Below, piece after piece: positions 1-51,821 of a DNA stretch of 51,821 nucleotides. The stretch spans positions 67,818 to 119,638 of the forward strand of contig NZ_DS996841.1 in NCBI RefSeq assembly GCF_000156655.1, written 5' to 3'. The position numbers were made by a program, and so were the translations under genes. This stretch comes from Holdemanella biformis DSM 3989 (GTDB lineage: Bacteria; Bacillota_I; Bacilli_A; Erysipelotrichales; Erysipelotrichaceae). Numbering within the stretch: the first letter of the stretch is position 1; each line of letters opens with the position of its first letter. The notes beneath the pieces were generated by a model that made no database searches, was not told the DNA's origin, and saw nothing but the letters and a program-made list of their open reading frames with translations.

Positions 1-11
1 ATACCTCTTCC

Positions 12-290
12 TCATTTCTTTTTGATTTTTTTAAAATCCTTCGAATTTAAAAAATAATACAAGATAAATGCCCATACAAGAAGGAGTACCGCACCTAATG
101 ATATAAATGCTTTGTAGTAAGGATAGGCAAAAATAGCTCCTACACTTAGAATCATGCCAACAAAGATATAGGAAACAAATTCTTGAATCACATCATAAAT
201 ATCTTGAAAACTATATTGATTATGTGTTCCTTCATTTTCTTGTAGTCCATCATATACGCCTTGTGCAATATCTTTTAAAAACTTTTTCAT
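12..290 (-). CDS. Small two-helix membrane protein, function unknown
   Basis: The protein is 92 residues from the ATG at 290. It has a charged N-terminal half followed by two hydrophobic stretches, roughly residues 40-58 and 62-82, and a lysine-rich cytoplasmic tail (SKDFKKIKKK). This fits a small integral membrane protein. A TTG at 308 in the same frame is an alternative start and has AAGGAG 11 bases upstream, but that AAGGAG lies inside the terminator hairpin of the preceding gene. The ATG has only a weak AGG just before it, so the start is uncertain. It lies downstream of another small membrane protein gene (340-516). I do not recognise a family. Confidence 0.6.
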   Translation of the reverse strand: MKKFLKDIAQGVYDGLQENEGTHNQYSFQDIYDVIQEFVSYIFVGMILSVGAIFAYPYYKAFISLGAVLLLVWAFILYYFLNSKDFKKIKKK

Positions 291-310
291 ACCTATAATA
301 TACCACAAGA

Positions 311-335
311 AAAGGCTTTCTCCTTAGGAAAAGCC
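311..335 (-). terminator. Rho-independent terminator of the 58-aa gene
   Basis: On the minus strand GGCTTT TCC pairs with GGA AAAGCC (one bulged base), closing on a TAA loop, and is followed by TTTTCTT. It lies directly after the stop codon at 340. Confidence 0.6.
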
Positions 336-339
336 AACA

Positions 340-516
340 TTATTTATGATTCATCATTTTAAGTGCGATTCTTAAAATACAAACGCCCATTACCACAATC
401 ACAATTGAATTCAATAACCAAGTGTTCATTGTACTTGGAAGTTTATAAATAAAAACGGTACATGCCAAGAGAAGTAAAATAAAGAGTTCTACCACTGAAT
501 TTTTAATCACAATCAT
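340..516 (-). CDS. 58-aa two-helix membrane protein, function unknown
   Basis: A short reading frame starting MIVIKNSVVELFILLLLAC and ending ILRIALKMMNHK. An excellent SD (AAGGAGG) sits 7 bases before the ATG at 516, a sigma-A promoter lies just upstream and a terminator just downstream, so it looks like a real monocistronic gene despite its size. Two hydrophobic helices (about residues 9-25 and 33-50) make it an integral membrane peptide. No family is recognised. The neighbour at 12-290 is also a small two-helix membrane protein. Confidence 0.7.
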   Translation of the reverse strand: MIVIKNSVVELFILLLLACTVFIYKLPSTMNTWLLNSIVIVVMGVCILRIALKMMNHK

Positions 517-538
517 ATCTGTACCTCCTTATACTTTT

Positions 539-566
539 AGTATAAATTGCTTTAAACAAAGTACAA
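539..566 (-). promoter_or_regulatory. Sigma-A promoter of the 58-aa gene
   Basis: Minus strand: -35 TTGTAC, 16-base spacer, -10 TATACT, followed by AAGGAGG and the ATG at 516. Confidence 0.6.
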
Positions 567-640
567 TATGACTCGATACGATTGAACAGAAATTTATCCA
601 ACACTTAATTCATCCTTAATCTTTGTTAATTTTAATTTAC

Positions 641-688
641 ATAAGAACCAATTTCTCATTTGCAAGTTCTTATAAAGAGGATTATTAT
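641..688 (+). promoter_or_regulatory. Promoter with overlapping inverted repeat before the GGDEF gene
   Basis: TTGCAA (660-665), a 17-base spacer and TATTAT (683-688) form a plausible sigma-A promoter. A perfect 8-bp inverted repeat, ATAAGAAC (641-648) and GTTCTTAT (666-673), straddles the -35 region and could be an operator. The regulator is unknown. The rest of the 567-722 gap shows nothing else. Confidence 0.4.
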
Positions 689-722
689 AAAAGTGTTTAA
701 CCATAAAGAAACGGAGTTTATT

Positions 723-1847
723 ATGATCAACATACCCGAGATACTGGTGGCAAACGGGACTGGGGCATTTTTAGTACTCTTCTTATTGTTATATCGAATA
801 CGAATTGCCCAAACAAATCAGTTTGATGAAAAAGCATATAACTTTATGCTTATAGTTACCTTTATTGCCACGATCAATGAAACGCTTAGTTTTATCATTG
901 ATGCACGCCCAGGTTTTATCTTTCATATTTTACAATATATCTCAAATACAATTTCTTCAGCTAGCTCAGGCATCATCGGATATTGTTGGTGTTTATTCGT
1001 AGAATATCATATTCACAGAAATTTTAAACGCATTAAAAAGAAATCAAGAATCCTAGCCATCCCATTGATCATAGCTATGATTTTATTAATTATCAATTTA
1101 TGTGGTACCGATATTATTTTCGATATTTCTAAACAAAACAAATATACTCGTGGCCCTATCAATTTCCTTTTATATATCATTGTCTTTATTTATTATATCG
1201 AAAGTATATATACTGTACAAAAAGCTAGAAGCGACTCCATTTTAGTCGAATTCTTTCCCATTTACTTCTTTATCATCCCTTGCATGATTGGCACTATGAT
1301 TCAAGGTTTCTTCTTTGGGATTTCTACGATTTGGCTTTGTGTCGCAATCGCATTTATCATTGTTTACATTGAAATTCAAATATCTATATCCTTTATTGAT
1401 GATTTATCTGGACTTTACAATCGAAAATACATGAACCATTATCTAAATAAGCTACAAAACGATAAAACAAAACATGTATATGGATTTTTGATGGATATTA
1501 ATGATTTCAAAGCCATCAACGATATATATGGACATTTAAAAGGTGATCAAGCCATCATTCAGTTTGGAAAAATTCTACAAAATTCAATTGACAAAGATTC
1601 AGTTGCCATTCGTATGGGTGGTGATGAATTTGTGATCTTCGCAATATTAAAATCCAATAAAGAAGGTTTAGCCTTAAAAAAACGCATTGAACAAAACGTA
1701 CGACAATTTAATACGAATTCAATAGAACCATTCCACTTATCTTTCTCAATTGGAATTGCTAAATACAGCGGTAATATTGAGACATTCTTATCATCGATGG
1801 ATGATTCCATGTATGAAGCTAAAAACATGCATCGTTTAATGCACTGA
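723..1847 (+). CDS. Membrane diguanylate cyclase (GGDEF domain)
   Basis: Predicted to make cyclic di-GMP from two GTP. The 374-residue protein has six or seven hydrophobic helices in the first 215 residues, probably a ligand- or stress-sensing membrane module, and a C-terminal GGDEF domain. The domain begins at DDLSGLYNRKYMN and contains the intact active-site motif RMGGDEFVIF; the metal-binding region MDINDFKAIND is also present. The RxxD inhibitory site expected five residues before GGDEF is absent, so product feedback is probably weak. The ATG at 723 is chosen because CGGAG lies 7 bases upstream; an in-frame TTG at 660 lies in the promoter. It is monocistronic, ending in a strong terminator. 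A second, broken GGDEF gene lies at 9277-10407. Confidence 0.88.
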   Translation: MINIPEILVANGTGAFLVLFLLLYRIRIAQTNQFDEKAYNFMLIVTFIATINETLSFIIDARPGFIFHILQYISNTISSASSGIIGYCWCLFVEYHIHRNFKRIKKKSRILAIPLIIAMILLIINLCGTDIIFDISKQNKYTRGPINFLLYIIVFIYYIESIYTVQKARSDSILVEFFPIYFFIIPCMIGTMIQGFFFGISTIWLCVAIAFIIVYIEIQISISFIDDLSGLYNRKYMNHYLNKLQNDKTKHVYGFLMDINDFKAINDIYGHLKGDQAIIQFGKILQNSIDKDSVAIRMGGDEFVIFAILKSNKEGLALKKRIEQNVRQFNTNSIEPFHLSFSIGIAKYSGNIETFLSSMDDSMYEAKNMHRLMH

Positions 1848-1849
1848 TC

Positions 1850-1876
1850 AAGGCGAGTTCATCGCCTTTTTTATTT
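1850..1876 (+). terminator. Rho-independent terminator of the GGDEF gene
   Basis: AGGCGA and TCGCCT arms around GTTCA, followed by a T-rich run (TTTTTTATTTT). Confidence 0.8.
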
Positions 1877-1881
1877 TGCAC

Positions 1882-1920
1882 AAAAAAAAGATGAGCAATT
1901 TTAAAATTGATTACTCATCT
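1882..1920 (-). terminator. Terminator after metG and the 60-aa gene
   Basis: Minus strand GATGAG and CTCATC outer arms with an inner self-complementary AATTTTAAAATT, followed by eight T. The outer arm overlaps the stop codon at 1911-1913. It faces the GGDEF terminator in a convergent arrangement. Confidence 0.75.
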
Positions 1921-2093
1921 AGTTTTTCAATTACTTTTTTAATGTAGTAGGTTCTTAATAAACCAAAGATCAAGATCACGATTCCGATAATGGAAATCGC
2001 TTTTTCTTGATACAACAAACCAAACACAAAGACGACAACGCCAAGGCCAGCAAGTTGTAATTGTTTAAAAACAACCTTTTGTTTATCATTCAT
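1911..2093 (-). CDS. 60-aa membrane protein coupled to metG
   Basis: Two hydrophobic helices (about residues 15-28 and 32-48) between a charged N-terminus (MNDKQKVVFKQLQ) and a charged C-terminus (IKKVIEKLDE). Its ATG shares one base with the metG stop codon (TAATG), so it should be translated by coupling to metG and fall under the same T-box. It is followed by a terminator. It resembles the many short two-helix membrane proteins of Bacillota, but no specific family is recognised and a role in translation is not implied. Confidence 0.7.
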   Translation of the reverse strand: MNDKQKVVFKQLQLAGLGVVVFVFGLLYQEKAISIIGIVILIFGLLRTYYIKKVIEKLDE

Positions 2094-4018
2094 TAGCGAA
2101 CAGTTACACCATTAGGCATTTCTTTTGCGACTGTGACAAATGATAAGTCTTTATCGTCTGTAGCACAAAGAATCATACCATAAGATTCTACACCACGTAA
2201 TTTAACTGGTTTTAAGTTTGTCACTACGACAACCTGTTTTCCAATCAACTCTTCTGGTTTGTAGTGTTTTGCGATACCACTCACAATTTGACGAACTTCA
2301 CCACCCAAATCAACTTGTTCTACCAACAAACGATCAGCCTTTGGATGAGGTTCACATTTTACAATCGTACCTACTTTAAATTGTAGTTTCGCAAAATCAT
2401 CAATTGTAACTTCTTCTACTTTTTCTTCTTCCTTTTTCGTTTCTTCTTTTTTCTTATTGAATTCTTCCATAAATTTCTTCTCGTCAATACGAGCAAACAA
2501 TGGTTCACACTTTTCAACGACATGAATATCTGTTTCTAAGTTTCCAAAAGAATCACAAGAATCTAAATCGGTTACTTTTGTATTTAAGTACGCAAACATC
2601 TTTTCAGCTGTTTCAGGCAAGAATGAGTGTAATAATACAGCTGAAATACGAATTGATTCAAGCAAGTTATAAAGAACTGTTGCCAAACGATCTTGTTTCG
2701 ATTCATCTTTAGCAAGTACCCAAGGCATAGTTTCATCAATATACTTATTTGTACGACGTAACAATGTGAATATTTCATCTAATGCATCACCAACACGAAG
2801 TTCTTCCATTTTAGCTTCCACTTTTTTCTTAGTCTCTAAAGCACAAGCCTTCAATTCTTCATCCACTGCCTCACATACATTTGGATTTGTAACTAAACCA
2901 CCAAAGTATTTATTTGACATCGCAATTGTACGTGATACTAAATTACCTAAAATATTTGCCAAGTCCGAATTGATTCTTTCAATCACTAGATCCCAAGTAA
3001 TTGTTCCATCTTGGGCAAATGGCATTTCATGTAAACAATAATAACGTACGGCATCTACACCAAAGTGTTCCACTAAATCTTCGGCATAAATTACATTTCC
3101 TTTCGATTTAGACATTTTATCACTACCAGTAAGTAGCCATGGGTGTCCAAACACTTTCTTTGGCAAAGGTAAATCTAAAGCCATTAAGATAATTGGCCAA
3201 TAGATTGTGTGGAAACGTAAAATATCTTTACCAATAATGTGAGTTGCAGGCCAGTACTTTTTAAATTTTTCATCACTTTCACCATTGGCATGATAACCAA
3301 GAGTCGTAATATAGTTGCTTAATGCATCGATCCAAACGTATACAACGTGTTTTGGATCAAAATCAACAGGAACTCCCCAACTAAATGAAGTACGTGATAC
3401 ACATAAATCTTGTAATCCTGGACGTAAGAAGTTGTTCAACATTTCATTTTTACGAGATTCTGGTTGAATAAAATCAGGATGATCTTCAATATATTTGATC
3501 AAACGATCTGCATATTTTTGCATATTGAAGAAGTAAGCTTCTTCTTTTGCCTTTTTTACTGGACGACCACAATCTGGGCAACATCCATCAACAAGTTGAG
3601 ATTCTGTCCAGAAAGATTCACAAGGCGTACAATACCATCCTTCATATGTTCCTTTATAAATATCTCCTTGGTCATATAAACGTTTAAAAATACTTTGTAC
3701 TTCTTTAACATGATAATCATCTGTAGTACGTACAAAATAATCATAGCTTGTATTCATTAAATCCCAGTTGGATTTGATTTGAGCAGCTACACCATCGACA
3801 AATTCTTGTGGAGTAACTCCTGCAGCTTTTGCCTTTTCCTCAATTTTTACACCATGCTCATCTGTACCTGTTTGAAAAAATACATCATATCCTTGTGCTC
3901 TTTTAAAACGAGCAATCGCATCCGATAAGATAATTTCATATGTATTTCCAATATGAGGTCTACCAGATGTATACGCAATGGCAGTTGTTAAATAAAACGG
4001 TTCTTTCTTTTGTGTCAT
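2093..4018 (-). CDS. metG: Methionyl-tRNA synthetase
   Basis: Charges tRNA-Met with methionine in the cytoplasm. The 641-residue protein shows the class I signatures PHIGN (residues 21-25, HIGH-type) and KMSKS (301-305). A single zinc knuckle is formed by Cys130, Cys133, Cys147 and Cys150. A C-terminal EMAP/Arc1p-type tRNA-binding domain covers about 537-641 (VGTIVKCEPHPKADRLLVEQ), linked by a Lys/Glu-rich stretch. This is the usual full-length bacterial form. It follows a T-box leader with a Met specifier, so transcription should rise when uncharged tRNA-Met accumulates. A small membrane protein gene overlaps its stop codon. Confidence 0.97.
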   Translation of the reverse strand: MTQKKEPFYLTTAIAYTSGRPHIGNTYEIILSDAIARFKRAQGYDVFFQTGTDEHGVKIEEKAKAAGVTPQEFVDGVAAQIKSNWDLMNTSYDYFVRTTDDYHVKEVQSIFKRLYDQGDIYKGTYEGWYCTPCESFWTESQLVDGCCPDCGRPVKKAKEEAYFFNMQKYADRLIKYIEDHPDFIQPESRKNEMLNNFLRPGLQDLCVSRTSFSWGVPVDFDPKHVVYVWIDALSNYITTLGYHANGESDEKFKKYWPATHIIGKDILRFHTIYWPIILMALDLPLPKKVFGHPWLLTGSDKMSKSKGNVIYAEDLVEHFGVDAVRYYCLHEMPFAQDGTITWDLVIERINSDLANILGNLVSRTIAMSNKYFGGLVTNPNVCEAVDEELKACALETKKKVEAKMEELRVGDALDEIFTLLRRTNKYIDETMPWVLAKDESKQDRLATVLYNLLESIRISAVLLHSFLPETAEKMFAYLNTKVTDLDSCDSFGNLETDIHVVEKCEPLFARIDEKKFMEEFNKKKEETKKEEEKVEEVTIDDFAKLQFKVGTIVKCEPHPKADRLLVEQVDLGGEVRQIVSGIAKHYKPEELIGKQVVVVTNLKPVKLRGVESYGMILCATDDKDLSFVTVAKEMPNGVTVR

Positions 4019-4044
4019 TTCTATTTCCTCCTATATTTTACAAA

Positions 4045-4256
4045 TAAAAAAAGCCTTCATCCAAGGACGAAAGCTTCGTGGTACCACCTTAGTTTGTGTT
4101 TGCACACCTCAAGCTGTTAACGCCAGCATACGTCTTTATCTACATATCAATAAAGAAGCTCCAAGACCATATTCTTTATATCTTATACACAGATTTTCAC
4201 CAAACATCTGCTCTCTATAGTATGCAATATAAATACTCTTCTTTTCTTTGCTTATT
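4045..4256 (-). promoter_or_regulatory. T-box riboswitch (Met) controlling metG
   Basis: Minus strand carries the T-box core AAGGTGGTACCACG immediately before a terminator hairpin (about 4051-4075, GC/GU-paired stem then seven T). Its TGGT can pair with the ACCA end of tRNA-Met. Upstream stem I elements are visible: AGAGAGC near 4215, GGTGAAAATCTG near 4200, and a plausible ATG specifier in AATATGGTCTTGG near 4165. Uncharged tRNA-Met would favour the antiterminator and metG expression. Confidence 0.9.
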
Positions 4257-4265
4257 GACTGCTCT

Positions 4266-4295
4266 ATTATACGCTATAAAACATATTTTGAGCAA
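4266..4295 (-). promoter_or_regulatory. Sigma-A promoter of the metG T-box transcript
   Basis: Minus strand TTGCTC, 18-base spacer, perfect TATAAT (rc at 4266-4271). It starts just downstream of the PHP gene stop. Confidence 0.7.
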
Positions 4296-4297
4296 AT

Positions 4298-5806
4298 TTA
4301 TTTTGCGGCTTTTGTCAAAATTCTTACAAGTGGCAATGCCTTTTCTGGGCAATTTGAAACACCCATATGATATTTTGGCTTAGTCGGACCATGATAATCA
4401 CTACCACAAGAAACAAACAATTTACGTTTCTGTACAATTTTTAAAGCTGCCGCAATCGTTTGTTCATGAATATCATTTGAGAAGCATTCCACTCCATCCA
4501 TACCTAAATCGACAATTTCTTCTAATACTTCATCTGAAATATAATCTAAATGCCAACTTGATAAAATCGCAATTCCACCAGCATTATGAATCGCATCAAT
4601 GACTGCTTGAGCATCTGGATAATCTGCCTTTACATAACAAGGTCCATTCTTGCCAAATACATCTGTTTCAAATCTTGACATTGCAGCACTATGGCTTTCA
4701 CAATTATCCAAATATTTCTTCACAAATGGCAATGAACGCGTTCTTTCATTATGGAAAACCATTTTTGTAATTTCTGTTGGTGTAATTGTTTGAAAACGAG
4801 AATTTGACATCAAAGAATCCACATCGATACGAATTCCTGAGAAATTTTCAAATTTTTCGACACGTTCAATCGATAATTCTTTTTCGCGCTTCAAAGAATT
4901 TTGTTCTAGTACTTCAAACACTTCGTTTGTCCAATCAATATAATAACCTAGAATACGAACTCGCATTCTTTTATATTGTGCATCAATTTCAACGCCTGGA
5001 ATATATTGAATATTATACAGACTCGAAAAACGCATAGCTGCCGCATTTGCTCTTGCACAGTTATGGTCCGTAATCGAAATCACTTCTAAACCATTATCCT
5101 TTGCCTGCTTAAACAATTCTTCAACATCATAATATCCGTCATCACTATAATTTGATCGAATGTGTAAATCGATTGGTGTAACATGTAATTCTTCTTGAAC
5201 CACTTCTGGCTTTGTTTCAAAACGAATCTCTTGATCTGGTTCACGAACTGGAACTAAGCCGAAAATCAAATCAAATAAAGTTTGTTGGTGTGGCATAACC
5301 AATACAAAGATTCCATTGATTATCCACCATAAAATAACACCTAAAACTTGAAAGAAGAAGCCAAAAATCATAAGTGGAACACCAAAGCCTAATGCTTGTC
5401 TTAAAATCAAGTTTAATGGCATTGCCTCTTTTTTATCTTTTTTTCTGACTAACTTCAAATCCAGCATGGCATAGCCAAAAGATTGACCATTTGTCCTAGC
5501 TGTAAAAAATGCAAGCAATAAGACGCTCGACACAAATAATAGTGCGAACATAATATAGAATAATAAATCAAAAAAGTGCGGTGGAATCAATCCACACATA
5601 ATTAATAAAAACTCAATAACCCATATATAAACAGGAAGTAAACAAATATTGATATCCATTAAAAACGCAAATAAATGATCTTGATAATCGGATAGACTAC
5701 GTTTTAAAGGCATCGCATATTTATATCCACCTGCACGATACAATTTCGATTTTTTTTGAAAATATGCCAGAGTTAGATCCTTAGCATTGTATTTTTGTTG
5801 TTTCAT
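4298..5806 (-). CDS. RDD membrane domain fused to PHP-family phosphoesterase
   Basis: A 502-residue two-part protein. The N-terminal 200 or so residues have four hydrophobic helices and look like an RDD-type membrane module (GQSFGYAMLDLKLVRKKDKK fits RDD). The C-terminal half is a PHP domain of the TrpH/YciV (RNase AM-like) kind, with the metal-ligand motifs in order: DLHIRSNYSDDG, ITDHN, GVEID, a His in SSWHLD, and GSDYHG. It may hydrolyse nucleotide or RNA 5'-phosphates at the inner membrane face; the substrate is unknown. The ATG at 5806 is chosen because an extended -10 (TGTTATAAT) lies just upstream at 5831-5839, which excludes the longer starts at 5851 and 5938. Confidence 0.75.
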   Translation of the reverse strand: MKQQKYNAKDLTLAYFQKKSKLYRAGGYKYAMPLKRSLSDYQDHLFAFLMDINICLLPVYIWVIEFLLIMCGLIPPHFFDLLFYIMFALLFVSSVLLLAFFTARTNGQSFGYAMLDLKLVRKKDKKEAMPLNLILRQALGFGVPLMIFGFFFQVLGVILWWIINGIFVLVMPHQQTLFDLIFGLVPVREPDQEIRFETKPEVVQEELHVTPIDLHIRSNYSDDGYYDVEELFKQAKDNGLEVISITDHNCARANAAAMRFSSLYNIQYIPGVEIDAQYKRMRVRILGYYIDWTNEVFEVLEQNSLKREKELSIERVEKFENFSGIRIDVDSLMSNSRFQTITPTEITKMVFHNERTRSLPFVKKYLDNCESHSAAMSRFETDVFGKNGPCYVKADYPDAQAVIDAIHNAGGIAILSSWHLDYISDEVLEEIVDLGMDGVECFSNDIHEQTIAAALKIVQKRKLFVSCGSDYHGPTKPKYHMGVSNCPEKALPLVRILTKAAK

Positions 5807-5830
5807 AAAATCATAAGCCTTTCTCGCATT

Positions 5831-5839
5831 ATTATAACA
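5831..5839 (-). promoter_or_regulatory. Extended -10 promoter of the RDD-PHP gene
   Basis: Minus strand TGTTATAAT (TG-N-TATAAT), about 25 bases before the ATG at 5806 and directly after the terminator of the upstream gene. Confidence 0.55.
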
Positions 5840-5851
5840 ATTTTTAAACAT

Positions 5852-5874
5852 GAAAAAAAGGGCCACAGCCCTTA
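5852..5874 (-). terminator. Terminator of the FIVAR surface protein gene
   Basis: Minus strand AAGGGC-TGTG-GCCCTT followed by seven T. It overlaps the stop codon at 5872-5874. Confidence 0.85.
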
Positions 5875-7359
5875 ATCTTGTTTTCTTAGACGTTTTGTTA
5901 CAAATGTTAACATACCCAAAGACATTACACATAACCATGTATATAATGTAGAATCTGTATTTGTAGCTGTGTTGATACTTGTACCAGAACTCATTTTTAA
6001 ATTCTGTGCTTCCTGTAATAATTTTTGGTATGTTTTACCAACCTTATTTTTTAATTCGGCATTGACTGCTTTTTGATCCGGTGATGATAACTTTAACCAG
6101 CTAGGCATTGCCGAAAGAATCTTTTGATAGTTTAAATAATTTGCGGTAGCAAACACATTTCCACTTGCACTCGTTAAATAAGTCTTAATGAAATTATCTG
6201 CAGCGCTTGTTGTTGCCTTAGGCGAAGGTGTTTGTACAGATTGAACTGTATTCACTTGTTCTTGCACAACCAATTGAGGTGTATCCAACATTTGTTTTTG
6301 AGGCTCTACAACCACATTATTTTCTAGTGTCATCACCTTATATACAAAATTATCTTTATTTTCAAAATAAGCATTCAATCGTGCTAATGAATCATTGATT
6401 TCATCTTGTGTGGATTCATCGTTTGTAAGAATAACACTACAAGCATCCAATTCATTTTTAAAATTCATATAAGATGCTTCTTCAAGCATATCTTTGTCGG
6501 ATTCTAAAAATGCATAGCCTTCCTGCACCTTTTCATTCAAAATACTAAAATCGGCTTTTTTTACCAATGCTTGAATTGCATTCTCTAAATCCTCTTGTGC
6601 CTTTTGAATTTCTTCGGCTGTACTATTTGCATTTTCTAAAACCGGCTTTGCCTGATTCAATGCTGTTTCATATGTGCGATAACTATTTTTTGTATATTCA
6701 TCTTTCACATAATTTGATTGTTCAACTACACTCTTTAATCCAGAAAGATCGATCAATGCATTTTTTGCATTCACTAACTTAACTTGTGCTTCAACCACCT
6801 GCTCTAAAGTTGTAGTATCTTGTGCAATCAAATTATTTGATTCATTCACTTCAGATTTTAATGATGCATATGTACTTGCCGTATATAAAGAGGCATCTAA
6901 ACTTTCTGCATCTTTTACTAAAAGTGACAATTGTTCTTTCGCATCCAAAACCATTTTACTAGCTTGACTTACAATAATGTCATATGCACTTAATGTACAA
7001 TTCTTTGCCTTTTTCATACCTGCATCTTTATATGCAGTTTCATACGCATTCTTAATTTCATCCTGGTTTTCTTTTGTCAATTCCTTAAACAATTGATTAC
7101 CAGTCAATACGATTGTACAATTCTTTTCATCTACTTTTGTGATCGTAGTATATTTTTCAATATCTTTATTGTTAAGGTCTTTAACAATTTCTTTTGTACT
7201 CAAATAATACTTAATATAATCTTCTGCTGAAATTGTTTGTTGGGCTTTTTCTTCTAATTTTACTGGCTGTAAATGTTTTGCAAGTACATCCATACTAGGA
7301 TTTGAAGCCACACAAACCGCAACAGCACTTGCTACACAATAAACCTTTGTTTTATTCAC
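5872..7359 (-). CDS. Secreted FIVAR-repeat surface protein with C-terminal anchor helix
   Basis: A 495-residue exported protein from the GTG at 7359, which has GGAGGG six bases upstream. The signal peptide is MNKTKVYCVASAVAVCVAS and following residues. The middle holds about three helical FIVAR-like modules (around residues 150-330), recognisable from repeats of YxxAL/AKxVL...AQxxLxxAxxAL. FIVAR modules usually bind matrix or wall components in cell-surface proteins. The C-terminus has a hydrophobic helix and a basic tail (TKRLRKQD) like a sortase substrate, but no LPxTG: the preceding residues read NTATNTDSTLYTW. It may be an ordinary tail anchor or use a non-canonical sorting signal. It follows dxr by about 50 bases. 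Confidence 0.75.
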   Translation of the reverse strand: MNKTKVYCVASAVAVCVASNPSMDVLAKHLQPVKLEEKAQQTISAEDYIKYYLSTKEIVKDLNNKDIEKYTTITKVDEKNCTIVLTGNQLFKELTKENQDEIKNAYETAYKDAGMKKAKNCTLSAYDIIVSQASKMVLDAKEQLSLLVKDAESLDASLYTASTYASLKSEVNESNNLIAQDTTTLEQVVEAQVKLVNAKNALIDLSGLKSVVEQSNYVKDEYTKNSYRTYETALNQAKPVLENANSTAEEIQKAQEDLENAIQALVKKADFSILNEKVQEGYAFLESDKDMLEEASYMNFKNELDACSVILTNDESTQDEINDSLARLNAYFENKDNFVYKVMTLENNVVVEPQKQMLDTPQLVVQEQVNTVQSVQTPSPKATTSAADNFIKTYLTSASGNVFATANYLNYQKILSAMPSWLKLSSPDQKAVNAELKNKVGKTYQKLLQEAQNLKMSSGTSINTATNTDSTLYTWLCVMSLGMLTFVTKRLRKQD

Positions 7360-7410
7360 GACAAACCCTCCATTCCATTTCACTATTTTACTCCCAAAAT
7401 TTCAATTGGT

Positions 7411-8547
7411 CTAGTCCCAATATTCAATGACGAACTTTCTTGCCCATGCATCCGATGCTTCTAATTGCTCAATTGTAGGATTTTCAATATATTTTCCGTT
7501 CTTACAAGCTTGTTCAATACTCTCTTCAATTTGTAAAAAAGAAATCTTCTTCTCTAAGAATAATTGTACGGCCTGTTCATCCGCCCCATTAAATACAGCA
7601 CCTAGATTTCCTTCTTTTTTACCAATTTCATAGGCTAGTTTCAACATTGGATAACGAACATAATCCATTTCTTTAAAATTCAAATCCATTGTCTTTGTCA
7701 TATCCAAAGGATGATCCTCCTTTAATACCGGACGATCTGGATAACATAGTGCATATTGAATTGGTAAGCGCATATCGGCTGAACCTAGTTGTGCAATAAT
7801 CGCATTATCATTATATTCAACCATAGAATGTACAATACTTTGACGATGTAATACTGTATCAATTTTTTCATAAGGCAAATCAAATAAATAATGAGCTTCA
7901 ATCACTTCAAACCCCTTATTCACCATTGTTGCACTATCCACTGTAATTCTTTTACCCATATTCCAATTTGGATGTTTTAAAGTCTGTTCTACTGTTACAT
8001 CACTTAATTCATCTCTAGATTTATCTCTAAAACTACCTCCACTTGCCGTAATAATCAAACGTTTTACATCTTCATTACGATTGCCTTGTAAAGACTGGAA
8101 AATAGCTGAATGTTCCGAATCAATTGGGTATAATTTTGTATTTGTTTCATGCAATGTCTTACGAACCAAAACACCACCCGCTACCAAACTTTCTTTGTTG
8201 GCTAAGGCAACATCGATACCTTTCTTTAAGGATGTAAGAGTTGGTTTTAAGCCTCTAAATCCAACCACCGCATTCACTAATAAATCATATTCACAATTTT
8301 CAATACAATCCACCATGGCATTCGTTCCACTAAAAACCTTTACGCCCTTTAATTGATTTGCCTTTGAAACATCTGAAATACCAGCTACTTGAATCGATGG
8401 ATGTTTATCAATGATTTTTTGCATCACATCCGCTTGATGTCCAGCCGCTATTCCTACTAGACAAAACTTGTCTGGATGTTGTTCAATCACATCCACAGTT
8501 TGTAATCCAATTGAGCCTGTAGCCCCTAATAATAATATTCTTTTCAT
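7411..8547 (-). CDS. dxr: 1-deoxy-D-xylulose 5-phosphate reductoisomerase
   Basis: Converts DXP to 2-C-methyl-D-erythritol 4-phosphate with NADPH, the first committed step of the MEP isoprenoid pathway. The 378-residue length is normal. Visible signatures are the Rossmann motif LLGATGSIGLQTVDVI at the N-terminus, ALANKESLVAGG (NADPH/substrate region), and PIDSEHSAIFQ with the metal-binding Asp/Glu. The later GNM-type loop HPNWNMGKRITVDSATMVNKG is intact. The SD AGGTGA precedes the ATG. In many Bacillota dxr sits with cdsA and rseP; here neither is adjacent, and a secreted protein gene follows. Confidence 0.96.
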   Translation of the reverse strand: MKRILLLGATGSIGLQTVDVIEQHPDKFCLVGIAAGHQADVMQKIIDKHPSIQVAGISDVSKANQLKGVKVFSGTNAMVDCIENCEYDLLVNAVVGFRGLKPTLTSLKKGIDVALANKESLVAGGVLVRKTLHETNTKLYPIDSEHSAIFQSLQGNRNEDVKRLIITASGGSFRDKSRDELSDVTVEQTLKHPNWNMGKRITVDSATMVNKGFEVIEAHYLFDLPYEKIDTVLHRQSIVHSMVEYNDNAIIAQLGSADMRLPIQYALCYPDRPVLKEDHPLDMTKTMDLNFKEMDYVRYPMLKLAYEIGKKEGNLGAVFNGADEQAVQLFLEKKISFLQIEESIEQACKNGKYIENPTIEQLEASDAWARKFVIEYWD

Positions 8548-8564
8548 AACTAATCACCTGTATC

Positions 8565-8598
8565 TATAATTTTATCACAATACCACAAAAATTGTGGT
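8565..8598 (+). promoter_or_regulatory. -10 element and inverted repeat before the cyclase gene
   Basis: A perfect TATAAT at 8565-8570 lies on the plus strand with a poor -35. A perfect 7-bp inverted repeat, ACCACAA (8582-8588) and TTGTGGT (8592-8598), would fall at the start of the transcript, as an operator or 5' hairpin. The intergenic gap is shared with divergent dxr. Confidence 0.4.
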
Positions 8599-8621
8599 TA
8601 AATATCTTTAGGAGGTAACTT

Positions 8622-9260
8622 ATGAAAGTCATTGATTTAACACATACGATTTCTGAAGCTATGCCGGTTTACCCTGGAACCGAAAAGCCAAAACTCACTA
8701 CCGTAAATACATATTCAAAAGATGGATTTAAAGAAACACTGATTCAAATATATTCTCATGTGGGAACGCATATGGATCCACCTGCCCATATCTTTGCGAG
8801 CCAAAAAACATTGGATCAATTTTCACCGGAACAATTCATTGGTAAAGCTCTAGTCATTGATTGTAGAGATTTAAAAGAAGGACAATCCATCACAATTGAT
8901 AAAATCAATATAGACAAAGCTGTATCTGCAGACTTTCTTTTATTTAATTTAGGTTGGGACAAAAGATGGAAAGACGAGTCATACTTTAATGATTATCCAT
9001 GTATTGATGATGAAGTATTAGAATTTATCCTTCAAGGAAATTTTAAAGGCATAGGTTTTGATGTGATTGGATTAGATCCTATTCATGATGAAAATTTAAC
9101 TCGACACAAAGCTTTATTTAAAAATCGAGATATTGTGAATATTGAAAATCTTAAAAACCTAGATCAATGTGGAAATGACTTATTTTGGTTTAGTTGTTTT
9201 CCACTTAAAATTGAAAACTGCGATGGCTCACCCATTCGAGCTATAGCTTGGTACGATTAA
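8622..9260 (+). CDS. Cyclase-family metal hydrolase (KynB-like)
   Basis: A 212-residue member of the putative cyclase/arylformamidase family of Zn- or Mn-dependent amide and ester hydrolases. The family metal motif HxGTHxDxPxH appears as SHVGTHMDPPAHI, with His46, His50, Asp52 and His56 as likely ligands. The N-terminal DLTHTISEAMPVYPGT is typical. KynB acts on N-formylkynurenine, but no tryptophan-degradation genes lie nearby, so the substrate is open. AGGAGG lies 6 bases before the ATG. It is a single-gene unit ending in its own terminator, and divergent from dxr. Confidence 0.85.
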   Translation: MKVIDLTHTISEAMPVYPGTEKPKLTTVNTYSKDGFKETLIQIYSHVGTHMDPPAHIFASQKTLDQFSPEQFIGKALVIDCRDLKEGQSITIDKINIDKAVSADFLLFNLGWDKRWKDESYFNDYPCIDDEVLEFILQGNFKGIGFDVIGLDPIHDENLTRHKALFKNRDIVNIENLKNLDQCGNDLFWFSCFPLKIENCDGSPIRAIAWYD

Positions 9261-9261
9261 A

Positions 9262-9291
9262 GACCGGCAATTTAATTTACCGGCCTTTTAA
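9262..9291 (+). terminator. Terminator of the cyclase gene
   Basis: AAG-A-CCGG and CCGG-C-CTTTT arms around an AT-rich loop. It overlaps the stop codon of the convergent GGDEF pseudogene (9277-9279) and may serve both directions. Confidence 0.65.
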
Positions 9292-10407
9292 TTTCTTCTT
9301 TTCATCATATAATTGTTTATCGGCTTTGATAAACCAATCATTCCATTTACGCATTTCTTTTTTATATTGCGCATATCCAATACTTACATCTAAATCAAAC
9401 GGAAAAGATAATTGTTGTATATAAGTATGAATTCTTTGGCATAATCCTTCTACATCATTTCCTTTATAGACAATCACAAATTCATCGCCACCATAACGAG
9501 CAATAAAATCACTTTTTTCAATACAAGATTCTTTTAAACAGTTCGCGATGGCCTTTAATGCTAAATCCCCTTGCGTATGTCCATGCTCATCGTTGATTTT
9601 CTTAAATCTATTCACGTCCAACACTAACAAGTACATATTTAAATCTTGACTTCTTACGCACTCAAATAAATGCTGTTCCATACGATTACGGTTATTCAAT
9701 TGTGTTAATGGATCAATAGAAATCATTTGTTCTTCCAAACTAATATATACAATAAGGATACTAAGACTAGTTCCGACACAAAAGATAGGAACCTGGCGAA
9801 AAACATCTTGAAGCGTACCTACAATCATCATAACAGCCATGTATATTCCTAAAATCTGATAGGATTTCTTTTGTTGATAATTTTTTGCTCTACAACTATA
9901 CACATAAGCTTTATAAGCTCCTACAAGATAATATAAATCATTTATAAAAACATATAGAAGATAGAATGGTCCTTCTTGAAACTTTCCATTTTGATCAATT
10001 TTAAACAATATGCCATTTAATGGATTCATTAATAATAAAACAACACTTACAATCAAAGAAATTAAAGCTATAAGCGTTTGTCTTTTTTTGACATACTGTA
10101 TTTATAACATTGTTAAAATGTAGTTAAACCATGAAAAAGTACACAATGAAAAGAACAGAAAACTCATTTCATTCAAAAAAAGATTCTGCACATTACTCAT
10201 TCGTACTAAATCGGTTTGAAAATATAATATATGTACAAAGACAACTGCCAAAAAGCTGACTTTTTGACTGTTTTTCATCATGGAACGATACGTTTTAAAG
10301 CCTAGAATCAACATGATAGCTATACATATATAGTAGATTTCCGCAAAAAGAATTTCATTCATACAAATCCATTTTACCATGAAAAAAGACCATATCATCA
10401 AAGACAT
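9277..10407 (-). pseudogene. Membrane GGDEF protein interrupted by an in-frame stop
   Basis: Two pieces lie in the same reading frame. The first (10102-10407) gives an N-terminal hydrophobic segment ending SWFNYILTML, then a TAA at 10102-10104. Past it the frame stays open through IQYVKKRQTLIALIS into the second piece, which contains further helices and a GGDEF domain with intact ARYGGDEFVIV. The junction reads as one continuous membrane domain, so this looks like a single gene broken by a nonsense mutation. The second piece begins at a TTG with no convincing SD. The real start of the whole frame may be the ATG at 10362 (MNEILFAEIYY) rather than 10407. A short N-terminal peptide plus reinitiated GGDEF fragment is the alternative. 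It follows glgP by 17 bases. Confidence 0.75.
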
Positions 10408-10424
10408 GATCTTTTAAAGTATTT

Positions 10425-12839
10425 TTATTTTTCAAATGACAATGGTTTTAAATCCCAAATTTCTTTTGCGTATTCGCTAATTGTACGATCACTTGAGAAA
10501 TATCCAGACTTCGCAATGTTAATTAACATTGTCTTAGCCCAACGACTCTTATCCATGTAACGTGCTTGTACTTTTTCTTGCGCATATACATATGCTTCAA
10601 AGTCAGCTAATACGAAGAATTCATCATTACGCATCATTAAGTCGTTGTTGATCAACTTAAATTCATTTGGATCATTTGACCAAGTGCAGTTTTTAAGCGA
10701 ATCAATTACCATACGAATATTGTAGCTTGAATTATATAAATTCCATGCATTATATGAGTTTTCATGACGAAGTTCATTAATGTCTTCTACATGTAAACCG
10801 AAGATTTCAGCATTTTCATATCCAACACGCTCAACAATTTCAACATTAGCACCATCTAATGTTCCAAGTGTAATAGCACCATTCATCATGTATTTCATGT
10901 TTCCAGTACCACTTGCTTCTTTACCAGCTGTAGAAATCTGTTCAGAAACATCTGCAGCGTTCAATAAGATTTCGGCAATAGAAACTGAATAGTTAGGAAT
11001 GAATACAACCTTCATATATTTAGAAATTTCTGGATCATTATTAACCACATTGGCAACCATGTTGATTAATTTAATGATTTCCTTCGCTAAATCATAGCTA
11101 GCTGCAGCTTTTGCAGAATAGAAGAATGTACGAGGATAAATTCTGAATGAAGGATCTTGTTTCATTCTTAGATATAAATACATTACATGGAAGATATTTA
11201 ATAATTGACGTTTGTATGCATGTAAACGTTTTGCCTGGCAATCAAAAATTGAATTTACATCAATATCGATACCAAGATTTTCTTTTACATAAGCAGCTAA
11301 GATCTTTTTACGCTCTAATTTCACATCCATGAATTTAGTTTGTAAAGCTTCATCTTCAACATGTGCCATTAAATCTTCTAATTTTTCTGGATTTGTTTTG
11401 AACTCATCACCAATTGTTTCTTCTAACAACTTTGTTAATTGAGGGTTAGAGAACAACAACCATCTACGATGTGTAATACCATTTGTTTTATTGTTAAATT
11501 TATTTGGATAAATTGTCACAAAATCTTTGAACACATCATTTACTAAAATTTCAGAGTGAAGTTTTGCAACACCATTTACACTATGTGAACCAACAACAGC
11601 CAAATTAGCCATGTGAACTTGTCCTTCTTTAAGGATAGAAACATTGTTGAAAATTCCACATAATCCTCTATGATCTACATCATATTTAAAACGACGGTTA
11701 ATTTCTTCAATGATCATATATAGACGTGGCAACAATGAACGAACCATGTCTTGTGGCCATTTTTCTAGGGCTTCTGCCATAACTGTATGGTTTGTATACG
11801 CAACCGTCTTTGTTACGATATTCCATGCATCATCCCAATCATAGAAATAGTCATCTAATAATACACGCATTAATTCAGGAATAACTAATACTGGGTGTGT
11901 ATCATTTAATTGGATTGCAACTTTATCTCCTAAGTTATCTAAACTTGGATATACACGTAAGTGTGAACGAATAATTTGATCGATACCAGCGCATACGAAG
12001 AAGTATTCTTGTGTTAAACGTAGACGTTTTCCTTCGATTGTTGAATCATCTGGATATACATTTGCTGTAATAGCTGTTACTTGATTTAAATATTCATTTA
12101 ATCCACCTGAGTTTACAGAATCTTCATCAACTTCTGCATCCCATAAACGAAGTGTATTTGTAGTTGTTGTGTGGTATCCTACGATTGGTTCATCATAAGG
12201 TACAGCACGTACAACAAAATCCGGGTGATGTTGTGCATGGAATTTTCCATATCCATCCATATATCCATCAACATATCCACCAAATTTTACTTTAACAGCA
12301 TGTTGAGGTTTCCATACTTCCCAAACATTACCATTTTTTAACCAGCAATCTGGCAATTCAATTTGTTGGTTATTTTCAATTTTTTGTTTAAACAAACCAT
12401 AACGATAACGAATACAGTTACCATGTCCGGCTAAATCAAGAGATGCTAACGAATCCATGAAACAAGCAGCTAGTCTTCCTAAACCACCATTTCCTAATCC
12501 TGCATCGCTTTCAATATTTTCCATGTCATTAATGTCCATACCTAAATCTTTTAATCCATCTTTTACAACATCATAAATGTTAAGGTTCATTAGGTTGCTA
12601 GTCATTAAACGACCCATCAAAAATTCCATAGAAAAATAATAAAGCTGTTTCGATTCCGTTTTCTTGATCGCATTTTTTGTTTCTCTCCAATGCTCTCCAG
12701 CAAAATCACGAATCATGTTACCTAGGACAATATATCTCTCCTCTGGATATGTATCTTCAAAATCACGTCCGTAGGCATCAGAAACAGCTTCTTTAAAATT
12801 CTCTTTAAAACTATCTTTAGACTCAAATAGATGTGGCAT
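10425..12839 (-). CDS. glgP: Glycogen/maltodextrin phosphorylase
   Basis: Releases glucose 1-phosphate from alpha-1,4-glucans using phosphate and pyridoxal phosphate. At 804 residues it is the usual bacterial length. The PLP-binding site EASGTGNMKYMMNGA is intact, with the Schiff-base lysine at about residue 649. The N-terminal ESDAGLGNGGLGRLAACFMDS and the QLNDTHPVLVIPELMR block are also classic. AAGGAG precedes the ATG, and a good sigma-A promoter sits directly upstream. There are no glgBCDA genes here, so it stands apart from a glycogen operon. Confidence 0.97.
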   Translation of the reverse strand: MPHLFESKDSFKENFKEAVSDAYGRDFEDTYPEERYIVLGNMIRDFAGEHWRETKNAIKKTESKQLYYFSMEFLMGRLMTSNLMNLNIYDVVKDGLKDLGMDINDMENIESDAGLGNGGLGRLAACFMDSLASLDLAGHGNCIRYRYGLFKQKIENNQQIELPDCWLKNGNVWEVWKPQHAVKVKFGGYVDGYMDGYGKFHAQHHPDFVVRAVPYDEPIVGYHTTTTNTLRLWDAEVDEDSVNSGGLNEYLNQVTAITANVYPDDSTIEGKRLRLTQEYFFVCAGIDQIIRSHLRVYPSLDNLGDKVAIQLNDTHPVLVIPELMRVLLDDYFYDWDDAWNIVTKTVAYTNHTVMAEALEKWPQDMVRSLLPRLYMIIEEINRRFKYDVDHRGLCGIFNNVSILKEGQVHMANLAVVGSHSVNGVAKLHSEILVNDVFKDFVTIYPNKFNNKTNGITHRRWLLFSNPQLTKLLEETIGDEFKTNPEKLEDLMAHVEDEALQTKFMDVKLERKKILAAYVKENLGIDIDVNSIFDCQAKRLHAYKRQLLNIFHVMYLYLRMKQDPSFRIYPRTFFYSAKAAASYDLAKEIIKLINMVANVVNNDPEISKYMKVVFIPNYSVSIAEILLNAADVSEQISTAGKEASGTGNMKYMMNGAITLGTLDGANVEIVERVGYENAEIFGLHVEDINELRHENSYNAWNLYNSSYNIRMVIDSLKNCTWSNDPNEFKLINNDLMMRNDEFFVLADFEAYVYAQEKVQARYMDKSRWAKTMLINIAKSGYFSSDRTISEYAKEIWDLKPLSFEK

Positions 12840-12868
12840 AATCTAAAATCTCCTTCCAACGCCTTTAT

Positions 12869-12898
12869 ATTATACCTTTATTTGAGCCTATTTTTCAA
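12869..12898 (-). promoter_or_regulatory. Sigma-A promoter of glgP
   Basis: Minus strand TTGAAA, 18-base spacer, TATAAT, then AAGGAG and the ATG at 12839. Confidence 0.7.
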
Positions 12899-12900
12899 CT

Positions 12901-13419
12901 TTATCCCACTTTAAATACGTCAAACTGCCAAAAATAACCCACTGTTTTATGCGTTCCAATGTATTCATCACCCAGTAAACGACGAATTGTGGCAATATGT
13001 ACAGTTAAAGTATTATCTAAAATCTCATGGTGATAAGCTTGTTCCAAGTAAAAGACCAACGCATTTCTTGAAACTGTCTTATGCGGTACATCCATTAATG
13101 TTGTAATAATTGTAAAGGCTGCTTTAGAAACCATAATTTTTTCAAGTCCCTTTTGAATAATATTCGAATCCATATCAATCAACAGATCTCCAGTTTTATA
13201 TAACCCTCTTTTTCTTCGAACATTTTCAATATCCATATGAATTAAACCATTACTATAATTTGTAACCTCATCATTGACCTTCATATTCTGACAAAGCATG
13301 GCCGGTGTTTTATAATACACCTGTCCGTTTTCTTCAATACGATCAATGGGATATCCATTATTTAAAAGCCACTCCAACAATTCTAGATCCACTTCTGTGA
13401 TCAACTTACAAAATTTCAT
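12901..13419 (-). CDS. Orphan winged-helix regulator (OmpR/PhoB-type DNA-binding domain)
   Basis: A 172-residue protein with no response-regulator receiver domain. The C-terminal 100 residues fit the OmpR-type winged helix: a recognition region VHIATIRRLLGDEYIGTHKTVGYFWQF resembles the VHIxRLRKKL...IxTVRGxGY pattern of that family. The N-terminal half (LLEWLLNNGYPIDRIEENGQ) is not recognised and may be a sensing or dimerisation part. It lies upstream of glgP on the same strand, but glgP has its own promoter. Target genes are unknown; a palindrome in its own leader (13445-13454) suggests autoregulation. Confidence 0.65.
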   Translation of the reverse strand: MKFCKLITEVDLELLEWLLNNGYPIDRIEENGQVYYKTPAMLCQNMKVNDEVTNYSNGLIHMDIENVRRKRGLYKTGDLLIDMDSNIIQKGLEKIMVSKAAFTIITTLMDVPHKTVSRNALVFYLEQAYHHEILDNTLTVHIATIRRLLGDEYIGTHKTVGYFWQFDVFKVG

Positions 13420-13444
13420 TTACACTCTCCTATTTCTAACCATT

Positions 13445-13454
13445 TCACATGTGA
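13445..13454. promoter_or_regulatory. Palindrome in the leader of the winged-helix regulator
   Basis: A perfect 10-bp palindrome TCACATGTGA lies 26 bases upstream of the regulator ATG. A related half, TTCACATTAATATG (minus strand, near 13483), lies upstream. It could be an operator for this protein; this is inference. Confidence 0.3.
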
Positions 13455-13532
13455 CTCACTATATTAAGTATCCCATATTAATGTGAATTTAACATGAAAA
13501 AATAACCAAAAACTAAAATGTGCAAATAATAA

Positions 13533-14324
13533 TCAAAATAAATCAATTTTTCCAAAACAAGTAATACCCTTATCGATGATCATGCCACCATCTTCATAGA
13601 TTCCATATATGGAAATTCCTTTTTCTTCTTTGACTTTTTCAATACTTTCCATTTGAATCTTACTTCTTCTAAAATGGGGTTCAATATCAAAACCGGATAA
13701 ACAACCTAAACCATTTTGATACGAAAATTTTGGATAATCTTCATCCGGACTTATATGATACAAATCCAGTTGAATCATAGCTCCAGCACTATATCCAATC
13801 ATAATACCCTTATAATTTTTAATGATTTTCTTTAACTTCTTTTCCTTAATACGCTTCATCATCAAATCTGGAGCTCCACCTGTCAACATTAAAATGGAAC
13901 TATTTAATATTTTCATCTTCATTTCATCAATTGTATCTTTAAAATAATTTACCCATACAATTTGCTCATCACAAATACCATATTTATGGAATACATCTTG
14001 ATTTGAACGATACCATATGCCTTGTCCTGGTGCATATTGTTTATTCCAGTCAACCTCATTTTTTGTATCATCAAAGAAACTAAATGGTAATATACAAACA
14101 CGATCCTGTTTTGAAATATACTTTTTTAAATTCATATAGATCCATTTTTCATCGATCATACTCGTGTTGAGCAATATATGGACTGGATTTTCTAAGCCCT
14201 TTACTTCTTTTACTGTATCAAACGTATATGGTTTACTATTTTCAAACTCCTCAAAACATTTCATATCCCCACTAGCTTCATGCATCGTTACTACATTATT
14301 CTTTTGATCAATATATAATTTCAT
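13533..14324 (-). CDS. Peptidase E-like protein (family S51)
   Basis: A 263-residue class-I glutamine-amidotransferase-fold protein. The nucleophile elbow GYSAGAM carries the serine typical of peptidase S51 (aspartyl dipeptidase PepE, cyanophycinase). The preceding MLTGGAPDLMMKRIKE and the later EPHFRRSKIQME region, with a candidate catalytic His, fit the family. It probably cleaves Asp-X dipeptides, but the substrate is not proved by sequence. GGAGG lies 9 bases before the ATG, right behind the terminator of the upstream gene, so transcription may depend on readthrough. Confidence 0.8.
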   Translation of the reverse strand: MKLYIDQKNNVVTMHEASGDMKCFEEFENSKPYTFDTVKEVKGLENPVHILLNTSMIDEKWIYMNLKKYISKQDRVCILPFSFFDDTKNEVDWNKQYAPGQGIWYRSNQDVFHKYGICDEQIVWVNYFKDTIDEMKMKILNSSILMLTGGAPDLMMKRIKEKKLKKIIKNYKGIMIGYSAGAMIQLDLYHISPDEDYPKFSYQNGLGCLSGFDIEPHFRRSKIQMESIEKVKEEKGISIYGIYEDGGMIIDKGITCFGKIDLF

Positions 14325-14341
14325 TTTTGTTTTACCTCCAA

Positions 14342-14370
14342 GAAAAAAGATGGACGCTTATTGTCCATCC
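14342..14370 (-). terminator. Terminator of the membrane-anchored protein gene
   Basis: Minus strand GATGGAC and GTCCATC arms followed by TTTTTTCTT. It overlaps the stop codon at 14358-14360. Confidence 0.8.
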
Positions 14371-14996
14371 TCTTCATTTTGTGCATTTGCGCTATTCTGT
14401 TGAATTTGTTCACTTGCTGCTTTTAATTGATTTGAAAGCTCTGCATCTTTAGCGGCTGTCATATTGTCTGTTATAGGACCACTACTTGCACCTGTCTTTG
14501 TCAATTTTAAATATGTCCAACCATCCGCAGTATGTGTATCATCAATTAAATAATTATAAGAATCGATTTCTAAATCATACATTTTTGATCCATCTTTGTT
14601 TGTAAAATATGTATCAATTGGAAGTTGCTCATTCACAATATTATAAGCACTATCAATAGCTGCACTTGCCACATCATCCGTAGCACTATCTACCAAATCA
14701 ATATGTACTCTAAGTGTAGCACTCAATAGATTCACACTTACTTTATCTACATTTTCAATATTAGAAAGTGCACTCTCTAATGATGAAATATTATCATCCG
14801 TAATAGCTGGATCTAAATCTGTTTTAGAAAAACGACTTCCTTCAACAGGATGATTTTGCCCACCTATACTCGTCAATAATACATAACCCACAATCACAAC
14901 CGGAATCAAAATTATAATTAACGTAAACCATACAAGTTTATGTCCTTGTCCTTTAGATTTATTGGAAGCAACTCTTTTACGTTTCATCTTGGCCAT
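14358..14996 (-). CDS. Membrane-anchored extracellular protein, function unknown
   Basis: A 212-residue protein with a basic N-terminus (MAKMKRKRVASNKSKGQG), one strong membrane helix at about 22-42 (LVWFTLIIILIPVVIVGYVL) and an acidic extracytoplasmic domain rich in Ser, Asp and Asn. This is a type II single-pass topology. The low-complexity C-terminus (QQNSANAQNEEDGQ) looks disordered. No catalytic motif or known domain is recognised. It has an AGGAGG SD, its own -10 and its own terminator, and lies just downstream of gatB. Confidence 0.65.
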   Translation of the reverse strand: MAKMKRKRVASNKSKGQGHKLVWFTLIIILIPVVIVGYVLLTSIGGQNHPVEGSRFSKTDLDPAITDDNISSLESALSNIENVDKVSVNLLSATLRVHIDLVDSATDDVASAAIDSAYNIVNEQLPIDTYFTNKDGSKMYDLEIDSYNYLIDDTHTADGWTYLKLTKTGASSGPITDNMTAAKDAELSNQLKAASEQIQQNSANAQNEEDGQ

Positions 14997-15020
14997 AAAA
15001 AACCTCCTAACAACATTATT

Positions 15021-15048
15021 ATTATACCACAGGATATAAAAACATTAA
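15021..15048 (-). promoter_or_regulatory. Promoter of the membrane-anchored protein gene
   Basis: Minus strand TTAATG, 16-base spacer, perfect TATAAT (rc 15021-15026). The -35 overlaps the T-tract of the gatB terminator. Confidence 0.5.
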
Positions 15049-15071
15049 AAGTCTGAATGAATCAGACTTTT
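15042..15071 (-). terminator. Terminator of the gat operon
   Basis: Minus strand AAAGTCTGA and TCAGACTTT arms, then TTAATGTTTTT, directly after the gatB stop. Confidence 0.7.
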
Positions 15072-16491
15072 ATCTTTTCTTTAATTCTTCTTGAATCAAT
15101 TCGTTTGTACGCTTAGGATTTGCCTGTCCACGACTTGCCTTCATGACCTGTCCAACCAAGAATCCTACAGCACGATCCTTACCATTTTTAAAATCTTCAA
15201 TAGATTGAGGGTTGGCATCTAAAACACTATTGACGATTGCCAAAATAGCACCATCATCACTCACTTGTTTCATTCCCTTTTCTTCGATGACCTTCTTAGG
15301 ATCTTTTCCTTGCATAACTTCTTCAAAGACGACTTTACCTTGTTTACCACTAATTTCACCAGCCTCAATAACATTGATCAAACTAGCTAAGTTTTCACTT
15401 GAACAAGGCACATTTTTGAAGTTTAAGTTATTTTTATTTAAATAAGCTGAAACATCCCCGATCACCCAGTTACATGCTTTTTTCGCAAATTTTGTAGATT
15501 TCAATACTTCTTCAAAGAAATCCGCCATTTCACGATCTGAAACCAATACACTCGCATCATATTCACTAAGTTCATAATCTTTCATGAAACGTGCTAAACG
15601 TGCATCTGGAAGCTCTTCTAAGTTATCTTGAATGGATTTAACCCAGTCAAGATCTAATTGGATTGGGAAAATATTTGGTTCTGGGAAATATTTATAGTCA
15701 ACATTTCCTTCTTTTTTACGCATTAGAATTGTAGTCTTTTGTGCTTCATCATAACGACGAGTCGCCTGTTCTACTTTTTCACCTGCATCTAACAAGGCAC
15801 TTTGACGTTCAATTTCAGCTTGAACTGCCTTTTGTACATTCGCAATCGAGTTCAAGTTCTTGATTTCTGTCTTTGTTCCTAAAGTATCTTTATCTTTACT
15901 CAACGAAATATTGACATCACAACGCATACTTCCCTCTTCCATCTTAACGTCACTGACATTCAAATATAGAAGGTTTTTACGTAAGGTTTCTACATAAGCC
16001 GCTGCTTCTTTTGCGCTATGCATATCTGGCTTAGATACAATTTCAATCAATGGCGTACCCGCACGGTTGAAATCAATATAAGTACCTGTCTCTTTATGGA
16101 ACTGTTTTGCGGTATCCTCTTCCATATGAATACGTTCGATACGAATTTGTTTCTTTTTGCCATCTACATCAATTTCTACATAACCATTTGTTCCGATTGG
16201 ATGGAATTGTTGTGTAATTTGAAATCCCTTAGGAAGATCTGAATAATAATAGTTTTTACGGTCAAAACGAACCAATGTTTCTAGATCACAATGCATAGCT
16301 GTACATGCCTTAATAGCTAAAGCTACTGCCTCTTTATTTACACAAGGTAAACATCCAGGATGTCCTAAATCAACAACGCTTGTACATGTATTTGCCGTTT
16401 CTCCAAAACGAACGGGAGCACCTGAAAACATTTTTGTGTTTGTCTTTAATTCACAGTGAATTTCAATACCAATTGTTACAAAATAATTCAT
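15070..16491 (-). CDS. gatB: Aspartyl/glutamyl-tRNA amidotransferase subunit B
   Basis: Subunit of GatCAB, which converts Glu-tRNA-Gln (and Asp-tRNA-Asn) to the amidated form. At 473 residues it is of normal length. Signatures are IGIEIHCELKTNTKMFSG at the start and the kinase-like core (RFDRKNYYYSDLPKGFQITQ). The C-terminal YqeY-like tail reads GFLVGQVMKASRGQANPKRTNELI. The ATG at 16491 is chosen: GGAGGGATAGGA precedes it, and it begins 2 bases after the gatA stop. A longer frame from a GTG at 16530 overlaps gatA and lacks this SD. It is the last gene of the pcrA-ligA-camS-gatCAB cluster. Confidence 0.96.
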   Translation of the reverse strand: MNYFVTIGIEIHCELKTNTKMFSGAPVRFGETANTCTSVVDLGHPGCLPCVNKEAVALAIKACTAMHCDLETLVRFDRKNYYYSDLPKGFQITQQFHPIGTNGYVEIDVDGKKKQIRIERIHMEEDTAKQFHKETGTYIDFNRAGTPLIEIVSKPDMHSAKEAAAYVETLRKNLLYLNVSDVKMEEGSMRCDVNISLSKDKDTLGTKTEIKNLNSIANVQKAVQAEIERQSALLDAGEKVEQATRRYDEAQKTTILMRKKEGNVDYKYFPEPNIFPIQLDLDWVKSIQDNLEELPDARLARFMKDYELSEYDASVLVSDREMADFFEEVLKSTKFAKKACNWVIGDVSAYLNKNNLNFKNVPCSSENLASLINVIEAGEISGKQGKVVFEEVMQGKDPKKVIEEKGMKQVSDDGAILAIVNSVLDANPQSIEDFKNGKDRAVGFLVGQVMKASRGQANPKRTNELIQEELKKR

Positions 16492-16493
16492 TC

Positions 16494-17867
16494 CTATCCC
16501 TCCACACATTGTCCTTTTAAACCAGTGCACTCTTCAATAGCACTTGACACATCAAACATTTTTTGTTCTTCAAATGGCTTACAAGTTAAATTCACAGCTA
16601 CAGGCATAGAATCAACTTTACCTAAAGGAAGTGTAATACTTGGATAACCAGAGAAATTTTGTAGTTGCATATGCTCTTCGGCAAAACTAGATACACCAAA
16701 ACGAACATTTGAACTTTCATGGATCAATGGTGCAATTGTTGGTGCTGCAACACTTAATACAGCATCACATTCTTCAAACATCTTCGCATAAGCTTGAACA
16801 ATTAAACGACGAATCTTTTGTGCTTTTCTAAATAAACGATCTTGGTTTTCTTCAAATAAAGAATAAGAGCCAATCACAAAACGAGCACGAACATAACTTG
16901 AGAACCCTTTTGTACGTGTATTTGTCATGACCTCTTCTAAATCTTGACCTTCTTCACGCATACCAAAACGAATACCATCTAAATTTGAATGGTTGGCCGT
17001 TGCTTCTGCATTCGCAATTGTTTTATAAACAGGGGCAATCAATTCCATGTATTCTTTTGGCATTTCAACATTGACAATTTTTGCCCCTTTTTCTTCTAAT
17101 TTAGAAACTAAGGCATTAAATTGCGCTTTTAACTCTTCATTTTCAACTTCATCTAAAACGGTTTTAAATACACCAATTGTTTTATTTGTAAGATCGCTAT
17201 TCAATAATTTCGAATATTCGCCAACTTCTTTGTAGCTTGAAGTCATATCATGGTCATCACGACCTGCCAAAACTTCTAAAGCTAAAGCTGCATCTTTTAC
17301 ATTTGTCGTAAAATATCCAACGTGATCCAAAGAACTTGCATAAGGAATAATTCCATAACGTGAAATACGTCCATAAGTTGGTTTTACACCAACAACACCA
17401 CAATATGCTGCAGGTTTTCGAACACTATCACCTGTATCTGTACCGATTGCCAAAGGTACACATCCTGCGGCAACTAAAGCTGCACATCCTCCACTAGATC
17501 CTCCAGGAATACGATCTAGATCATAAGGATTGTGTACGGCTCCTGTATAGGCATTTTTATTGGTTCCGCCCATACCAAGCTCATCCATACTTGCTTTACA
17601 TATAAAATCAGCACCCGCTTCTCTTAATTTCTTAACGATTGTCGCATCATAAACAGGAACATAGTTATCTAAAATACGACTGCTTGCCGTAGTTTTGATA
17701 CCACAAGTAGAAATATTATCTTTCAATGCGACTGGAACACCTGCAAGTTTTCCTGCATTTGTGTTTGCATCTTCATCGATCATAGTTACAACCGCATTTA
17801 ACTTCGGTTGTACGGCATTGATTTTTTCAATAGCCACATTTTTATTTACACAATTTGAAATTTCCAT
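16494..17867 (-). CDS. gatA: Glutamyl-tRNA(Gln) amidotransferase subunit A
   Basis: Amidase subunit of GatCAB, releasing ammonia from glutamine. The 457-residue protein has the amidase signature: the catalytic Lys in VPVALKDNIS, the GGSSGGCAALVAAG loop with the cis-Ser, and the nucleophile Ser in GTDTGDSVRKPAAYCG. The usual GG before that serine is GD here, a variation I believe occurs in some low-GC relatives. It begins 1 base after gatC and precedes gatB by 2 bases, so the three are translationally linked. Confidence 0.96.
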   Translation of the reverse strand: MEISNCVNKNVAIEKINAVQPKLNAVVTMIDEDANTNAGKLAGVPVALKDNISTCGIKTTASSRILDNYVPVYDATIVKKLREAGADFICKASMDELGMGGTNKNAYTGAVHNPYDLDRIPGGSSGGCAALVAAGCVPLAIGTDTGDSVRKPAAYCGVVGVKPTYGRISRYGIIPYASSLDHVGYFTTNVKDAALALEVLAGRDDHDMTSSYKEVGEYSKLLNSDLTNKTIGVFKTVLDEVENEELKAQFNALVSKLEEKGAKIVNVEMPKEYMELIAPVYKTIANAEATANHSNLDGIRFGMREEGQDLEEVMTNTRTKGFSSYVRARFVIGSYSLFEENQDRLFRKAQKIRRLIVQAYAKMFEECDAVLSVAAPTIAPLIHESSNVRFGVSSFAEEHMQLQNFSGYPSITLPLGKVDSMPVAVNLTCKPFEEQKMFDVSSAIEECTGLKGQCVEG

Positions 17868-17868
17868 C

Positions 17869-18162
17869 TTACTTCACCACCTTTGGAACGTGAACATGTC
17901 CCATACGAGCATCTTTAACATTTTTTAATGCTTCTTCTTGCGTTAATACGTCACTTACAACATCTTCTCTTAAGAAGACTGTAGGTGTTTCAAAAGGATA
18001 GACCATAGGTTCTACCCCTTGGGTGTCCACTTTTTCAAAAAGGGATACTTGCTTCTCGACGGCAACAAAATCTTTTTTCAATTCTTCGATTTCTTCGTCA
18101 CTCAAATCAAACTTTAAGTCGTTTGCTAATTTGTGAAAATATTCTGTACTGAACTTTTCCAT
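17869..18162 (-). CDS. gatC: Aspartyl/glutamyl-tRNA amidotransferase subunit C
   Basis: A 97-residue small subunit that clamps GatA to GatB. The LANDLKFDLSDEEIEELKKD start and the FLREDVV...DARMGHVHVPKVV end match the family. A strong AGGAGG precedes the ATG. It lies 9 bases after camS and one base before gatA. Confidence 0.92.
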   Translation of the reverse strand: MEKFSTEYFHKLANDLKFDLSDEEIEELKKDFVAVEKQVSLFEKVDTQGVEPMVYPFETPTVFLREDVVSDVLTQEEALKNVKDARMGHVHVPKVVK

Positions 18163-18171
18163 ATTCTCCTC

Positions 18172-21232
<3,061 letters not shown>

Positions 21233-23410
21233 CTAGGCTTTCTTTATAGAAGGATGTGCTGCATTTAATTTTTTCACACCAATTGTATGACCAAAGGCAA
21301 TCGTTGCGACATCTCCACGAATTTCAAGTACAACACCCTGACCATAAATTGTATGTTCAACGGCATCCCCTTTACGTAAACGCACTTTCTTTTTATTCGC
21401 ACCAAGCTTAGATGGTCTTCCTGTTAAGGATTGAGAAACAACAGCCTTTGGCTGTTTTGGTGCTTCTTCCTTTTCTTCTTGGACAATATATTCCATTGGG
21501 ATTTCAGCTCTAAAACGACTTGGTGTTTTAAACGCATCCTGCATATAACTAAAGCCTGTATTCCATGTAATGTATAGTGTTTTTTTAGCACGTGTCATCG
21601 CAACATATAGAAGTCTTCTTTCTTCTTCTAAAGCTTTCATACCACCTTCATCACAAGCTCTTGAACTTGGGAACACACCATCATTAAAGTTAACTAAGAA
21701 TACTGTATCAAACTCTAATCCTTTTGCGGCATGCACTGTCATTAAGCTTACTGTATTTTCACTTGTTTCTTGTGTTTTATCTGTAAATAAGGCAATGTCT
21801 TGTAAATAAGATTCTAAAGTCATTTCAGGATCTTCGATCATACTTTGGGCAATGTCTTCTTTTAATTCTTTCAAGTTATCAATACGGTCTTGACCACTTT
21901 CGCGATCTTCTTTCAACATCGAAATATAGCCTGTTGTATCTAATACATAATCCAAGAAATCTTCTAAGGCATAATGCTCCCTATTTTCACGTAGATCTTC
22001 AATTAAATCTACAAACATTTCACATTTCTTCGTAACTGCCGTACTTAATCCAATTGGATCTTTCATAACATCATATAGATTCATGTGTCTTTCGGCTGCC
22101 TGTTTTTGAAGATTTTCAATTGTACGCGCACCAATACCACGTCTAGGCACATTGATCACACGTAGTACAGCTAAATCTAATGCCATTTGGTCTGGATCTT
22201 CTTCGTTACGGTTTGTACATAATCTTAAATAACATAGCGCATCTTTGATTTCTTGTCGTTCATAGAAACGAATTCCACCATAGATCACATATGGAATACC
22301 TACCGATTTAAAAATTCTTTCAAATGCACGTGAAGAATAGTTTGAACGATAAAGAATCGCCATATCTTTGTATTCTAAACCTTTTTTGTGTTTTTCATTA
22401 ATTTGACGAGCCACAAAGATTGGTTCTTCGCTATCTTCTTTTCCTTCAAACATCGTGATCTTTTCATCACCAGGAAGTTTTGTATATAAATCTTTATCAA
22501 TACGTTCCTTATTGTATTTAATAACCGCATTACTTGCATCTAGAATAGGTTGTGTTGAACGATAGTTTTCATTCAAGATGACCGTTTTACAAGGTTCAAA
22601 ATCTTTATTAAATTTCAAGATAATATCAACACTTGCTCCACGCCAAGTATAGATTGTCTGGTCTGGATCTCCTACAACACATAAGTGTGTATTTTTACCT
22701 GTTAATAGCTTGATGATTCCATACTGAATAGGGTCCACATCCTGGAATTCATCTACATGAATGTAATCTAAACGATTTTGCCATTTTTCTTTAACACTAG
22801 AAACACTATTCAACAAGCGATGTCCTTCTAATAATAAATCATCAAAATCCATAGCTTTCATTTCATTACGACGTGCTTCGTAACCTGCATAGATTTTAGC
22901 TAAAGTAATACTTACATCATCCATAGCCATATTTGCGGCCATTTGTGGATCAATATAGTTTGTCTTATAAGCACTAATAGCACCAAGTGCACGATTATAA
23001 GAAATCGTTGTTTTATCAACTTCTAATGTTTTATAAATTGGTTTTAAGATGGCCTTTTGATCTTCCGGATCCATAATTGCGAATGTTTTTGGATATCCTA
23101 TCAAGTCAGCATCTTCTCTAAGCATTCTTACACATAAAGAGTGAATTGTTGAAATACGCACCACACTTGTCATACTGCCTAGTTGTGCAGTTAATCGAGT
23201 TTTCATTTCATTTGCTGCTTTATTTGTAAATGTAATGGCCAAGATACGATTTGGTAAAATACCACAATCTTGGACCAAATAAACAATACGTGCCATTAAG
23301 ACACGTGTTTTTCCACTACCTGCCCCCGCAATAATACGAACGTGTTCGTTAATTGTCGTTGCAGCCGTTCTCTGATTTTCATTTAATGTATCTAATATTG
23401 AGTTACTCAT
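21233..23410 (-). CDS. pcrA: UvrD/PcrA-type ATP-dependent DNA helicase
   Basis: A superfamily 1 3'-5' helicase for repair and replication-fork maintenance. At 725 residues it shows motif I (IIAGAGSGKTR, residues 28-35 Walker A), motif II VDEFQDVDPIQ, motif III VVGDPDQTIYTWRGA, motif IV NYRSTQPIL, motif V TVHAAKGLEFDTVFL, and motif VI EERRLLYVAMTRAKK. The C-terminal tail (KKVRLRKGDAVEHTIYGQGVVLEI) matches the Tudor-like RNA-polymerase-binding module of PcrA. It heads the pcrA-ligA-camS-gatCAB cluster. Confidence 0.96.
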   Translation of the reverse strand: MSNSILDTLNENQRTAATTINEHVRIIAGAGSGKTRVLMARIVYLVQDCGILPNRILAITFTNKAANEMKTRLTAQLGSMTSVVRISTIHSLCVRMLREDADLIGYPKTFAIMDPEDQKAILKPIYKTLEVDKTTISYNRALGAISAYKTNYIDPQMAANMAMDDVSITLAKIYAGYEARRNEMKAMDFDDLLLEGHRLLNSVSSVKEKWQNRLDYIHVDEFQDVDPIQYGIIKLLTGKNTHLCVVGDPDQTIYTWRGASVDIILKFNKDFEPCKTVILNENYRSTQPILDASNAVIKYNKERIDKDLYTKLPGDEKITMFEGKEDSEEPIFVARQINEKHKKGLEYKDMAILYRSNYSSRAFERIFKSVGIPYVIYGGIRFYERQEIKDALCYLRLCTNRNEEDPDQMALDLAVLRVINVPRRGIGARTIENLQKQAAERHMNLYDVMKDPIGLSTAVTKKCEMFVDLIEDLRENREHYALEDFLDYVLDTTGYISMLKEDRESGQDRIDNLKELKEDIAQSMIEDPEMTLESYLQDIALFTDKTQETSENTVSLMTVHAAKGLEFDTVFLVNFNDGVFPSSRACDEGGMKALEEERRLLYVAMTRAKKTLYITWNTGFSYMQDAFKTPSRFRAEIPMEYIVQEEKEEAPKQPKAVVSQSLTGRPSKLGANKKKVRLRKGDAVEHTIYGQGVVLEIRGDVATIAFGHTIGVKKLNAAHPSIKKA

Positions 23411-23430
23411 AATTTTTAATCACCGTATCA

Positions 23431-23439
23431 ATTTTACCA
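23431..23439 (-). promoter_or_regulatory. Extended -10 promoter of pcrA
   Basis: Minus strand TGGTAAAAT (TG-N-TAAAAT), about 22 bases before the pcrA ATG and after the terminator at 23447-23475. Confidence 0.45.
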
Positions 23440-23446
23440 TAAACCC

Positions 23447-23475
23447 TAAAAAAGTGCTCAGAAATATGAGCACTC
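23447..23475 (-). terminator. Terminator upstream of pcrA
   Basis: Minus strand AGTGCTCA and TGAGCACT perfect 8-bp arms followed by TTTTTT. It ends the transcript of the unknown 393-aa and 48-aa genes. Confidence 0.9.
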
Positions 23476-23482
23476 CATTCTA

Positions 23483-23629
23483 TTATTTATTGGTAAAACT
23501 TTTCGCAATCGCTTTGACAATTTCTACCTTCTTATGTTTTGGTGTTAATACTGTAGGCATAAATCCATAATCCATCAACAATTGATCAATAGATGAATAG
23601 CCATTTGCTTTCGCTATCTTTTCTAACAC
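23483..23629 (-). CDS. 48-aa protein, function unknown
   Basis: An open frame of 48 residues (GTG start at 23629) ending KSFTNK, located between the 393-aa unknown gene and its terminator. It begins 5 bases after that gene's stop; AGGAAG lies about 10 bases before the GTG, consistent with translational coupling. The sequence is charged, with a readable helical pattern (VLEKIAKANGYSSIDQLLMD). No family is recognised. It could alternatively be the frameshifted tail of the upstream protein, since the frame is open back past that gene's stop. Confidence 0.45.
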   Translation of the reverse strand: MLEKIAKANGYSSIDQLLMDYGFMPTVLTPKHKKVEIVKAIAKSFTNK

Positions 23630-23634
23630 TTTAT

Positions 23635-24816
23635 CTAGTCTTCCTGTGTTTTCGTAAAGCCAGATTCCTTAATGCATTGTTCTAAGAATTTCAAATCTTT
23701 TTCTTTAGCACATACATCGTGGAAATATAAGAATTTTTCTTTATAACGAAGCACAGCCTCTAATACATAGATTCCGTCTTCTTGCCATGAATCCATCCAA
23801 ATCGTTTTCTTATCATATTGGATTGGATCTTGTTCCATAATATGATCTAAGTTTGTGACAATACCCGGTTGTTTACTCGCCTGAATCAACCAATCCCATT
23901 GCGCTTCATCTGTATATGGAGACATTAAACATAAGGCTTGATTTACTGGATCATAGCTTCTTTCAGCTGCACCACTGGCAACAACTCTTGCATCCTCAAA
24001 TAAGTGATACACTTCTTTAATACGATATTGAATCGCTTCTTGTTCCATATTTTTTGCATTCTGTAATTTATTTTCCCTACCCAACTTTTCACATAAGTCA
24101 GCATATGCATCTAATGGAAGATCTACATTATGATCTTTTTCATAAGCAGCCTCGATATATTCACAAATATCATTGGCATGCTTAATAGTATTTTCATTCA
24201 TTAATGTATACTTTCCAACACCTTCTTTGGCAAGTAAAGTCAATGCACAATTCTTATAGAATTTTGCATCTCTTTCCCAATTGTTCCATACATAGAAAGA
24301 ATCCATCAAGTCACGAGTATTCATATGTTTAAATTCTTTTAAATCCAAATCCCCCTGACTTGTAAGAATGCGATCTTCTTTTTGAAGAGGTAAGAAATAC
24401 GTTTCATCATACATATAATTTTGTTGGCGCATCACTTCATTTTCTAATAGAACACCACGAATATAATCCATTTCATCCTCATACATAGAACTCAATCGAT
24501 CAAAATCTTCATCCTTATCAAATTCCATATCATCCATTAGTTCATATTCACCAGGAATTTCTTCCTGAATATCTTTAAATATATCTACCACAAACGCATG
24601 AAATCCTGGACCTGCATGACGTGTATTAGCACGTAAAACCATATCACCATCTTCTTCTGTCACAACAATCTTTCCTTGTGGACAAACTAAGATATCAACA
24701 TGATCATAACGATCTTCAATTTGCACTTCTTCTCGTCTTGCGATAAGTCCTAAAACTTCATACAATTCATTCATTTCTTTTTCATTTCGATCTTTACAAA
24801 TCATTTGAACAAACAT
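23635..24816 (-). CDS. 393-aa cytoplasmic protein, function unknown
   Basis: From the ATG at 24816, which has AAGGAGG 8 bases upstream; a longer frame to 24840 lacks an SD. The protein is acidic and soluble, with no signal peptide or membrane helix. The N-terminus (MFVQMICKDRNEKEMNELYE) leads into a region of repeated Glu/Asp (ELMDDMEFDKDEDFDRLSS), then a helical middle and C-terminal part. No catalytic motif is recognised. It has its own extended -10 promoter and shares a terminator with the 48-aa frame. A divergent methyltransferase-like gene lies upstream and pcrA downstream. Confidence 0.7.
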   Translation of the reverse strand: MFVQMICKDRNEKEMNELYEVLGLIARREEVQIEDRYDHVDILVCPQGKIVVTEEDGDMVLRANTRHAGPGFHAFVVDIFKDIQEEIPGEYELMDDMEFDKDEDFDRLSSMYEDEMDYIRGVLLENEVMRQQNYMYDETYFLPLQKEDRILTSQGDLDLKEFKHMNTRDLMDSFYVWNNWERDAKFYKNCALTLLAKEGVGKYTLMNENTIKHANDICEYIEAAYEKDHNVDLPLDAYADLCEKLGRENKLQNAKNMEQEAIQYRIKEVYHLFEDARVVASGAAERSYDPVNQALCLMSPYTDEAQWDWLIQASKQPGIVTNLDHIMEQDPIQYDKKTIWMDSWQEDGIYVLEAVLRYKEKFLYFHDVCAKEKDLKFLEQCIKESGFTKTQED

Positions 24817-24845
24817 GTTAAAACCTCCTTCTAGAGTCACACTCT

Positions 24846-24854
24846 ATTATATCA
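24846..24854 (-). promoter_or_regulatory. Extended -10 of the 393-aa gene
   Basis: Minus strand TGATATAAT (TG-N-TATAAT) without a clear -35, about 30 bases before the start. Confidence 0.5.
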
Positions 24855-24869
24855 TAGTTGGCAAATCTA

Positions 24870-24878
24870 TGTTATAAT
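24870..24878 (+). promoter_or_regulatory. Extended -10 of the methyltransferase-like gene
   Basis: Plus strand TGTTATAAT, about 25 bases before the ATG at 24904 and divergent from the element at 24846. Confidence 0.55.
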
Positions 24879-24903
24879 CAAATGGTTAAAGGAGAACTTA
24901 AGT

Positions 24904-25776
24904 ATGAATCAAATTGCTAAAGAATGGCAAGACTATGAAGTTATTGATACTGGAAATAAAGAAAAACTAGAAAGATGGAATCAAACGATTCTTAGAAGAC
25001 CGGATCCTGTGGCAATCTGGCCAATTGAAGATGAGCGTGCATGGAATAAAGCCGATGCTGTATATCACCGTTCTAAATCGGGTGGTGGTCATTGGGAAAT
25101 GAAAAAGCCTGTTAAAGAATTCTGGACTATTGGATATAAAGGATTACGTTTTAAAATCAGTCCAACCGGATTTAAACACACGGGACTATTCCCTGAACAA
25201 GCTAGCAACTGGGATTTTATGGCCAATAAGATCAAAGAATCAAAACGTGATGATTTAAGAATCTTAAATCTATTTGCCTATACAGGTGGCGCTACCATGG
25301 CCTGCTCAAAAGCGGGAGCGAAAGAAGTTGTGCATGTTGATGCTTCAAAAGGTATGATTCAATGGGCAAAAGAAAACATGCAACTTTCGAATTTACAAGA
25401 TCATACGATTCGTTTTATTGTGGATGATTGTATTAAATTTGTAAAAAGAGAACAAAGAAGAGGAAGAAAATACGATGGTATCGTCATGGATCCACCTAGT
25501 TATGGTAGAGGTCCTAATGGTGAACTTTGGAAATTGGAAGAAGAATTATTCCCATTGATTCAAGAATGTATGAAGATTTTAAGTGATGATGCCCTATTCT
25601 TTATTGTGAACTGTTATACAACTGGATTTAGTTGTTCAACACTCAATGAAGCTTTATCTAGATCGATTCAAAAAGAAAAAGGTGGACACATTGAATGTGG
25701 TGAAAACCTACTTCCTGTTACGACAAATGATAGTGTATTACCATGTGGAATCTTTGGAAGATGGACAAATGACTAG
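24904..25776 (+). CDS. Class I SAM-dependent methyltransferase, rRNA m5C-type (RlmI-like)
   Basis: A 290-residue Rossmann methyltransferase. The SAM-binding loop is ILNLFAYTGGATMACSKAG, followed by VHVDASKGMIQWAKENM (acidic ribose ligand). The catalytic-type motif MDPPSYGRG resembles the DPPSF/Y block of RlmI/RlmK 23S rRNA methyltransferases. The PUA domain of full RlmI is absent, so the target RNA is uncertain. AGGAGA precedes the ATG. It is a single-gene unit with a terminator overlapping its last codons. Confidence 0.82.
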   Translation: MNQIAKEWQDYEVIDTGNKEKLERWNQTILRRPDPVAIWPIEDERAWNKADAVYHRSKSGGGHWEMKKPVKEFWTIGYKGLRFKISPTGFKHTGLFPEQASNWDFMANKIKESKRDDLRILNLFAYTGGATMACSKAGAKEVVHVDASKGMIQWAKENMQLSNLQDHTIRFIVDDCIKFVKREQRRGRKYDGIVMDPPSYGRGPNGELWKLEEELFPLIQECMKILSDDALFFIVNCYTTGFSCSTLNEALSRSIQKEKGGHIECGENLLPVTTNDSVLPCGIFGRWTND

Positions 25777-25790
25777 TCCATCTTTTTTTG
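25759..25790 (+). terminator. Terminator of the methyltransferase gene
   Basis: AGATGGAC and GTCCATCT perfect arms followed by a T run. The left arm lies inside the coding sequence. Confidence 0.85.
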
Positions 25791-25794
25791 TTTA

Positions 25795-25824
25795 GAAAAA
25801 GAAAAAAGGAAGAAAACTCTTCCT
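25795..25824 (-). terminator. Terminator of the degenerate amidohydrolase gene
   Basis: Minus strand AGGAAGA-GTTT-TCTTCCT followed by TTTTTCTTTTTC. It overlaps the stop codon. Confidence 0.75.
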
Positions 25825-26548
25825 AACAAACCATCCACTCGGGATAGAATTGAATCCCATTTTTGATCATACGATGAATCAACGGTCTTCCTAAAGTCTG
25901 AAAATAATGTTCAATCGTTGTGACTTGTAAAACTAAAAGATCTGCCGTTTTTCCAATTTCAATCGATCCACGATCTAGTAAATTAAATTCTTTAGCTGGC
26001 AAAGACGTCATACTTTCTAATAATGTTCTCGAACACACTCGATGTGTTTGAAACAATACATAACTCATAGGTGCCATACTATATACATAGGAGTTTGGAA
26101 GTCCAAATCCACAACTCATTAAAAAAGTTTCTGGAATTTTATCATTTAATTCATTTAAACGATGTAAAACCGGAAGCTTAGGCTGATTCTTTTTATAAAA
26201 AACATCCTGTTCCAACTTCATTCTTTGCGAATTTGGATTGTCACAAATCAAAGTTAAGATTCCATTTTGGCGCATCGCATACAACGCATTGATATCTTGT
26301 CTTAATTGATCGCCTAAACGTACGTGTGTAAAACTTTTAAATTGACAATCAATAAAAGCTGGTACAACGCATTCACCTTGCGCATCAATCACTCGTGTTG
26401 CAGGATCAAGCCATTCTTTATAAGAACCCGTATTGATTTCAATAATCTTATCATGGTGACATGCAATAAAGGCATGATGTAAGATTGTAAAATTCTTATC
26501 ACATGTATATAAATTTTCAATATTTTTAATCAGTAAAGTTGCCTTCAT
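25823..26548 (-). CDS. Short, metal-site-deficient amidohydrolase-like protein
   Basis: A 241-residue protein built like an imidazolonepropionase-type amidohydrolase but far shorter than the usual 380-420. The N-terminal beta-sandwich (IIEINTG...RVIDAQGECVVPAFID) and the C-terminal half-sandwich (DRGSIEIGKTADLLVLQV) are recognisable. The metal motif expected after the PGFID-type segment (HxH) reads PAFIDCQFKSFTH, so the two histidines are missing, and most of the TIM barrel is gone. It is probably not a hydrolase. It is still an intact frame with promoter region and terminator, so it may have a non-catalytic role or be decaying. An intact relative begins at 51547. Confidence 0.65.
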   Translation of the reverse strand: MKATLLIKNIENLYTCDKNFTILHHAFIACHHDKIIEINTGSYKEWLDPATRVIDAQGECVVPAFIDCQFKSFTHVRLGDQLRQDINALYAMRQNGILTLICDNPNSQRMKLEQDVFYKKNQPKLPVLHRLNELNDKIPETFLMSCGFGLPNSYVYSMAPMSYVLFQTHRVCSRTLLESMTSLPAKEFNLLDRGSIEIGKTADLLVLQVTTIEHYFQTLGRPLIHRMIKNGIQFYPEWMVC

Positions 26549-26575
26549 GATACATGTGACCTTCCTTTCAATAGA

Positions 26576-26584
26576 TGTTATAAT
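26576..26584 (+). promoter_or_regulatory. Extended -10 of the alpha/beta hydrolase gene
   Basis: Plus strand TGTTATAAT, about 23 bases before the ATG at 26608, in the divergent gap with the amidohydrolase-like gene. Confidence 0.55.
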
Positions 26585-26607
26585 AATTATACAACGAGGT
26601 GATGCGA

Positions 26608-27267
26608 ATGTCTTTATTTAATCGAAGAAAGAAACCTATAATAGTAACAATCCATGGATTTGGAAGAAATCTAAGTCATGAATTTGATCCATTAGCGCGC
26701 TATTTAAAAGCTAAAAAATATGAAGTAATCCAATTTGATATGTATGATTTAAACAATCCAAATGATGCCAACTACAAAGATTGGGTACAAAGATGTGAAG
26801 CCAAATTAAGTCTTGCCATTAAAGAAAATCCCAATGTCATTCTAATTGGATTCTCCATGGGAGGTGTAATCGCCAGTTATTTGGCTAGCATTTATAAAGT
26901 GCAATCCTTAATCCTTTGTGCACCGGCCTTTGAATATCTTGACATCAAAAAAGTAACGGGTTTATTTAAAAAATCCGACAAAGAAAAGAAAGGCCCAAGC
27001 TCAAAGCAGTACCAAGCCTTCACAAAGATTGTTTCTCAATATAAAGAATCCATTTCTCAAATTGAATGTCCAATCCTTATGTTGCATGGAACAAGTGATG
27101 AAGTGATTGCCCCATCAAGTTCTACTCATGCCTATAAAAAAATTCCGGCCCAAAAGAAACGATTAATATATATTGAAGGTGCCAAACATAGAATGTTATA
27201 TGATGGAAGAATGGAACAGACTGTATTTACAATCATCGAACAAATGCTTGAAAATAAAATATTCTAA
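26608..27267 (+). CDS. Alpha/beta hydrolase (serine esterase/lipase-like)
   Basis: A 219-residue serine hydrolase. The oxyanion strand VTIHGFGRN and the nucleophile elbow GFSMGG are clear. The likely acid lies in LHGTSDEVIAP and the catalytic His in EGAKHRML. It is cytoplasmic (no signal peptide). It resembles small carboxylesterases or monoacylglycerol lipases; the substrate is unknown. The ATG at 26608 is chosen from the SD GAGGTG about 6 bases upstream; longer in-frame starts at 26599 and 26602 overlap that SD. Confidence 0.85.
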   Translation: MSLFNRRKKPIIVTIHGFGRNLSHEFDPLARYLKAKKYEVIQFDMYDLNNPNDANYKDWVQRCEAKLSLAIKENPNVILIGFSMGGVIASYLASIYKVQSLILCAPAFEYLDIKKVTGLFKKSDKEKKGPSSKQYQAFTKIVSQYKESISQIECPILMLHGTSDEVIAPSSSTHAYKKIPAQKKRLIYIEGAKHRMLYDGRMEQTVFTIIEQMLENKIF

Positions 27268-27294
27268 AAAGCTGTCGAATAAGACAGCTTTTTC
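27267..27294 (+). terminator. Terminator of the alpha/beta hydrolase gene
   Basis: AGCTGTC and GACAGCT arms flanked by AAAAA and TTTTT. The loop is GAATAA. Confidence 0.85.
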
Positions 27295-27354
27295 ATTTAT
27301 TGCCAACTATAAAATATGCTTTATCTAAAGATATTCTAGCATATTTTCATTTCC

Positions 27355-27486
27355 ATTTGCACCTTTAAGGACTTTTTTATTAACTTCATTTGCACCTATA
27401 AGCACTTTTTTCACTCCTCCATTTGCACCTTTAAGGGCTTTTTTTGCCTTATGATTTGCACCTACAAAGAAAAAAAGCCTGTATTT
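27355..27486. repeat. Four tandem 33-bp repeats, non-coding
   Basis: Units start at 27355, 27388, 27421 and 27454, exactly 33 bp apart. Each begins ATTTGCACCT. The first three continue with a W-TAAG-like stretch and a six- or seven-T run; the fourth diverges after about 12 bases and merges into a terminator. The remaining roughly 9 bases of each unit vary. Units 1 and 3 contain the palindrome CCTTTAAGG. The gap 27295-27467 holds nothing else I can identify. Confidence 0.8.
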
Positions 27487-27497
27487 CTACAAGCTTA
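27468..27497 (-). terminator. Terminator of the 100-aa gene
   Basis: Minus strand AAGCTTGTA and TACAGGCTT arms (one G-U pair) around GAAA, followed by a run of T. It overlaps repeat unit 4. Confidence 0.75.
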
Positions 27498-27797
27498 ATC
27501 ACCAATAATTGAATAAAACTGATCATAAGAAGGTTTTAATACTTCATATACATCTGGCTGAATACGATATTGCGTATAATCACGCAATCTTCCATCCTCT
27601 TCTTTTTCAATGACCCTTCTTTCAATCATTTTTTTATTCTTCAATAAACCACCCTGTTTGACATCACCCTTATATTCCAAAGGTTCATTATCATTATCTA
27701 ATAGTTCTTCAAACAAAGCCTTATCCTTTTTATTTAAGGATGTCATAAAATTCCATAAATCTGGAACATTCATCTTTTTCTCTTTCTTAAAAAACAT
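27495..27797 (-). CDS. 100-aa basic/charged protein, function unknown
   Basis: From the ATG at 27797, with AGGTGAT 5 bases upstream; a slightly longer frame to 27806 lacks support. The sequence is highly charged (KKEKKMN, LNKKDKALFEELLDND) with a basic middle (GGLLKNKKMIERRVIEKEE) that could be a small nucleic-acid-binding fold, but no family is recognised. It follows the AAA/PD-(D/E)XK gene by 24 bases and probably shares its transcript, ending at the terminator before the 33-bp array. Confidence 0.6.
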   Translation of the reverse strand: MFFKKEKKMNVPDLWNFMTSLNKKDKALFEELLDNDNEPLEYKGDVKQGGLLKNKKMIERRVIEKEEDGRLRDYTQYRIQPDVYEVLKPSYDQFYSIIGD

Positions 27798-27821
27798 AAT
27801 TATCACCTATTTTTAATACCA

Positions 27822-29402
27822 TTAAAACTTCTCTATTTTACAACGATGTTCTTTTGTCTTGGAATCATAAGTAATTCCAACCAATAATAAATTATCGGTA
27901 TATTCTTGAATCGATTGAGGATATACTTTTTCCTTGATTTGATCTAATGCACTTTGAACATTATGATTCCATTTTAGCTCCACCAATAAGGCAGGATAAT
28001 AATCTTTATATTCAAGTTTAGGAATATAAACAAAATCCGCAAATCCTCTTCCTGTTGGCAATTCTCGTATTGGTTTAAAATAATATTTCAAAGTTGATAA
28101 ATACGCAATTGTTAAAACACTGCTCAAACTATTTTCATTATGATATGTAATATTAGAAGCATACGTATTATGAATCTTTTCCATTTGTTTAGCTACAACT
28201 TCTGTCTTCATTTGACAAGTTGCTTCTAAAATGGTATCCGATTCCCTTTCAAATTGAATCAAATCATTCCATTTATCTTCTGAAACAGAATTCACAAATT
28301 CTTGTCGAATTTCTTCATTTGGAATAAATACCGTCTTATATGTTTGATTGTATCCCAAATATCCTAAATGAACCAATGCCGTTAAGACATCATCCATATT
28401 TTTAAATGAAACCATATCATTTTGAAAAGACGTTGTCTGCATCTTCACTTCATTACCACTTAACATTTCTAAAACAGCTTCTTTTAAGCCATCAAAATTC
28501 ATTTGAATCAAACTATGAATTGATTCATAGCTACTTGTCTGTGCCCAATAACCTTGAAACACACCTAAAGTAAATAAACTCACAACGGCTTTCGGATTAT
28601 ATACATGCTGATGATTTAAGTAATATCCATCATACCATTTTTTAATTCTATCAAAATCTATATTGTATTTATTACTTAATCCTTTTACTTCCCCCTCTGT
28701 AAATCCGATAAAAGAAGCCAATGGACCTGGATTTAACATTGTATATTCATCAAAATTATTCAATGCGGACTGTGTCATCGTTCTTTTGATTGGTAAAATA
28801 CCTGTTAAATACGCTAATGCGATATAACGAGAAGGTTGTGATCCTTTAAATAATCCTTTTAAGAAATCAATATATTCTTCTAGTAATTTTTTATTATCCG
28901 CATTATCACGAATCAATACATCCCATTCATCAATGATTACCACAAAGCGATGTCCTGTTTCATCATTGATTTTAGAAAGTGTACCAGACAAAGAAATAAT
29001 TCCATTATAGTCAATATTGCAATACTCATTCTGTAATTCATGCATACAACTCTCTTTGATATAATTGACAATATCATTTATATTTTCAACTTGATCTTTA
29101 CACCACTGTACATCAATATGAATGACATCATACTGATTTATATACTTTTCAAATGTAGAACACGAAGAAATCGTATATGGCTGAAATAATTCTCTAGAAT
29201 CACATCCCTTTGAATAATAAGCACAAAGCATATCGGCAGTCATGGATTTTCCAAAACGTCTAGGTCTTGAATTACAAATGAATTTAGCTGTAGTTGAAAG
29301 CACACTATTTGTATATTCAATTAAACCCGTTTTATCCACATATATTTTTGAATGAACCGCTTCATTAAAATTCGCATTATCGGGATTTAGAAATATAGAC
29401 AT
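27822..29402 (-). CDS. AAA-ATPase-like protein with PD-(D/E)XK nuclease-like C-terminus
   Basis: A 526-residue member of the paired AAA-ATPase-like/PDDEXK_9 family common in gut anaerobes. The N-terminal part has the family opening YVDKTGLIEYTNSVL and a P-loop-like NSRPRRFGKSMTADML. The Walker B-type VVIIDEWDVLI follows at about residue 155. The C-terminal 90 residues hold a nuclease-like core: Asp in GFADFVYIP and ExK in ALLVELKWN. The biological role of these proteins is not established; they are often multicopy and accessory. AGGAGG precedes the ATG. Confidence 0.85.
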   Translation of the reverse strand: MSIFLNPDNANFNEAVHSKIYVDKTGLIEYTNSVLSTTAKFICNSRPRRFGKSMTADMLCAYYSKGCDSRELFQPYTISSCSTFEKYINQYDVIHIDVQWCKDQVENINDIVNYIKESCMHELQNEYCNIDYNGIISLSGTLSKINDETGHRFVVIIDEWDVLIRDNADNKKLLEEYIDFLKGLFKGSQPSRYIALAYLTGILPIKRTMTQSALNNFDEYTMLNPGPLASFIGFTEGEVKGLSNKYNIDFDRIKKWYDGYYLNHQHVYNPKAVVSLFTLGVFQGYWAQTSSYESIHSLIQMNFDGLKEAVLEMLSGNEVKMQTTSFQNDMVSFKNMDDVLTALVHLGYLGYNQTYKTVFIPNEEIRQEFVNSVSEDKWNDLIQFERESDTILEATCQMKTEVVAKQMEKIHNTYASNITYHNENSLSSVLTIAYLSTLKYYFKPIRELPTGRGFADFVYIPKLEYKDYYPALLVELKWNHNVQSALDQIKEKVYPQSIQEYTDNLLLVGITYDSKTKEHRCKIEKF

Positions 29403-29423
29403 ACAAATTCCTCCTACGCCACT

Positions 29424-29432
29424 ATTATATCA
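29424..29432 (-). promoter_or_regulatory. Extended -10 of the AAA/PD-(D/E)XK gene
   Basis: Minus strand TGATATAAT, about 22 bases upstream of the ATG. Confidence 0.5.
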
Positions 29433-29449
29433 GAAAAAGACTATAGTAT

Positions 29450-29480
29450 TTAAAAAAACGAGATGTTAGTTCATCTCGCC
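29450..29480 (-). terminator. Terminator of the first MATE gene
   Basis: Minus strand CGAGATG and CATCTCG arms followed by TTTTTTT. Confidence 0.9.
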
Positions 29481-30830
29481 TTACTTCACTCCATGGCTTT
29501 TTAAATAAGAAGGTATGATTTTTATAAAACAAATGATTGTCACAATACTTGCATAAATATCTGCTACAGGTTGTGCATAGAAAATATTTGAAACCCCTAA
29601 AAAAGCAGGCAATAAACATGTGCAACCCAAATACATCAGCTTACGATTTAATGATAAAAATAATGATAATTTTACATTAGATAATCCTGTAATTCCATCC
29701 ACTAAAACATATTGAATGGACATCATCAAAATACCTAAACAGAAGATTTTAATAGCCCTATTTGCGATTGGCATAGTCATGGCATCATTAGTAAACATAG
29801 CCACAAATACATTTGAGTAACACATTGAAATAATGAACATGACCAAACAAAATAAAAACGCAAATGAAATCACAATTTTAAAGGCTTCTTTGATCTTCTT
29901 TAAATTTTGCGAACCAAAATGATACGCAAAGATCGGTTGTGTACCCGAACTAATTCCTAATAATGGTCCTGTAATCAATAAGAAATAGCTTTGAGCCACA
30001 GTAATAGCCGAAATATAAATATCCCCCATATTTTCACCATACTTTTGAAGCATCATATTCATCACAATCAAAATGATTGAATCGGATGCGATAATCAGAA
30101 ATGGAGAAAACCCAAGTTTTACAATGTGCTTCATCTTCTCTATAGATAATTCTTCTTTATGAAGTTTGATTTTTGATTTAAATCTTAAAAAACAAAGCAC
30201 AAACATACACGATAAAAATTGAGCAATCACCGTACCAATAGCTGCTCCAGCCACACCAATTTTAAGTGTACGAATCAAAATAAAGTCAAAAATAATATTT
30301 GTGAAAGCCCCAATACATACGCTCAACATCGCAATAGTGGCATAGCCCTGTCCCGTTATAAAATAATTCAATCCAATCGACATTAAGGCAAAGAAAGTTC
30401 CTAATGTATAAATTGTTAAATAAGTATTGGCATAAGGATAAAGGGCATCACTGCCTCCAAACCAATAAATCAAATTGTGTTTTAAAAGAATGAATCCAAA
30501 TGTTAAACAAATAGAAAGAACAACCATCATCACAAAACTGTTATATAAGATTTGACTGGCCCTTTTCTCATTCTTTTGCCCTAAACACATGGATAGCCAG
30601 ATTGAACCACCAATACCAACAAGCGTTCCAAAACTCGATAATAAAGTTACGATTGGCCCACATATTCCAACGGCTGCCAAACATACATTTCCCACTTCTT
30701 CAATTTGTCCTACAAACATACGATCGACAATGGAATATAAAATGTTGACTAACTGTGCAATCATACTCGGTATAGCTAAAGACATGACTAGTTTTAACAT
30801 AGGAGTATTTTCAAAATCATTTTGTCGCAT
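29481..30830 (-). CDS. MATE-family efflux transporter
   Basis: A 449-residue membrane protein with about 12 hydrophobic helices and the MATE opening LVMSLAIPSMIAQLVNILYSIVDRMFVGQ. MATE proteins export drugs or metabolites using Na+ or H+ gradients; the substrate cannot be read from sequence. The internal pseudo-repeat ends with GTQPIFAYHFGSQN, a conserved block. The ATG lies one base after the stop of the HAD gene, so both are likely co-transcribed, ending at a strong terminator. A second MATE gene is at 48020-49363. Confidence 0.9.
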   Translation of the reverse strand: MRQNDFENTPMLKLVMSLAIPSMIAQLVNILYSIVDRMFVGQIEEVGNVCLAAVGICGPIVTLLSSFGTLVGIGGSIWLSMCLGQKNEKRASQILYNSFVMMVVLSICLTFGFILLKHNLIYWFGGSDALYPYANTYLTIYTLGTFFALMSIGLNYFITGQGYATIAMLSVCIGAFTNIIFDFILIRTLKIGVAGAAIGTVIAQFLSCMFVLCFLRFKSKIKLHKEELSIEKMKHIVKLGFSPFLIIASDSIILIVMNMMLQKYGENMGDIYISAITVAQSYFLLITGPLLGISSGTQPIFAYHFGSQNLKKIKEAFKIVISFAFLFCLVMFIISMCYSNVFVAMFTNDAMTMPIANRAIKIFCLGILMMSIQYVLVDGITGLSNVKLSLFLSLNRKLMYLGCTCLLPAFLGVSNIFYAQPVADIYASIVTIICFIKIIPSYLKSHGVK

Positions 30831-30831
30831 T

Positions 30832-31485
30832 TTATACCCTATTTTCTTTAATATAATCTCTAGCTTCCATTAAATCTTTCGCAGTATAAACCGTCTGCTT
30901 CTTTTGTACATCTGTAGGTGCAATAATATCTGGCACTTGAATACAGTCAATACCTGCTCTATAAGCAGCCTCAACACCAACTACACTATCCTCTAAGACT
31001 AGAGCATTTCTTGCGTCTGTATTCATTTTCTTTAAAACACTTAAATAAATTTCTGGATCTGGTTTACGATTTATGACTTCATCCCCACATAATACATAAT
31101 CAAAACGATCATATACGCCAACTCGTTTTAATCTATCTTCAGTAAGCTCTCTTCTTGTCGTAGTTGCGACAGCCTTTTTAATATGATGCGCATCCAAAAA
31201 ATCTAATATTTCAATTAAGCCTGGCTTTACTGGCACTTCCTTTTCTAACATACCATATCCAATACGTTCCCATTCTTGAATAACCAATTCTTGAATGTCA
31301 GAAGATAAATATCGATCCAATACTTCTTTTTCATCTCTACCACTTTTACCAATCAATTTTGGAAATAATGTAGAACCCATATTTTGAATACCATACTTAT
31401 CTCCTGCCTTGTCAAACGCCTTTTTCCATACACTTTCAGTATCTAACATCAACCCATCAACATCAAAAACAACTAACTCTAACAT
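30832..31485 (-). CDS. HAD-family phosphatase (beta-phosphoglucomutase-like)
   Basis: A 217-residue HAD hydrolase. The nucleophile motif is VFDVDGLMLDTES, motif II is VATTTRRELT, motif III lies around NRKPDPEIYL and motif IV in VLEDSVVGVEAAYRAGI. The cap is the helical C1 type of the phosphoglucomutase/sugar-phosphatase branch. The ATG at 31485 is preferred because GGGGAGG is 6 bases upstream; the ATG at 31491 overlaps that SD. It lies just downstream of the left PTS operon, but a hairpin at 31504-31526 separates them, and MATE follows. Confidence 0.85.
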   Translation of the reverse strand: MLELVVFDVDGLMLDTESVWKKAFDKAGDKYGIQNMGSTLFPKLIGKSGRDEKEVLDRYLSSDIQELVIQEWERIGYGMLEKEVPVKPGLIEILDFLDAHHIKKAVATTTRRELTEDRLKRVGVYDRFDYVLCGDEVINRKPDPEIYLSVLKKMNTDARNALVLEDSVVGVEAAYRAGIDCIQVPDIIAPTDVQKKQTVYTAKDLMEARDYIKENRV

Positions 31486-31503
31486 GTGCATCCTCCCCTA
31501 GAT

Positions 31504-31526
31504 ACGAAAAGCCCATCTGGGCTTTG
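31504..31526 (-). terminator. Terminator of the left PTS operon
   Basis: Minus strand AAAGCCC-AGAT-GGGCTTT followed by a short T run, which makes it a moderate terminator. Partial readthrough into the HAD-MATE pair is possible. Confidence 0.6.
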
Positions 31527-31534
31527 CTTTTTAA

Positions 31535-32599
31535 TTATACTCTAGTATTCACAAAATCTGTATAGTCATTATTCGCATCACGATTTGGATCTAAACCATG
31601 AAGTTCAGGTACAAATACAGATATGATTTGAATCAAGTAAATGATAGAAAATATTGAATGATCCACATGATATAAATCAACAGGATAAATATAATCATCA
31701 TATGCATAACTTTGATTTGTGATCAATAAAACTGGAATTTGTTTAGATTTAAGATATTGATATGTTTTGTACATCAATTCCTTTTCCGTACCATCATCCA
31801 ACAACAATACATGTGAAGATGTATTTAAAGATCTGTGCATACCATGTGAAAATTCTAAAATATCATTAAACATGGTTGGCATACACATTGTTTCCATTAG
31901 TTTAAGCTGGCCTTCTAGACAAGAGCCAAATTGCATTCCATCACCAATCACATAGATATCTTTCATATCTTTTCCATAACTTGCATCTTTAAGCCAAGAT
32001 ACAAAACTATCCATTAATGATTCAAGATTCTTGATTTCATTTTTTAACTCTTCAAAATATTTCTTCACTTCTTCATTTGAAACAAATCCTTTGAAATATC
32101 CCGAATAAATACCAATCAACATCAACAATAATAATGTACAACTATACCCTTTTGTCTTCGCATTACTATCTTCTTCATCACAATGATAATACAACGTATG
32201 ATTTCCTAATGTATCCATAGGTGAATCTTTTACATTTGTAAGTGTTAGAAGTGTAAAACCTTTATCTTTCATTTGTTCTAAAACTTCTAAAACGCCTCGA
32301 CTTGTACCTGTTTCACTAATACCAATCACCAATGTCTTATCTTTATTTTCATAATTGATGGATTTGGCATTATGCTTAAAATTACTAGGTGTATAGACAT
32401 ATACACGAACATGAGCCATATCACTTATAAAACTAGCAACTGAAGTAGCTGCATTATAAGAACTTCCATGTGCACATATATAAATAGTATCAAAATCCTT
32501 TACTTTTTGAATAACCTCTTTATTTTCTGGATTATTTAAGATATTCAATAAATATGTAGGCTCTTCTTCTATATACTGCCACATTATGCTTCGAATCAT
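31535..32599 (-). CDS. SIS-domain sugar-phosphate protein, last gene of left PTS operon
   Basis: A 354-residue protein with two SIS folds, as in the isomerase half of GlmS and the FrlB deglycases. The first SIS site is ICAHGSSYNAATSVASFI with the phosphate loop VIGISETGTSRGVLEVLE; the second begins YVIGDGMQFGSCLEGQLKL. GlmS glutaminase is absent, so it should act on amino-sugar or Amadori phosphates directly. The ATG at 32599 follows GAGGAG and begins 1 base after the EIIA stop, so the two are coupled. A longer frame to 32629 overlaps EIIA. Confidence 0.82.
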   Translation of the reverse strand: MIRSIMWQYIEEEPTYLLNILNNPENKEVIQKVKDFDTIYICAHGSSYNAATSVASFISDMAHVRVYVYTPSNFKHNAKSINYENKDKTLVIGISETGTSRGVLEVLEQMKDKGFTLLTLTNVKDSPMDTLGNHTLYYHCDEEDSNAKTKGYSCTLLLLMLIGIYSGYFKGFVSNEEVKKYFEELKNEIKNLESLMDSFVSWLKDASYGKDMKDIYVIGDGMQFGSCLEGQLKLMETMCMPTMFNDILEFSHGMHRSLNTSSHVLLLDDGTEKELMYKTYQYLKSKQIPVLLITNQSYAYDDYIYPVDLYHVDHSIFSIIYLIQIISVFVPELHGLDPNRDANNDYTDFVNTRV

Positions 32600-32600
32600 T

Positions 32601-33026
32601 TTACCACTCCTCATCCGATGAATCATCATCTGATTCTAGTTGCTTTTCAAATTTACCAATTTGAGTTTGACCAACCTCACAAGCCTTATTTGCGATTTCA
32701 ATTGCACTTGAACCCATATTACGCATCATAATACATTCAATCAACATGCCCAAATTTGTACCATAGACAACTTGGATCTTTTCATTTTCTAAAGCTTCCA
32801 TAACAGCCGTATTAAATGGAGATCCACTTAGTAAATCCGCAAACACAACAATTTCACCATCAAATTTACTTAATGCGTTATGCATATTTTCTTTCAATTC
32901 CGTTGCCGTATCTCCTTGTGGAAAATCAACAACTTCTACCCCTTCTAGACTTTGCATGATCAACTCTACACTTGAAGCAATGCCACTAGCAAAATGACCA
33001 TGGCCTGTAATAAGAATTCCTACCAT
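32601..33026 (-). CDS. PTS mannose-family EIIA component (left operon)
   Basis: A 141-residue cytoplasmic EIIA-Man protein carrying the phosphohistidine in GILITGHGHFASG, with His9 the likely site. It relays phosphate from HPr to EIIB. The FADLLSGSPFNTAVM block is typical of the family. The C-terminus is acidic (SDDDSSDEEW). Its start overlaps the end of the HAD gene by 7 bases. Being placed after SIS and HAD genes rather than beside EIIB is unusual. Confidence 0.93.
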   Translation of the reverse strand: MVGILITGHGHFASGIASSVELIMQSLEGVEVVDFPQGDTATELKENMHNALSKFDGEIVVFADLLSGSPFNTAVMEALENEKIQVVYGTNLGMLIECIMMRNMGSSAIEIANKACEVGQTQIGKFEKQLESDDDSSDEEW

Positions 33027-33652
33027 ATATCTTCCTCCATAATCTGTTTTAGTGAACTTATAATTAAGTTTGCGTCTGTCAAATCTTGATAAAGTTTACT
33101 ATTATATAATCCCATAACTTTTAGTCCTGCTTTTTTTGCAGCTTCAATTCCATACTCCGAATCTTCTACAACCCATATTTCATCTTTAGAAACACCGATT
33201 TGTTTACATGTATATTCATAAATTTCTGGATCTGGTTTTGTCCTTTTAAAATTTTCTCCACTCACAATATATTTAAAATAAGTTTCAATCTCACATTGTT
33301 TTAAAACATCTTCAATATTGTCCATTGGAGAAGATGAAGCAAGTGCCATCGTAATTTCGTTATTCTTTAAATATGCAAGTAATTCCAATACATAAGGCAT
33401 GCGTATTTTTAAATAATCCACTTTATGATTTTCAAAAAATGTTTTCTTTAAATCCTGTGCCCTTTCTACACTCATGTCTAATCGACTAGCGATAAATTCG
33501 TCTTCTGTCTTTCTAGAACAACCAATAAGAAAGAGAAGTTCTTCTTTTTCAATAAAAACTCCTCTATCTTTAAAAAACTGCATAAATAATTCTTGATATT
33601 TCACTTCACTATTTATTAGGACACCATCCATATCAAAAATAATAGCTTTCAT
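33020..33652 (-). CDS. HAD-family sugar phosphatase (left PTS operon)
   Basis: A 210-residue HAD hydrolase of the phosphoglucomutase-like branch: IIFDMDGVLINSE (nucleophile Asp), ALASSSPMDN (motif II), KRTKPDPEIYE (motif III Lys) and VVEDSEYGIEAAKKAGL (motif IV). It probably removes phosphate from a sugar phosphate made in the pathway. Its ATG shares a base with the stop of the SIS gene (TAATG), and its end overlaps EIIA, so it is embedded in the operon. Confidence 0.88.
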   Translation of the reverse strand: MKAIIFDMDGVLINSEVKYQELFMQFFKDRGVFIEKEELLFLIGCSRKTEDEFIASRLDMSVERAQDLKKTFFENHKVDYLKIRMPYVLELLAYLKNNEITMALASSSPMDNIEDVLKQCEIETYFKYIVSGENFKRTKPDPEIYEYTCKQIGVSKDEIWVVEDSEYGIEAAKKAGLKVMGLYNSKLYQDLTDANLIISSLKQIMEEDIW

Positions 33653-34737
33653 TAGTCTTTGTAGTGAGCTAAATTTTCATCAAATGGGTTGATAGCTGTA
33701 TCAATACCAATATCCTTAGCGCCTTTTGCGGCAACAAATTGGAATGGAACTGTAAACATCAATGGAGCCAAATATTTATTTGTCTTAACAGAGAATACAC
33801 AATCTCTAGGATCATTTCCTAAATCTTTACATGTGATAAAGTGAACACGATCTGTGTATTTTTTAAAGGATTTACTGAAATCTACACTGTGTTCAAATTC
33901 AGCTTCATCACTTCCAATAATACAAATGGTTTGTTTTTTAGAAATAGCCATTGTAGGGCCATGAGAATATTCTTCAATTTCATATCCCAATGCAGGAAGT
34001 CTTAACATTTCTCCAACTTTTAACTGTGCTTCAATCGCTGTCGCAAAATCAATACCATAGCCCAAGAAATATAAGCGATCACTATTTACAATTGTTGTGC
34101 GGTTACGATCGTACCAAGCTTCACTTTCATCAACTACAGTTTGGAATTGATCTACTAGCTTCTTAGTCTCATCCAAAGCTTTTTCATACTCATCATCACT
34201 CATTACGCCTTTTACATGAGCGCATTCAACAGCCCATAGATATACAGAAATAACAGATGTTGTATATCCTTTTGTTTCTGGTGGAGTCAATTCATCCCCA
34301 ACTAAAAGATGTACTTTTGTATCTACATATTTAGTAATTTCACTATTTAGATTCCCCGTGATTGCCAAAGTATGATAACCTTCTTGTTTTGCGTATTTCA
34401 TGACTTCACAAGTCGAAATAGATGTTCCAGATTGAGAAATACCAACATATAGAATTTCATCTTTCTTTAATAGTCCTGACCAATCTGCTTTTTCATAATT
34501 TTTAAATACAGTTGGATATTGATATTCTGCATCAATTCCTACTAGATGTTTGAAATAATAAGTTCCTAAAATAGATACATTATAAGATGTTCCCGAACCA
34601 AAGAAGATCACTTTTTTAATATTATTTTTTGTGAATACATCTACAAATGGTTTCACAAAAACATCTTTATTTTCAAAAACATATTTTAATCTTTCTGGTT
34701 GTTCTTTAATATATCCTAATACTGTTGGCTCTGCCAT
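33652..34737 (-). CDS. SIS-domain protein, deglycase/isomerase-like (left PTS operon)
   Basis: A 361-residue two-SIS-domain protein: FFGSGTSYNVSILGTYYF and VGISQSGTSISTCEVMKYA in the first half, and LGYGIDFATAIEAQLKVGE and EYSHGPTMAI in the second. These features match GlmS-isomerase and FrlB/GfrE-type enzymes that handle ketosamine or aminosugar 6-phosphates. ATG at 34737 with AAGGAGG 8 bases upstream; a longer frame to 34785 overlaps EIIB. The position after PTS genes suggests it acts on the imported phosphorylated sugar. Confidence 0.84.
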   Translation of the reverse strand: MAEPTVLGYIKEQPERLKYVFENKDVFVKPFVDVFTKNNIKKVIFFGSGTSYNVSILGTYYFKHLVGIDAEYQYPTVFKNYEKADWSGLLKKDEILYVGISQSGTSISTCEVMKYAKQEGYHTLAITGNLNSEITKYVDTKVHLLVGDELTPPETKGYTTSVISVYLWAVECAHVKGVMSDDEYEKALDETKKLVDQFQTVVDESEAWYDRNRTTIVNSDRLYFLGYGIDFATAIEAQLKVGEMLRLPALGYEIEEYSHGPTMAISKKQTICIIGSDEAEFEHSVDFSKSFKKYTDRVHFITCKDLGNDPRDCVFSVKTNKYLAPLMFTVPFQFVAAKGAKDIGIDTAINPFDENLAHYKD

Positions 34738-34750
34738 AATCGAATCCTCC

Positions 34751-35224
34751 TTAAAATTCTTTTGAAATGTCATCTTTTGACACATTTGGTGTTATTTGAT
34801 AATACATTGGAATATTGTGTTCTTTGATTTTTTTGAATGCAGCTGCCTCTTTTTCATTCACAAACATATTGTTACGAATCTGTTTAGCACCATCTTTTGT
34901 AGACATATTACCTACAGTAACATGATCAAATGTATAGCCATAATCTAACATTTCAGCAAGTGGTTCAGGTGAACGCACTAGAATCATAACGCGAATTCCT
35001 TCATCGATTTTACGAAGCAATTTCTCTGCAGCTTTCTTCGAATCAAAAATTGACAATTTACATCTTGGTGGAGTACCAAATTTCAAAGATACTTTACGAT
35101 TTTCATCATTCACGATTTCATTATCGACAATCAAAATTCGTTGTACATCAAACTGTGGAATCCAATAGCCACAAACTTGGCCATGAATCAAACGATCGTC
35201 CACACGTACTTCTACTATAGCCAT
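34751..35224 (-). CDS. PTS mannose-family EIIB component (left operon)
   Basis: A 157-residue EIIB-Man protein with the phosphohistidine motif VDDRLIHGQV (His14). The conserved later block VTVGNMSTKDGAKQIRNN is present. It takes phosphate from EIIA and donates it to the sugar moved by EIIC/EIID. AGGAGG before the ATG overlaps the natural end of the EIID gene (35234). Confidence 0.93.
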   Translation of the reverse strand: MAIVEVRVDDRLIHGQVCGYWIPQFDVQRILIVDNEIVNDENRKVSLKFGTPPRCKLSIFDSKKAAEKLLRKIDEGIRVMILVRSPEPLAEMLDYGYTFDHVTVGNMSTKDGAKQIRNNMFVNEKEAAAFKKIKEHNIPMYYQITPNVSKDDISKEF

Positions 35225-35233
35225 AATAACCTC

Positions 35234-36071
35234 CTATAGGGCAATAATGCCAAATACACCTAATACAAATCCAATCACTACGATTGCTGAAATAATCTTT
35301 GTGATTTTGATATTCCTTTTTAATAGCTGAATAAATACCTAATGTTGCAGCTAAAGGCAATAATTTAGGCATAATTTGATCTAAGTATTCTTGAATTACA
35401 ATTTTATTTCCTGAAATTGTGAATTCTAAAGGACATGATACAGTTACCCAGCTTGCGATCATACAACCAATGGCAGCCACACCAAGGATACCTGCACAAT
35501 ATGTAAACAATTGCATCTTTCCAGATTTTTCTAAGTCAATCAATAATTGATTTCCACTTGTATATCCAATCTTTAATCCATAATAACGAGTTAAGAATGT
35601 TGGAATGTTGAATAAAATTAATAGAATAAATGGAGCAATTGGATTTCCTGCTTTCGCAAAACCAATTGATAATGAACAAGCCAAGATTCTAAAGATACCC
35701 CAGAAGAATGTATCTCCAATACCACTTAATGGACCCATCAAACTAACTTTGATCGCATTGATAGAAGCTGGATCAAAATTAGGATCACGCTTTACGCTTT
35801 CTTCCATCGCAATTGAGATTCCCATAACGAATGGTGCTGGTGCAATTGTCATATTGAATGCTGCACTTTCACGAAGCATAGCTTGTTTTAAGCCTTCTTC
35901 ATCATCTTTATAAATTTTCTTTAAAATATGTTCAATACAATATAGATAAGCAAGACCTTCCATCTTTTCATAGTTGAATGATCCAAGTAAAGTAAATGAT
36001 CTCCAGAATACTTTTCTAAAATCTTTTTTTGTTATATTATTTTCAACACTAATTACATCATTTTTAGCCAT
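35234..36071 (-). CDS. PTS mannose-family EIID component with 3' frameshift
   Basis: Membrane component of the left PTS, with the EIID opening FRKVFWRSFTLLGSFNYEKM and the SLMGPLSGIGDTFFWG block. As written, the frame runs into 75 nt of EIIB with an implausible Cys/Tyr/Ser-rich tail. Shifting +1 at AAAAAGG (35315-35321) instead gives NIKITKIISAIVVIGFVLG and a TAG at 35234-35236, just before the EIIB SD. That tail matches the paralogue at 41227-42045 (LLKKKNIK...). So one base is gained, or two lost, relative to an intact gene of about 278 residues. It could be a real mutation, phase variation at the homopolymer, a read error or programmed frameshifting. Confidence 0.85.
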
Positions 36072-36074
36072 GTT

Positions 36075-36860
36075 CTAGTCCTCCCATTCATCATCCAAAG
36101 CTGAAGCACTTTGAACAACTGTTCCTTGGTTTGAGCGAATTTGATAAATAATCATTGCGATTGCGAATGCGATCAATGTGATACCAACCATAGTGATGGC
36201 TTGACCTGCATATGCTGCAAGAACAAATCCAATAATTAAGTATGGTGTTAAATCTTTTTCGAAGATAATGTTCAATAATAACGCAAATCCTAATGCAGGA
36301 AGCAATGCAGCTACACCGTTTAATCCAGCATTTGCCCATGCAGGAAGTCCATCTGCGATAGCTTGGATTACGCCATGTCCAAAATACATAGCTACAAATG
36401 CAACTAATGAATATAATGCGAATGTTGCCCAGTTACAGAAATGATGAGTCAATGCGATTGACTTAAAGTTACCTGCTTCAATATCATTATCTACTTTGTG
36501 CATCAATCCAGAATAAGAAGCAATTAGTAACGTGTTAATAAACTGCATAACAACTGCAACTGGAACACCAAATAGAATAGCTGTTTCAGCACCTTTGCCA
36601 GTCATAATCGCAACAGCTGCACCAATTGTTCCACCAGTACCAATATCAAGTTGAGCTGTAGGACCAATACCAGTTGCTCCCATCCATAAAAGTTGTAATT
36701 CTGCACCAACCTTCAATCCTTTCGTAACATCACCTAAAGCTAAACCAACTAAAAATCCAGTAACAACAGGTTCACGAAATTTCGCTTCACCTAACCAGTT
36801 TCCATCCAAAACGGTTAGACCAGCAATCAAGCCGATTAATAACGCCTGAATAAATGTCAT
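36075..36860 (-). CDS. PTS mannose-family EIIC component (left operon)
   Basis: A 261-residue membrane permease subunit, first gene of the left PTS operon. The EIIC opening FIQALLIGLIAGLTVLDGNW and the conserved GVPVAVVMQFINTLLIASYS block are clear; most of the chain is hydrophobic. ATG at 36860 with AAGGAGGAG upstream; a longer frame to 36896 runs through the operator region. Transcription begins from a sigma-A promoter covered by GGTATAC boxes. Confidence 0.93.
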   Translation of the reverse strand: MTFIQALLIGLIAGLTVLDGNWLGEAKFREPVVTGFLVGLALGDVTKGLKVGAELQLLWMGATGIGPTAQLDIGTGGTIGAAVAIMTGKGAETAILFGVPVAVVMQFINTLLIASYSGLMHKVDNDIEAGNFKSIALTHHFCNWATFALYSLVAFVAMYFGHGVIQAIADGLPAWANAGLNGVAALLPALGFALLLNIIFEKDLTPYLIIGFVLAAYAGQAITMVGITLIAFAIAMIIYQIRSNQGTVVQSASALDDEWED

Positions 36861-36883
36861 ATTTCTCTCCTCCTTAATGACAT

Positions 36884-36972
36884 TGGTATATATCAAATAC
36901 CATTTCCTGATTTATTTATACCATGTATGTATACCAATATCAATAATTTCTTTGGCGCATATGTATACCAAT
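36884..36972. promoter_or_regulatory. GGTATAC operator boxes of the left PTS operon
   Basis: Three sites: an inverted repeat TGGTAT-N7-ATACCA (36884-36902); TTGGTATACATA read on the minus strand at 36926-36937, inside the promoter spacer; and a second TTGGTATACATA at 36960-36971. The same TTGGTATAC core precedes the UTRA-GntR genes, so the GntR protein is the likely binder. This is inference from the shared core. Confidence 0.6.
36915..36943 (-). promoter_or_regulatory. Sigma-A promoter of the left PTS operon
   Basis: Minus strand TTGATA, 17-base spacer, TATAAA. An operator box lies in the spacer, which suits repression by steric block. Confidence 0.65.
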
Positions 36973-36984
36973 TCGATATTAGTC

Positions 36985-37020
36985 GCAAAAAAAGAGGTAT
37001 CCATCAATTAGACACCTCTA
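36985..37020 (-). terminator. Terminator of the UTRA-GntR operon
   Basis: Minus strand AGAGGT and ACCTCT outer arms, partly extended by inner pairing, followed by TTTTTTT. Confidence 0.85.
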
Positions 37021-37043
37021 TTCTAATATACTTATATACCAAT

Positions 37044-37775
37044 TTATTGACTTCTAAACTTCAAGCCTTGGGTTACATATTTAAATGATGAATACTTTGG
37101 ATTATGATATGAAATTGTATACTCCACCAATTCACGATTCTCATCATAACCATGATAATCAAAAATAAATACATTTCTTTCAATATCCATATATTTTCGA
37201 TACTCTATCGGCAAAGAATCAATGCGCAAATAAGAAACCATAGTTCTAGGTCGATGTCCTAAATCATCCATATAGTCATATAATGAAAAGCTTTCAAAAT
37301 CAAAACGCTCTGCATCCTCAAATTTAGAACAAGGAATATATACCTTCTGTAATGCATAAGGCTCATCATTGATATAAGATAAACGAATGATTTCATATAT
37401 ATGATCTTCATTTGGAAAAACTTCCTTTAATTTATCTTCAGGCTTTATCTTTGTCAAAGATAGTGTTTTACGACTCGATTTCATTCCCTTTTGACGAATC
37501 TGTGCACTCAATGAATAAACACCGGCACGACCTAATTCTAGTTTTTCTTCAACATATGGAACTTTCGCAACATAGTTTCCACTGCCTCTTTTTGTTTTAA
37601 TAACCCCTTCTTCTTGTAGTTTTTTTAATGCATTTCGCACCGTCATTCGATTGATTCCATATTGTTCGGACATCTCTCTTTCACTCACTAAACGATCTCC
37701 GACTTGAAGCTGTCCATCCTGAATTTTCTTTTTGATGCTGTCCATCAGTTGTACATAGATTGGTTTTTCACTCAT
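37044..37775 (-). CDS. GntR-family regulator, HutC subfamily (HTH + UTRA)
   Basis: A 243-residue regulator with an N-terminal winged helix (PIYVQLMDSIKKKIQDGQL; recognition helix in YGINRMTVRNALKKL; wing TKRGSGNYV) and a C-terminal UTRA ligand-binding domain (about residues 95-235). HutC proteins are usually repressors released by a sugar phosphate or amino-sugar effector. It is encoded just upstream of the left PTS operon and probably binds the GGTATAC boxes there. Its ATG overlaps the end of the stand-alone UTRA gene by 4 bases, so the two are made together. Confidence 0.9.
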   Translation of the reverse strand: MSEKPIYVQLMDSIKKKIQDGQLQVGDRLVSEREMSEQYGINRMTVRNALKKLQEEGVIKTKRGSGNYVAKVPYVEEKLELGRAGVYSLSAQIRQKGMKSSRKTLSLTKIKPEDKLKEVFPNEDHIYEIIRLSYINDEPYALQKVYIPCSKFEDAERFDFESFSLYDYMDDLGHRPRTMVSYLRIDSLPIEYRKYMDIERNVFIFDYHGYDENRELVEYTISYHNPKYSSFKYVTQGLKFRSQ

Positions 37776-38293
37776 ATTTCTGACACACTCCTATATCTAT
37801 AAAAGCTTGGTAGACTTGACATTTCAAAATATTCAAAAAGCTCATGATCATTTTTTGAAACATAAGAAGTTCCACGATTTAATAAAATCTCACATTTTCC
37901 TTCTAATCCTAATAATCTTTTTTCTTCCCTTTTTGCTTCCACCAATAATAATTCTTCTTGTGTTTCATAAACCTGTATACCATATTCCTTTAATAAAAGG
38001 CCATAAAACGATGTATTCCCAAGATCATATTCTTCAAGTCCTTCCACCTTCGAATATTCAATATATGTTTTCTCAATCGATTGAGCAATACCTTCTACAT
38101 ATCGAACACGACATAAATAGAAGAGTTTAGTAGCCAACGGCACATTTAATTGTTTCGACAAATAGTAATTGGATTCAATCACTTTCTTTTCAATAATACG
38201 ATTTTCTAAAGTAAGCCCTTGTTCACGAATCGCTTCTGTAACCGACATAAAACAATCTATGTCGCGAAGTACATATATATTATCCTTATCCAT
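37772..38293 (-). CDS. Stand-alone UTRA (effector-binding) protein without DNA-binding domain
   Basis: A 173-residue protein that aligns in layout with a HutC-type UTRA domain: VIESNYYLSKQLNVPLATKL, then LCRVRYVEGIAQSIEKTYIEY and FYGLLLKEYGIQVYETQEEL. No winged helix is present. It is not simply a 5'-truncated regulator gene: it has its own ATG with GGGAGA upstream, a promoter with two GGTATAC boxes just before it, and a fully open frame. The downstream GntR gene overlaps by 4 bases. It may be a decoy or co-sensor that dimerises with GntR, or bind ligand alone; function is inferred. Confidence 0.75.
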   Translation of the reverse strand: MDKDNIYVLRDIDCFMSVTEAIREQGLTLENRIIEKKVIESNYYLSKQLNVPLATKLFYLCRVRYVEGIAQSIEKTYIEYSKVEGLEEYDLGNTSFYGLLLKEYGIQVYETQEELLLVEAKREEKRLLGLEGKCEILLNRGTSYVSKNDHELFEYFEMSSLPSFYRYRSVSEI

Positions 38294-38312
38294 ACTCTTT
38301 TCTCCCTATATA

Positions 38313-38350
38313 ATTGGTATACCCATCATATCATGTTTTGGTATACAAAA
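38313..38350. promoter_or_regulatory. GGTATAC operators before the UTRA-GntR genes
   Basis: Two boxes in the same orientation, ATTGGTATACCC at 38313 and TTTTGGTATACA at 38336, 23 bases apart. A probable extended -10 (minus strand TGATATGAT, about 38327-38335) lies between them. This suggests autoregulation by the GntR protein. Confidence 0.55.
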
Positions 38351-38380
38351 AAAGGAGACGATTCATAAATATCGCCTCTG
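38345..38380 (-). terminator. Second terminator between the right PTS operon and UTRA-GntR
   Basis: Minus strand GAGGCGAT and ATCGTCTC arms (one G-U pair) then seven T. A near-identical copy lies at 48006-48036. Confidence 0.8.
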
Positions 38381-38407
38381 ACCCAAAAAACAACATTTGT
38401 ATAGCAC

Positions 38408-38436
38408 AATAAAAGAAGCAACGTTACTTTGCTTCT
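38408..38436 (-). terminator. First terminator of the right PTS operon
   Basis: Minus strand AGAAGCAA and TTGCTTCT perfect arms around AGTAACG, followed by TTTATTG. It overlaps the stop codon of the HAD gene. Confidence 0.75.
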
Positions 38437-39083
38437 AATATATCTATAACCCTTTTCAAATTTTCACATTGATATTGGACATATTTCATATCTTCATCAT
38501 TGAATTGTACTTGATCAGGAATCCAAACCCTTTTCATATTCGCATTATAAGCAGCACGAATCCCATTCTTACTATCTTCTAGTACGATACAATTTTCAGG
38601 CTTTACTCCCATCTTTTTCGCACACGCCAAAAATAAATCGGGAGCTGGCTTTGACGCATATTCATCTTGTGATGAAAGCATCAAATCCGCTCTAAAATCA
38701 AACCCGCAGTTATTCACTAAACGCTTAATGTGCGTAACACTTGAGCTTGACGCAATACAAATACTATAGTTATGCGCTTTTAAATAATCATACAATTCTT
38801 TCAAGCCATATTTATTGGCAGAGCCTGGAATCGCAAAGCGTTTCTCGTAATAAGAAACAAATTCATCATCCGCAATTTCCAACATATCCTCTAACCATGG
38901 ATAGTCCTTATGGTAAATCGAATAATCGAAATAACTTGTTCCAAGCATGCCAAGTAAATATTCTCTTGGAAAGTAATGATCGTGTTTTTTACAAATGTCT
39001 TCAAACACATCGATATATAGGGTTTCCGTATCAAACATCAACCCGTCCATATCAAAAATAACAGTATTAATCGTCTCCATCAT
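38424..39083 (-). CDS. HAD-family sugar phosphatase (right PTS operon)
   Basis: A 219-residue HAD hydrolase (VIFDMDGLMFDTETLY nucleophile; IASSSSVTHIK motif II; SKPAPDLFL motif III; VLEDSKNGIRAAYNANM motif IV). It is the last gene of the sigma-54-controlled operon, so it probably dephosphorylates a product or by-product of the SIS enzymes. Its start (ATG at 39083 or 39080) overlaps the SIS gene end by about 17 bases and lacks a separate SD, suggesting translational coupling. Confidence 0.86.
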   Translation of the reverse strand: MMETINTVIFDMDGLMFDTETLYIDVFEDICKKHDHYFPREYLLGMLGTSYFDYSIYHKDYPWLEDMLEIADDEFVSYYEKRFAIPGSANKYGLKELYDYLKAHNYSICIASSSSVTHIKRLVNNCGFDFRADLMLSSQDEYASKPAPDLFLACAKKMGVKPENCIVLEDSKNGIRAAYNANMKRVWIPDQVQFNDEDMKYVQYQCENLKRVIDILEAK

Positions 39084-40146
39084 AATTCACAAAATTCTCC
39101 GTTTTTGCGGCTGCAATAGCCTTAAATTCTTTCAATAATGGATGTTGATAAATAGAATGTAAATCGTTTGAAATAATAAAGCTTAATAGTTGTACAAATG
39201 GTAAATAAACAATTGGTGAAAGTTCACTTGATACAGTACCACTCAAGCTTAAAACATGATCATCATCCGCTAATCCAGGATTATTTGAAATCAAATAAGC
39301 ACGCTCACTTACTTTGCGTGTAGCCTTATATACTTGTTCTACACGATGACTTGCGCCATCGTTTCCATCAAAGAAAATCACATTGTATTGTGGCGTTAAT
39401 TGTAAATTCGGACCATGAATATATTCTTCAATTTCGTAACAGCAACTTGGAATATGAATGGTTTCCCCCATTTTTAATGCACTTTCAAGTGCTGTTCCAT
39501 AATTGGCACCAGCTCCACAACTATAAACCCAAGACATAGATGAGAATTCTTTATAGTGTAATTCAATAAACTCAGTCGCTTTCTCAATCATTTCCTCATT
39601 TAAATTGACAGCTTTTTTTAACTCTTCTAAATATTCAGTCTTACCAGAATACGTAATTGCGAATAAATCTAAAAATAACGCTAAAGTTGAAACACCCTTT
39701 GTGACATAGCCAACTAATTCTTCGCCAACACCATATTCAATCACAACATCCGCAACATCTTTTACATCGCTATTTATATTTCCTGTTAAACAAATAGCTC
39801 TACATTGTTTTTTCTTAATAATTTTTAATGCTTCAATTGCATTTGTACTTAAACCACTCTGTGTAACCACTAAGACTAAGTCGTTTTCTTTAATATCATT
39901 TTCATAATACGTAAATGTATATGGAGTAATGATTCTAACTTCTAAACCACTCACTTTTTCCACAAAACTTCGAGCACAATAACATGCATTATGACTCGAT
40001 CCAGAAGCCACAAGCAAAATACGTTTGATTTCTTTTTGTTGCACTTCCTTCATCAATGGTTCAACCAATGCAGTGTATTGTTCAATATTTGTTCTTAATA
40101 CGCCTGGTGTTTCTTTCACATAATCAAGCATTGTTAATTTTTCCAT
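39067..40146 (-). CDS. SIS-domain protein, glucoselysine/fructoselysine-6-P deglycase-like
   Basis: A 359-residue two-SIS enzyme: LLVASGSSHNACYCARSFVE and VVTQSGLSTNAIEALKII in the first site, SCGAGANYGTALESALKMGE and EYIHGPNLQL in the second. It fits the GfrE/GlmS-isomerase-like group, which cleaves or isomerises ketosamine 6-phosphates. Its operon partner at 40200-41198 is the FrlB-like deglycase, so a two-enzyme Gfr-like scheme is plausible. GGGGAGG precedes the ATG. A hairpin at 40172-40194 separates it from the upstream gene. Confidence 0.83.
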   Translation of the reverse strand: MEKLTMLDYVKETPGVLRTNIEQYTALVEPLMKEVQQKEIKRILLVASGSSHNACYCARSFVEKVSGLEVRIITPYTFTYYENDIKENDLVLVVTQSGLSTNAIEALKIIKKKQCRAICLTGNINSDVKDVADVVIEYGVGEELVGYVTKGVSTLALFLDLFAITYSGKTEYLEELKKAVNLNEEMIEKATEFIELHYKEFSSMSWVYSCGAGANYGTALESALKMGETIHIPSCCYEIEEYIHGPNLQLTPQYNVIFFDGNDGASHRVEQVYKATRKVSERAYLISNNPGLADDDHVLSLSGTVSSELSPIVYLPFVQLLSFIISNDLHSIYQHPLLKEFKAIAAAKTENFVNYDGDD

Positions 40147-40171
40147 ATGTACCTCCCCTAAACAACATATA

Positions 40172-40194
40172 AAAGGTGGAATGGTTCCACCTTT
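40172..40194 (-). other. Intercistronic hairpin between the two SIS genes
   Basis: AAAGGTGGAA and TTCCACCTTT perfect 10-bp arms around a 3-base loop, with only four T after it on the minus strand. It may be a partial terminator or an mRNA-stabilising/processing stem that sets higher expression of the upstream genes. Confidence 0.6.
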
Positions 40195-40199
40195 ATATT

Positions 40200-41198
40200 T
40201 TAGTATTCTAATCTTCTGTAATAACGACGGATTTCCATTGGGTGACGAGTTTCGATTTCCATGTGAACGTCAATTCTGTTGTTTACAGCATGCATTACAT
40301 GGTGAGACAAGTGTTTACGATATTTTTCGCTAATACCCTTTAATTCGTAATCTTTAGAATCGATAATTGTGTAGTTTGCACAAATTCTTGGAATGAAGTT
40401 AGCAACACGTTCAGATAATGGACGTTGAGCATCTTCACCAATATAAATTGTAACTGGAGTTTCTTTAGTTACGATTTCGAACATACCGTGGAAGAATTCA
40501 TTTGATGTGATTGATTTAGTTTTTAACCATAATTGTTCTTCCCAGTAGCACATTGCGTATGAGTAAGTTGCTCCCCATTGGTTACCAGCACCTACGAAGT
40601 AGTGCATTTCATCATTCCAGTGTTTTTTAGCGAATTCAATTGCGAATGGTTCAGCTTGCTTTTCAACTTCTACTAAATCTTGTGCTAAGTATTTGTCGAA
40701 TTCTGCATACATATCTTCGTAGTCCTCGAATTCACCATTGTTGAACATGAAACGGTCAGCAACCATGAAGAATTTTAATTGTTCGTTAATTGGATAAGAA
40801 ATCTTGTAGTCTGCTAAGTCCAATAAGATAGCTTCTTTAGCATCAACAAATGAGATAACTGTAGCGCCAACTTCTGCTTTGATTTTTTTGATAGCATCAA
40901 CAACTTCTTTAGTATTTCCAGTTACAGAAGAGATAATAACAACTGTATCTTTAGTAATACGTTTGTTTCCTGTAGTTAAGTATTCTGCAGCATTTTCTGC
41001 CCAAGTTTCAATAGCACTCATCTCTTTCATGTGTACTGTAGCTTGCATAGCACTTGCCCAAGTACCACCAACACCTAACCAGCAGATGTTTGAATATCCA
41101 CGTTCGCAGATTTCATCAACGATTTCGTTGATTTGAGGGCGTAGAGCCAATGCTCCATTTACGCTATCGATTTTTTCTTGTTCATTAAATTTAATCAT
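40200..41198 (-). CDS. FrlB/GfrF-like SIS-domain deglycase
   Basis: A 332-residue SIS protein of the fructoselysine-6-phosphate deglycase type. The first site contains CWLGVGGTWASAMQATVHMK and VIISSVTGNTKEVVDAIKK; the second contains FVGAGNQWGATYSYAMCYWE and TSNEFFHGMFE. The C-terminal HPMEIRRYYRRLEY is a strong likeness to FrlB-family ends. It would split an Amadori phosphate into an amino acid and glucose 6-phosphate. The ATG at 41198 is chosen because GGAGG lies 8 bases upstream; the first ATG at 41213 has none. It follows EIID in the operon. Confidence 0.86.
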   Translation of the reverse strand: MIKFNEQEKIDSVNGALALRPQINEIVDEICERGYSNICWLGVGGTWASAMQATVHMKEMSAIETWAENAAEYLTTGNKRITKDTVVIISSVTGNTKEVVDAIKKIKAEVGATVISFVDAKEAILLDLADYKISYPINEQLKFFMVADRFMFNNGEFEDYEDMYAEFDKYLAQDLVEVEKQAEPFAIEFAKKHWNDEMHYFVGAGNQWGATYSYAMCYWEEQLWLKTKSITSNEFFHGMFEIVTKETPVTIYIGEDAQRPLSERVANFIPRICANYTIIDSKDYELKGISEKYRKHLSHHVMHAVNNRIDVHMEIETRHPMEIRRYYRRLEY

Positions 41199-41226
41199 TT
41201 TCTTTTCCTCCATTTATTTAAATTTA

Positions 41227-42045
41227 TTAACAACCTAAGATACCAAAGAATGAGCCAATCAATCCGATTGCGACACACAATAACAACAATGTAGTTGTCT
41301 TAATATTTTTCTTTTTCAATAAGTAGTAAACCAATAATGTGAATAATAATGGCATTAAACCAGGCATGATATTGTTGAATACATCATTTAATGTAGTTGC
41401 TTCATCACCAGAACCAAATGCCAATGGGAATTTGATTGAAACGTTTTCAGCAGTCATACCACCAACAACCATCAATCCTAAAACGCTTGCTGCATAAGTA
41501 AGTTTTGACATCAATCCATTTTCCTGGATCTTAGCCAAGAATCCACTACCTAATTTATAACCAGCGTTCATTAAGTAATAACGTAATCCTTGAGCAGGGA
41601 TGTTGAAGATCAATAAGAATAAGATAGGTCCTAAGATATTTCCTTGGTTCGCTAATGATAGACCAACACCAGTAGCGATGATACGTAATGTTCCCCAGAT
41701 GAATGAGTCACCAATACCAGCTAAAGGTCCCATCAATGAAACCTTAACGCTATTGATACTTTCTGTATCGAAGTTAGAATCATTTGCGTTACTTTCTTCC
41801 ATAGCAGCACTGATACCAAGAATCAATGTTGACAATTGAGGTGTTGTATTGAAGAATTCCAAGTGACGTTGCATAGCTGCAATTTGGTCTTCTTTATTTG
41901 AATACAATTTTTTGATTACTGGTAACATACAGTAGCAGTATGCCATGTTCATCTGTCTTTCATAGTTCCAGTCCCATTCCATTCCGAATGAACGCCAAAA
42001 TACTTGATTTAATTCTTTTTTTGTTAATTTATTAGAAGTCGTCAT
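41227..42045 (-). CDS. PTS mannose-family EIID component (right operon)
   Basis: A 272-residue EIID protein (LNQVFWRSFGMEWDWNYERQ opening; SLMGPLAGIGDSFIWG block) with C-terminal helices ending FFGILGC. Together with EIIC it forms the sugar channel. It is intact, unlike its paralogue at 35234. Its start overlaps EIIC by 14 bases, and an AGGAGG lies 11 bases upstream of the ATG. Confidence 0.94.
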   Translation of the reverse strand: MTTSNKLTKKELNQVFWRSFGMEWDWNYERQMNMAYCYCMLPVIKKLYSNKEDQIAAMQRHLEFFNTTPQLSTLILGISAAMEESNANDSNFDTESINSVKVSLMGPLAGIGDSFIWGTLRIIATGVGLSLANQGNILGPILFLLIFNIPAQGLRYYLMNAGYKLGSGFLAKIQENGLMSKLTYAASVLGLMVVGGMTAENVSIKFPLAFGSGDEATTLNDVFNNIMPGLMPLLFTLLVYYLLKKKNIKTTTLLLLCVAIGLIGSFFGILGC

Positions 42046-42808
42046 CTTCGTCTAATCCTCCTTCTGTAGCTGTTTGAGCTGAGTTGCTACGTAATTGAGT
42101 TAATACGATGGCAATAATAGCTCCAAAAATTGCAATTGCAGTTACTGGAATTCCTAAGTATACGCTTAATGCGAATCCTAAGAAGAAGAAACATGCAACT
42201 TCTTTGTCCATGATCATCATCAACAATAAGCCAAATCCAATTGCAGGTAATAAGCCCATTGTAATTTGTAAACCATTTGAGATCCATTCAGGAATTACAT
42301 TTAATAAAGCCTGTACAGCAGGTCCACCTGCATAGTATCCACATGCTACGATAACACCGATAATCAAGTTAACACCAAAGAATCCACCTAAGAAGTGCAT
42401 TCTCGCAACGCCAGCCATATTTCCTTCAGCTGCATATGCATCTGCTTTGTGAACAAATGGAGGTAAAATAAATACCATTCCAACGTTCTTTGCGATTAAA
42501 ACCAATGAAGCAACTGGTAAACCAACAGTCAATGCAGTTTCTGGTCCAGCTCCTGTTGTGATTGTGAAAGCTGTTCCTAATACGGTTCCTGAAATCATTT
42601 CAGGTGGAATACTAGCTCCGATTGAGAAAGCTCCCATAAATGCTAATTCTAATGTTGCCGCTAAAGTAACACCTGTTGGGATATCACCAAGTACAACGCC
42701 TGTCAAAGCTCCCATAACCAATGGTCTTGACAACAAGCTTGTACCGAACAAATATTCAGCATTTCCAAGCATTGCTACCAAGCCAAGTAAAATTGCTTGT
42801 AATAACAT
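42032..42808 (-). CDS. PTS mannose-family EIIC component (right operon)
   Basis: A 258-residue membrane permease subunit. The opening LLQAILLGLVAMLGNAEYLF and the glycine-rich GVVLGDIPTGVTLAATLELAF block fit EIIC-Man/Sor. Most of the chain is hydrophobic, ending in an acidic tail (GLDEDDDF). An AGGAGGAG SD precedes the ATG, 10 bases after the EIIB stop. Confidence 0.94.
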   Translation of the reverse strand: MLLQAILLGLVAMLGNAEYLFGTSLLSRPLVMGALTGVVLGDIPTGVTLAATLELAFMGAFSIGASIPPEMISGTVLGTAFTITTGAGPETALTVGLPVASLVLIAKNVGMVFILPPFVHKADAYAAEGNMAGVARMHFLGGFFGVNLIIGVIVACGYYAGGPAVQALLNVIPEWISNGLQITMGLLPAIGFGLLLMMIMDKEVACFFFLGFALSVYLGIPVTAIAIFGAIIAIVLTQLRSNSAQTATEGGLDEDDDF

Positions 42809-42818
42809 ATTTCTCCTC

Positions 42819-43286
42819 CTATAATACTTTCTCTACGTTTACTGGACTATCTTCTGGAACCATCTGAATTGTTACATCCACACCTGATTCACATAATCCT
42901 TTTAAAATTGTTTCTTCTGCTGGAGTAATATTCATTGCCTTTGAAATATTACGAGTTTCAGCAGTAGCCTTAGTACCACCAAGATTTAATTTATTGATGT
43001 TGCACTCTTTACACAATCTTTCAGCATCCTTAATCGATTCAACTACAGTCAATAATTTGTATTTGTCTGTAACACCACTGTTGATCGCATTTACTGCATC
43101 ATCCATATTTTTAATAACTAATTTAACACCACTTGGTTTTGCCAACTTAATTGATGTTTTTCTTAAATCATCTTTCATAACTGCATCGCACGCAATTAAG
43201 ATACAATCTGCTTCAACTGCATTTTTCCAAGAAAAAGCAACTTGACCATGTAACAATCTGTGATCCACTCTTAATAATTTGATCAT
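42819..43286 (-). CDS. PTS mannose-family EIIB component (right operon)
   Basis: A 155-residue EIIB-Man/Sor protein with the phosphohistidine site VDHRLLHGQVAFSW (His13), and the later block LNLGGTKATAETRNISKAM. It transfers phosphate from EIIA to the incoming sugar. AGGAGGAG precedes the ATG, in operon with EIIA 15 bases upstream. Confidence 0.94.
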   Translation of the reverse strand: MIKLLRVDHRLLHGQVAFSWKNAVEADCILIACDAVMKDDLRKTSIKLAKPSGVKLVIKNMDDAVNAINSGVTDKYKLLTVVESIKDAERLCKECNINKLNLGGTKATAETRNISKAMNITPAEETILKGLCESGVDVTIQMVPEDSPVNVEKVL

Positions 43287-43301
43287 TTTTTTCTCCTCCT
43301 A

Positions 43302-43715
43302 TTAGAAATCTTCATCATCTTCGCTTGTCATACCATTCATAACTGTCATTCCCTCTTTAGCGGCTTCAATCAAATCGTTCGCATCTGCTAATTCAAGATT
43401 TTGGTCCAAGCTTTTCATCACTACATCTAATGCCAATCCCATGTTCATTCCTGAAAAAATCATTACATTATCCAATACTGCAAGTTTAGATAAAGCTGTG
43501 TGAATACTTCCACCTTTGATATCACACAAGATTACAATTTGTTCTTCGCTTTCTTTTGCTTCTTTCAAAACTTCTTGATAAAAATCTTCAGGATTTTGTC
43601 CAGGAAGCAAGCTATATGTTTCTACATCCTTAGCTAAATCTCCAACGATCATAGAAACTGAATCTTTCATTCCTTTAGATAATCCTCCATGTGAGGCAAA
43701 TATTACTCTGCTCAT
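43302..43715 (-). CDS. PTS mannose-family EIIA component (right operon)
   Basis: A 137-residue EIIA-Man protein, first gene of the sigma-54-dependent operon. The phosphohistidine is His9 in VIFASHGGLSKGM; ILCDIKGGSIHTALSKL is the conserved later block. The acidic C-terminus (SEDDEDF) resembles the other EIIA here. AAAGGAGA precedes the ATG, 43 bases downstream of a -24/-12 promoter. Confidence 0.94.
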   Translation of the reverse strand: MSRVIFASHGGLSKGMKDSVSMIVGDLAKDVETYSLLPGQNPEDFYQEVLKEAKESEEQIVILCDIKGGSIHTALSKLAVLDNVMIFSGMNMGLALDVVMKSLDQNLELADANDLIEAAKEGMTVMNGMTSEDDEDF

Positions 43716-43757
43716 TCATCTTTCTCCTTTCTGTATTACGTCGTTCACTTATATACA

Positions 43758-43773
43758 AGCAAATATTATGCCA
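43758..43773 (-). promoter_or_regulatory. Sigma-54 (-24/-12) promoter of the right PTS operon
   Basis: Minus strand TGGCATAATATTTGCT: GG and GC are exactly 10 bases apart, as in TGGCAC-N5-TTGCW, with 5 of 6 left and 4 of 5 right consensus bases. It faces EIIA 43 bases away and sits directly beside the genes for a sigma-54 activator and rpoN. Confidence 0.88.
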
Positions 43774-43787
43774 TAGAAATAAGCTTA

Positions 43788-43816
43788 CAAAAAAAAGATG
43801 AGTTTCCCCATCTTTA
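43788..43816 (-). terminator. Terminator of the LevR-like activator gene
   Basis: Minus strand AGATGGG-GAAA-CTCATCT (one G-U pair) followed by eight T, directly after the activator stop and before the sigma-54 promoter. Confidence 0.9.
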
Positions 43817-46516
43817 CTAGTTATTCTTCACATAATTATAAATATGAATCATTTCCTCTGTAGGAATATCTACACCATAGAAATCTTCTACTTGCTTAAA
43901 CGCCTTCTTAACATAGTCCACAAAATCTTTGTGTTCATTTAAGAAATCCAAGCTTGGATCATACTCAGCATTTCTTGAAACAACAAGTCTTTCGATCAAA
44001 CAACAAATGTGTACGTACAATCCAAAACAAGTTCGATTGCTGAAACGAACACCAACATACTTTTGTAAAACATCAATCGCATTGGCAACCTGCTCTAATA
44101 GTTTTGCCGGATTTAATATCGTTAGTGCATTCATAATATTACTCAATGAGAAATTATGCAGAATATTTTTATCAAACAAAGACAGCTGTTCTTCATTCAT
44201 ATAATCTTTGAAGTATTGATTGAAATCTCCAAATGTATCTTCAATAATCAAATCTTCAATACCCACAAATGGAATATCCTCCATATTTGGATCTAACGTT
44301 CCAAGTACACATAAAACATCATATTCTTCAAATACATTGTTCTTTTTACCTAATTCAATCAATTCCGAATAATTCAACGTCTTCACATCTAAATTGATTC
44401 CATCTGGAAAAGATTGCTCCAACATCGACTTTAATTTCTTGGCCGTACCCAATCCACTTGCGCAAGAACATAGAATGACTGGCTGTTTTTGTTGATGCTT
44501 TTCAATATGATACGCAAAATTGACACGGAAAGCATCAATCGTTTTTTGTAGTATGCTCTCCATCTCTACATTATTACGAATTCCATTTCCAATTTCTAAA
44601 GCGATTGGAGTACTCACATTGTTGATAATTCCAATATTCGCATTTTCTATATGCAAACCTTTATAAATATCTTCCAAACTACCCATATCCACTAAAAGAT
44701 ACAATTCTTTGACCTTGCCAATATGATCCAAATACCGATTCAGTTTCTCAATCATTGTGGCCGTATCAATATATAAAGGCATATCTAGCGCATCAAAAAT
44801 ATATTGTCCTAAAAAACGATTGGCAGCATCCGCAATACTTGAAGCCGTAGAAAAACCATGCGATAGAACAACAGCTGCTTTTTGAGAAAGCCTTGAATCT
44901 TTTTGTACATTATAAACATAGAAGATAAATGTACAAATAATAATGGAATACATATCCATTTCTAGATAGGACTTTAAATACGTACAAATTTCTAGAGATA
45001 CATTGGTCGCTCTAAAAAATTCTTCTTGCAACAATTGATATAAATCATCACACTCTTCTTCATGTTTTAAAAACCAGCTTCTTAAATCATGATATTCATG
45101 ATGAATCTCATCTAAATAAGATGCGATAGCTAACGTTTCATTATTTGTAATTTTTAATCCATACCGCGATTCAATCAAGTTAAAGATATGCTGCACACCA
45201 CGATTATAATAATCGACCTGACTCGATTCTTTCTTTCTAAAGATCAAGTTATCAAAATATTTTTGAACATAATTCTTTTCTTTTGCCATAAAATCCGACA
45301 AGCTTGTATGTTCCTCTTTATATTTTCGATAACACGCCAACAAGCTATCATTTAATTGAAGAATTTCTTTTGTACCATTATAGTACCCCTGCAAATCATC
45401 CACATATATATATTCATCATCATCCAAGACCGTTTTTTGATTCGCATAAACCTGCTGTAAAAGATCTTTAGGCAAACTGTCCAAATGAATCACTAATTCG
45501 TCATTGACCTTATCAAATAAAGAATTGATACAACAAGACTGCACACTACTCTTTAATTGACCAATATTACCTGGCATCTTACTTTGTAACAGCGCATTAT
45601 ACACTTTGCTACTCATCTTGATCTGACAATCTAAACGTTTTTCTTCCCGACTAAAAATATCATACAACAACTCAATACGCTCTTGCGTACCTCTTTGTTC
45701 AAGACTAGGAATGATGATTGTCATGGGAATACGTCGCATTAATGTTTTTAACAGTACTTTATTCGGATTTTCTGTAGTCGCAAATACAATACGAACATTA
45801 GACTTATACCACTTTTCATTATCACCCACACGATGATAAATACCTTGATCCATAAACAAGAACAACTTTTCCTGGCATTCAGCCTTTAGTTCGTGGACCT
45901 CATCTAAAAATAAAACACCATTGTTAGCTAACGCAATCAGACCTTCATTGTCTTTTTCAGCTCCTGTAAAAGCACCTTTAACATGACCAAATAAGTTGGC
46001 CGTTAATAATTCAGGGTTGTTGGCATATTCACTACAATTGACCTGTACAAACTGTCCATCTTTTGAAATGACGCCCTGATTTTTTGCCCACTCATACGTC
46101 AACTTTGCAATTAAAGACTTACCTGTTCCTGTAGGCCCATAAAGTAACATAGGTAAACCATTAGGGGGATACGAAATAGTAGCTTTACATTGTTTAACAG
46201 TTTGAGCCAAAGAATGATTCATGCCCACTAGTTTTTCAAAATCCTTCTTTTCCTGATTTGACAATAAATCATCTAAACTTGCATATACACAACCCTTAAA
46301 AGGAATTGCCTTTTCTTTTAAATACTCGACAGATATGAAATAAAACGGCTTTGATTCAATGCGAATCAATTTATTTTCTTTTACTAATTTATTTAATACA
46401 ACAGACACCTGCGAACGACTTATCTTTAGATTTTCACTAATCAAGGCAACACTAGTCTTATCAAAATCTTCCTTGTCGCAGCATGCTAAAATATATGCTA
46501 ATATTTTTTCTATCAT
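43817..46516 (-). CDS. LevR-like sigma-54-dependent PTS-responsive activator
   Basis: An 899-residue activator. An N-terminal winged helix (about 1-65) precedes a sigma-54 AAA+ domain with Walker A GPTGTGKS (127-134), GAFTGA (181-186, the sigma-54 contact) and Walker B VLFLDE (201-206). PRD1 (about 435-540), an EIIA-Man-like domain with a candidate phosphohistidine (His553 in VVLSHGFSTASS), an EIIB-like domain with Cys683/685 in ILCSCASGLGTA, and PRD2 with His836 in LYVHICCLIERL complete the layout of LevR and Salmonella GfrR. It should sense PTS phosphorylation and open the promoter at 43758. The ATG at 46516 has GGAGGG upstream; a longer frame to 46621 overlaps rpoN. Confidence 0.94.
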   Translation of the reverse strand: MIEKILAYILACCDKEDFDKTSVALISENLKISRSQVSVVLNKLVKENKLIRIESKPFYFISVEYLKEKAIPFKGCVYASLDDLLSNQEKKDFEKLVGMNHSLAQTVKQCKATISYPPNGLPMLLYGPTGTGKSLIAKLTYEWAKNQGVISKDGQFVQVNCSEYANNPELLTANLFGHVKGAFTGAEKDNEGLIALANNGVLFLDEVHELKAECQEKLFLFMDQGIYHRVGDNEKWYKSNVRIVFATTENPNKVLLKTLMRRIPMTIIIPSLEQRGTQERIELLYDIFSREEKRLDCQIKMSSKVYNALLQSKMPGNIGQLKSSVQSCCINSLFDKVNDELVIHLDSLPKDLLQQVYANQKTVLDDDEYIYVDDLQGYYNGTKEILQLNDSLLACYRKYKEEHTSLSDFMAKEKNYVQKYFDNLIFRKKESSQVDYYNRGVQHIFNLIESRYGLKITNNETLAIASYLDEIHHEYHDLRSWFLKHEEECDDLYQLLQEEFFRATNVSLEICTYLKSYLEMDMYSIIICTFIFYVYNVQKDSRLSQKAAVVLSHGFSTASSIADAANRFLGQYIFDALDMPLYIDTATMIEKLNRYLDHIGKVKELYLLVDMGSLEDIYKGLHIENANIGIINNVSTPIALEIGNGIRNNVEMESILQKTIDAFRVNFAYHIEKHQQKQPVILCSCASGLGTAKKLKSMLEQSFPDGINLDVKTLNYSELIELGKKNNVFEEYDVLCVLGTLDPNMEDIPFVGIEDLIIEDTFGDFNQYFKDYMNEEQLSLFDKNILHNFSLSNIMNALTILNPAKLLEQVANAIDVLQKYVGVRFSNRTCFGLYVHICCLIERLVVSRNAEYDPSLDFLNEHKDFVDYVKKAFKQVEDFYGVDIPTEEMIHIYNYVKNN

Positions 46517-46540
46517 GTTACCCTCCACTTTTTTTGAATT

Positions 46541-46546
46541 ATTATA
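46541..46546 (-). promoter_or_regulatory. -10 element of the LevR-like gene
   Basis: Minus strand TATAAT 25 bases before the ATG; no clear -35. It lies beside a 16-bp palindrome. Confidence 0.5.
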
Positions 46547-46551
46547 CCATA

Positions 46552-46567
46552 ATATGTTATAACATAT
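46552..46567. promoter_or_regulatory. 16-bp palindrome between activator and rpoN genes
   Basis: ATATGTTATAACATAT is a perfect palindrome located in the divergent promoter gap. It overlaps the probable extended -10 of rpoN (TGTTATAAC) and the region upstream of the activator -10. A shared operator is plausible. Confidence 0.55.
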
Positions 46568-46573
46568 ATACAT

Positions 46574-47794
46574 ATGAAACAAGATTTGATTTATACACAC
46601 ACCTACAAACAGACATTGCATATGACAACAGGTTTAAAGTCCCATCTTGAAATATTAAGTAAAGATCGACAGACTTTATCCGATCTTTTATATAATGTCA
46701 GTCAAAACAATCCCTTTTTAGAATACACTCCCAGTCAAGATATCCAACAATATCTTGAAACCGGCATATCCAATAAACCGAGTCTAAAGGATGAACTTTA
46801 TTTGCAGCTGCATACAAGCACCAAAAAATACAATGAACCCATTGCCAATTATATTATTGAATCCTTAGATAGTCATGGTTTCTTTGATCAAGATATCCAT
46901 ACTGTCCTATCGGACTTAAAATGCACTAAAGCCCAATTTGAAGAAACACTCTCTTTCATTCAAACCTTTGAACCTATTGGTGTGGCTGCTAAAAACAGTA
47001 TTGATTCTTTAATGATTCAATTAAAAACAAAAGGCTATACAGTCGCATACACGATTTTAAAGAATTATTCAAAAGAACTTGAAGAAAAAGATTTCTATAC
47101 AATTTCTGAATCTTTAGATATACCTTATGAAACTGTATTTGATGAATTAGCACACATGCAAGAGTGCAATCCATTTCCTTGCAGTGAATATGACACAGAA
47201 AGTACGACAAATTTAGCTTTACCTGAATTCACAATTGAAATTGATGAAGATCAATTAAAAATCATCCCCAAAGAAATGGGAAATCTATCGCTTCATTGTG
47301 AAGAAGTAAAATTGTCAAAAGAAGCTAAAAAATATTTAAATGAAGCTAAATTTTATATAGATAGTATCAACCGGCGAAATAAAACCATTCTTTTACTCGC
47401 AAATATCTTAATTACCCATCAAAAGAATTATTTTCTATTTCAAGATGATTTAAAAGAATGCACACTTAAAGAAATTGCTGAAGAATCAGGCTACTCGATT
47501 TCAACCGTTTCTAGGACTCTGAGTGATAAATATTATGAATTTAATGATCATATGTATCCTGTAAAAGATTTATTTATTTCAAAGACACACAAAGGAAGCA
47601 GTAAAGACTCGATTCAAAAAGCCATTCAATTATTGATTGAAGTGGAAAATCCAGAAAATCCTCTACAAGATGAAGAAATTGTAGAAGAACTTAAAAATAT
47701 GGAACTCTACGCATCCAGAAGAACCATATCAAAATATCGAAAGGAATTAAATATTCCCAATTCAAAACAAAGAAAAAAGGCGAGACTCTACTAA
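46574..47794 (+). CDS. rpoN: RNA polymerase sigma-54 factor
   Basis: A 406-residue sigma-54, slightly short for the family. The activator-contact region I is at the N-terminus (MTTGLKSHLEILSKDRQTL), the helix-turn-helix in LKEIAEESGYSISTVSRTL, and the RpoN box near residues 378-392 (ASRRTISKYRKELNIPN), which recognises the -24 element. The ATG at 46574 has no SD and lies only a few bases after a likely -10, suggesting a leaderless mRNA. It is divergent from the LevR-like gene, forming one compact sigma-54 regulatory unit. Confidence 0.95.
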   Translation: MKQDLIYTHTYKQTLHMTTGLKSHLEILSKDRQTLSDLLYNVSQNNPFLEYTPSQDIQQYLETGISNKPSLKDELYLQLHTSTKKYNEPIANYIIESLDSHGFFDQDIHTVLSDLKCTKAQFEETLSFIQTFEPIGVAAKNSIDSLMIQLKTKGYTVAYTILKNYSKELEEKDFYTISESLDIPYETVFDELAHMQECNPFPCSEYDTESTTNLALPEFTIEIDEDQLKIIPKEMGNLSLHCEEVKLSKEAKKYLNEAKFYIDSINRRNKTILLLANILITHQKNYFLFQDDLKECTLKEIAEESGYSISTVSRTLSDKYYEFNDHMYPVKDLFISKTHKGSSKDSIQKAIQLLIEVENPENPLQDEEIVEELKNMELYASRRTISKYRKELNIPNSKQRKKARLY

Positions 47795-47802
47795 ATCTCG
47801 CC
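47774..47802 (-). terminator. Terminator facing the minus strand after rpoN
   Basis: GGCGAGA and TCTCGCC perfect arms. The T run (six T then C) follows only in the minus direction, so it ends a leftward transcript from the 47.8-48.0 kb gap rather than rpoN, though the stem may also slow rpoN transcription. Confidence 0.6.
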
Positions 47803-47816
47803 CCTTACCTTGTTCT

Positions 47817-47960
47817 CTACAAACTTTTTAAATAGTTTTCAACATTTAAATACTGAATAGTATCCATTTCTGTATTTTCTCCACGATAAATCAATAACAT
47901 GAAAAAGAGGCAACATTACATTACTTCTATAGTTTCACATACAATTTTTTCAACTTCCAT
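47817..47960 (-). pseudogene. Possible small RNA or gene remnant
   Basis: A minus-strand frame reads MEVEKIVCETIEVM, then TAA (47916-47918), then continues in the same frame to another stop at 47817-47819, with an ATG at 47900 starting MLLIYRGENTEMDTIQYLN. The first ATG has no SD and lies only 4 bases after a TATAAT. The parts may be a gene remnant, or the short transcript (about 180 nt from a promoter at 47964 to the terminator at 47774) may be non-coding. I cannot assign a function. Confidence 0.3.
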
Positions 47961-47963
47961 TTT

Positions 47964-48005
47964 ATTATACCCTTTATACCCATTACCCATTTTATAGGGG
48001 GTATA
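47964..48005 (-). promoter_or_regulatory. TATAAT with repeated GGGTAT/ATACCC boxes
   Basis: Minus strand carries ATACCCCCTATA, then GGGTAATGGGTATAAAGGG, then TATAAT (rc 47964-47969). Inverted ATACCC/GGGTAT boxes around a promoter resemble CsoR/CstR-type metal- or persulfide-sensor operators, but no such regulator is in the window. The likeness is weak evidence. Confidence 0.3.
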
Positions 48006-48036
48006 AAAAAAGGAGACGATTAATAAATATCGCCTC
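48006..48036 (-). terminator. Terminator of the second MATE gene
   Basis: Minus strand GAGGCGAT and ATCGTCTC arms then seven T. It overlaps the MATE stop codon and is nearly identical to 38345-38380. Confidence 0.8.
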
Positions 48037-49363
48037 TTACTAGTTTTTTTGAATATATATGATAATACCCCATCAATAGTGCCGCATTTACGATCCATGT
48101 CAATGGCCAACCCAAGAATACAGTAATTAATTCCGAACTAAATTGTGTTGCCACAAATAAATAGACTTGTCTTAAAATAACGAAACATAAAATCATTGAA
48201 TACATTGGTACTTTAGATAAACCAACACCTCTTAAAGCACCTGCAGTAATATGGGATAAAGGAAGGAAGATATAGCCTGGCGCAAAGACAGAAATCATAG
48301 TCACACCAGCTACAATCACATCTTTATCTTGTGAGAATAATCCAACTAAGAACTCTCCATTTGTATAAATCAAGAAGGCTCCTAACGCGATGATTATTTC
48401 ACACATCAATAATGTTGTATACAAGCCTTTTCTTACACGCTTATAGTTTTGAGCCCCATAATTCTGTCCCACAAACGTTGTGATAGCCATCGAGAAACTT
48501 TGAATTGGAAGCTGCAAGAAACCATCTAGTTTTGTAGTTGTACTATACCCTGCAACAGCAGCCGATCCAAATTTAGAAATATACGATTGAACAATCACAT
48601 TGGAAAAAGAAACTATACTATTTTGTAGAGCTGCCGGTATTCCAATCGAAATAATTCTTGATAGAATGGGCTTTGAAAAACGAATCTTAGAAATATATAC
48701 CTTATACTCTTTATCTGTATGCATCAATTCATGCATGACTAGAATGGCAGAAACAAGCTGTGCCAAAGTTGTCGCAATACCAACACCGGCAACACCTAAA
48801 TGAAAGTAGATCACAAACACAAAGTCTAATACAATATTGACTAAACTCGATACGACTAAGTAAATCAACGGATTTTTACTATCGCCCAAAGCTCTTAAAA
48901 TTCCGGCTCCCATATTATAAATTAATGAAAAGGACACACCCGCAAAATAAATTTGAAGATAGATCACGGCCAAAGGTAAAACTTCTTTAGGAGAACCAAT
49001 CATAACTAAGATGGGTTTAGAAAGGGCAATACCCAATATTGTGAATAAGACACATAAAACTAAAGTTAAAGCTAAAGATGTATGAATGGAATCCTGCATC
49101 TTCTTTGTTTCTTTGGCTCCAAAATATTGTGCAATCACAACACCAGCACCCGTTGATAATCCCATAAAGAATCCAACTAACATATTAATGATGGAAGTCG
49201 ATTGTCCTACGGCGGCAAGGGCATGTGAACTGACAAAGTTTCCTACCACATATGAATCGACTGTATTGTATAATTGTTGAAATAAATTTCCAACCAGTAA
49301 TGGTAAAGAAAATATCAATATTGATTTCCATATGCTTCCCTTTAATAAATCTGTGCTTTCCAA
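48020..49363 (-). CDS. MATE-family efflux transporter (second copy)
   Basis: A MATE transporter of about 447 residues from a TTG at 49363; the family opening GSIWKSILIFSLPLLVGNLF and QQLYNTVDSYVVGNF begins shortly after. No ATG fits: GGGAAGG lies 9 bases before the TTG, and a GTG at 49372 is the alternative. It has about 12 helices and is distinct from the copy at 29481. Longer frames to 49495 start inside the spacer after the ZIP gene. It may export drugs or metabolites. Confidence 0.85.
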   Translation of the reverse strand: MESTDLLKGSIWKSILIFSLPLLVGNLFQQLYNTVDSYVVGNFVSSHALAAVGQSTSIINMLVGFFMGLSTGAGVVIAQYFGAKETKKMQDSIHTSLALTLVLCVLFTILGIALSKPILVMIGSPKEVLPLAVIYLQIYFAGVSFSLIYNMGAGILRALGDSKNPLIYLVVSSLVNIVLDFVFVIYFHLGVAGVGIATTLAQLVSAILVMHELMHTDKEYKVYISKIRFSKPILSRIISIGIPAALQNSIVSFSNVIVQSYISKFGSAAVAGYSTTTKLDGFLQLPIQSFSMAITTFVGQNYGAQNYKRVRKGLYTTLLMCEIIIALGAFLIYTNGEFLVGLFSQDKDVIVAGVTMISVFAPGYIFLPLSHITAGALRGVGLSKVPMYSMILCFVILRQVYLFVATQFSSELITVFLGWPLTWIVNAALLMGYYHIYSKKLVRGDIY

Positions 49364-49458
49364 CGCCTTCACCCTTCCCAAAAGAAAATGCAGAATTCCA
49401 TATTGGTCTTCTACATAATGTAAAATAATATTAACTCTTTTCTGAAAAAATTGAAAGC

Positions 49459-50205
49459 TTATCCTAAAATTACATCCAATACCATCATCACACAAAATCC
49501 AAACAAGAAAGAAATTGTTGGAAGATTCGAATGTTTTCCTTGAGCCATTTCAGGAACAAGTTCTTCAATCACCACAAACAACATGGCTCCTGCCGCAAAA
49601 CTTAAACAAAACGGTAAACATTGTAAGATCCAATTTGAAAACAAAATTGTGAAAAAACCAAATATAGGTTCTACAATACCCGATAATGAACCTATCAAAA
49701 ATGCCTTATGTTTTGAAAAGCCATTGCTCTTTAAGGGTAAAGATAAAATAGCGCCTTCCGGAAAATTTTGTATCGCAATCCCAATGGATAAAGCTAAAGC
49801 CGCATATATACTTCCTGTTCGAATTGCTTGTGCTAGTACTATACCAACAGCCATTCCTTCTGGAATATTATGCAAAGTTACCGCAAATACTAGCTTTGTG
49901 GTTTTCTTAAAATGCGATTCTTTTCCCTCTTCATCATTTGTTCCAGGATGCATATGAGGAACAATACAATCTAAGAAAAGAAGTAATAAAGCTCCTAAGA
50001 ATATGCCAAGTACAATAATCAAAATATTCTTTTCTTGTTCCATCGCTGGAATCAATAAAGACCAAATACTAGCAGCCACCATGACACCAGAGGCAATACC
50101 TGAAAAGCATCTAGATAAAAGTTCATTCTTTTTATTTTTGATAAAGTACACAATGGCTGAGCCTAAAGTAGTACCAAAAAAAGGAATTAGTAATCCTAAC
50201 CACAT
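49459..50205 (-). CDS. ZIP-family metal transporter
   Basis: A 248-residue membrane protein of the ZIP (ZupT/GufA-like) family that imports divalent metals such as Zn, Mn or Fe. The paired metal-site motifs HNIPEG and NFPEG in adjacent helices are intact, with a His-rich loop (VPHMHPGTNDEE) before them. ATG at 50205 with GGTGATG upstream; longer in-frame starts to 50217 overlap that SD. It lies between the carboxypeptidase and MATE genes on the same strand. Confidence 0.88.
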   Translation of the reverse strand: MWLGLLIPFFGTTLGSAIVYFIKNKKNELLSRCFSGIASGVMVAASIWSLLIPAMEQEKNILIIVLGIFLGALLLLFLDCIVPHMHPGTNDEEGKESHFKKTTKLVFAVTLHNIPEGMAVGIVLAQAIRTGSIYAALALSIGIAIQNFPEGAILSLPLKSNGFSKHKAFLIGSLSGIVEPIFGFFTILFSNWILQCLPFCLSFAAGAMLFVVIEELVPEMAQGKHSNLPTISFLFGFCVMMVLDVILG

Positions 50206-50247
50206 AATCATCACCATAGTCAGTTTAAACTAATTCCTTTATATACG

Positions 50248-51420
50248 TCAATTCAAACGCAAATTATATGCAAATCCATGATGCTCAATATAATCCTCTA
50301 AGATCCATCCTTTATCATGAATTTCTTTAGCGGCTTCTTTTCCTACATATCTAAAATGCCATGGCTCATTTGTAGCACCTGTTCTATCACCTGCATTTTC
50401 TGGGAAACGCAAAATAAATCCATATTTATAGGCATTTTCTTCAACCCAATTATAGTCTGGTGTTTCACCAAATGTCCCATACGTTCCATCCATTACACTT
50501 TGACTTGTTAGATCCACACTCAATCCGCATTGGTGTTCACTTGATCCTGGAACAGAAACTAAACTTGCCGCATAAGCCGCTTCATACATCGCAAAATATT
50601 CATTATAAACAGCTAATTGCGTTTTATAAGAACGATACGAACTCTTAATCGCAATACTATACCCTTGTTTCAAGCCATCCTTATACATATTTTCAAGTGC
50701 CGTTGCCGCGCAATCTCTTAATTGCCCCACTTCACTTTCATAAGGAATATTTACATCTCTTAAATCACTTGGTACATAATCACTTGGAACACTAAAACCA
50801 TTCTTAATTAAAACCAACATATTTGAAGGATCCTCAATGGTATATGTACGATCATCACGCTTACTTGAATCAATGCCTGGATAAGAAACGGTTAATACAG
50901 CTTTTAATGGTTTGAATCCAGAATCTACATATTCCTTGATATCTTTGATTTGTGCCCCTTTAATTGCCAAATATTTCTCTGCCTTTTTATAAGGTACACT
51001 AGCCGAGATCAATGTATCCAAATTTGAAATGGTATATACATCTGAATTTTTAAACAATACATCTTTTGTATATCCTAAATAATTCAAATCTTCCATTCTT
51101 TCATAGTAAGAATCAATATAATAAACAACTTTCTTCACACTCTTTTTTGAAGCCCTGTAATATTCATCATACAATAAATAATGCGAATCATTTTTAACCT
51201 TATCCCACTTTGAAATATCAATAATTTGATCATAGTCCAAGATATCTTTGATGTCATCTTTTTCTAATTTTAATACAACTTTCTTATCTTCTTTATGATA
51301 TCCCTTAATACTCAATCGAATACTTGTAAAATTCGCAATCAATAATGCGATACAAATCACTGGAATCAACACGACAATTGCGATTCTTTTTCTATTCACT
51401 TTTCTTTTTACCTTTTTCAT
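50248..51420 (-). CDS. Membrane-anchored D-alanyl-D-alanine carboxypeptidase (VanY/LdcB type)
   Basis: A 390-residue peptidoglycan peptidase. A basic N-terminus and one helix (about residues 12-32, IAIVVLIPVICIALLIANF) anchor it outside the membrane. The C-terminal VanY domain has the zinc motif SSEHQCGLSVDL (His, Asp) and EPWHFRYV (Trp-His), with RFPENAGDRTG between them. It trims D-Ala or modified stem-peptide ends during wall maturation. The N-terminal 170 residues are not recognised. ATG at 51420 has GGTGA upstream; a longer frame to 51465 overlaps the promoter. Confidence 0.88.
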   Translation of the reverse strand: MKKVKRKVNRKRIAIVVLIPVICIALLIANFTSIRLSIKGYHKEDKKVVLKLEKDDIKDILDYDQIIDISKWDKVKNDSHYLLYDEYYRASKKSVKKVVYYIDSYYERMEDLNYLGYTKDVLFKNSDVYTISNLDTLISASVPYKKAEKYLAIKGAQIKDIKEYVDSGFKPLKAVLTVSYPGIDSSKRDDRTYTIEDPSNMLVLIKNGFSVPSDYVPSDLRDVNIPYESEVGQLRDCAATALENMYKDGLKQGYSIAIKSSYRSYKTQLAVYNEYFAMYEAAYAASLVSVPGSSEHQCGLSVDLTSQSVMDGTYGTFGETPDYNWVEENAYKYGFILRFPENAGDRTGATNEPWHFRYVGKEAAKEIHDKGWILEDYIEHHGFAYNLRLN

Positions 51421-51436
51421 AAACTCACCAAGAATC

Positions 51437-51465
51437 ATTATATAGAATAAGAACTTGAAAAACAA
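51437..51465 (-). promoter_or_regulatory. Sigma-A promoter of the carboxypeptidase gene
   Basis: Minus strand TTGTTT, 17-base spacer, TATAAT (rc 51437-51442). Confidence 0.65.
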
Positions 51466-51518
51466 ATGGGCTTCATTTACAAAACATTTTCATCTTATAT
51501 GTAATATTTTTCACAACG

Positions 51519-51527
51519 TGATACAAT
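51519..51527 (+). promoter_or_regulatory. Extended -10 of the amidohydrolase gene
   Basis: Plus strand TGATACAAT about 20 bases before the ATG at 51547. Confidence 0.45.
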
Positions 51528-51546
51528 AGATTCTAGAGGTGATTAT

Positions 51547-51821
51547 ATGTTATTCAAGAACGCAACCATTTATACAATGGAACAAGAACCTTTTGTAGGC
51601 GATTTTAAAATCGATAAGGGTGTATTTACACAAGTAGGAAAAAATCTAACACCAGATGTTGGTGAAGATGTACAAGATTTAAATGGACTCTTTGTATTTC
51701 CTGGTTTAGTTGAAAGTCATTGTCATTTAGGTATGGAAGAAACAGCCATTCGCTTTGAAGGTGATGATGTCAACGAAATCACAGATCCAATTACCCCAAA
51801 TATGCGCGGTATTGATGGATG
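51547..51821 (+). CDS. Amidohydrolase (imidazolonepropionase-like), truncated by window end
   Basis: The first 91 residues or so of an intact-looking amidohydrolase. The N-terminal beta strands (MLFKNATIYTMEQEPF) lead to VFPGLVESHCHLGMEE, where the HxH metal motif after PGLVES is complete. AGGTGAT precedes the ATG. The rest lies beyond the window. Several metal-dependent amidohydrolases begin this way, so the substrate cannot be fixed. It is an intact relative of the short protein at 25823-26548, which lacks these histidines. Confidence 0.82.
   Translation, partial: MLFKNATIYTMEQEPFVGDFKIDKGVFTQVGKNLTPDVGEDVQDLNGLFVFPGLVESHCHLGMEETAIRFEGDDVNEITDPITPNMRGIDG

What the first reader, a model, noticed from the sequence alone, without database searches (positions are those of the whole stretch)
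27355..27486. Non-coding array of four 33-bp repeats with phased T runs
Units are spaced exactly 33 bp, close to three helical turns, and three carry a T6-7 tract at the same offset. Evenly phased T tracts favour intrinsic DNA bending, and units 1 and 3 contain CCTTTAAGG. It lies between convergent terminators beside an AAA/PD-(D/E)XK protein gene. On the minus strand all four are open in one frame (53 codons, with a repeated KKxLKGAN-type 11-residue unit) but without a start codon, so coding descent is not excluded.
Basis: seen in the sequence. Interest (0 to 1): 0.6.

Follow-up and report, generated by a model that had tools for sequence, protein, structure and literature searches.

The report
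Orphan operator array of lost ATPase-nuclease
The four 33-bp repeats are the leftover control region of a lost bacterial ATPase-nuclease gene, and they led to an apparently undescribed rule: many genes of this very common candidate anti-virus family are preceded by their own private array of evenly spaced repeats.

Summary
The array is real: four units, spaced exactly 33 bp, once in this genome. It is not coding. A congeneric genome (G001) and another genus (G118) have the same array directly in front of a gene for an AAA_14-DUF4143 ATPase-nuclease (PADLOC candidate defence family PDC-S01). The window genome lacks that gene but keeps a degraded -10, ribosome site and start. So the feature is an orphan upstream array left by gene deletion. 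The larger finding is general. In 76 homologous genes of a named-genome scan, 46 have a significant 31-34 bp period within 180 bp upstream, against 1 of 225 control genes in the same loci. A second sample gave 12 of 24 (PDLC04786 subtype) against 0 of 28 (PDLC04787 subtype). Unit sequence follows the protein across phyla (85% of pairs of at least 60% identity share a 9-mer) and differs between paralogues in one genome. In the clade of this array the last unit is the promoter: the core sits between -35 and -10 in 20 of 27 genes. Best mechanism: the ATPase binds its own array through its winged helix and represses itself. The architecture is shown; binding and repression are inferred. I found nothing in print on these arrays.

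The parts
27355..27486 (-). Orphan upstream array, four units of 33 bp; conserved GGTGCAAAT then about 9 variable nt, A-tract, GTnCTTAAA
   Evidence: same array in front of an ATPase gene in G001 and G118
27454..27462 (-). Core GGTGCAAAT of the promoter-distal unit (near the terminator of the 103-aa gene)
27421..27429 (-). Core GGTGCAAAT, second unit
27388..27396 (-). Core GGTGCAAAT, third unit
27355..27363 (-). Core GGTGCAAAT of the promoter-proximal unit
27333..27338 (-). Relic -10 box TAGAAT (TATAAT in G001), preceded by TATGC
27309..27332 (-). Relic leader with degraded ribosome site and start codon of the lost AAA_14-DUF4143 gene; 17 of 24 positions identical to the G001 leader
27266..27293 (.). 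Bidirectional terminator-like hairpin where the ATPase gene stands in G001
27475..27496 (-). Terminator-like hairpin of the 103-aa gene; borders the array
26599..27267 (+). Flanking alpha/beta hydrolase gene (synteny anchor, also in G001)
27495..27806 (-). Flanking gene of 103 aa, weak DUF7191 match (synteny anchor, also in G001)
27822..29402 (-). AAA-ATPase_like + PDDEXK_9 gene; not the cognate gene, no array upstream

Best explanation
The repeats are the 5' control array of a deleted gene for an AAA_14-DUF4143 (PDC-S01, PDLC04786-like) ATPase-nuclease. In the intact state (G001, G118 and many others) about 2 to 7 units of 32-33 bp, so on nearly the same face of the helix every three turns, end in the promoter: in this clade the last unit supplies the -35 region and carries the conserved core in the 17-nt spacer. 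The most likely mechanism is self-repression: the ATPase, whose predicted fold has an ORC/STAND-like P-loop module, a winged helix and a PD-(D/E)XK-like domain, binds its own private repeats cooperatively and covers its promoter. Each paralogue has its own repeat sequence, so the circuits do not cross. In the window lineage the gene body was lost and the array with a decaying promoter and leader remains, with no gene left to control. Shown by computation: array, recurrence, link to this gene family, promoter overlap, gene absence, leader relic. Inferred: that the ATPase itself is the binder, that binding represses, and that the orphan array is now without function.
For: Same locus in G001: same four-unit array directly followed by a 452-aa ATPase gene. 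G118, another genus: five units directly before a 68% identical ATPase. G000 has no such ATPase (no match at E 1e-60) but an alignable leader (17 of 24 from -10 to start, local alignment p 0.006). Family-wide: 46 of 76 genes with significant period 31-34 against 1 of 225 controls, 0 of 140 mostly intergenic ones. Replication: 12 of 24 against 0 of 28. Spacing exactly 33 in 54 of 56 intervals of the GGTGCAA clade. Promoter around the last core in 20 of 27 genes, 0.6 expected. Unit sequence follows the protein, not the host: 0.85 of pairs of at least 60% identity share a 9-mer both within and between phyla, 0.17 below 35%; array-bearing paralogues of G000 share at chance level. Fold: residues 1-330 match archaeal ATPases 2qen and 2fna, Z 15.9 and 14.8; the C-terminal part matches PD-(D/E)XK nucleases, Z up to 7.7.
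Against: No binding or expression data. 30 of 76 genes miss the test, some with one or two units by eye, some with none seen. In G001 and the window the last core lies about 10 bp further from the -10 than in the other clade members, so the promoter overlap differs there. A domain-wise test did not single out the winged helix as the specificity domain (AUC 0.586 against 0.576 and 0.556). The winged helix is inferred from the fold; in STAND proteins it need not bind DNA (recalled). The conserved columns of the orphan array differ less from G001 than the others, but not significantly (3 of 53 against 10 of 55, p 0.07), so ongoing selection on the orphan is neither shown nor excluded.
Confidence: 0.68

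Rival explanations
1. The array is part of the immune or selfish mechanism itself and not only an operator: the ATPase-nuclease assembles on it as a platform (sensor or lock), or the array is a target site for spreading of the gene, with the window as an empty site.
For: Array and gene travel together across phyla; array-bearing copies in one genome have unlike arrays; a nuclease-like fold is attached to the ATPase; the family is a defence candidate; the window has the array without the gene.
Against: The last unit coincides with the promoter, which an operator explains more simply. The window keeps a degraded leader of the gene, which speaks for loss, not for an empty target. No run of three or more units seen in the 24 viral contigs with a 33-spaced GGTGCAA pair.
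Confidence: 0.15
2. The units are sites for a host DNA-binding protein, or curved DNA / UP-like elements that act without a dedicated binder.
For: A/T tracts are conserved in the unit at fixed phase; many arrays share AAAA-rich half-sites (by eye).
Against: Unit sequences are unlike between paralogues of the same genome (4 of 28 pairs share a 9-mer, 4.3 expected) and alike between phyla for like proteins, which a host factor or mere curvature does not predict.
Confidence: 0.12
3. Remnant of a protein gene with an 11-residue KKxLKGAN repeat.
For: One minus-strand frame is open in the window and in G001, where it even has an ATG (63 aa); several G000/G001 differences keep similar residues (by eye).
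Against: Stops in that frame in 18 of 54 intervals, 15 of 25 loci; no start in the window; no significant Pfam match for the peptide (best E 0.19); the unit differs wholly in other subclades while the period stays.
Confidence: 0.03
4. Chance or neutral tandem duplication (minisatellite) between two genes.
For: Units are only 75-81% alike by TRF; the orphan stands between two genes with no obvious target.
Against: Exact spacing and core are kept across genera and phyla in front of the same gene family.
Confidence: 0.02

Closest known systems
PDC-S01 (PADLOC phage defence candidate, AAA_14 + DUF4143; models PDLC04786, 04788, 04792)
   Same: The gene behind the array in G118 (as L101) and in other relatives matches these models over its whole length and has the ATPase + PD-(D/E)XK architecture described for the family (passages of PMC12988326).
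   Different: The window itself lacks the gene. No upstream array is mentioned in the passages read; I found no paper that describes one.
RptR-type operators of a defence island (E. coli; abstract and passages of PMC12255303)
   Same: Direct repeats overlapping the promoter of a defence locus; repression through several repeats; a palindrome inside the repeat, as in part of our arrays.
   Different: Three 9-bp repeats bound by a separate small repressor; here 32-33 bp units and the ATPase itself is the presumed binder.
Plasmid iterons with self-repressing Rep proteins (recalled)
   Same: Private direct repeats next to the gene of the presumed binder, spaced by whole helical turns, winged-helix binder.
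   Different: About 20-22 bp units and a replication function; here about three turns and an AAA_14-DUF4143 protein, no Rep domain.
Archaeal Orc1/Cdc6 genes beside their ORB repeats (recalled)
   Same: AAA+/winged-helix protein presumed to recognise repeats beside its own gene; the model matches ORC-like folds.
   Different: No origin function known or tested; a nuclease-like domain is attached here.
BldC head-to-tail multimers on direct repeats (abstract of PMC5859096)
   Same: Cooperative regulator on direct repeats.
   Different: Small MerR-like protein, sites of varying length, a regulon and not a private array.

Membership tests
PDC-S01 (PDLC04786/88/92) | Protein matches the PADLOC models over its length | tested here: met
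   For the relatives' genes behind the array: E 8e-124 (L101, same gene as G118) and similar
PDC-S01 (PDLC04786/88/92) | AAA_14 plus DUF4143 domains | tested here: met
   G001 and G118 genes
PDC-S01 (PDLC04786/88/92) | Gene present beside the window array | tested here: not met
   No ATPase gene between 27267 and 27495; no close homologue in G000. The window holds the control region only
PDC-S01 (PDLC04786/88/92) | Antiviral activity | not testable with these tools
   Described as pending for most of these candidates
PD-(D/E)XK nuclease superfamily (C-terminal domain of the cognate protein) | Fold | tested here: inconclusive
   Top 12 VIA rows are Can2, Card1, Cdn1 and McrC nucleases, Z 7.7 to 6.8, under the Z 8 caution line; candidate E351, E375 and K392 invariant in 51 sequences
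Self-repressing operator array | Repeat core overlaps the promoter | tested here: met
   20 of 27 clade genes; the register differs in G001 and the window
Self-repressing operator array | The gene product binds the repeats and represses | not testable with these tools
   Only indirect: repeat sequence follows the protein; domain test inconclusive
Plasmid iterons | Rep-type initiator gene | tested here: not met
   Only AAA_14 and DUF4143 found
Plasmid iterons | Origin activity | not tested
   -
CRISPR array | Repeats separated by unique spacers of about 25-45 bp (recalled) | tested here: not met
   Whole period is 33 bp; the variable stretches are about 5 and 5 nt in the clade profile
Coding repeat | Open frame kept in relatives | tested here: not met
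   Stops in 18 of 54 intervals

The most novel reading that the evidence does not exclude
Each PDC-S01 gene of this type is a self-contained, self-addressed unit: its ATPase-nuclease assembles as a multimer on its own private, three-turn-phased DNA array, which not only sets its level but holds the nuclease in a poised state, and disturbance of that DNA complex during infection releases or activates it. Orphan arrays such as the one in the window would be decoys or scars of such units.
Probability: 0.18. Interest if true: 0.92.

Novelty: new variant of a known kind. Interest (0 to 1): 0.74.

Why it matters
PDC-S01 is reported as the fourth most common defence system across prokaryotes, with thousands of copies in bacteria and archaea, and validation is said to be pending for most such candidates (passages of PMC12988326). 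A private DNA ligand in front of many of these genes gives a concrete handle: it predicts what the protein binds, how copies in one genome stay apart, and how a nuclease gene is kept low. It also lets orphan arrays mark past gene loss, and gives a ready series of natural, mutually distinct operator arrays.

Tried and rejected
Coding remnant: tested by Pfam and by stops in relatives; rejected. Phage origin: the phage collection gave only three unannotated faecal records that match the region of the neighbouring AAA-ATPase_like gene, and the ATPase scan of viral contigs gave three distant loci. Viral decoy arrays: 24 viral contigs hold a pair of GGTGCAA spaced 33; in the stretches printed none has a third unit in register and most look like coding repeats; a second pattern gave none. 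Other hits of the family pattern search (G133, G193, G024, G018, G194) are single sites; I read G133 and G193, where the site lies in a conserved gene. A link to the window's own AAA-ATPase_like/PDDEXK_9 gene: no array upstream, no PADLOC match; rejected. Sequence search of solved structures with the ATPase profile: none. Winged helix as the specificity domain by pairwise identity: inconclusive. Foldseek ranked ORC chains first but with low TM-scores; I rely on VIA and only for residues 1-330. Literature: searches for DUF4143 (1 paper), COG1373 (7), AAA_14/PF13173 with direct repeats, PDC-S01 (3), phage defence candidate/PADLOC, ATPase with 33-bp repeats (0), guilt-by-embedding terms, winged helix/direct repeats/autoregulation mix (4), PF13635/PF13173 (1): in the titles, abstract starts and passages seen, none describes these arrays. 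Only an open-licence library was searched; the original paper on these candidates was not read.

Rows dropped before counts: of the 80 loci, L107 and L122 were left out (partial or broken), L116 and L128 had too little upstream DNA, leaving 76. In one search the window genome's own loci L222 and L251 were left out of 30 and 30, then 5 of 29 and 1 of 29 dropped for want of an intact frame. Of 58 plasmid records ten were read: 3 of 10 significant at period 32 or 33, the others show one to three units by eye or none.

Full report
What is there. Between an alpha/beta hydrolase gene (26599-27267, plus) and a 103-aa gene (27495-27806, minus) lie four units in exact 33-bp register. On the minus strand each holds GGTGCAAAT, then about nine variable bases, then in three of them an A-tract and GTnCTTAAA or a close variant. 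The signal is far beyond chance: 0 of 1000 shuffles over 180 nt, and above the maximum of 2000 shuffles for the whole spacer. None of 46 gene starts of the window has a significant period of 31-34. The exact unit occurs nowhere else in this genome; the two further hits with three mismatches are single sites.

Relatives. The only other held genome of the genus, G001, has the same flanking genes at 92-93% identity and the same four units, but between hydrolase and array there is a gene for a 452-aa protein that starts just after the array and points away from it. Pfam reads it as AAA_14 plus DUF4143. In a search of 272 genomes of the family with two mismatches allowed, one further genome had two units 33 bp apart, G118 of another genus; there five units end directly in front of a 68% identical ATPase. 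The window genome has no close homologue of this ATPase. Nevertheless its DNA after the array still aligns with the G001 promoter and leader: TAGAAT for TATAAT, 17 of 24 positions identical from there to the start codon, with ribosome site and start lost. A gene newly inserted in G001 would not explain a degraded leader in the window, so gene loss in the window lineage is the simpler reading; an outgroup at this locus was not available.

The family. A scan of named genomes with ten ATPases gave 80 loci from Bacillota, Bacteroidota, Chlamydiae, Lentisphaerae, Gammaproteobacteria and others, one in Bifidobacterium. For 76 with enough upstream DNA I asked, for the 180 nt before the start codon, whether any period from 20 to 60 beats dinucleotide shuffles. 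48 of 76 were significant at p 0.01 or less, and 46 of these 48 had period 32 or 33; the best period was 32 or 33 in 60 of 76 whatever the p value. The same test on 225 other genes of the same loci gave 17 significant, one of them at 31-34; on the 140 mostly intergenic ones, none at 31-34. Fisher p is about 1e-32, though related loci are not independent. The 46 arrays have a median of 3.8 units (2.0 to 6.8) and end a median of 16 nt before the start codon.

Replication. A class-wide sample taken with two PADLOC models gave, for PDLC04786, 12 of 24 testable loci significant, all at 32 or 33, and for PDLC04787, none of 28 at 31-34 and one at 40. Thus the array marks a subtype. In ten plasmid loci 3 of 10 were significant at 32 or 33. 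In the window genome itself, of 12 intact AAA_14-DUF4143 genes looked at, six have a significant array of period 32, 33 or 34 and one more has period 33 at p 0.03; five have none. One of these six (L169) is nearest to PDLC04787, so the subtype rule is not strict. One further copy, with an in-frame stop, was not scored.

Private sequences. Unit sequences differ: GGTGCAAATAA in the clade of the window array, AAAACTTGTAAC in a Bacteroidales group, TTGCACGGATTGG in another, palindromes of the kind CACnTTTT...AAAAnGTG in Chlamydiae and Gammaproteobacteria. Among 46 arrays, pairs of loci whose proteins are at least 60% identical share a 9-mer in 0.85 of cases, equally within (118 pairs) and between phyla (20 pairs); below 35% identity the figure is 0.17, with 0.12 for shuffled DNA. 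Seven array regions of the window genome plus the orphan share 9-mers no more than shuffled ones (4 of 28 against 4.3). The factor that reads the array therefore appears to travel with the gene, and the only gene seen to travel is the ATPase; I did not test all neighbours.

Anatomy in the GGTGCAA clade. 54 of 56 neighbouring cores are exactly 33 bp apart. Over 79 units the conserved parts are GGTGCAAATAAT and an A-tract, with two nearly random stretches. In 20 of 27 genes the last core lies in a 16-18 nt spacer between a TTGnnn and a good -10 box, with 0.6 expected. G118 (as L101) is not among the 20; the window and G001 were not in that count, and by the alignment their -10 lies about one turn further down from the core. 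So the architecture is operator-like, but the exact register varies.

The protein. An AlphaFold2 model of the G118 protein (from its named record L101, 51 sequences) has mean pLDDT 90.6. Residues 1-330 align with the archaeal ATPases 2qen (Z 15.9, rmsd 4.8, 272 residues) and 2fna (Z 14.8), then NLR/CED-4 and ORC chains, that is a P-loop module, lid and winged helix (domain names by recall of these folds). A separate model of residues 236-451 (pLDDT 86.9) has CARF nucleases and McrC as its best matches, Z 7.7 and lower, under the caution line of Z 8 but consistently nucleases. PADLOC calls these proteins PDC-S01. A paper on archaeal defence (passages only) gives PDC-S01 as the fourth most common defence system across prokaryotes, with 9986 archaeal and 29494 bacterial copies, and says that validation is pending for most of these candidates.

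How it most likely works. The array is the operator region of the ATPase gene, and the ATPase is the most likely reader. Sites repeated every three turns and ending in the promoter suit cooperative binding along one face of the DNA that blocks RNA polymerase. Shown: position, period, privacy, co-inheritance, promoter overlap, predicted fold. Inferred: the binder, repression, and the link between DNA binding and the nuclease. A test for the winged helix as specificity domain was inconclusive. In the window the array has lost its gene; its cores are intact (51 of 53 conserved positions against 48 of 53 in G001), but the difference in divergence between conserved and other columns is not significant, so it may be a young relic or still do something.

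Novelty and limits. Nine literature searches in an open-licence library found no description of such arrays (one more attempt was malformed). Operator arrays as such are known; a widespread rule of private three-turn arrays in front of a very common candidate defence nuclease appears new. The samples lean to gut and rumen Bacillota; archaeal members were not examined.

Noticed in passing
L253, L254, L258, L268, L270 (upstream of PDLC04787-type genes): Array-less PDC-S01 genes of the PDLC04787 subtype often show one or two copies of a private palindrome near the promoter (e.g. TTTTACGGTTGTAACCGTAAAA), as if self-regulated by another layout; seen by eye.
   Followed up: no
G000 loci L167-L179 (C30, C35, C37, C38, C39): The window genome of 2.5 Mb carries at least 12 intact AAA_14-DUF4143 genes, seven of them with arrays of unlike sequence, one of the seven only at p 0.03.
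   Followed up: partly
L175, upstream of a broken AAA_14 gene in G000: Directly upstream is the end of what looks like a TnpB-like zinc-ribbon protein gene followed by hairpins, perhaps an IS605-type element beside the broken copy (by eye).
   Followed up: no
window 27822-29402 (-): AAA-ATPase_like + PDDEXK_9 gene, a second kind of ATPase-nuclease, with a short leader and no array.
   Followed up: partly
window 27475-27496 and 27454-27462: The terminator of the 103-aa gene abuts the distal unit; its T run is T7 here and T6 in G001, which shifts the open frame and is why G001 has an ATG-started 63-aa frame.
   Followed up: yes
L103 (Bifidobacterium panos): Six GGTGCAA units, a long array of the clade in an actinobacterium: gene and array seem to have moved together between phyla.
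   Followed up: partly

Follow-up and report, generated by a model that had tools for sequence, protein, structure and literature searches.

A putative self-contained sigma-54 cassette with a Gfr-like PTS operon in Holdemanella biformis, and its relatives across the Erysipelotrichaceae

The window analysed here, a stretch of 51,821 nucleotides from Holdemanella biformis DSM 3989 (contig NZ_DS996841.1), likely carries a self-contained sigma-54 cassette in which a private RpoN, a LevR-type activator and a PTS operon for an Amadori-type substrate are combined, and which belongs to a family-wide class of such cassettes, some of them co-diverged. Sigma-54 is commonly presented as a single global factor that many activators have in common. 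In our whole-class and phylum samples sigma-54 is rare in this phylum, with so few rpoN genes that they allow no comparison with bacteria rich in sigma-54. A survey from 2025 reports more than one rpoN in 5% of organisms and describes the Erysipelotrichia as poor in sigma-54 and bEBPs (PMC12316311). Beyond this survey we found no literature on sigma-54 in the Erysipelotrichaceae, nor any description of diverging sigma-54s that are bound to cassettes throughout a family. Linkage of rpoN with a PTS (Lactobacillus) and RpoN-specific bEBPs (Cereibacter sphaeroides) are already known. In the window itself, a Gfr-like operon under sigma-54/LevR control takes a self-contained form that has rarely been noted; what is new is the family-wide cassette pattern with promoter-RpoN covariation.

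The cassette and its regulator

The original prediction had placed rpoN, a divergent LevR-like activator gene, a -24/-12 promoter and a seven-gene operon within one block of 9.4 kb, and all of these parts are found where it located them (Table 1). The operon is contiguous, with the order EIIA-EIIB-EIIC-EIID-SIS-SIS-HAD and gaps of -17 to +53 nt, and unites the Gfr gene set (EIIA-EIIB-EIIC-EIID and two SIS genes in one operon) with the sigma-54 promoter and LevR-type regulator that characterize Gfr systems. A second PTS/SIS/HAD operon, controlled by GntR, adjoins the cassette. We looked for a GC anomaly over the cassette and found none that marks it.

Table 1. Features of the cassette, in window positions
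Feature	Position	Strand	Basis
rpoN, sigma-54 factor, 406 aa	46574..47794	+	Pfam PF00309/PF04963/PF04552
Divergent intergenic region activator/rpoN, 57 nt	46517..46573	.	sequence
LevR-type bEBP, 899 aa, likely start 46516	43817..46516	-	PF00158, PF00874
Terminator-like hairpin 3' of activator gene, AAAGATGGGGAAACTCATCTTTTTTTT	43789..43815	-	sequence
-24/-12 sigma-54 promoter TGGCATAATATTTGCT	43758..43773	-	matches TGGCAY-N5-TTGCT
EIIA, mannose family, His present	43302..43715	-	PF03610
EIIB, mannose/sorbose family	42819..43286	-	PF03830
EIIC	42032..42808	-	PF03609
EIID	41227..42045	-	PF03613
SIS1, GfrF/FrlB-like deglycase (predicted), 337 aa	40200..41213	-	structure + homologue matches
SIS2, GlmS-isomerase-like, possible glucoselysine-6-P deglycase, 359 aa	39067..40146	-	best solved match 2AML
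HAD-family sugar-phosphatase-like protein, 219 aa	38424..39083	-	PF13419

The window RpoN contains all three sigma-54 domains and an intact RpoN box (SRRTISKYRK), which places it among the sigma-54 factors; its score against TIGR02395 is 264 bits, slightly under the cut-off of 277. An upstream scan found no -24/-12 promoter in front of this rpoN; many relatives have one. The longest open reading frame of the activator (43817-46621, 934 aa) overlaps rpoN. The start at 46516 has a ribosome-binding site (GGAGGGTAAC-ATG) and leaves the divergent region of 57 nt, in which a TATAAT-like box may serve as the activator promoter. The activator, 97% identical to its counterpart in Holdemanella porci, has the domain series HTH, AAA+ with GAFTGA, PRD1, EIIA-like, EIIB-like and PRD2, of which HTH and PRD1 are placed by position only. 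Walker A/B motifs, the EIIA-like His588, the EIIB-like Cys720 and the PRD2 His871 (numbered in the 934-aa frame) are present, and the protein is a LevR-like bEBP. All 43 readable activators of the family retain the LevR-type His and Cys residues.

The operon promoter has correct spacing and lies 44 nt before EIIA. A hairpin with a T-run lies between it and the stop codon of the activator gene and is separate from the promoter. Near-identical promoters occupy the same spot in four relatives (L122, L123, L131, L148), and neither the RpoN nor the promoter of the window module departs from the canonical type. A search for an activator binding site at the window promoter gave none; a TGTCGAA motif upstream of the -24 element belongs to other modules.

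For LevR-type activators, HPr~P acts as the on-signal at a His of the EIIA-like domain and EIIB~P as the off-signal at a PRD2 His (PMC4987338). Because His588 and His871 are both present and the genome has an HPr gene, we predict dual control by the substrate and by the general PTS state. The parallel with Salmonella GfrR stands for the LevR-type architecture and fails at the HPr-target site, which is Tyr in GfrR (PMC4987338) and His588 here, so that glucose-type control, unlike in GfrR, would be expected. In the proposed mechanism, RpoN from the divergent gene would load RNA polymerase at the single -24/-12 promoter before EIIA, and the polymerase would stay locked until the neighbouring AAA+ activator remodels it. 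The activator would need HPr~P on His588 for activity, and EIIB~P of the operon would inhibit it through His871 until substrate drains the phosphate.

The operon products and their likely substrate

SIS1 aligns end to end with 2A3N (192.9 bits), which we take to be a Salmonella gfr-locus protein, with 8GLR (188 bits) and also with FrlB 3EUA. A close parallel for the operon is found on Enterococcus faecium plasmid p4 (NZ_CP085910.1), which likewise encodes a LevR gene, a TTGGCACG-N4-TTGC promoter, EIIA-D and two SIS proteins of a gfr-type operon, with identities to the window proteins of 59% (SIS1), 60% (EIIB) and 62% (EIID). It differs in that the plasmid has no rpoN, the SIS order is reversed, there is no HAD gene and the activator is only 31% identical. 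SIS2 and the remaining SIS protein of that operon share 35% identity over 264 aa. The proposed Gfr-like function is hence well matched by the PTS and SIS1 and less so by SIS2. Across the family, SIS1 accompanies the cassettes more constantly than SIS2 and HAD, which are optional; HAD recurs in family cassettes and also in an E. faecium plasmid copy of the operon, and its solved relatives are small-molecule phosphatases (sugar or nucleotide). Scores against the FrlB equivalog model, which represents the E. coli-type FrlB, are 62 bits for SIS1 and 46 bits for SIS2 at a cut-off of 430. Taking the structure matches, the E. faecium identities, the equivalog scores and the constancy of SIS1 together, our best guess for the substrate is fructoselysine; glucoselysine is possible, and another glycosylamine may take the place of fructoselysine.

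A broader form of this last option keeps the cassette and assigns it to another amino sugar or glycosylamine (glucosaminate, a glucosamine-type compound or fructose-asparagine), with the SIS pair acting as deaminase and isomerase. In line with it, both SIS proteins lie far below the FrlB cut-off, SIS2 scores higher against GlmS isomerase and NagB-II models than against FrlB and has a generic Listeria-type SIS as its best structure (2AML, 137.6 bits), and the best full-length model for the activator is DagR, at 469 bits and thus below the equivalog cut-off of 1400. However, the end-to-end SIS1 alignments and its 59% identity to a SIS from an operon with the gfr gene set speak for a Gfr-type role, and the window cassette lacks the DgaE/DgaF-type genes that are found in a Lacticaseibacillus paracasei cassette. 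We therefore regard a substrate of this other kind as unlikely, although it retains appreciable weight. On the preferred reading, the PTS would import and phosphorylate an Amadori-type glycosylamine, most likely fructoselysine and perhaps also glucoselysine, SIS1 would split the 6-phosphate, and SIS2 may split a second substrate. For HAD our guess is that it may relieve sugar-phosphate build-up.

Cassettes and promoter dialects across the family

The joint arrangement of rpoN, bEBP and target is the rule across the family and not peculiar to the window genome. Our sample of 196 Erysipelotrichaceae genomes holds 53 rpoN copies in 37 genomes, and for 49 of the 53 a bEBP gene lies within about 9 kb on the same contig, mostly divergent, where chance linkage is by a rough estimate near 0.02 per copy. 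The four exceptions are one truncated copy (G012), two on contigs of <4 kb and one that lies some 1 kb short of the end of its contig. Two to five copies occur in 12 genomes, among them G128 with five, each next to its own bEBP; in relatives the number of bEBPs tracks that of rpoN, with the genes together. A mannose-family PTS adjoins nearly all copies, and in 40 modules a promoter precedes the first PTS gene. The link to the PTS is not universal, since in a sample enlarged to 273 genomes six rpoN copies, all of one genus, have as partner a shorter bEBP that is not of LevR type, and no PTS. Distances among RpoNs and among bEBPs are correlated (Mantel r 0.68; 0 of 5000 permutations above 0.21), which partly reflects shared ancestry. 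The split between GAFTGA and GAYTGA activators (21:23) follows RpoN lineages. The RpoN columns best associated with it are not in Region I, so that we dropped co-evolution of bEBP-RpoN contacts as an explanation and claim none.

Several comparisons bear on the mobility of these cassettes. The H. porci cassette matches window positions 38400-47949 at 94.8% with different flanks. A conjugative E. faecium plasmid from chicken faeces (NZ_CP137463.1) has the gene order of the window, with 90.7% DNA identity over 38979-43703; its operon is without LevR, rpoN or a -24/-12 promoter, and its HAD differs from that of the window (30%). The body of the operon has thus passed from one family to another, its regulatory part can be separated from it, and in places the operon can do without a private sigma factor. 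Cassettes of rpoN, LevR and a mannose-family PTS also reside on plasmids of Latilactobacillus sakei and L. curvatus (conjugative), on a Lacticaseibacillus paracasei plasmid together with DgaE and an aldolase, and on a 592-kb replicon of Aerococcus.

Promoter and RpoN vary together. The 30 distinct canonical modules share 19 invariant RpoN columns, including R383 (window numbering), the equivalent of E. coli R456. A change of GG to GC at -24 is found only in L128 (TTGCCACG) and L143 (TTGCCATG), and these are the only modules without R383, with Ser and Gln, respectively, in its place. R455 and R456 (E. coli numbering) are known to be needed for -24 binding (PMC7175178). The two RpoNs share 26% identity, and the closest relatives of each are canonical, so the GG-to-GC change with loss of R383 probably arose twice. 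Further dialects are TTGGCGC at -24 in L144 and L159 (RpoN T384R and K387A/D), ATGCG at -12 of both the PTS and the rpoN promoters in L139, L162 and L173 (Ala/Gln at HTH position 309), and TTTC at -12 in L164 and L175 (T315I). Two genomes, G128 and G147, each hold more than one dialect. Invariants of the RpoN box are broken in all four modules with a changed -24 element and in one of the 35 others (Fisher 6e-5, or 5e-4 after removal of one related copy), an association noticed post hoc that comprises few independent events and has terminator overlap as a second constraint; the one exception is L164, with K387N and a canonical -24. The number of columns exclusive to the GG-to-GC pair, 5, is not above the background of 5.1, and the case for this pair hence rests on the broken invariant at a known contact residue.

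Drift, or the constraint of an overlapping terminator, might produce such dialects without any co-evolution of RpoN. In 13 of 40 modules, L143, L144 and L159 among them, promoter and terminator-like hairpin overlap in sequence, and L143 looks decayed, with frameshifted rpoN and bEBP genes. L128, however, has intact genes and no such stem and nevertheless combines GC with R>S; the constancy of R383 in 30 of 30 canonical modules and the known role of its equivalent R456 in -24 binding, as well as the presence of ATGCG in both promoters of three modules, likewise argue against this explanation, which we judge improbable but worth keeping in view. On the preferred reading, each sigma-54 of this class travels together with a bEBP and a PTS operon that belong to it, and some cassettes would have co-diverged away from the standard promoter. 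A stronger proposal is that the Erysipelotrichaceae harbour a mutually orthogonal sigma-54 set, in which a mobile cassette would supply every rpoN with a private bEBP, PTS operon and promoter dialect, and several sigma-54 factors would operate in the same cell without cross-talk; this we put forward tentatively, with slightly less than even confidence.

A dedicated regulon and its known counterparts

The window genome is a draft of 2.5 Mb in 44 contigs (97.7% complete) and encodes one RpoN. PF00158 has two hits in it: the window activator, which is the only true bEBP, and ClpB, which was rejected as it has two AAA domains and no GAFTGA. The pattern TGGYAY-N5-TTGC has 27 matches, compared with 15 for a reversed-pattern control, so that a match alone says little. 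Of the 27, 23 fall inside long open reading frames; the window match alone lies between genes, immediately before a start codon, with a T after it (TTGCT). As RpoN, true bEBP and well-placed promoter each occur once, the suggestion that this sigma-54 is packed with its target is borne out, the genome-wide search for promoters and GAFTGA activators gave no second well-placed target in the draft, and the operon is probably the main or only sigma-54 regulon of the genome, although a further target could lie in a gap. That sigma-54 is an ordinary global regulator, by chance beside one of several targets, is strongly disfavoured and very unlikely: it serves many bEBPs in most bacteria and there are 27 loose promoter matches, but the single bEBP, the position of most matches inside genes and the joint occurrence of rpoN and bEBP genes in relatives all stand against it.

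Salmonella gfrABCDEF/GfrR shares with the window a mannose-family PTS, two SIS proteins, a LevR-type activator and a sigma-54 promoter (PMC4987338, PMC12675984); there, rpoN lies elsewhere and is global, whereas here HAD is added. The fructoselysine operon of Faecalibacterium prausnitzii, also a gut commensal, likewise comprises seven genes, which include those of a PTS and a GfrF-type deglycase as well as one that has no counterpart in Salmonella, but it lacks gfrE, has other regulators, and rpoN is not reported for it (PMC12136445). In Lactobacillus plantarum and Pediococcus rpoN is also tied to a mannose-family PTS (PMC3162934), though as one system per genome and for mannose, while here the operon is Gfr-like and the family has up to five cassettes per genome. 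C. sphaeroides RpoN1-4 provide a case of several RpoNs per cell, each with a particular bEBP (PMC11999139); that case is called exceptional, whereas here RpoN, bEBP and target operon adjoin and the pattern is family-wide.

In this family sigma-54 is repeatedly combined with one activator and one sugar operon, up to five times in a genome, and this illustrates how a sigma factor can turn into a component of a local cassette. Because natural variants of the RpoN box and HTH occur together with altered -24 and -12 elements, the specificity of sigma-54 is open to direct tests, and such RpoN/promoter variants would supply ready-made orthogonal switches. For the organism itself, the operon likely serves in the uptake and breakdown of food sugars damaged by heating, fructoselysine for example, and Holdemanella likely joins the gut consumers of dietary Amadori products.

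Overlap of terminator-like hairpin and sigma-54 promoter

At the end of the activator gene, 13 of the 40 modules with a promoter before their PTS genes carry a terminator-like hairpin whose 3' arm is the -24 element and whose U-tract forms the T-run before the -12 element (L126, L127, L135, L143, L144, L147, L154, L155, L156, L159, L163, L174, L175; for example, AGCGTGC..GCACGCTTTTTGC in L163). The stems measure 6-9 bp, mostly at ≤1% of shuffles, and in L144 and L159 both arms are altered together. Terminator and promoter seem to be fused in these modules, unlike in the window, where the two are separate.

Candidate activator site and possible autoregulation of rpoN

Upstream of the promoter, 14 of 39 modules, the window not among them, share the motif GTGTCGAA/TGTCGAAA, a candidate activator-binding site. 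Many relatives have a -24/-12 promoter immediately 5' of rpoN (L125, L134, L139, L146, L154, L156, L162, L163, L173, L193), which suggests rpoN autoregulation in them; a scan of the region directly upstream of the window rpoN found no such promoter. In one genus (L185-L189, L192), rpoN is convergent to a shorter, non-LevR activator of 590-632 aa, and these pairs are without PTS genes.

PTS operons without sigma-54 control

A second PTS operon adjoins the sigma-54 cassette operon directly downstream, and its regulator is of the GntR/UTRA type in place of sigma-54. The C-terminus of its EIID is out of frame, with the expected ending in the neighbouring frame, reflecting either a frameshift or a sequencing error. 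The body of the cassette operon recurs on an Enterococcus faecium conjugative plasmid (L195), where its neighbours are IS elements and a gene for bile-salt hydrolase; from this plasmid operon, sigma-54 control has been removed.

Features of the second PTS operon and of the plasmid copy
Feature	Location	Position	Description
Second PTS operon	window	30832-37775	EIIC, EIID, EIIB, SIS, HAD, EIIA, SIS, HAD
EIID reading-frame break	window	about 35148-35330	
UTRA-only gene	window	37772-38293	without DNA-binding part
Plasmid operon body	NZ_CP137463.1	7498-12791	as in window, 90.7% DNA identity
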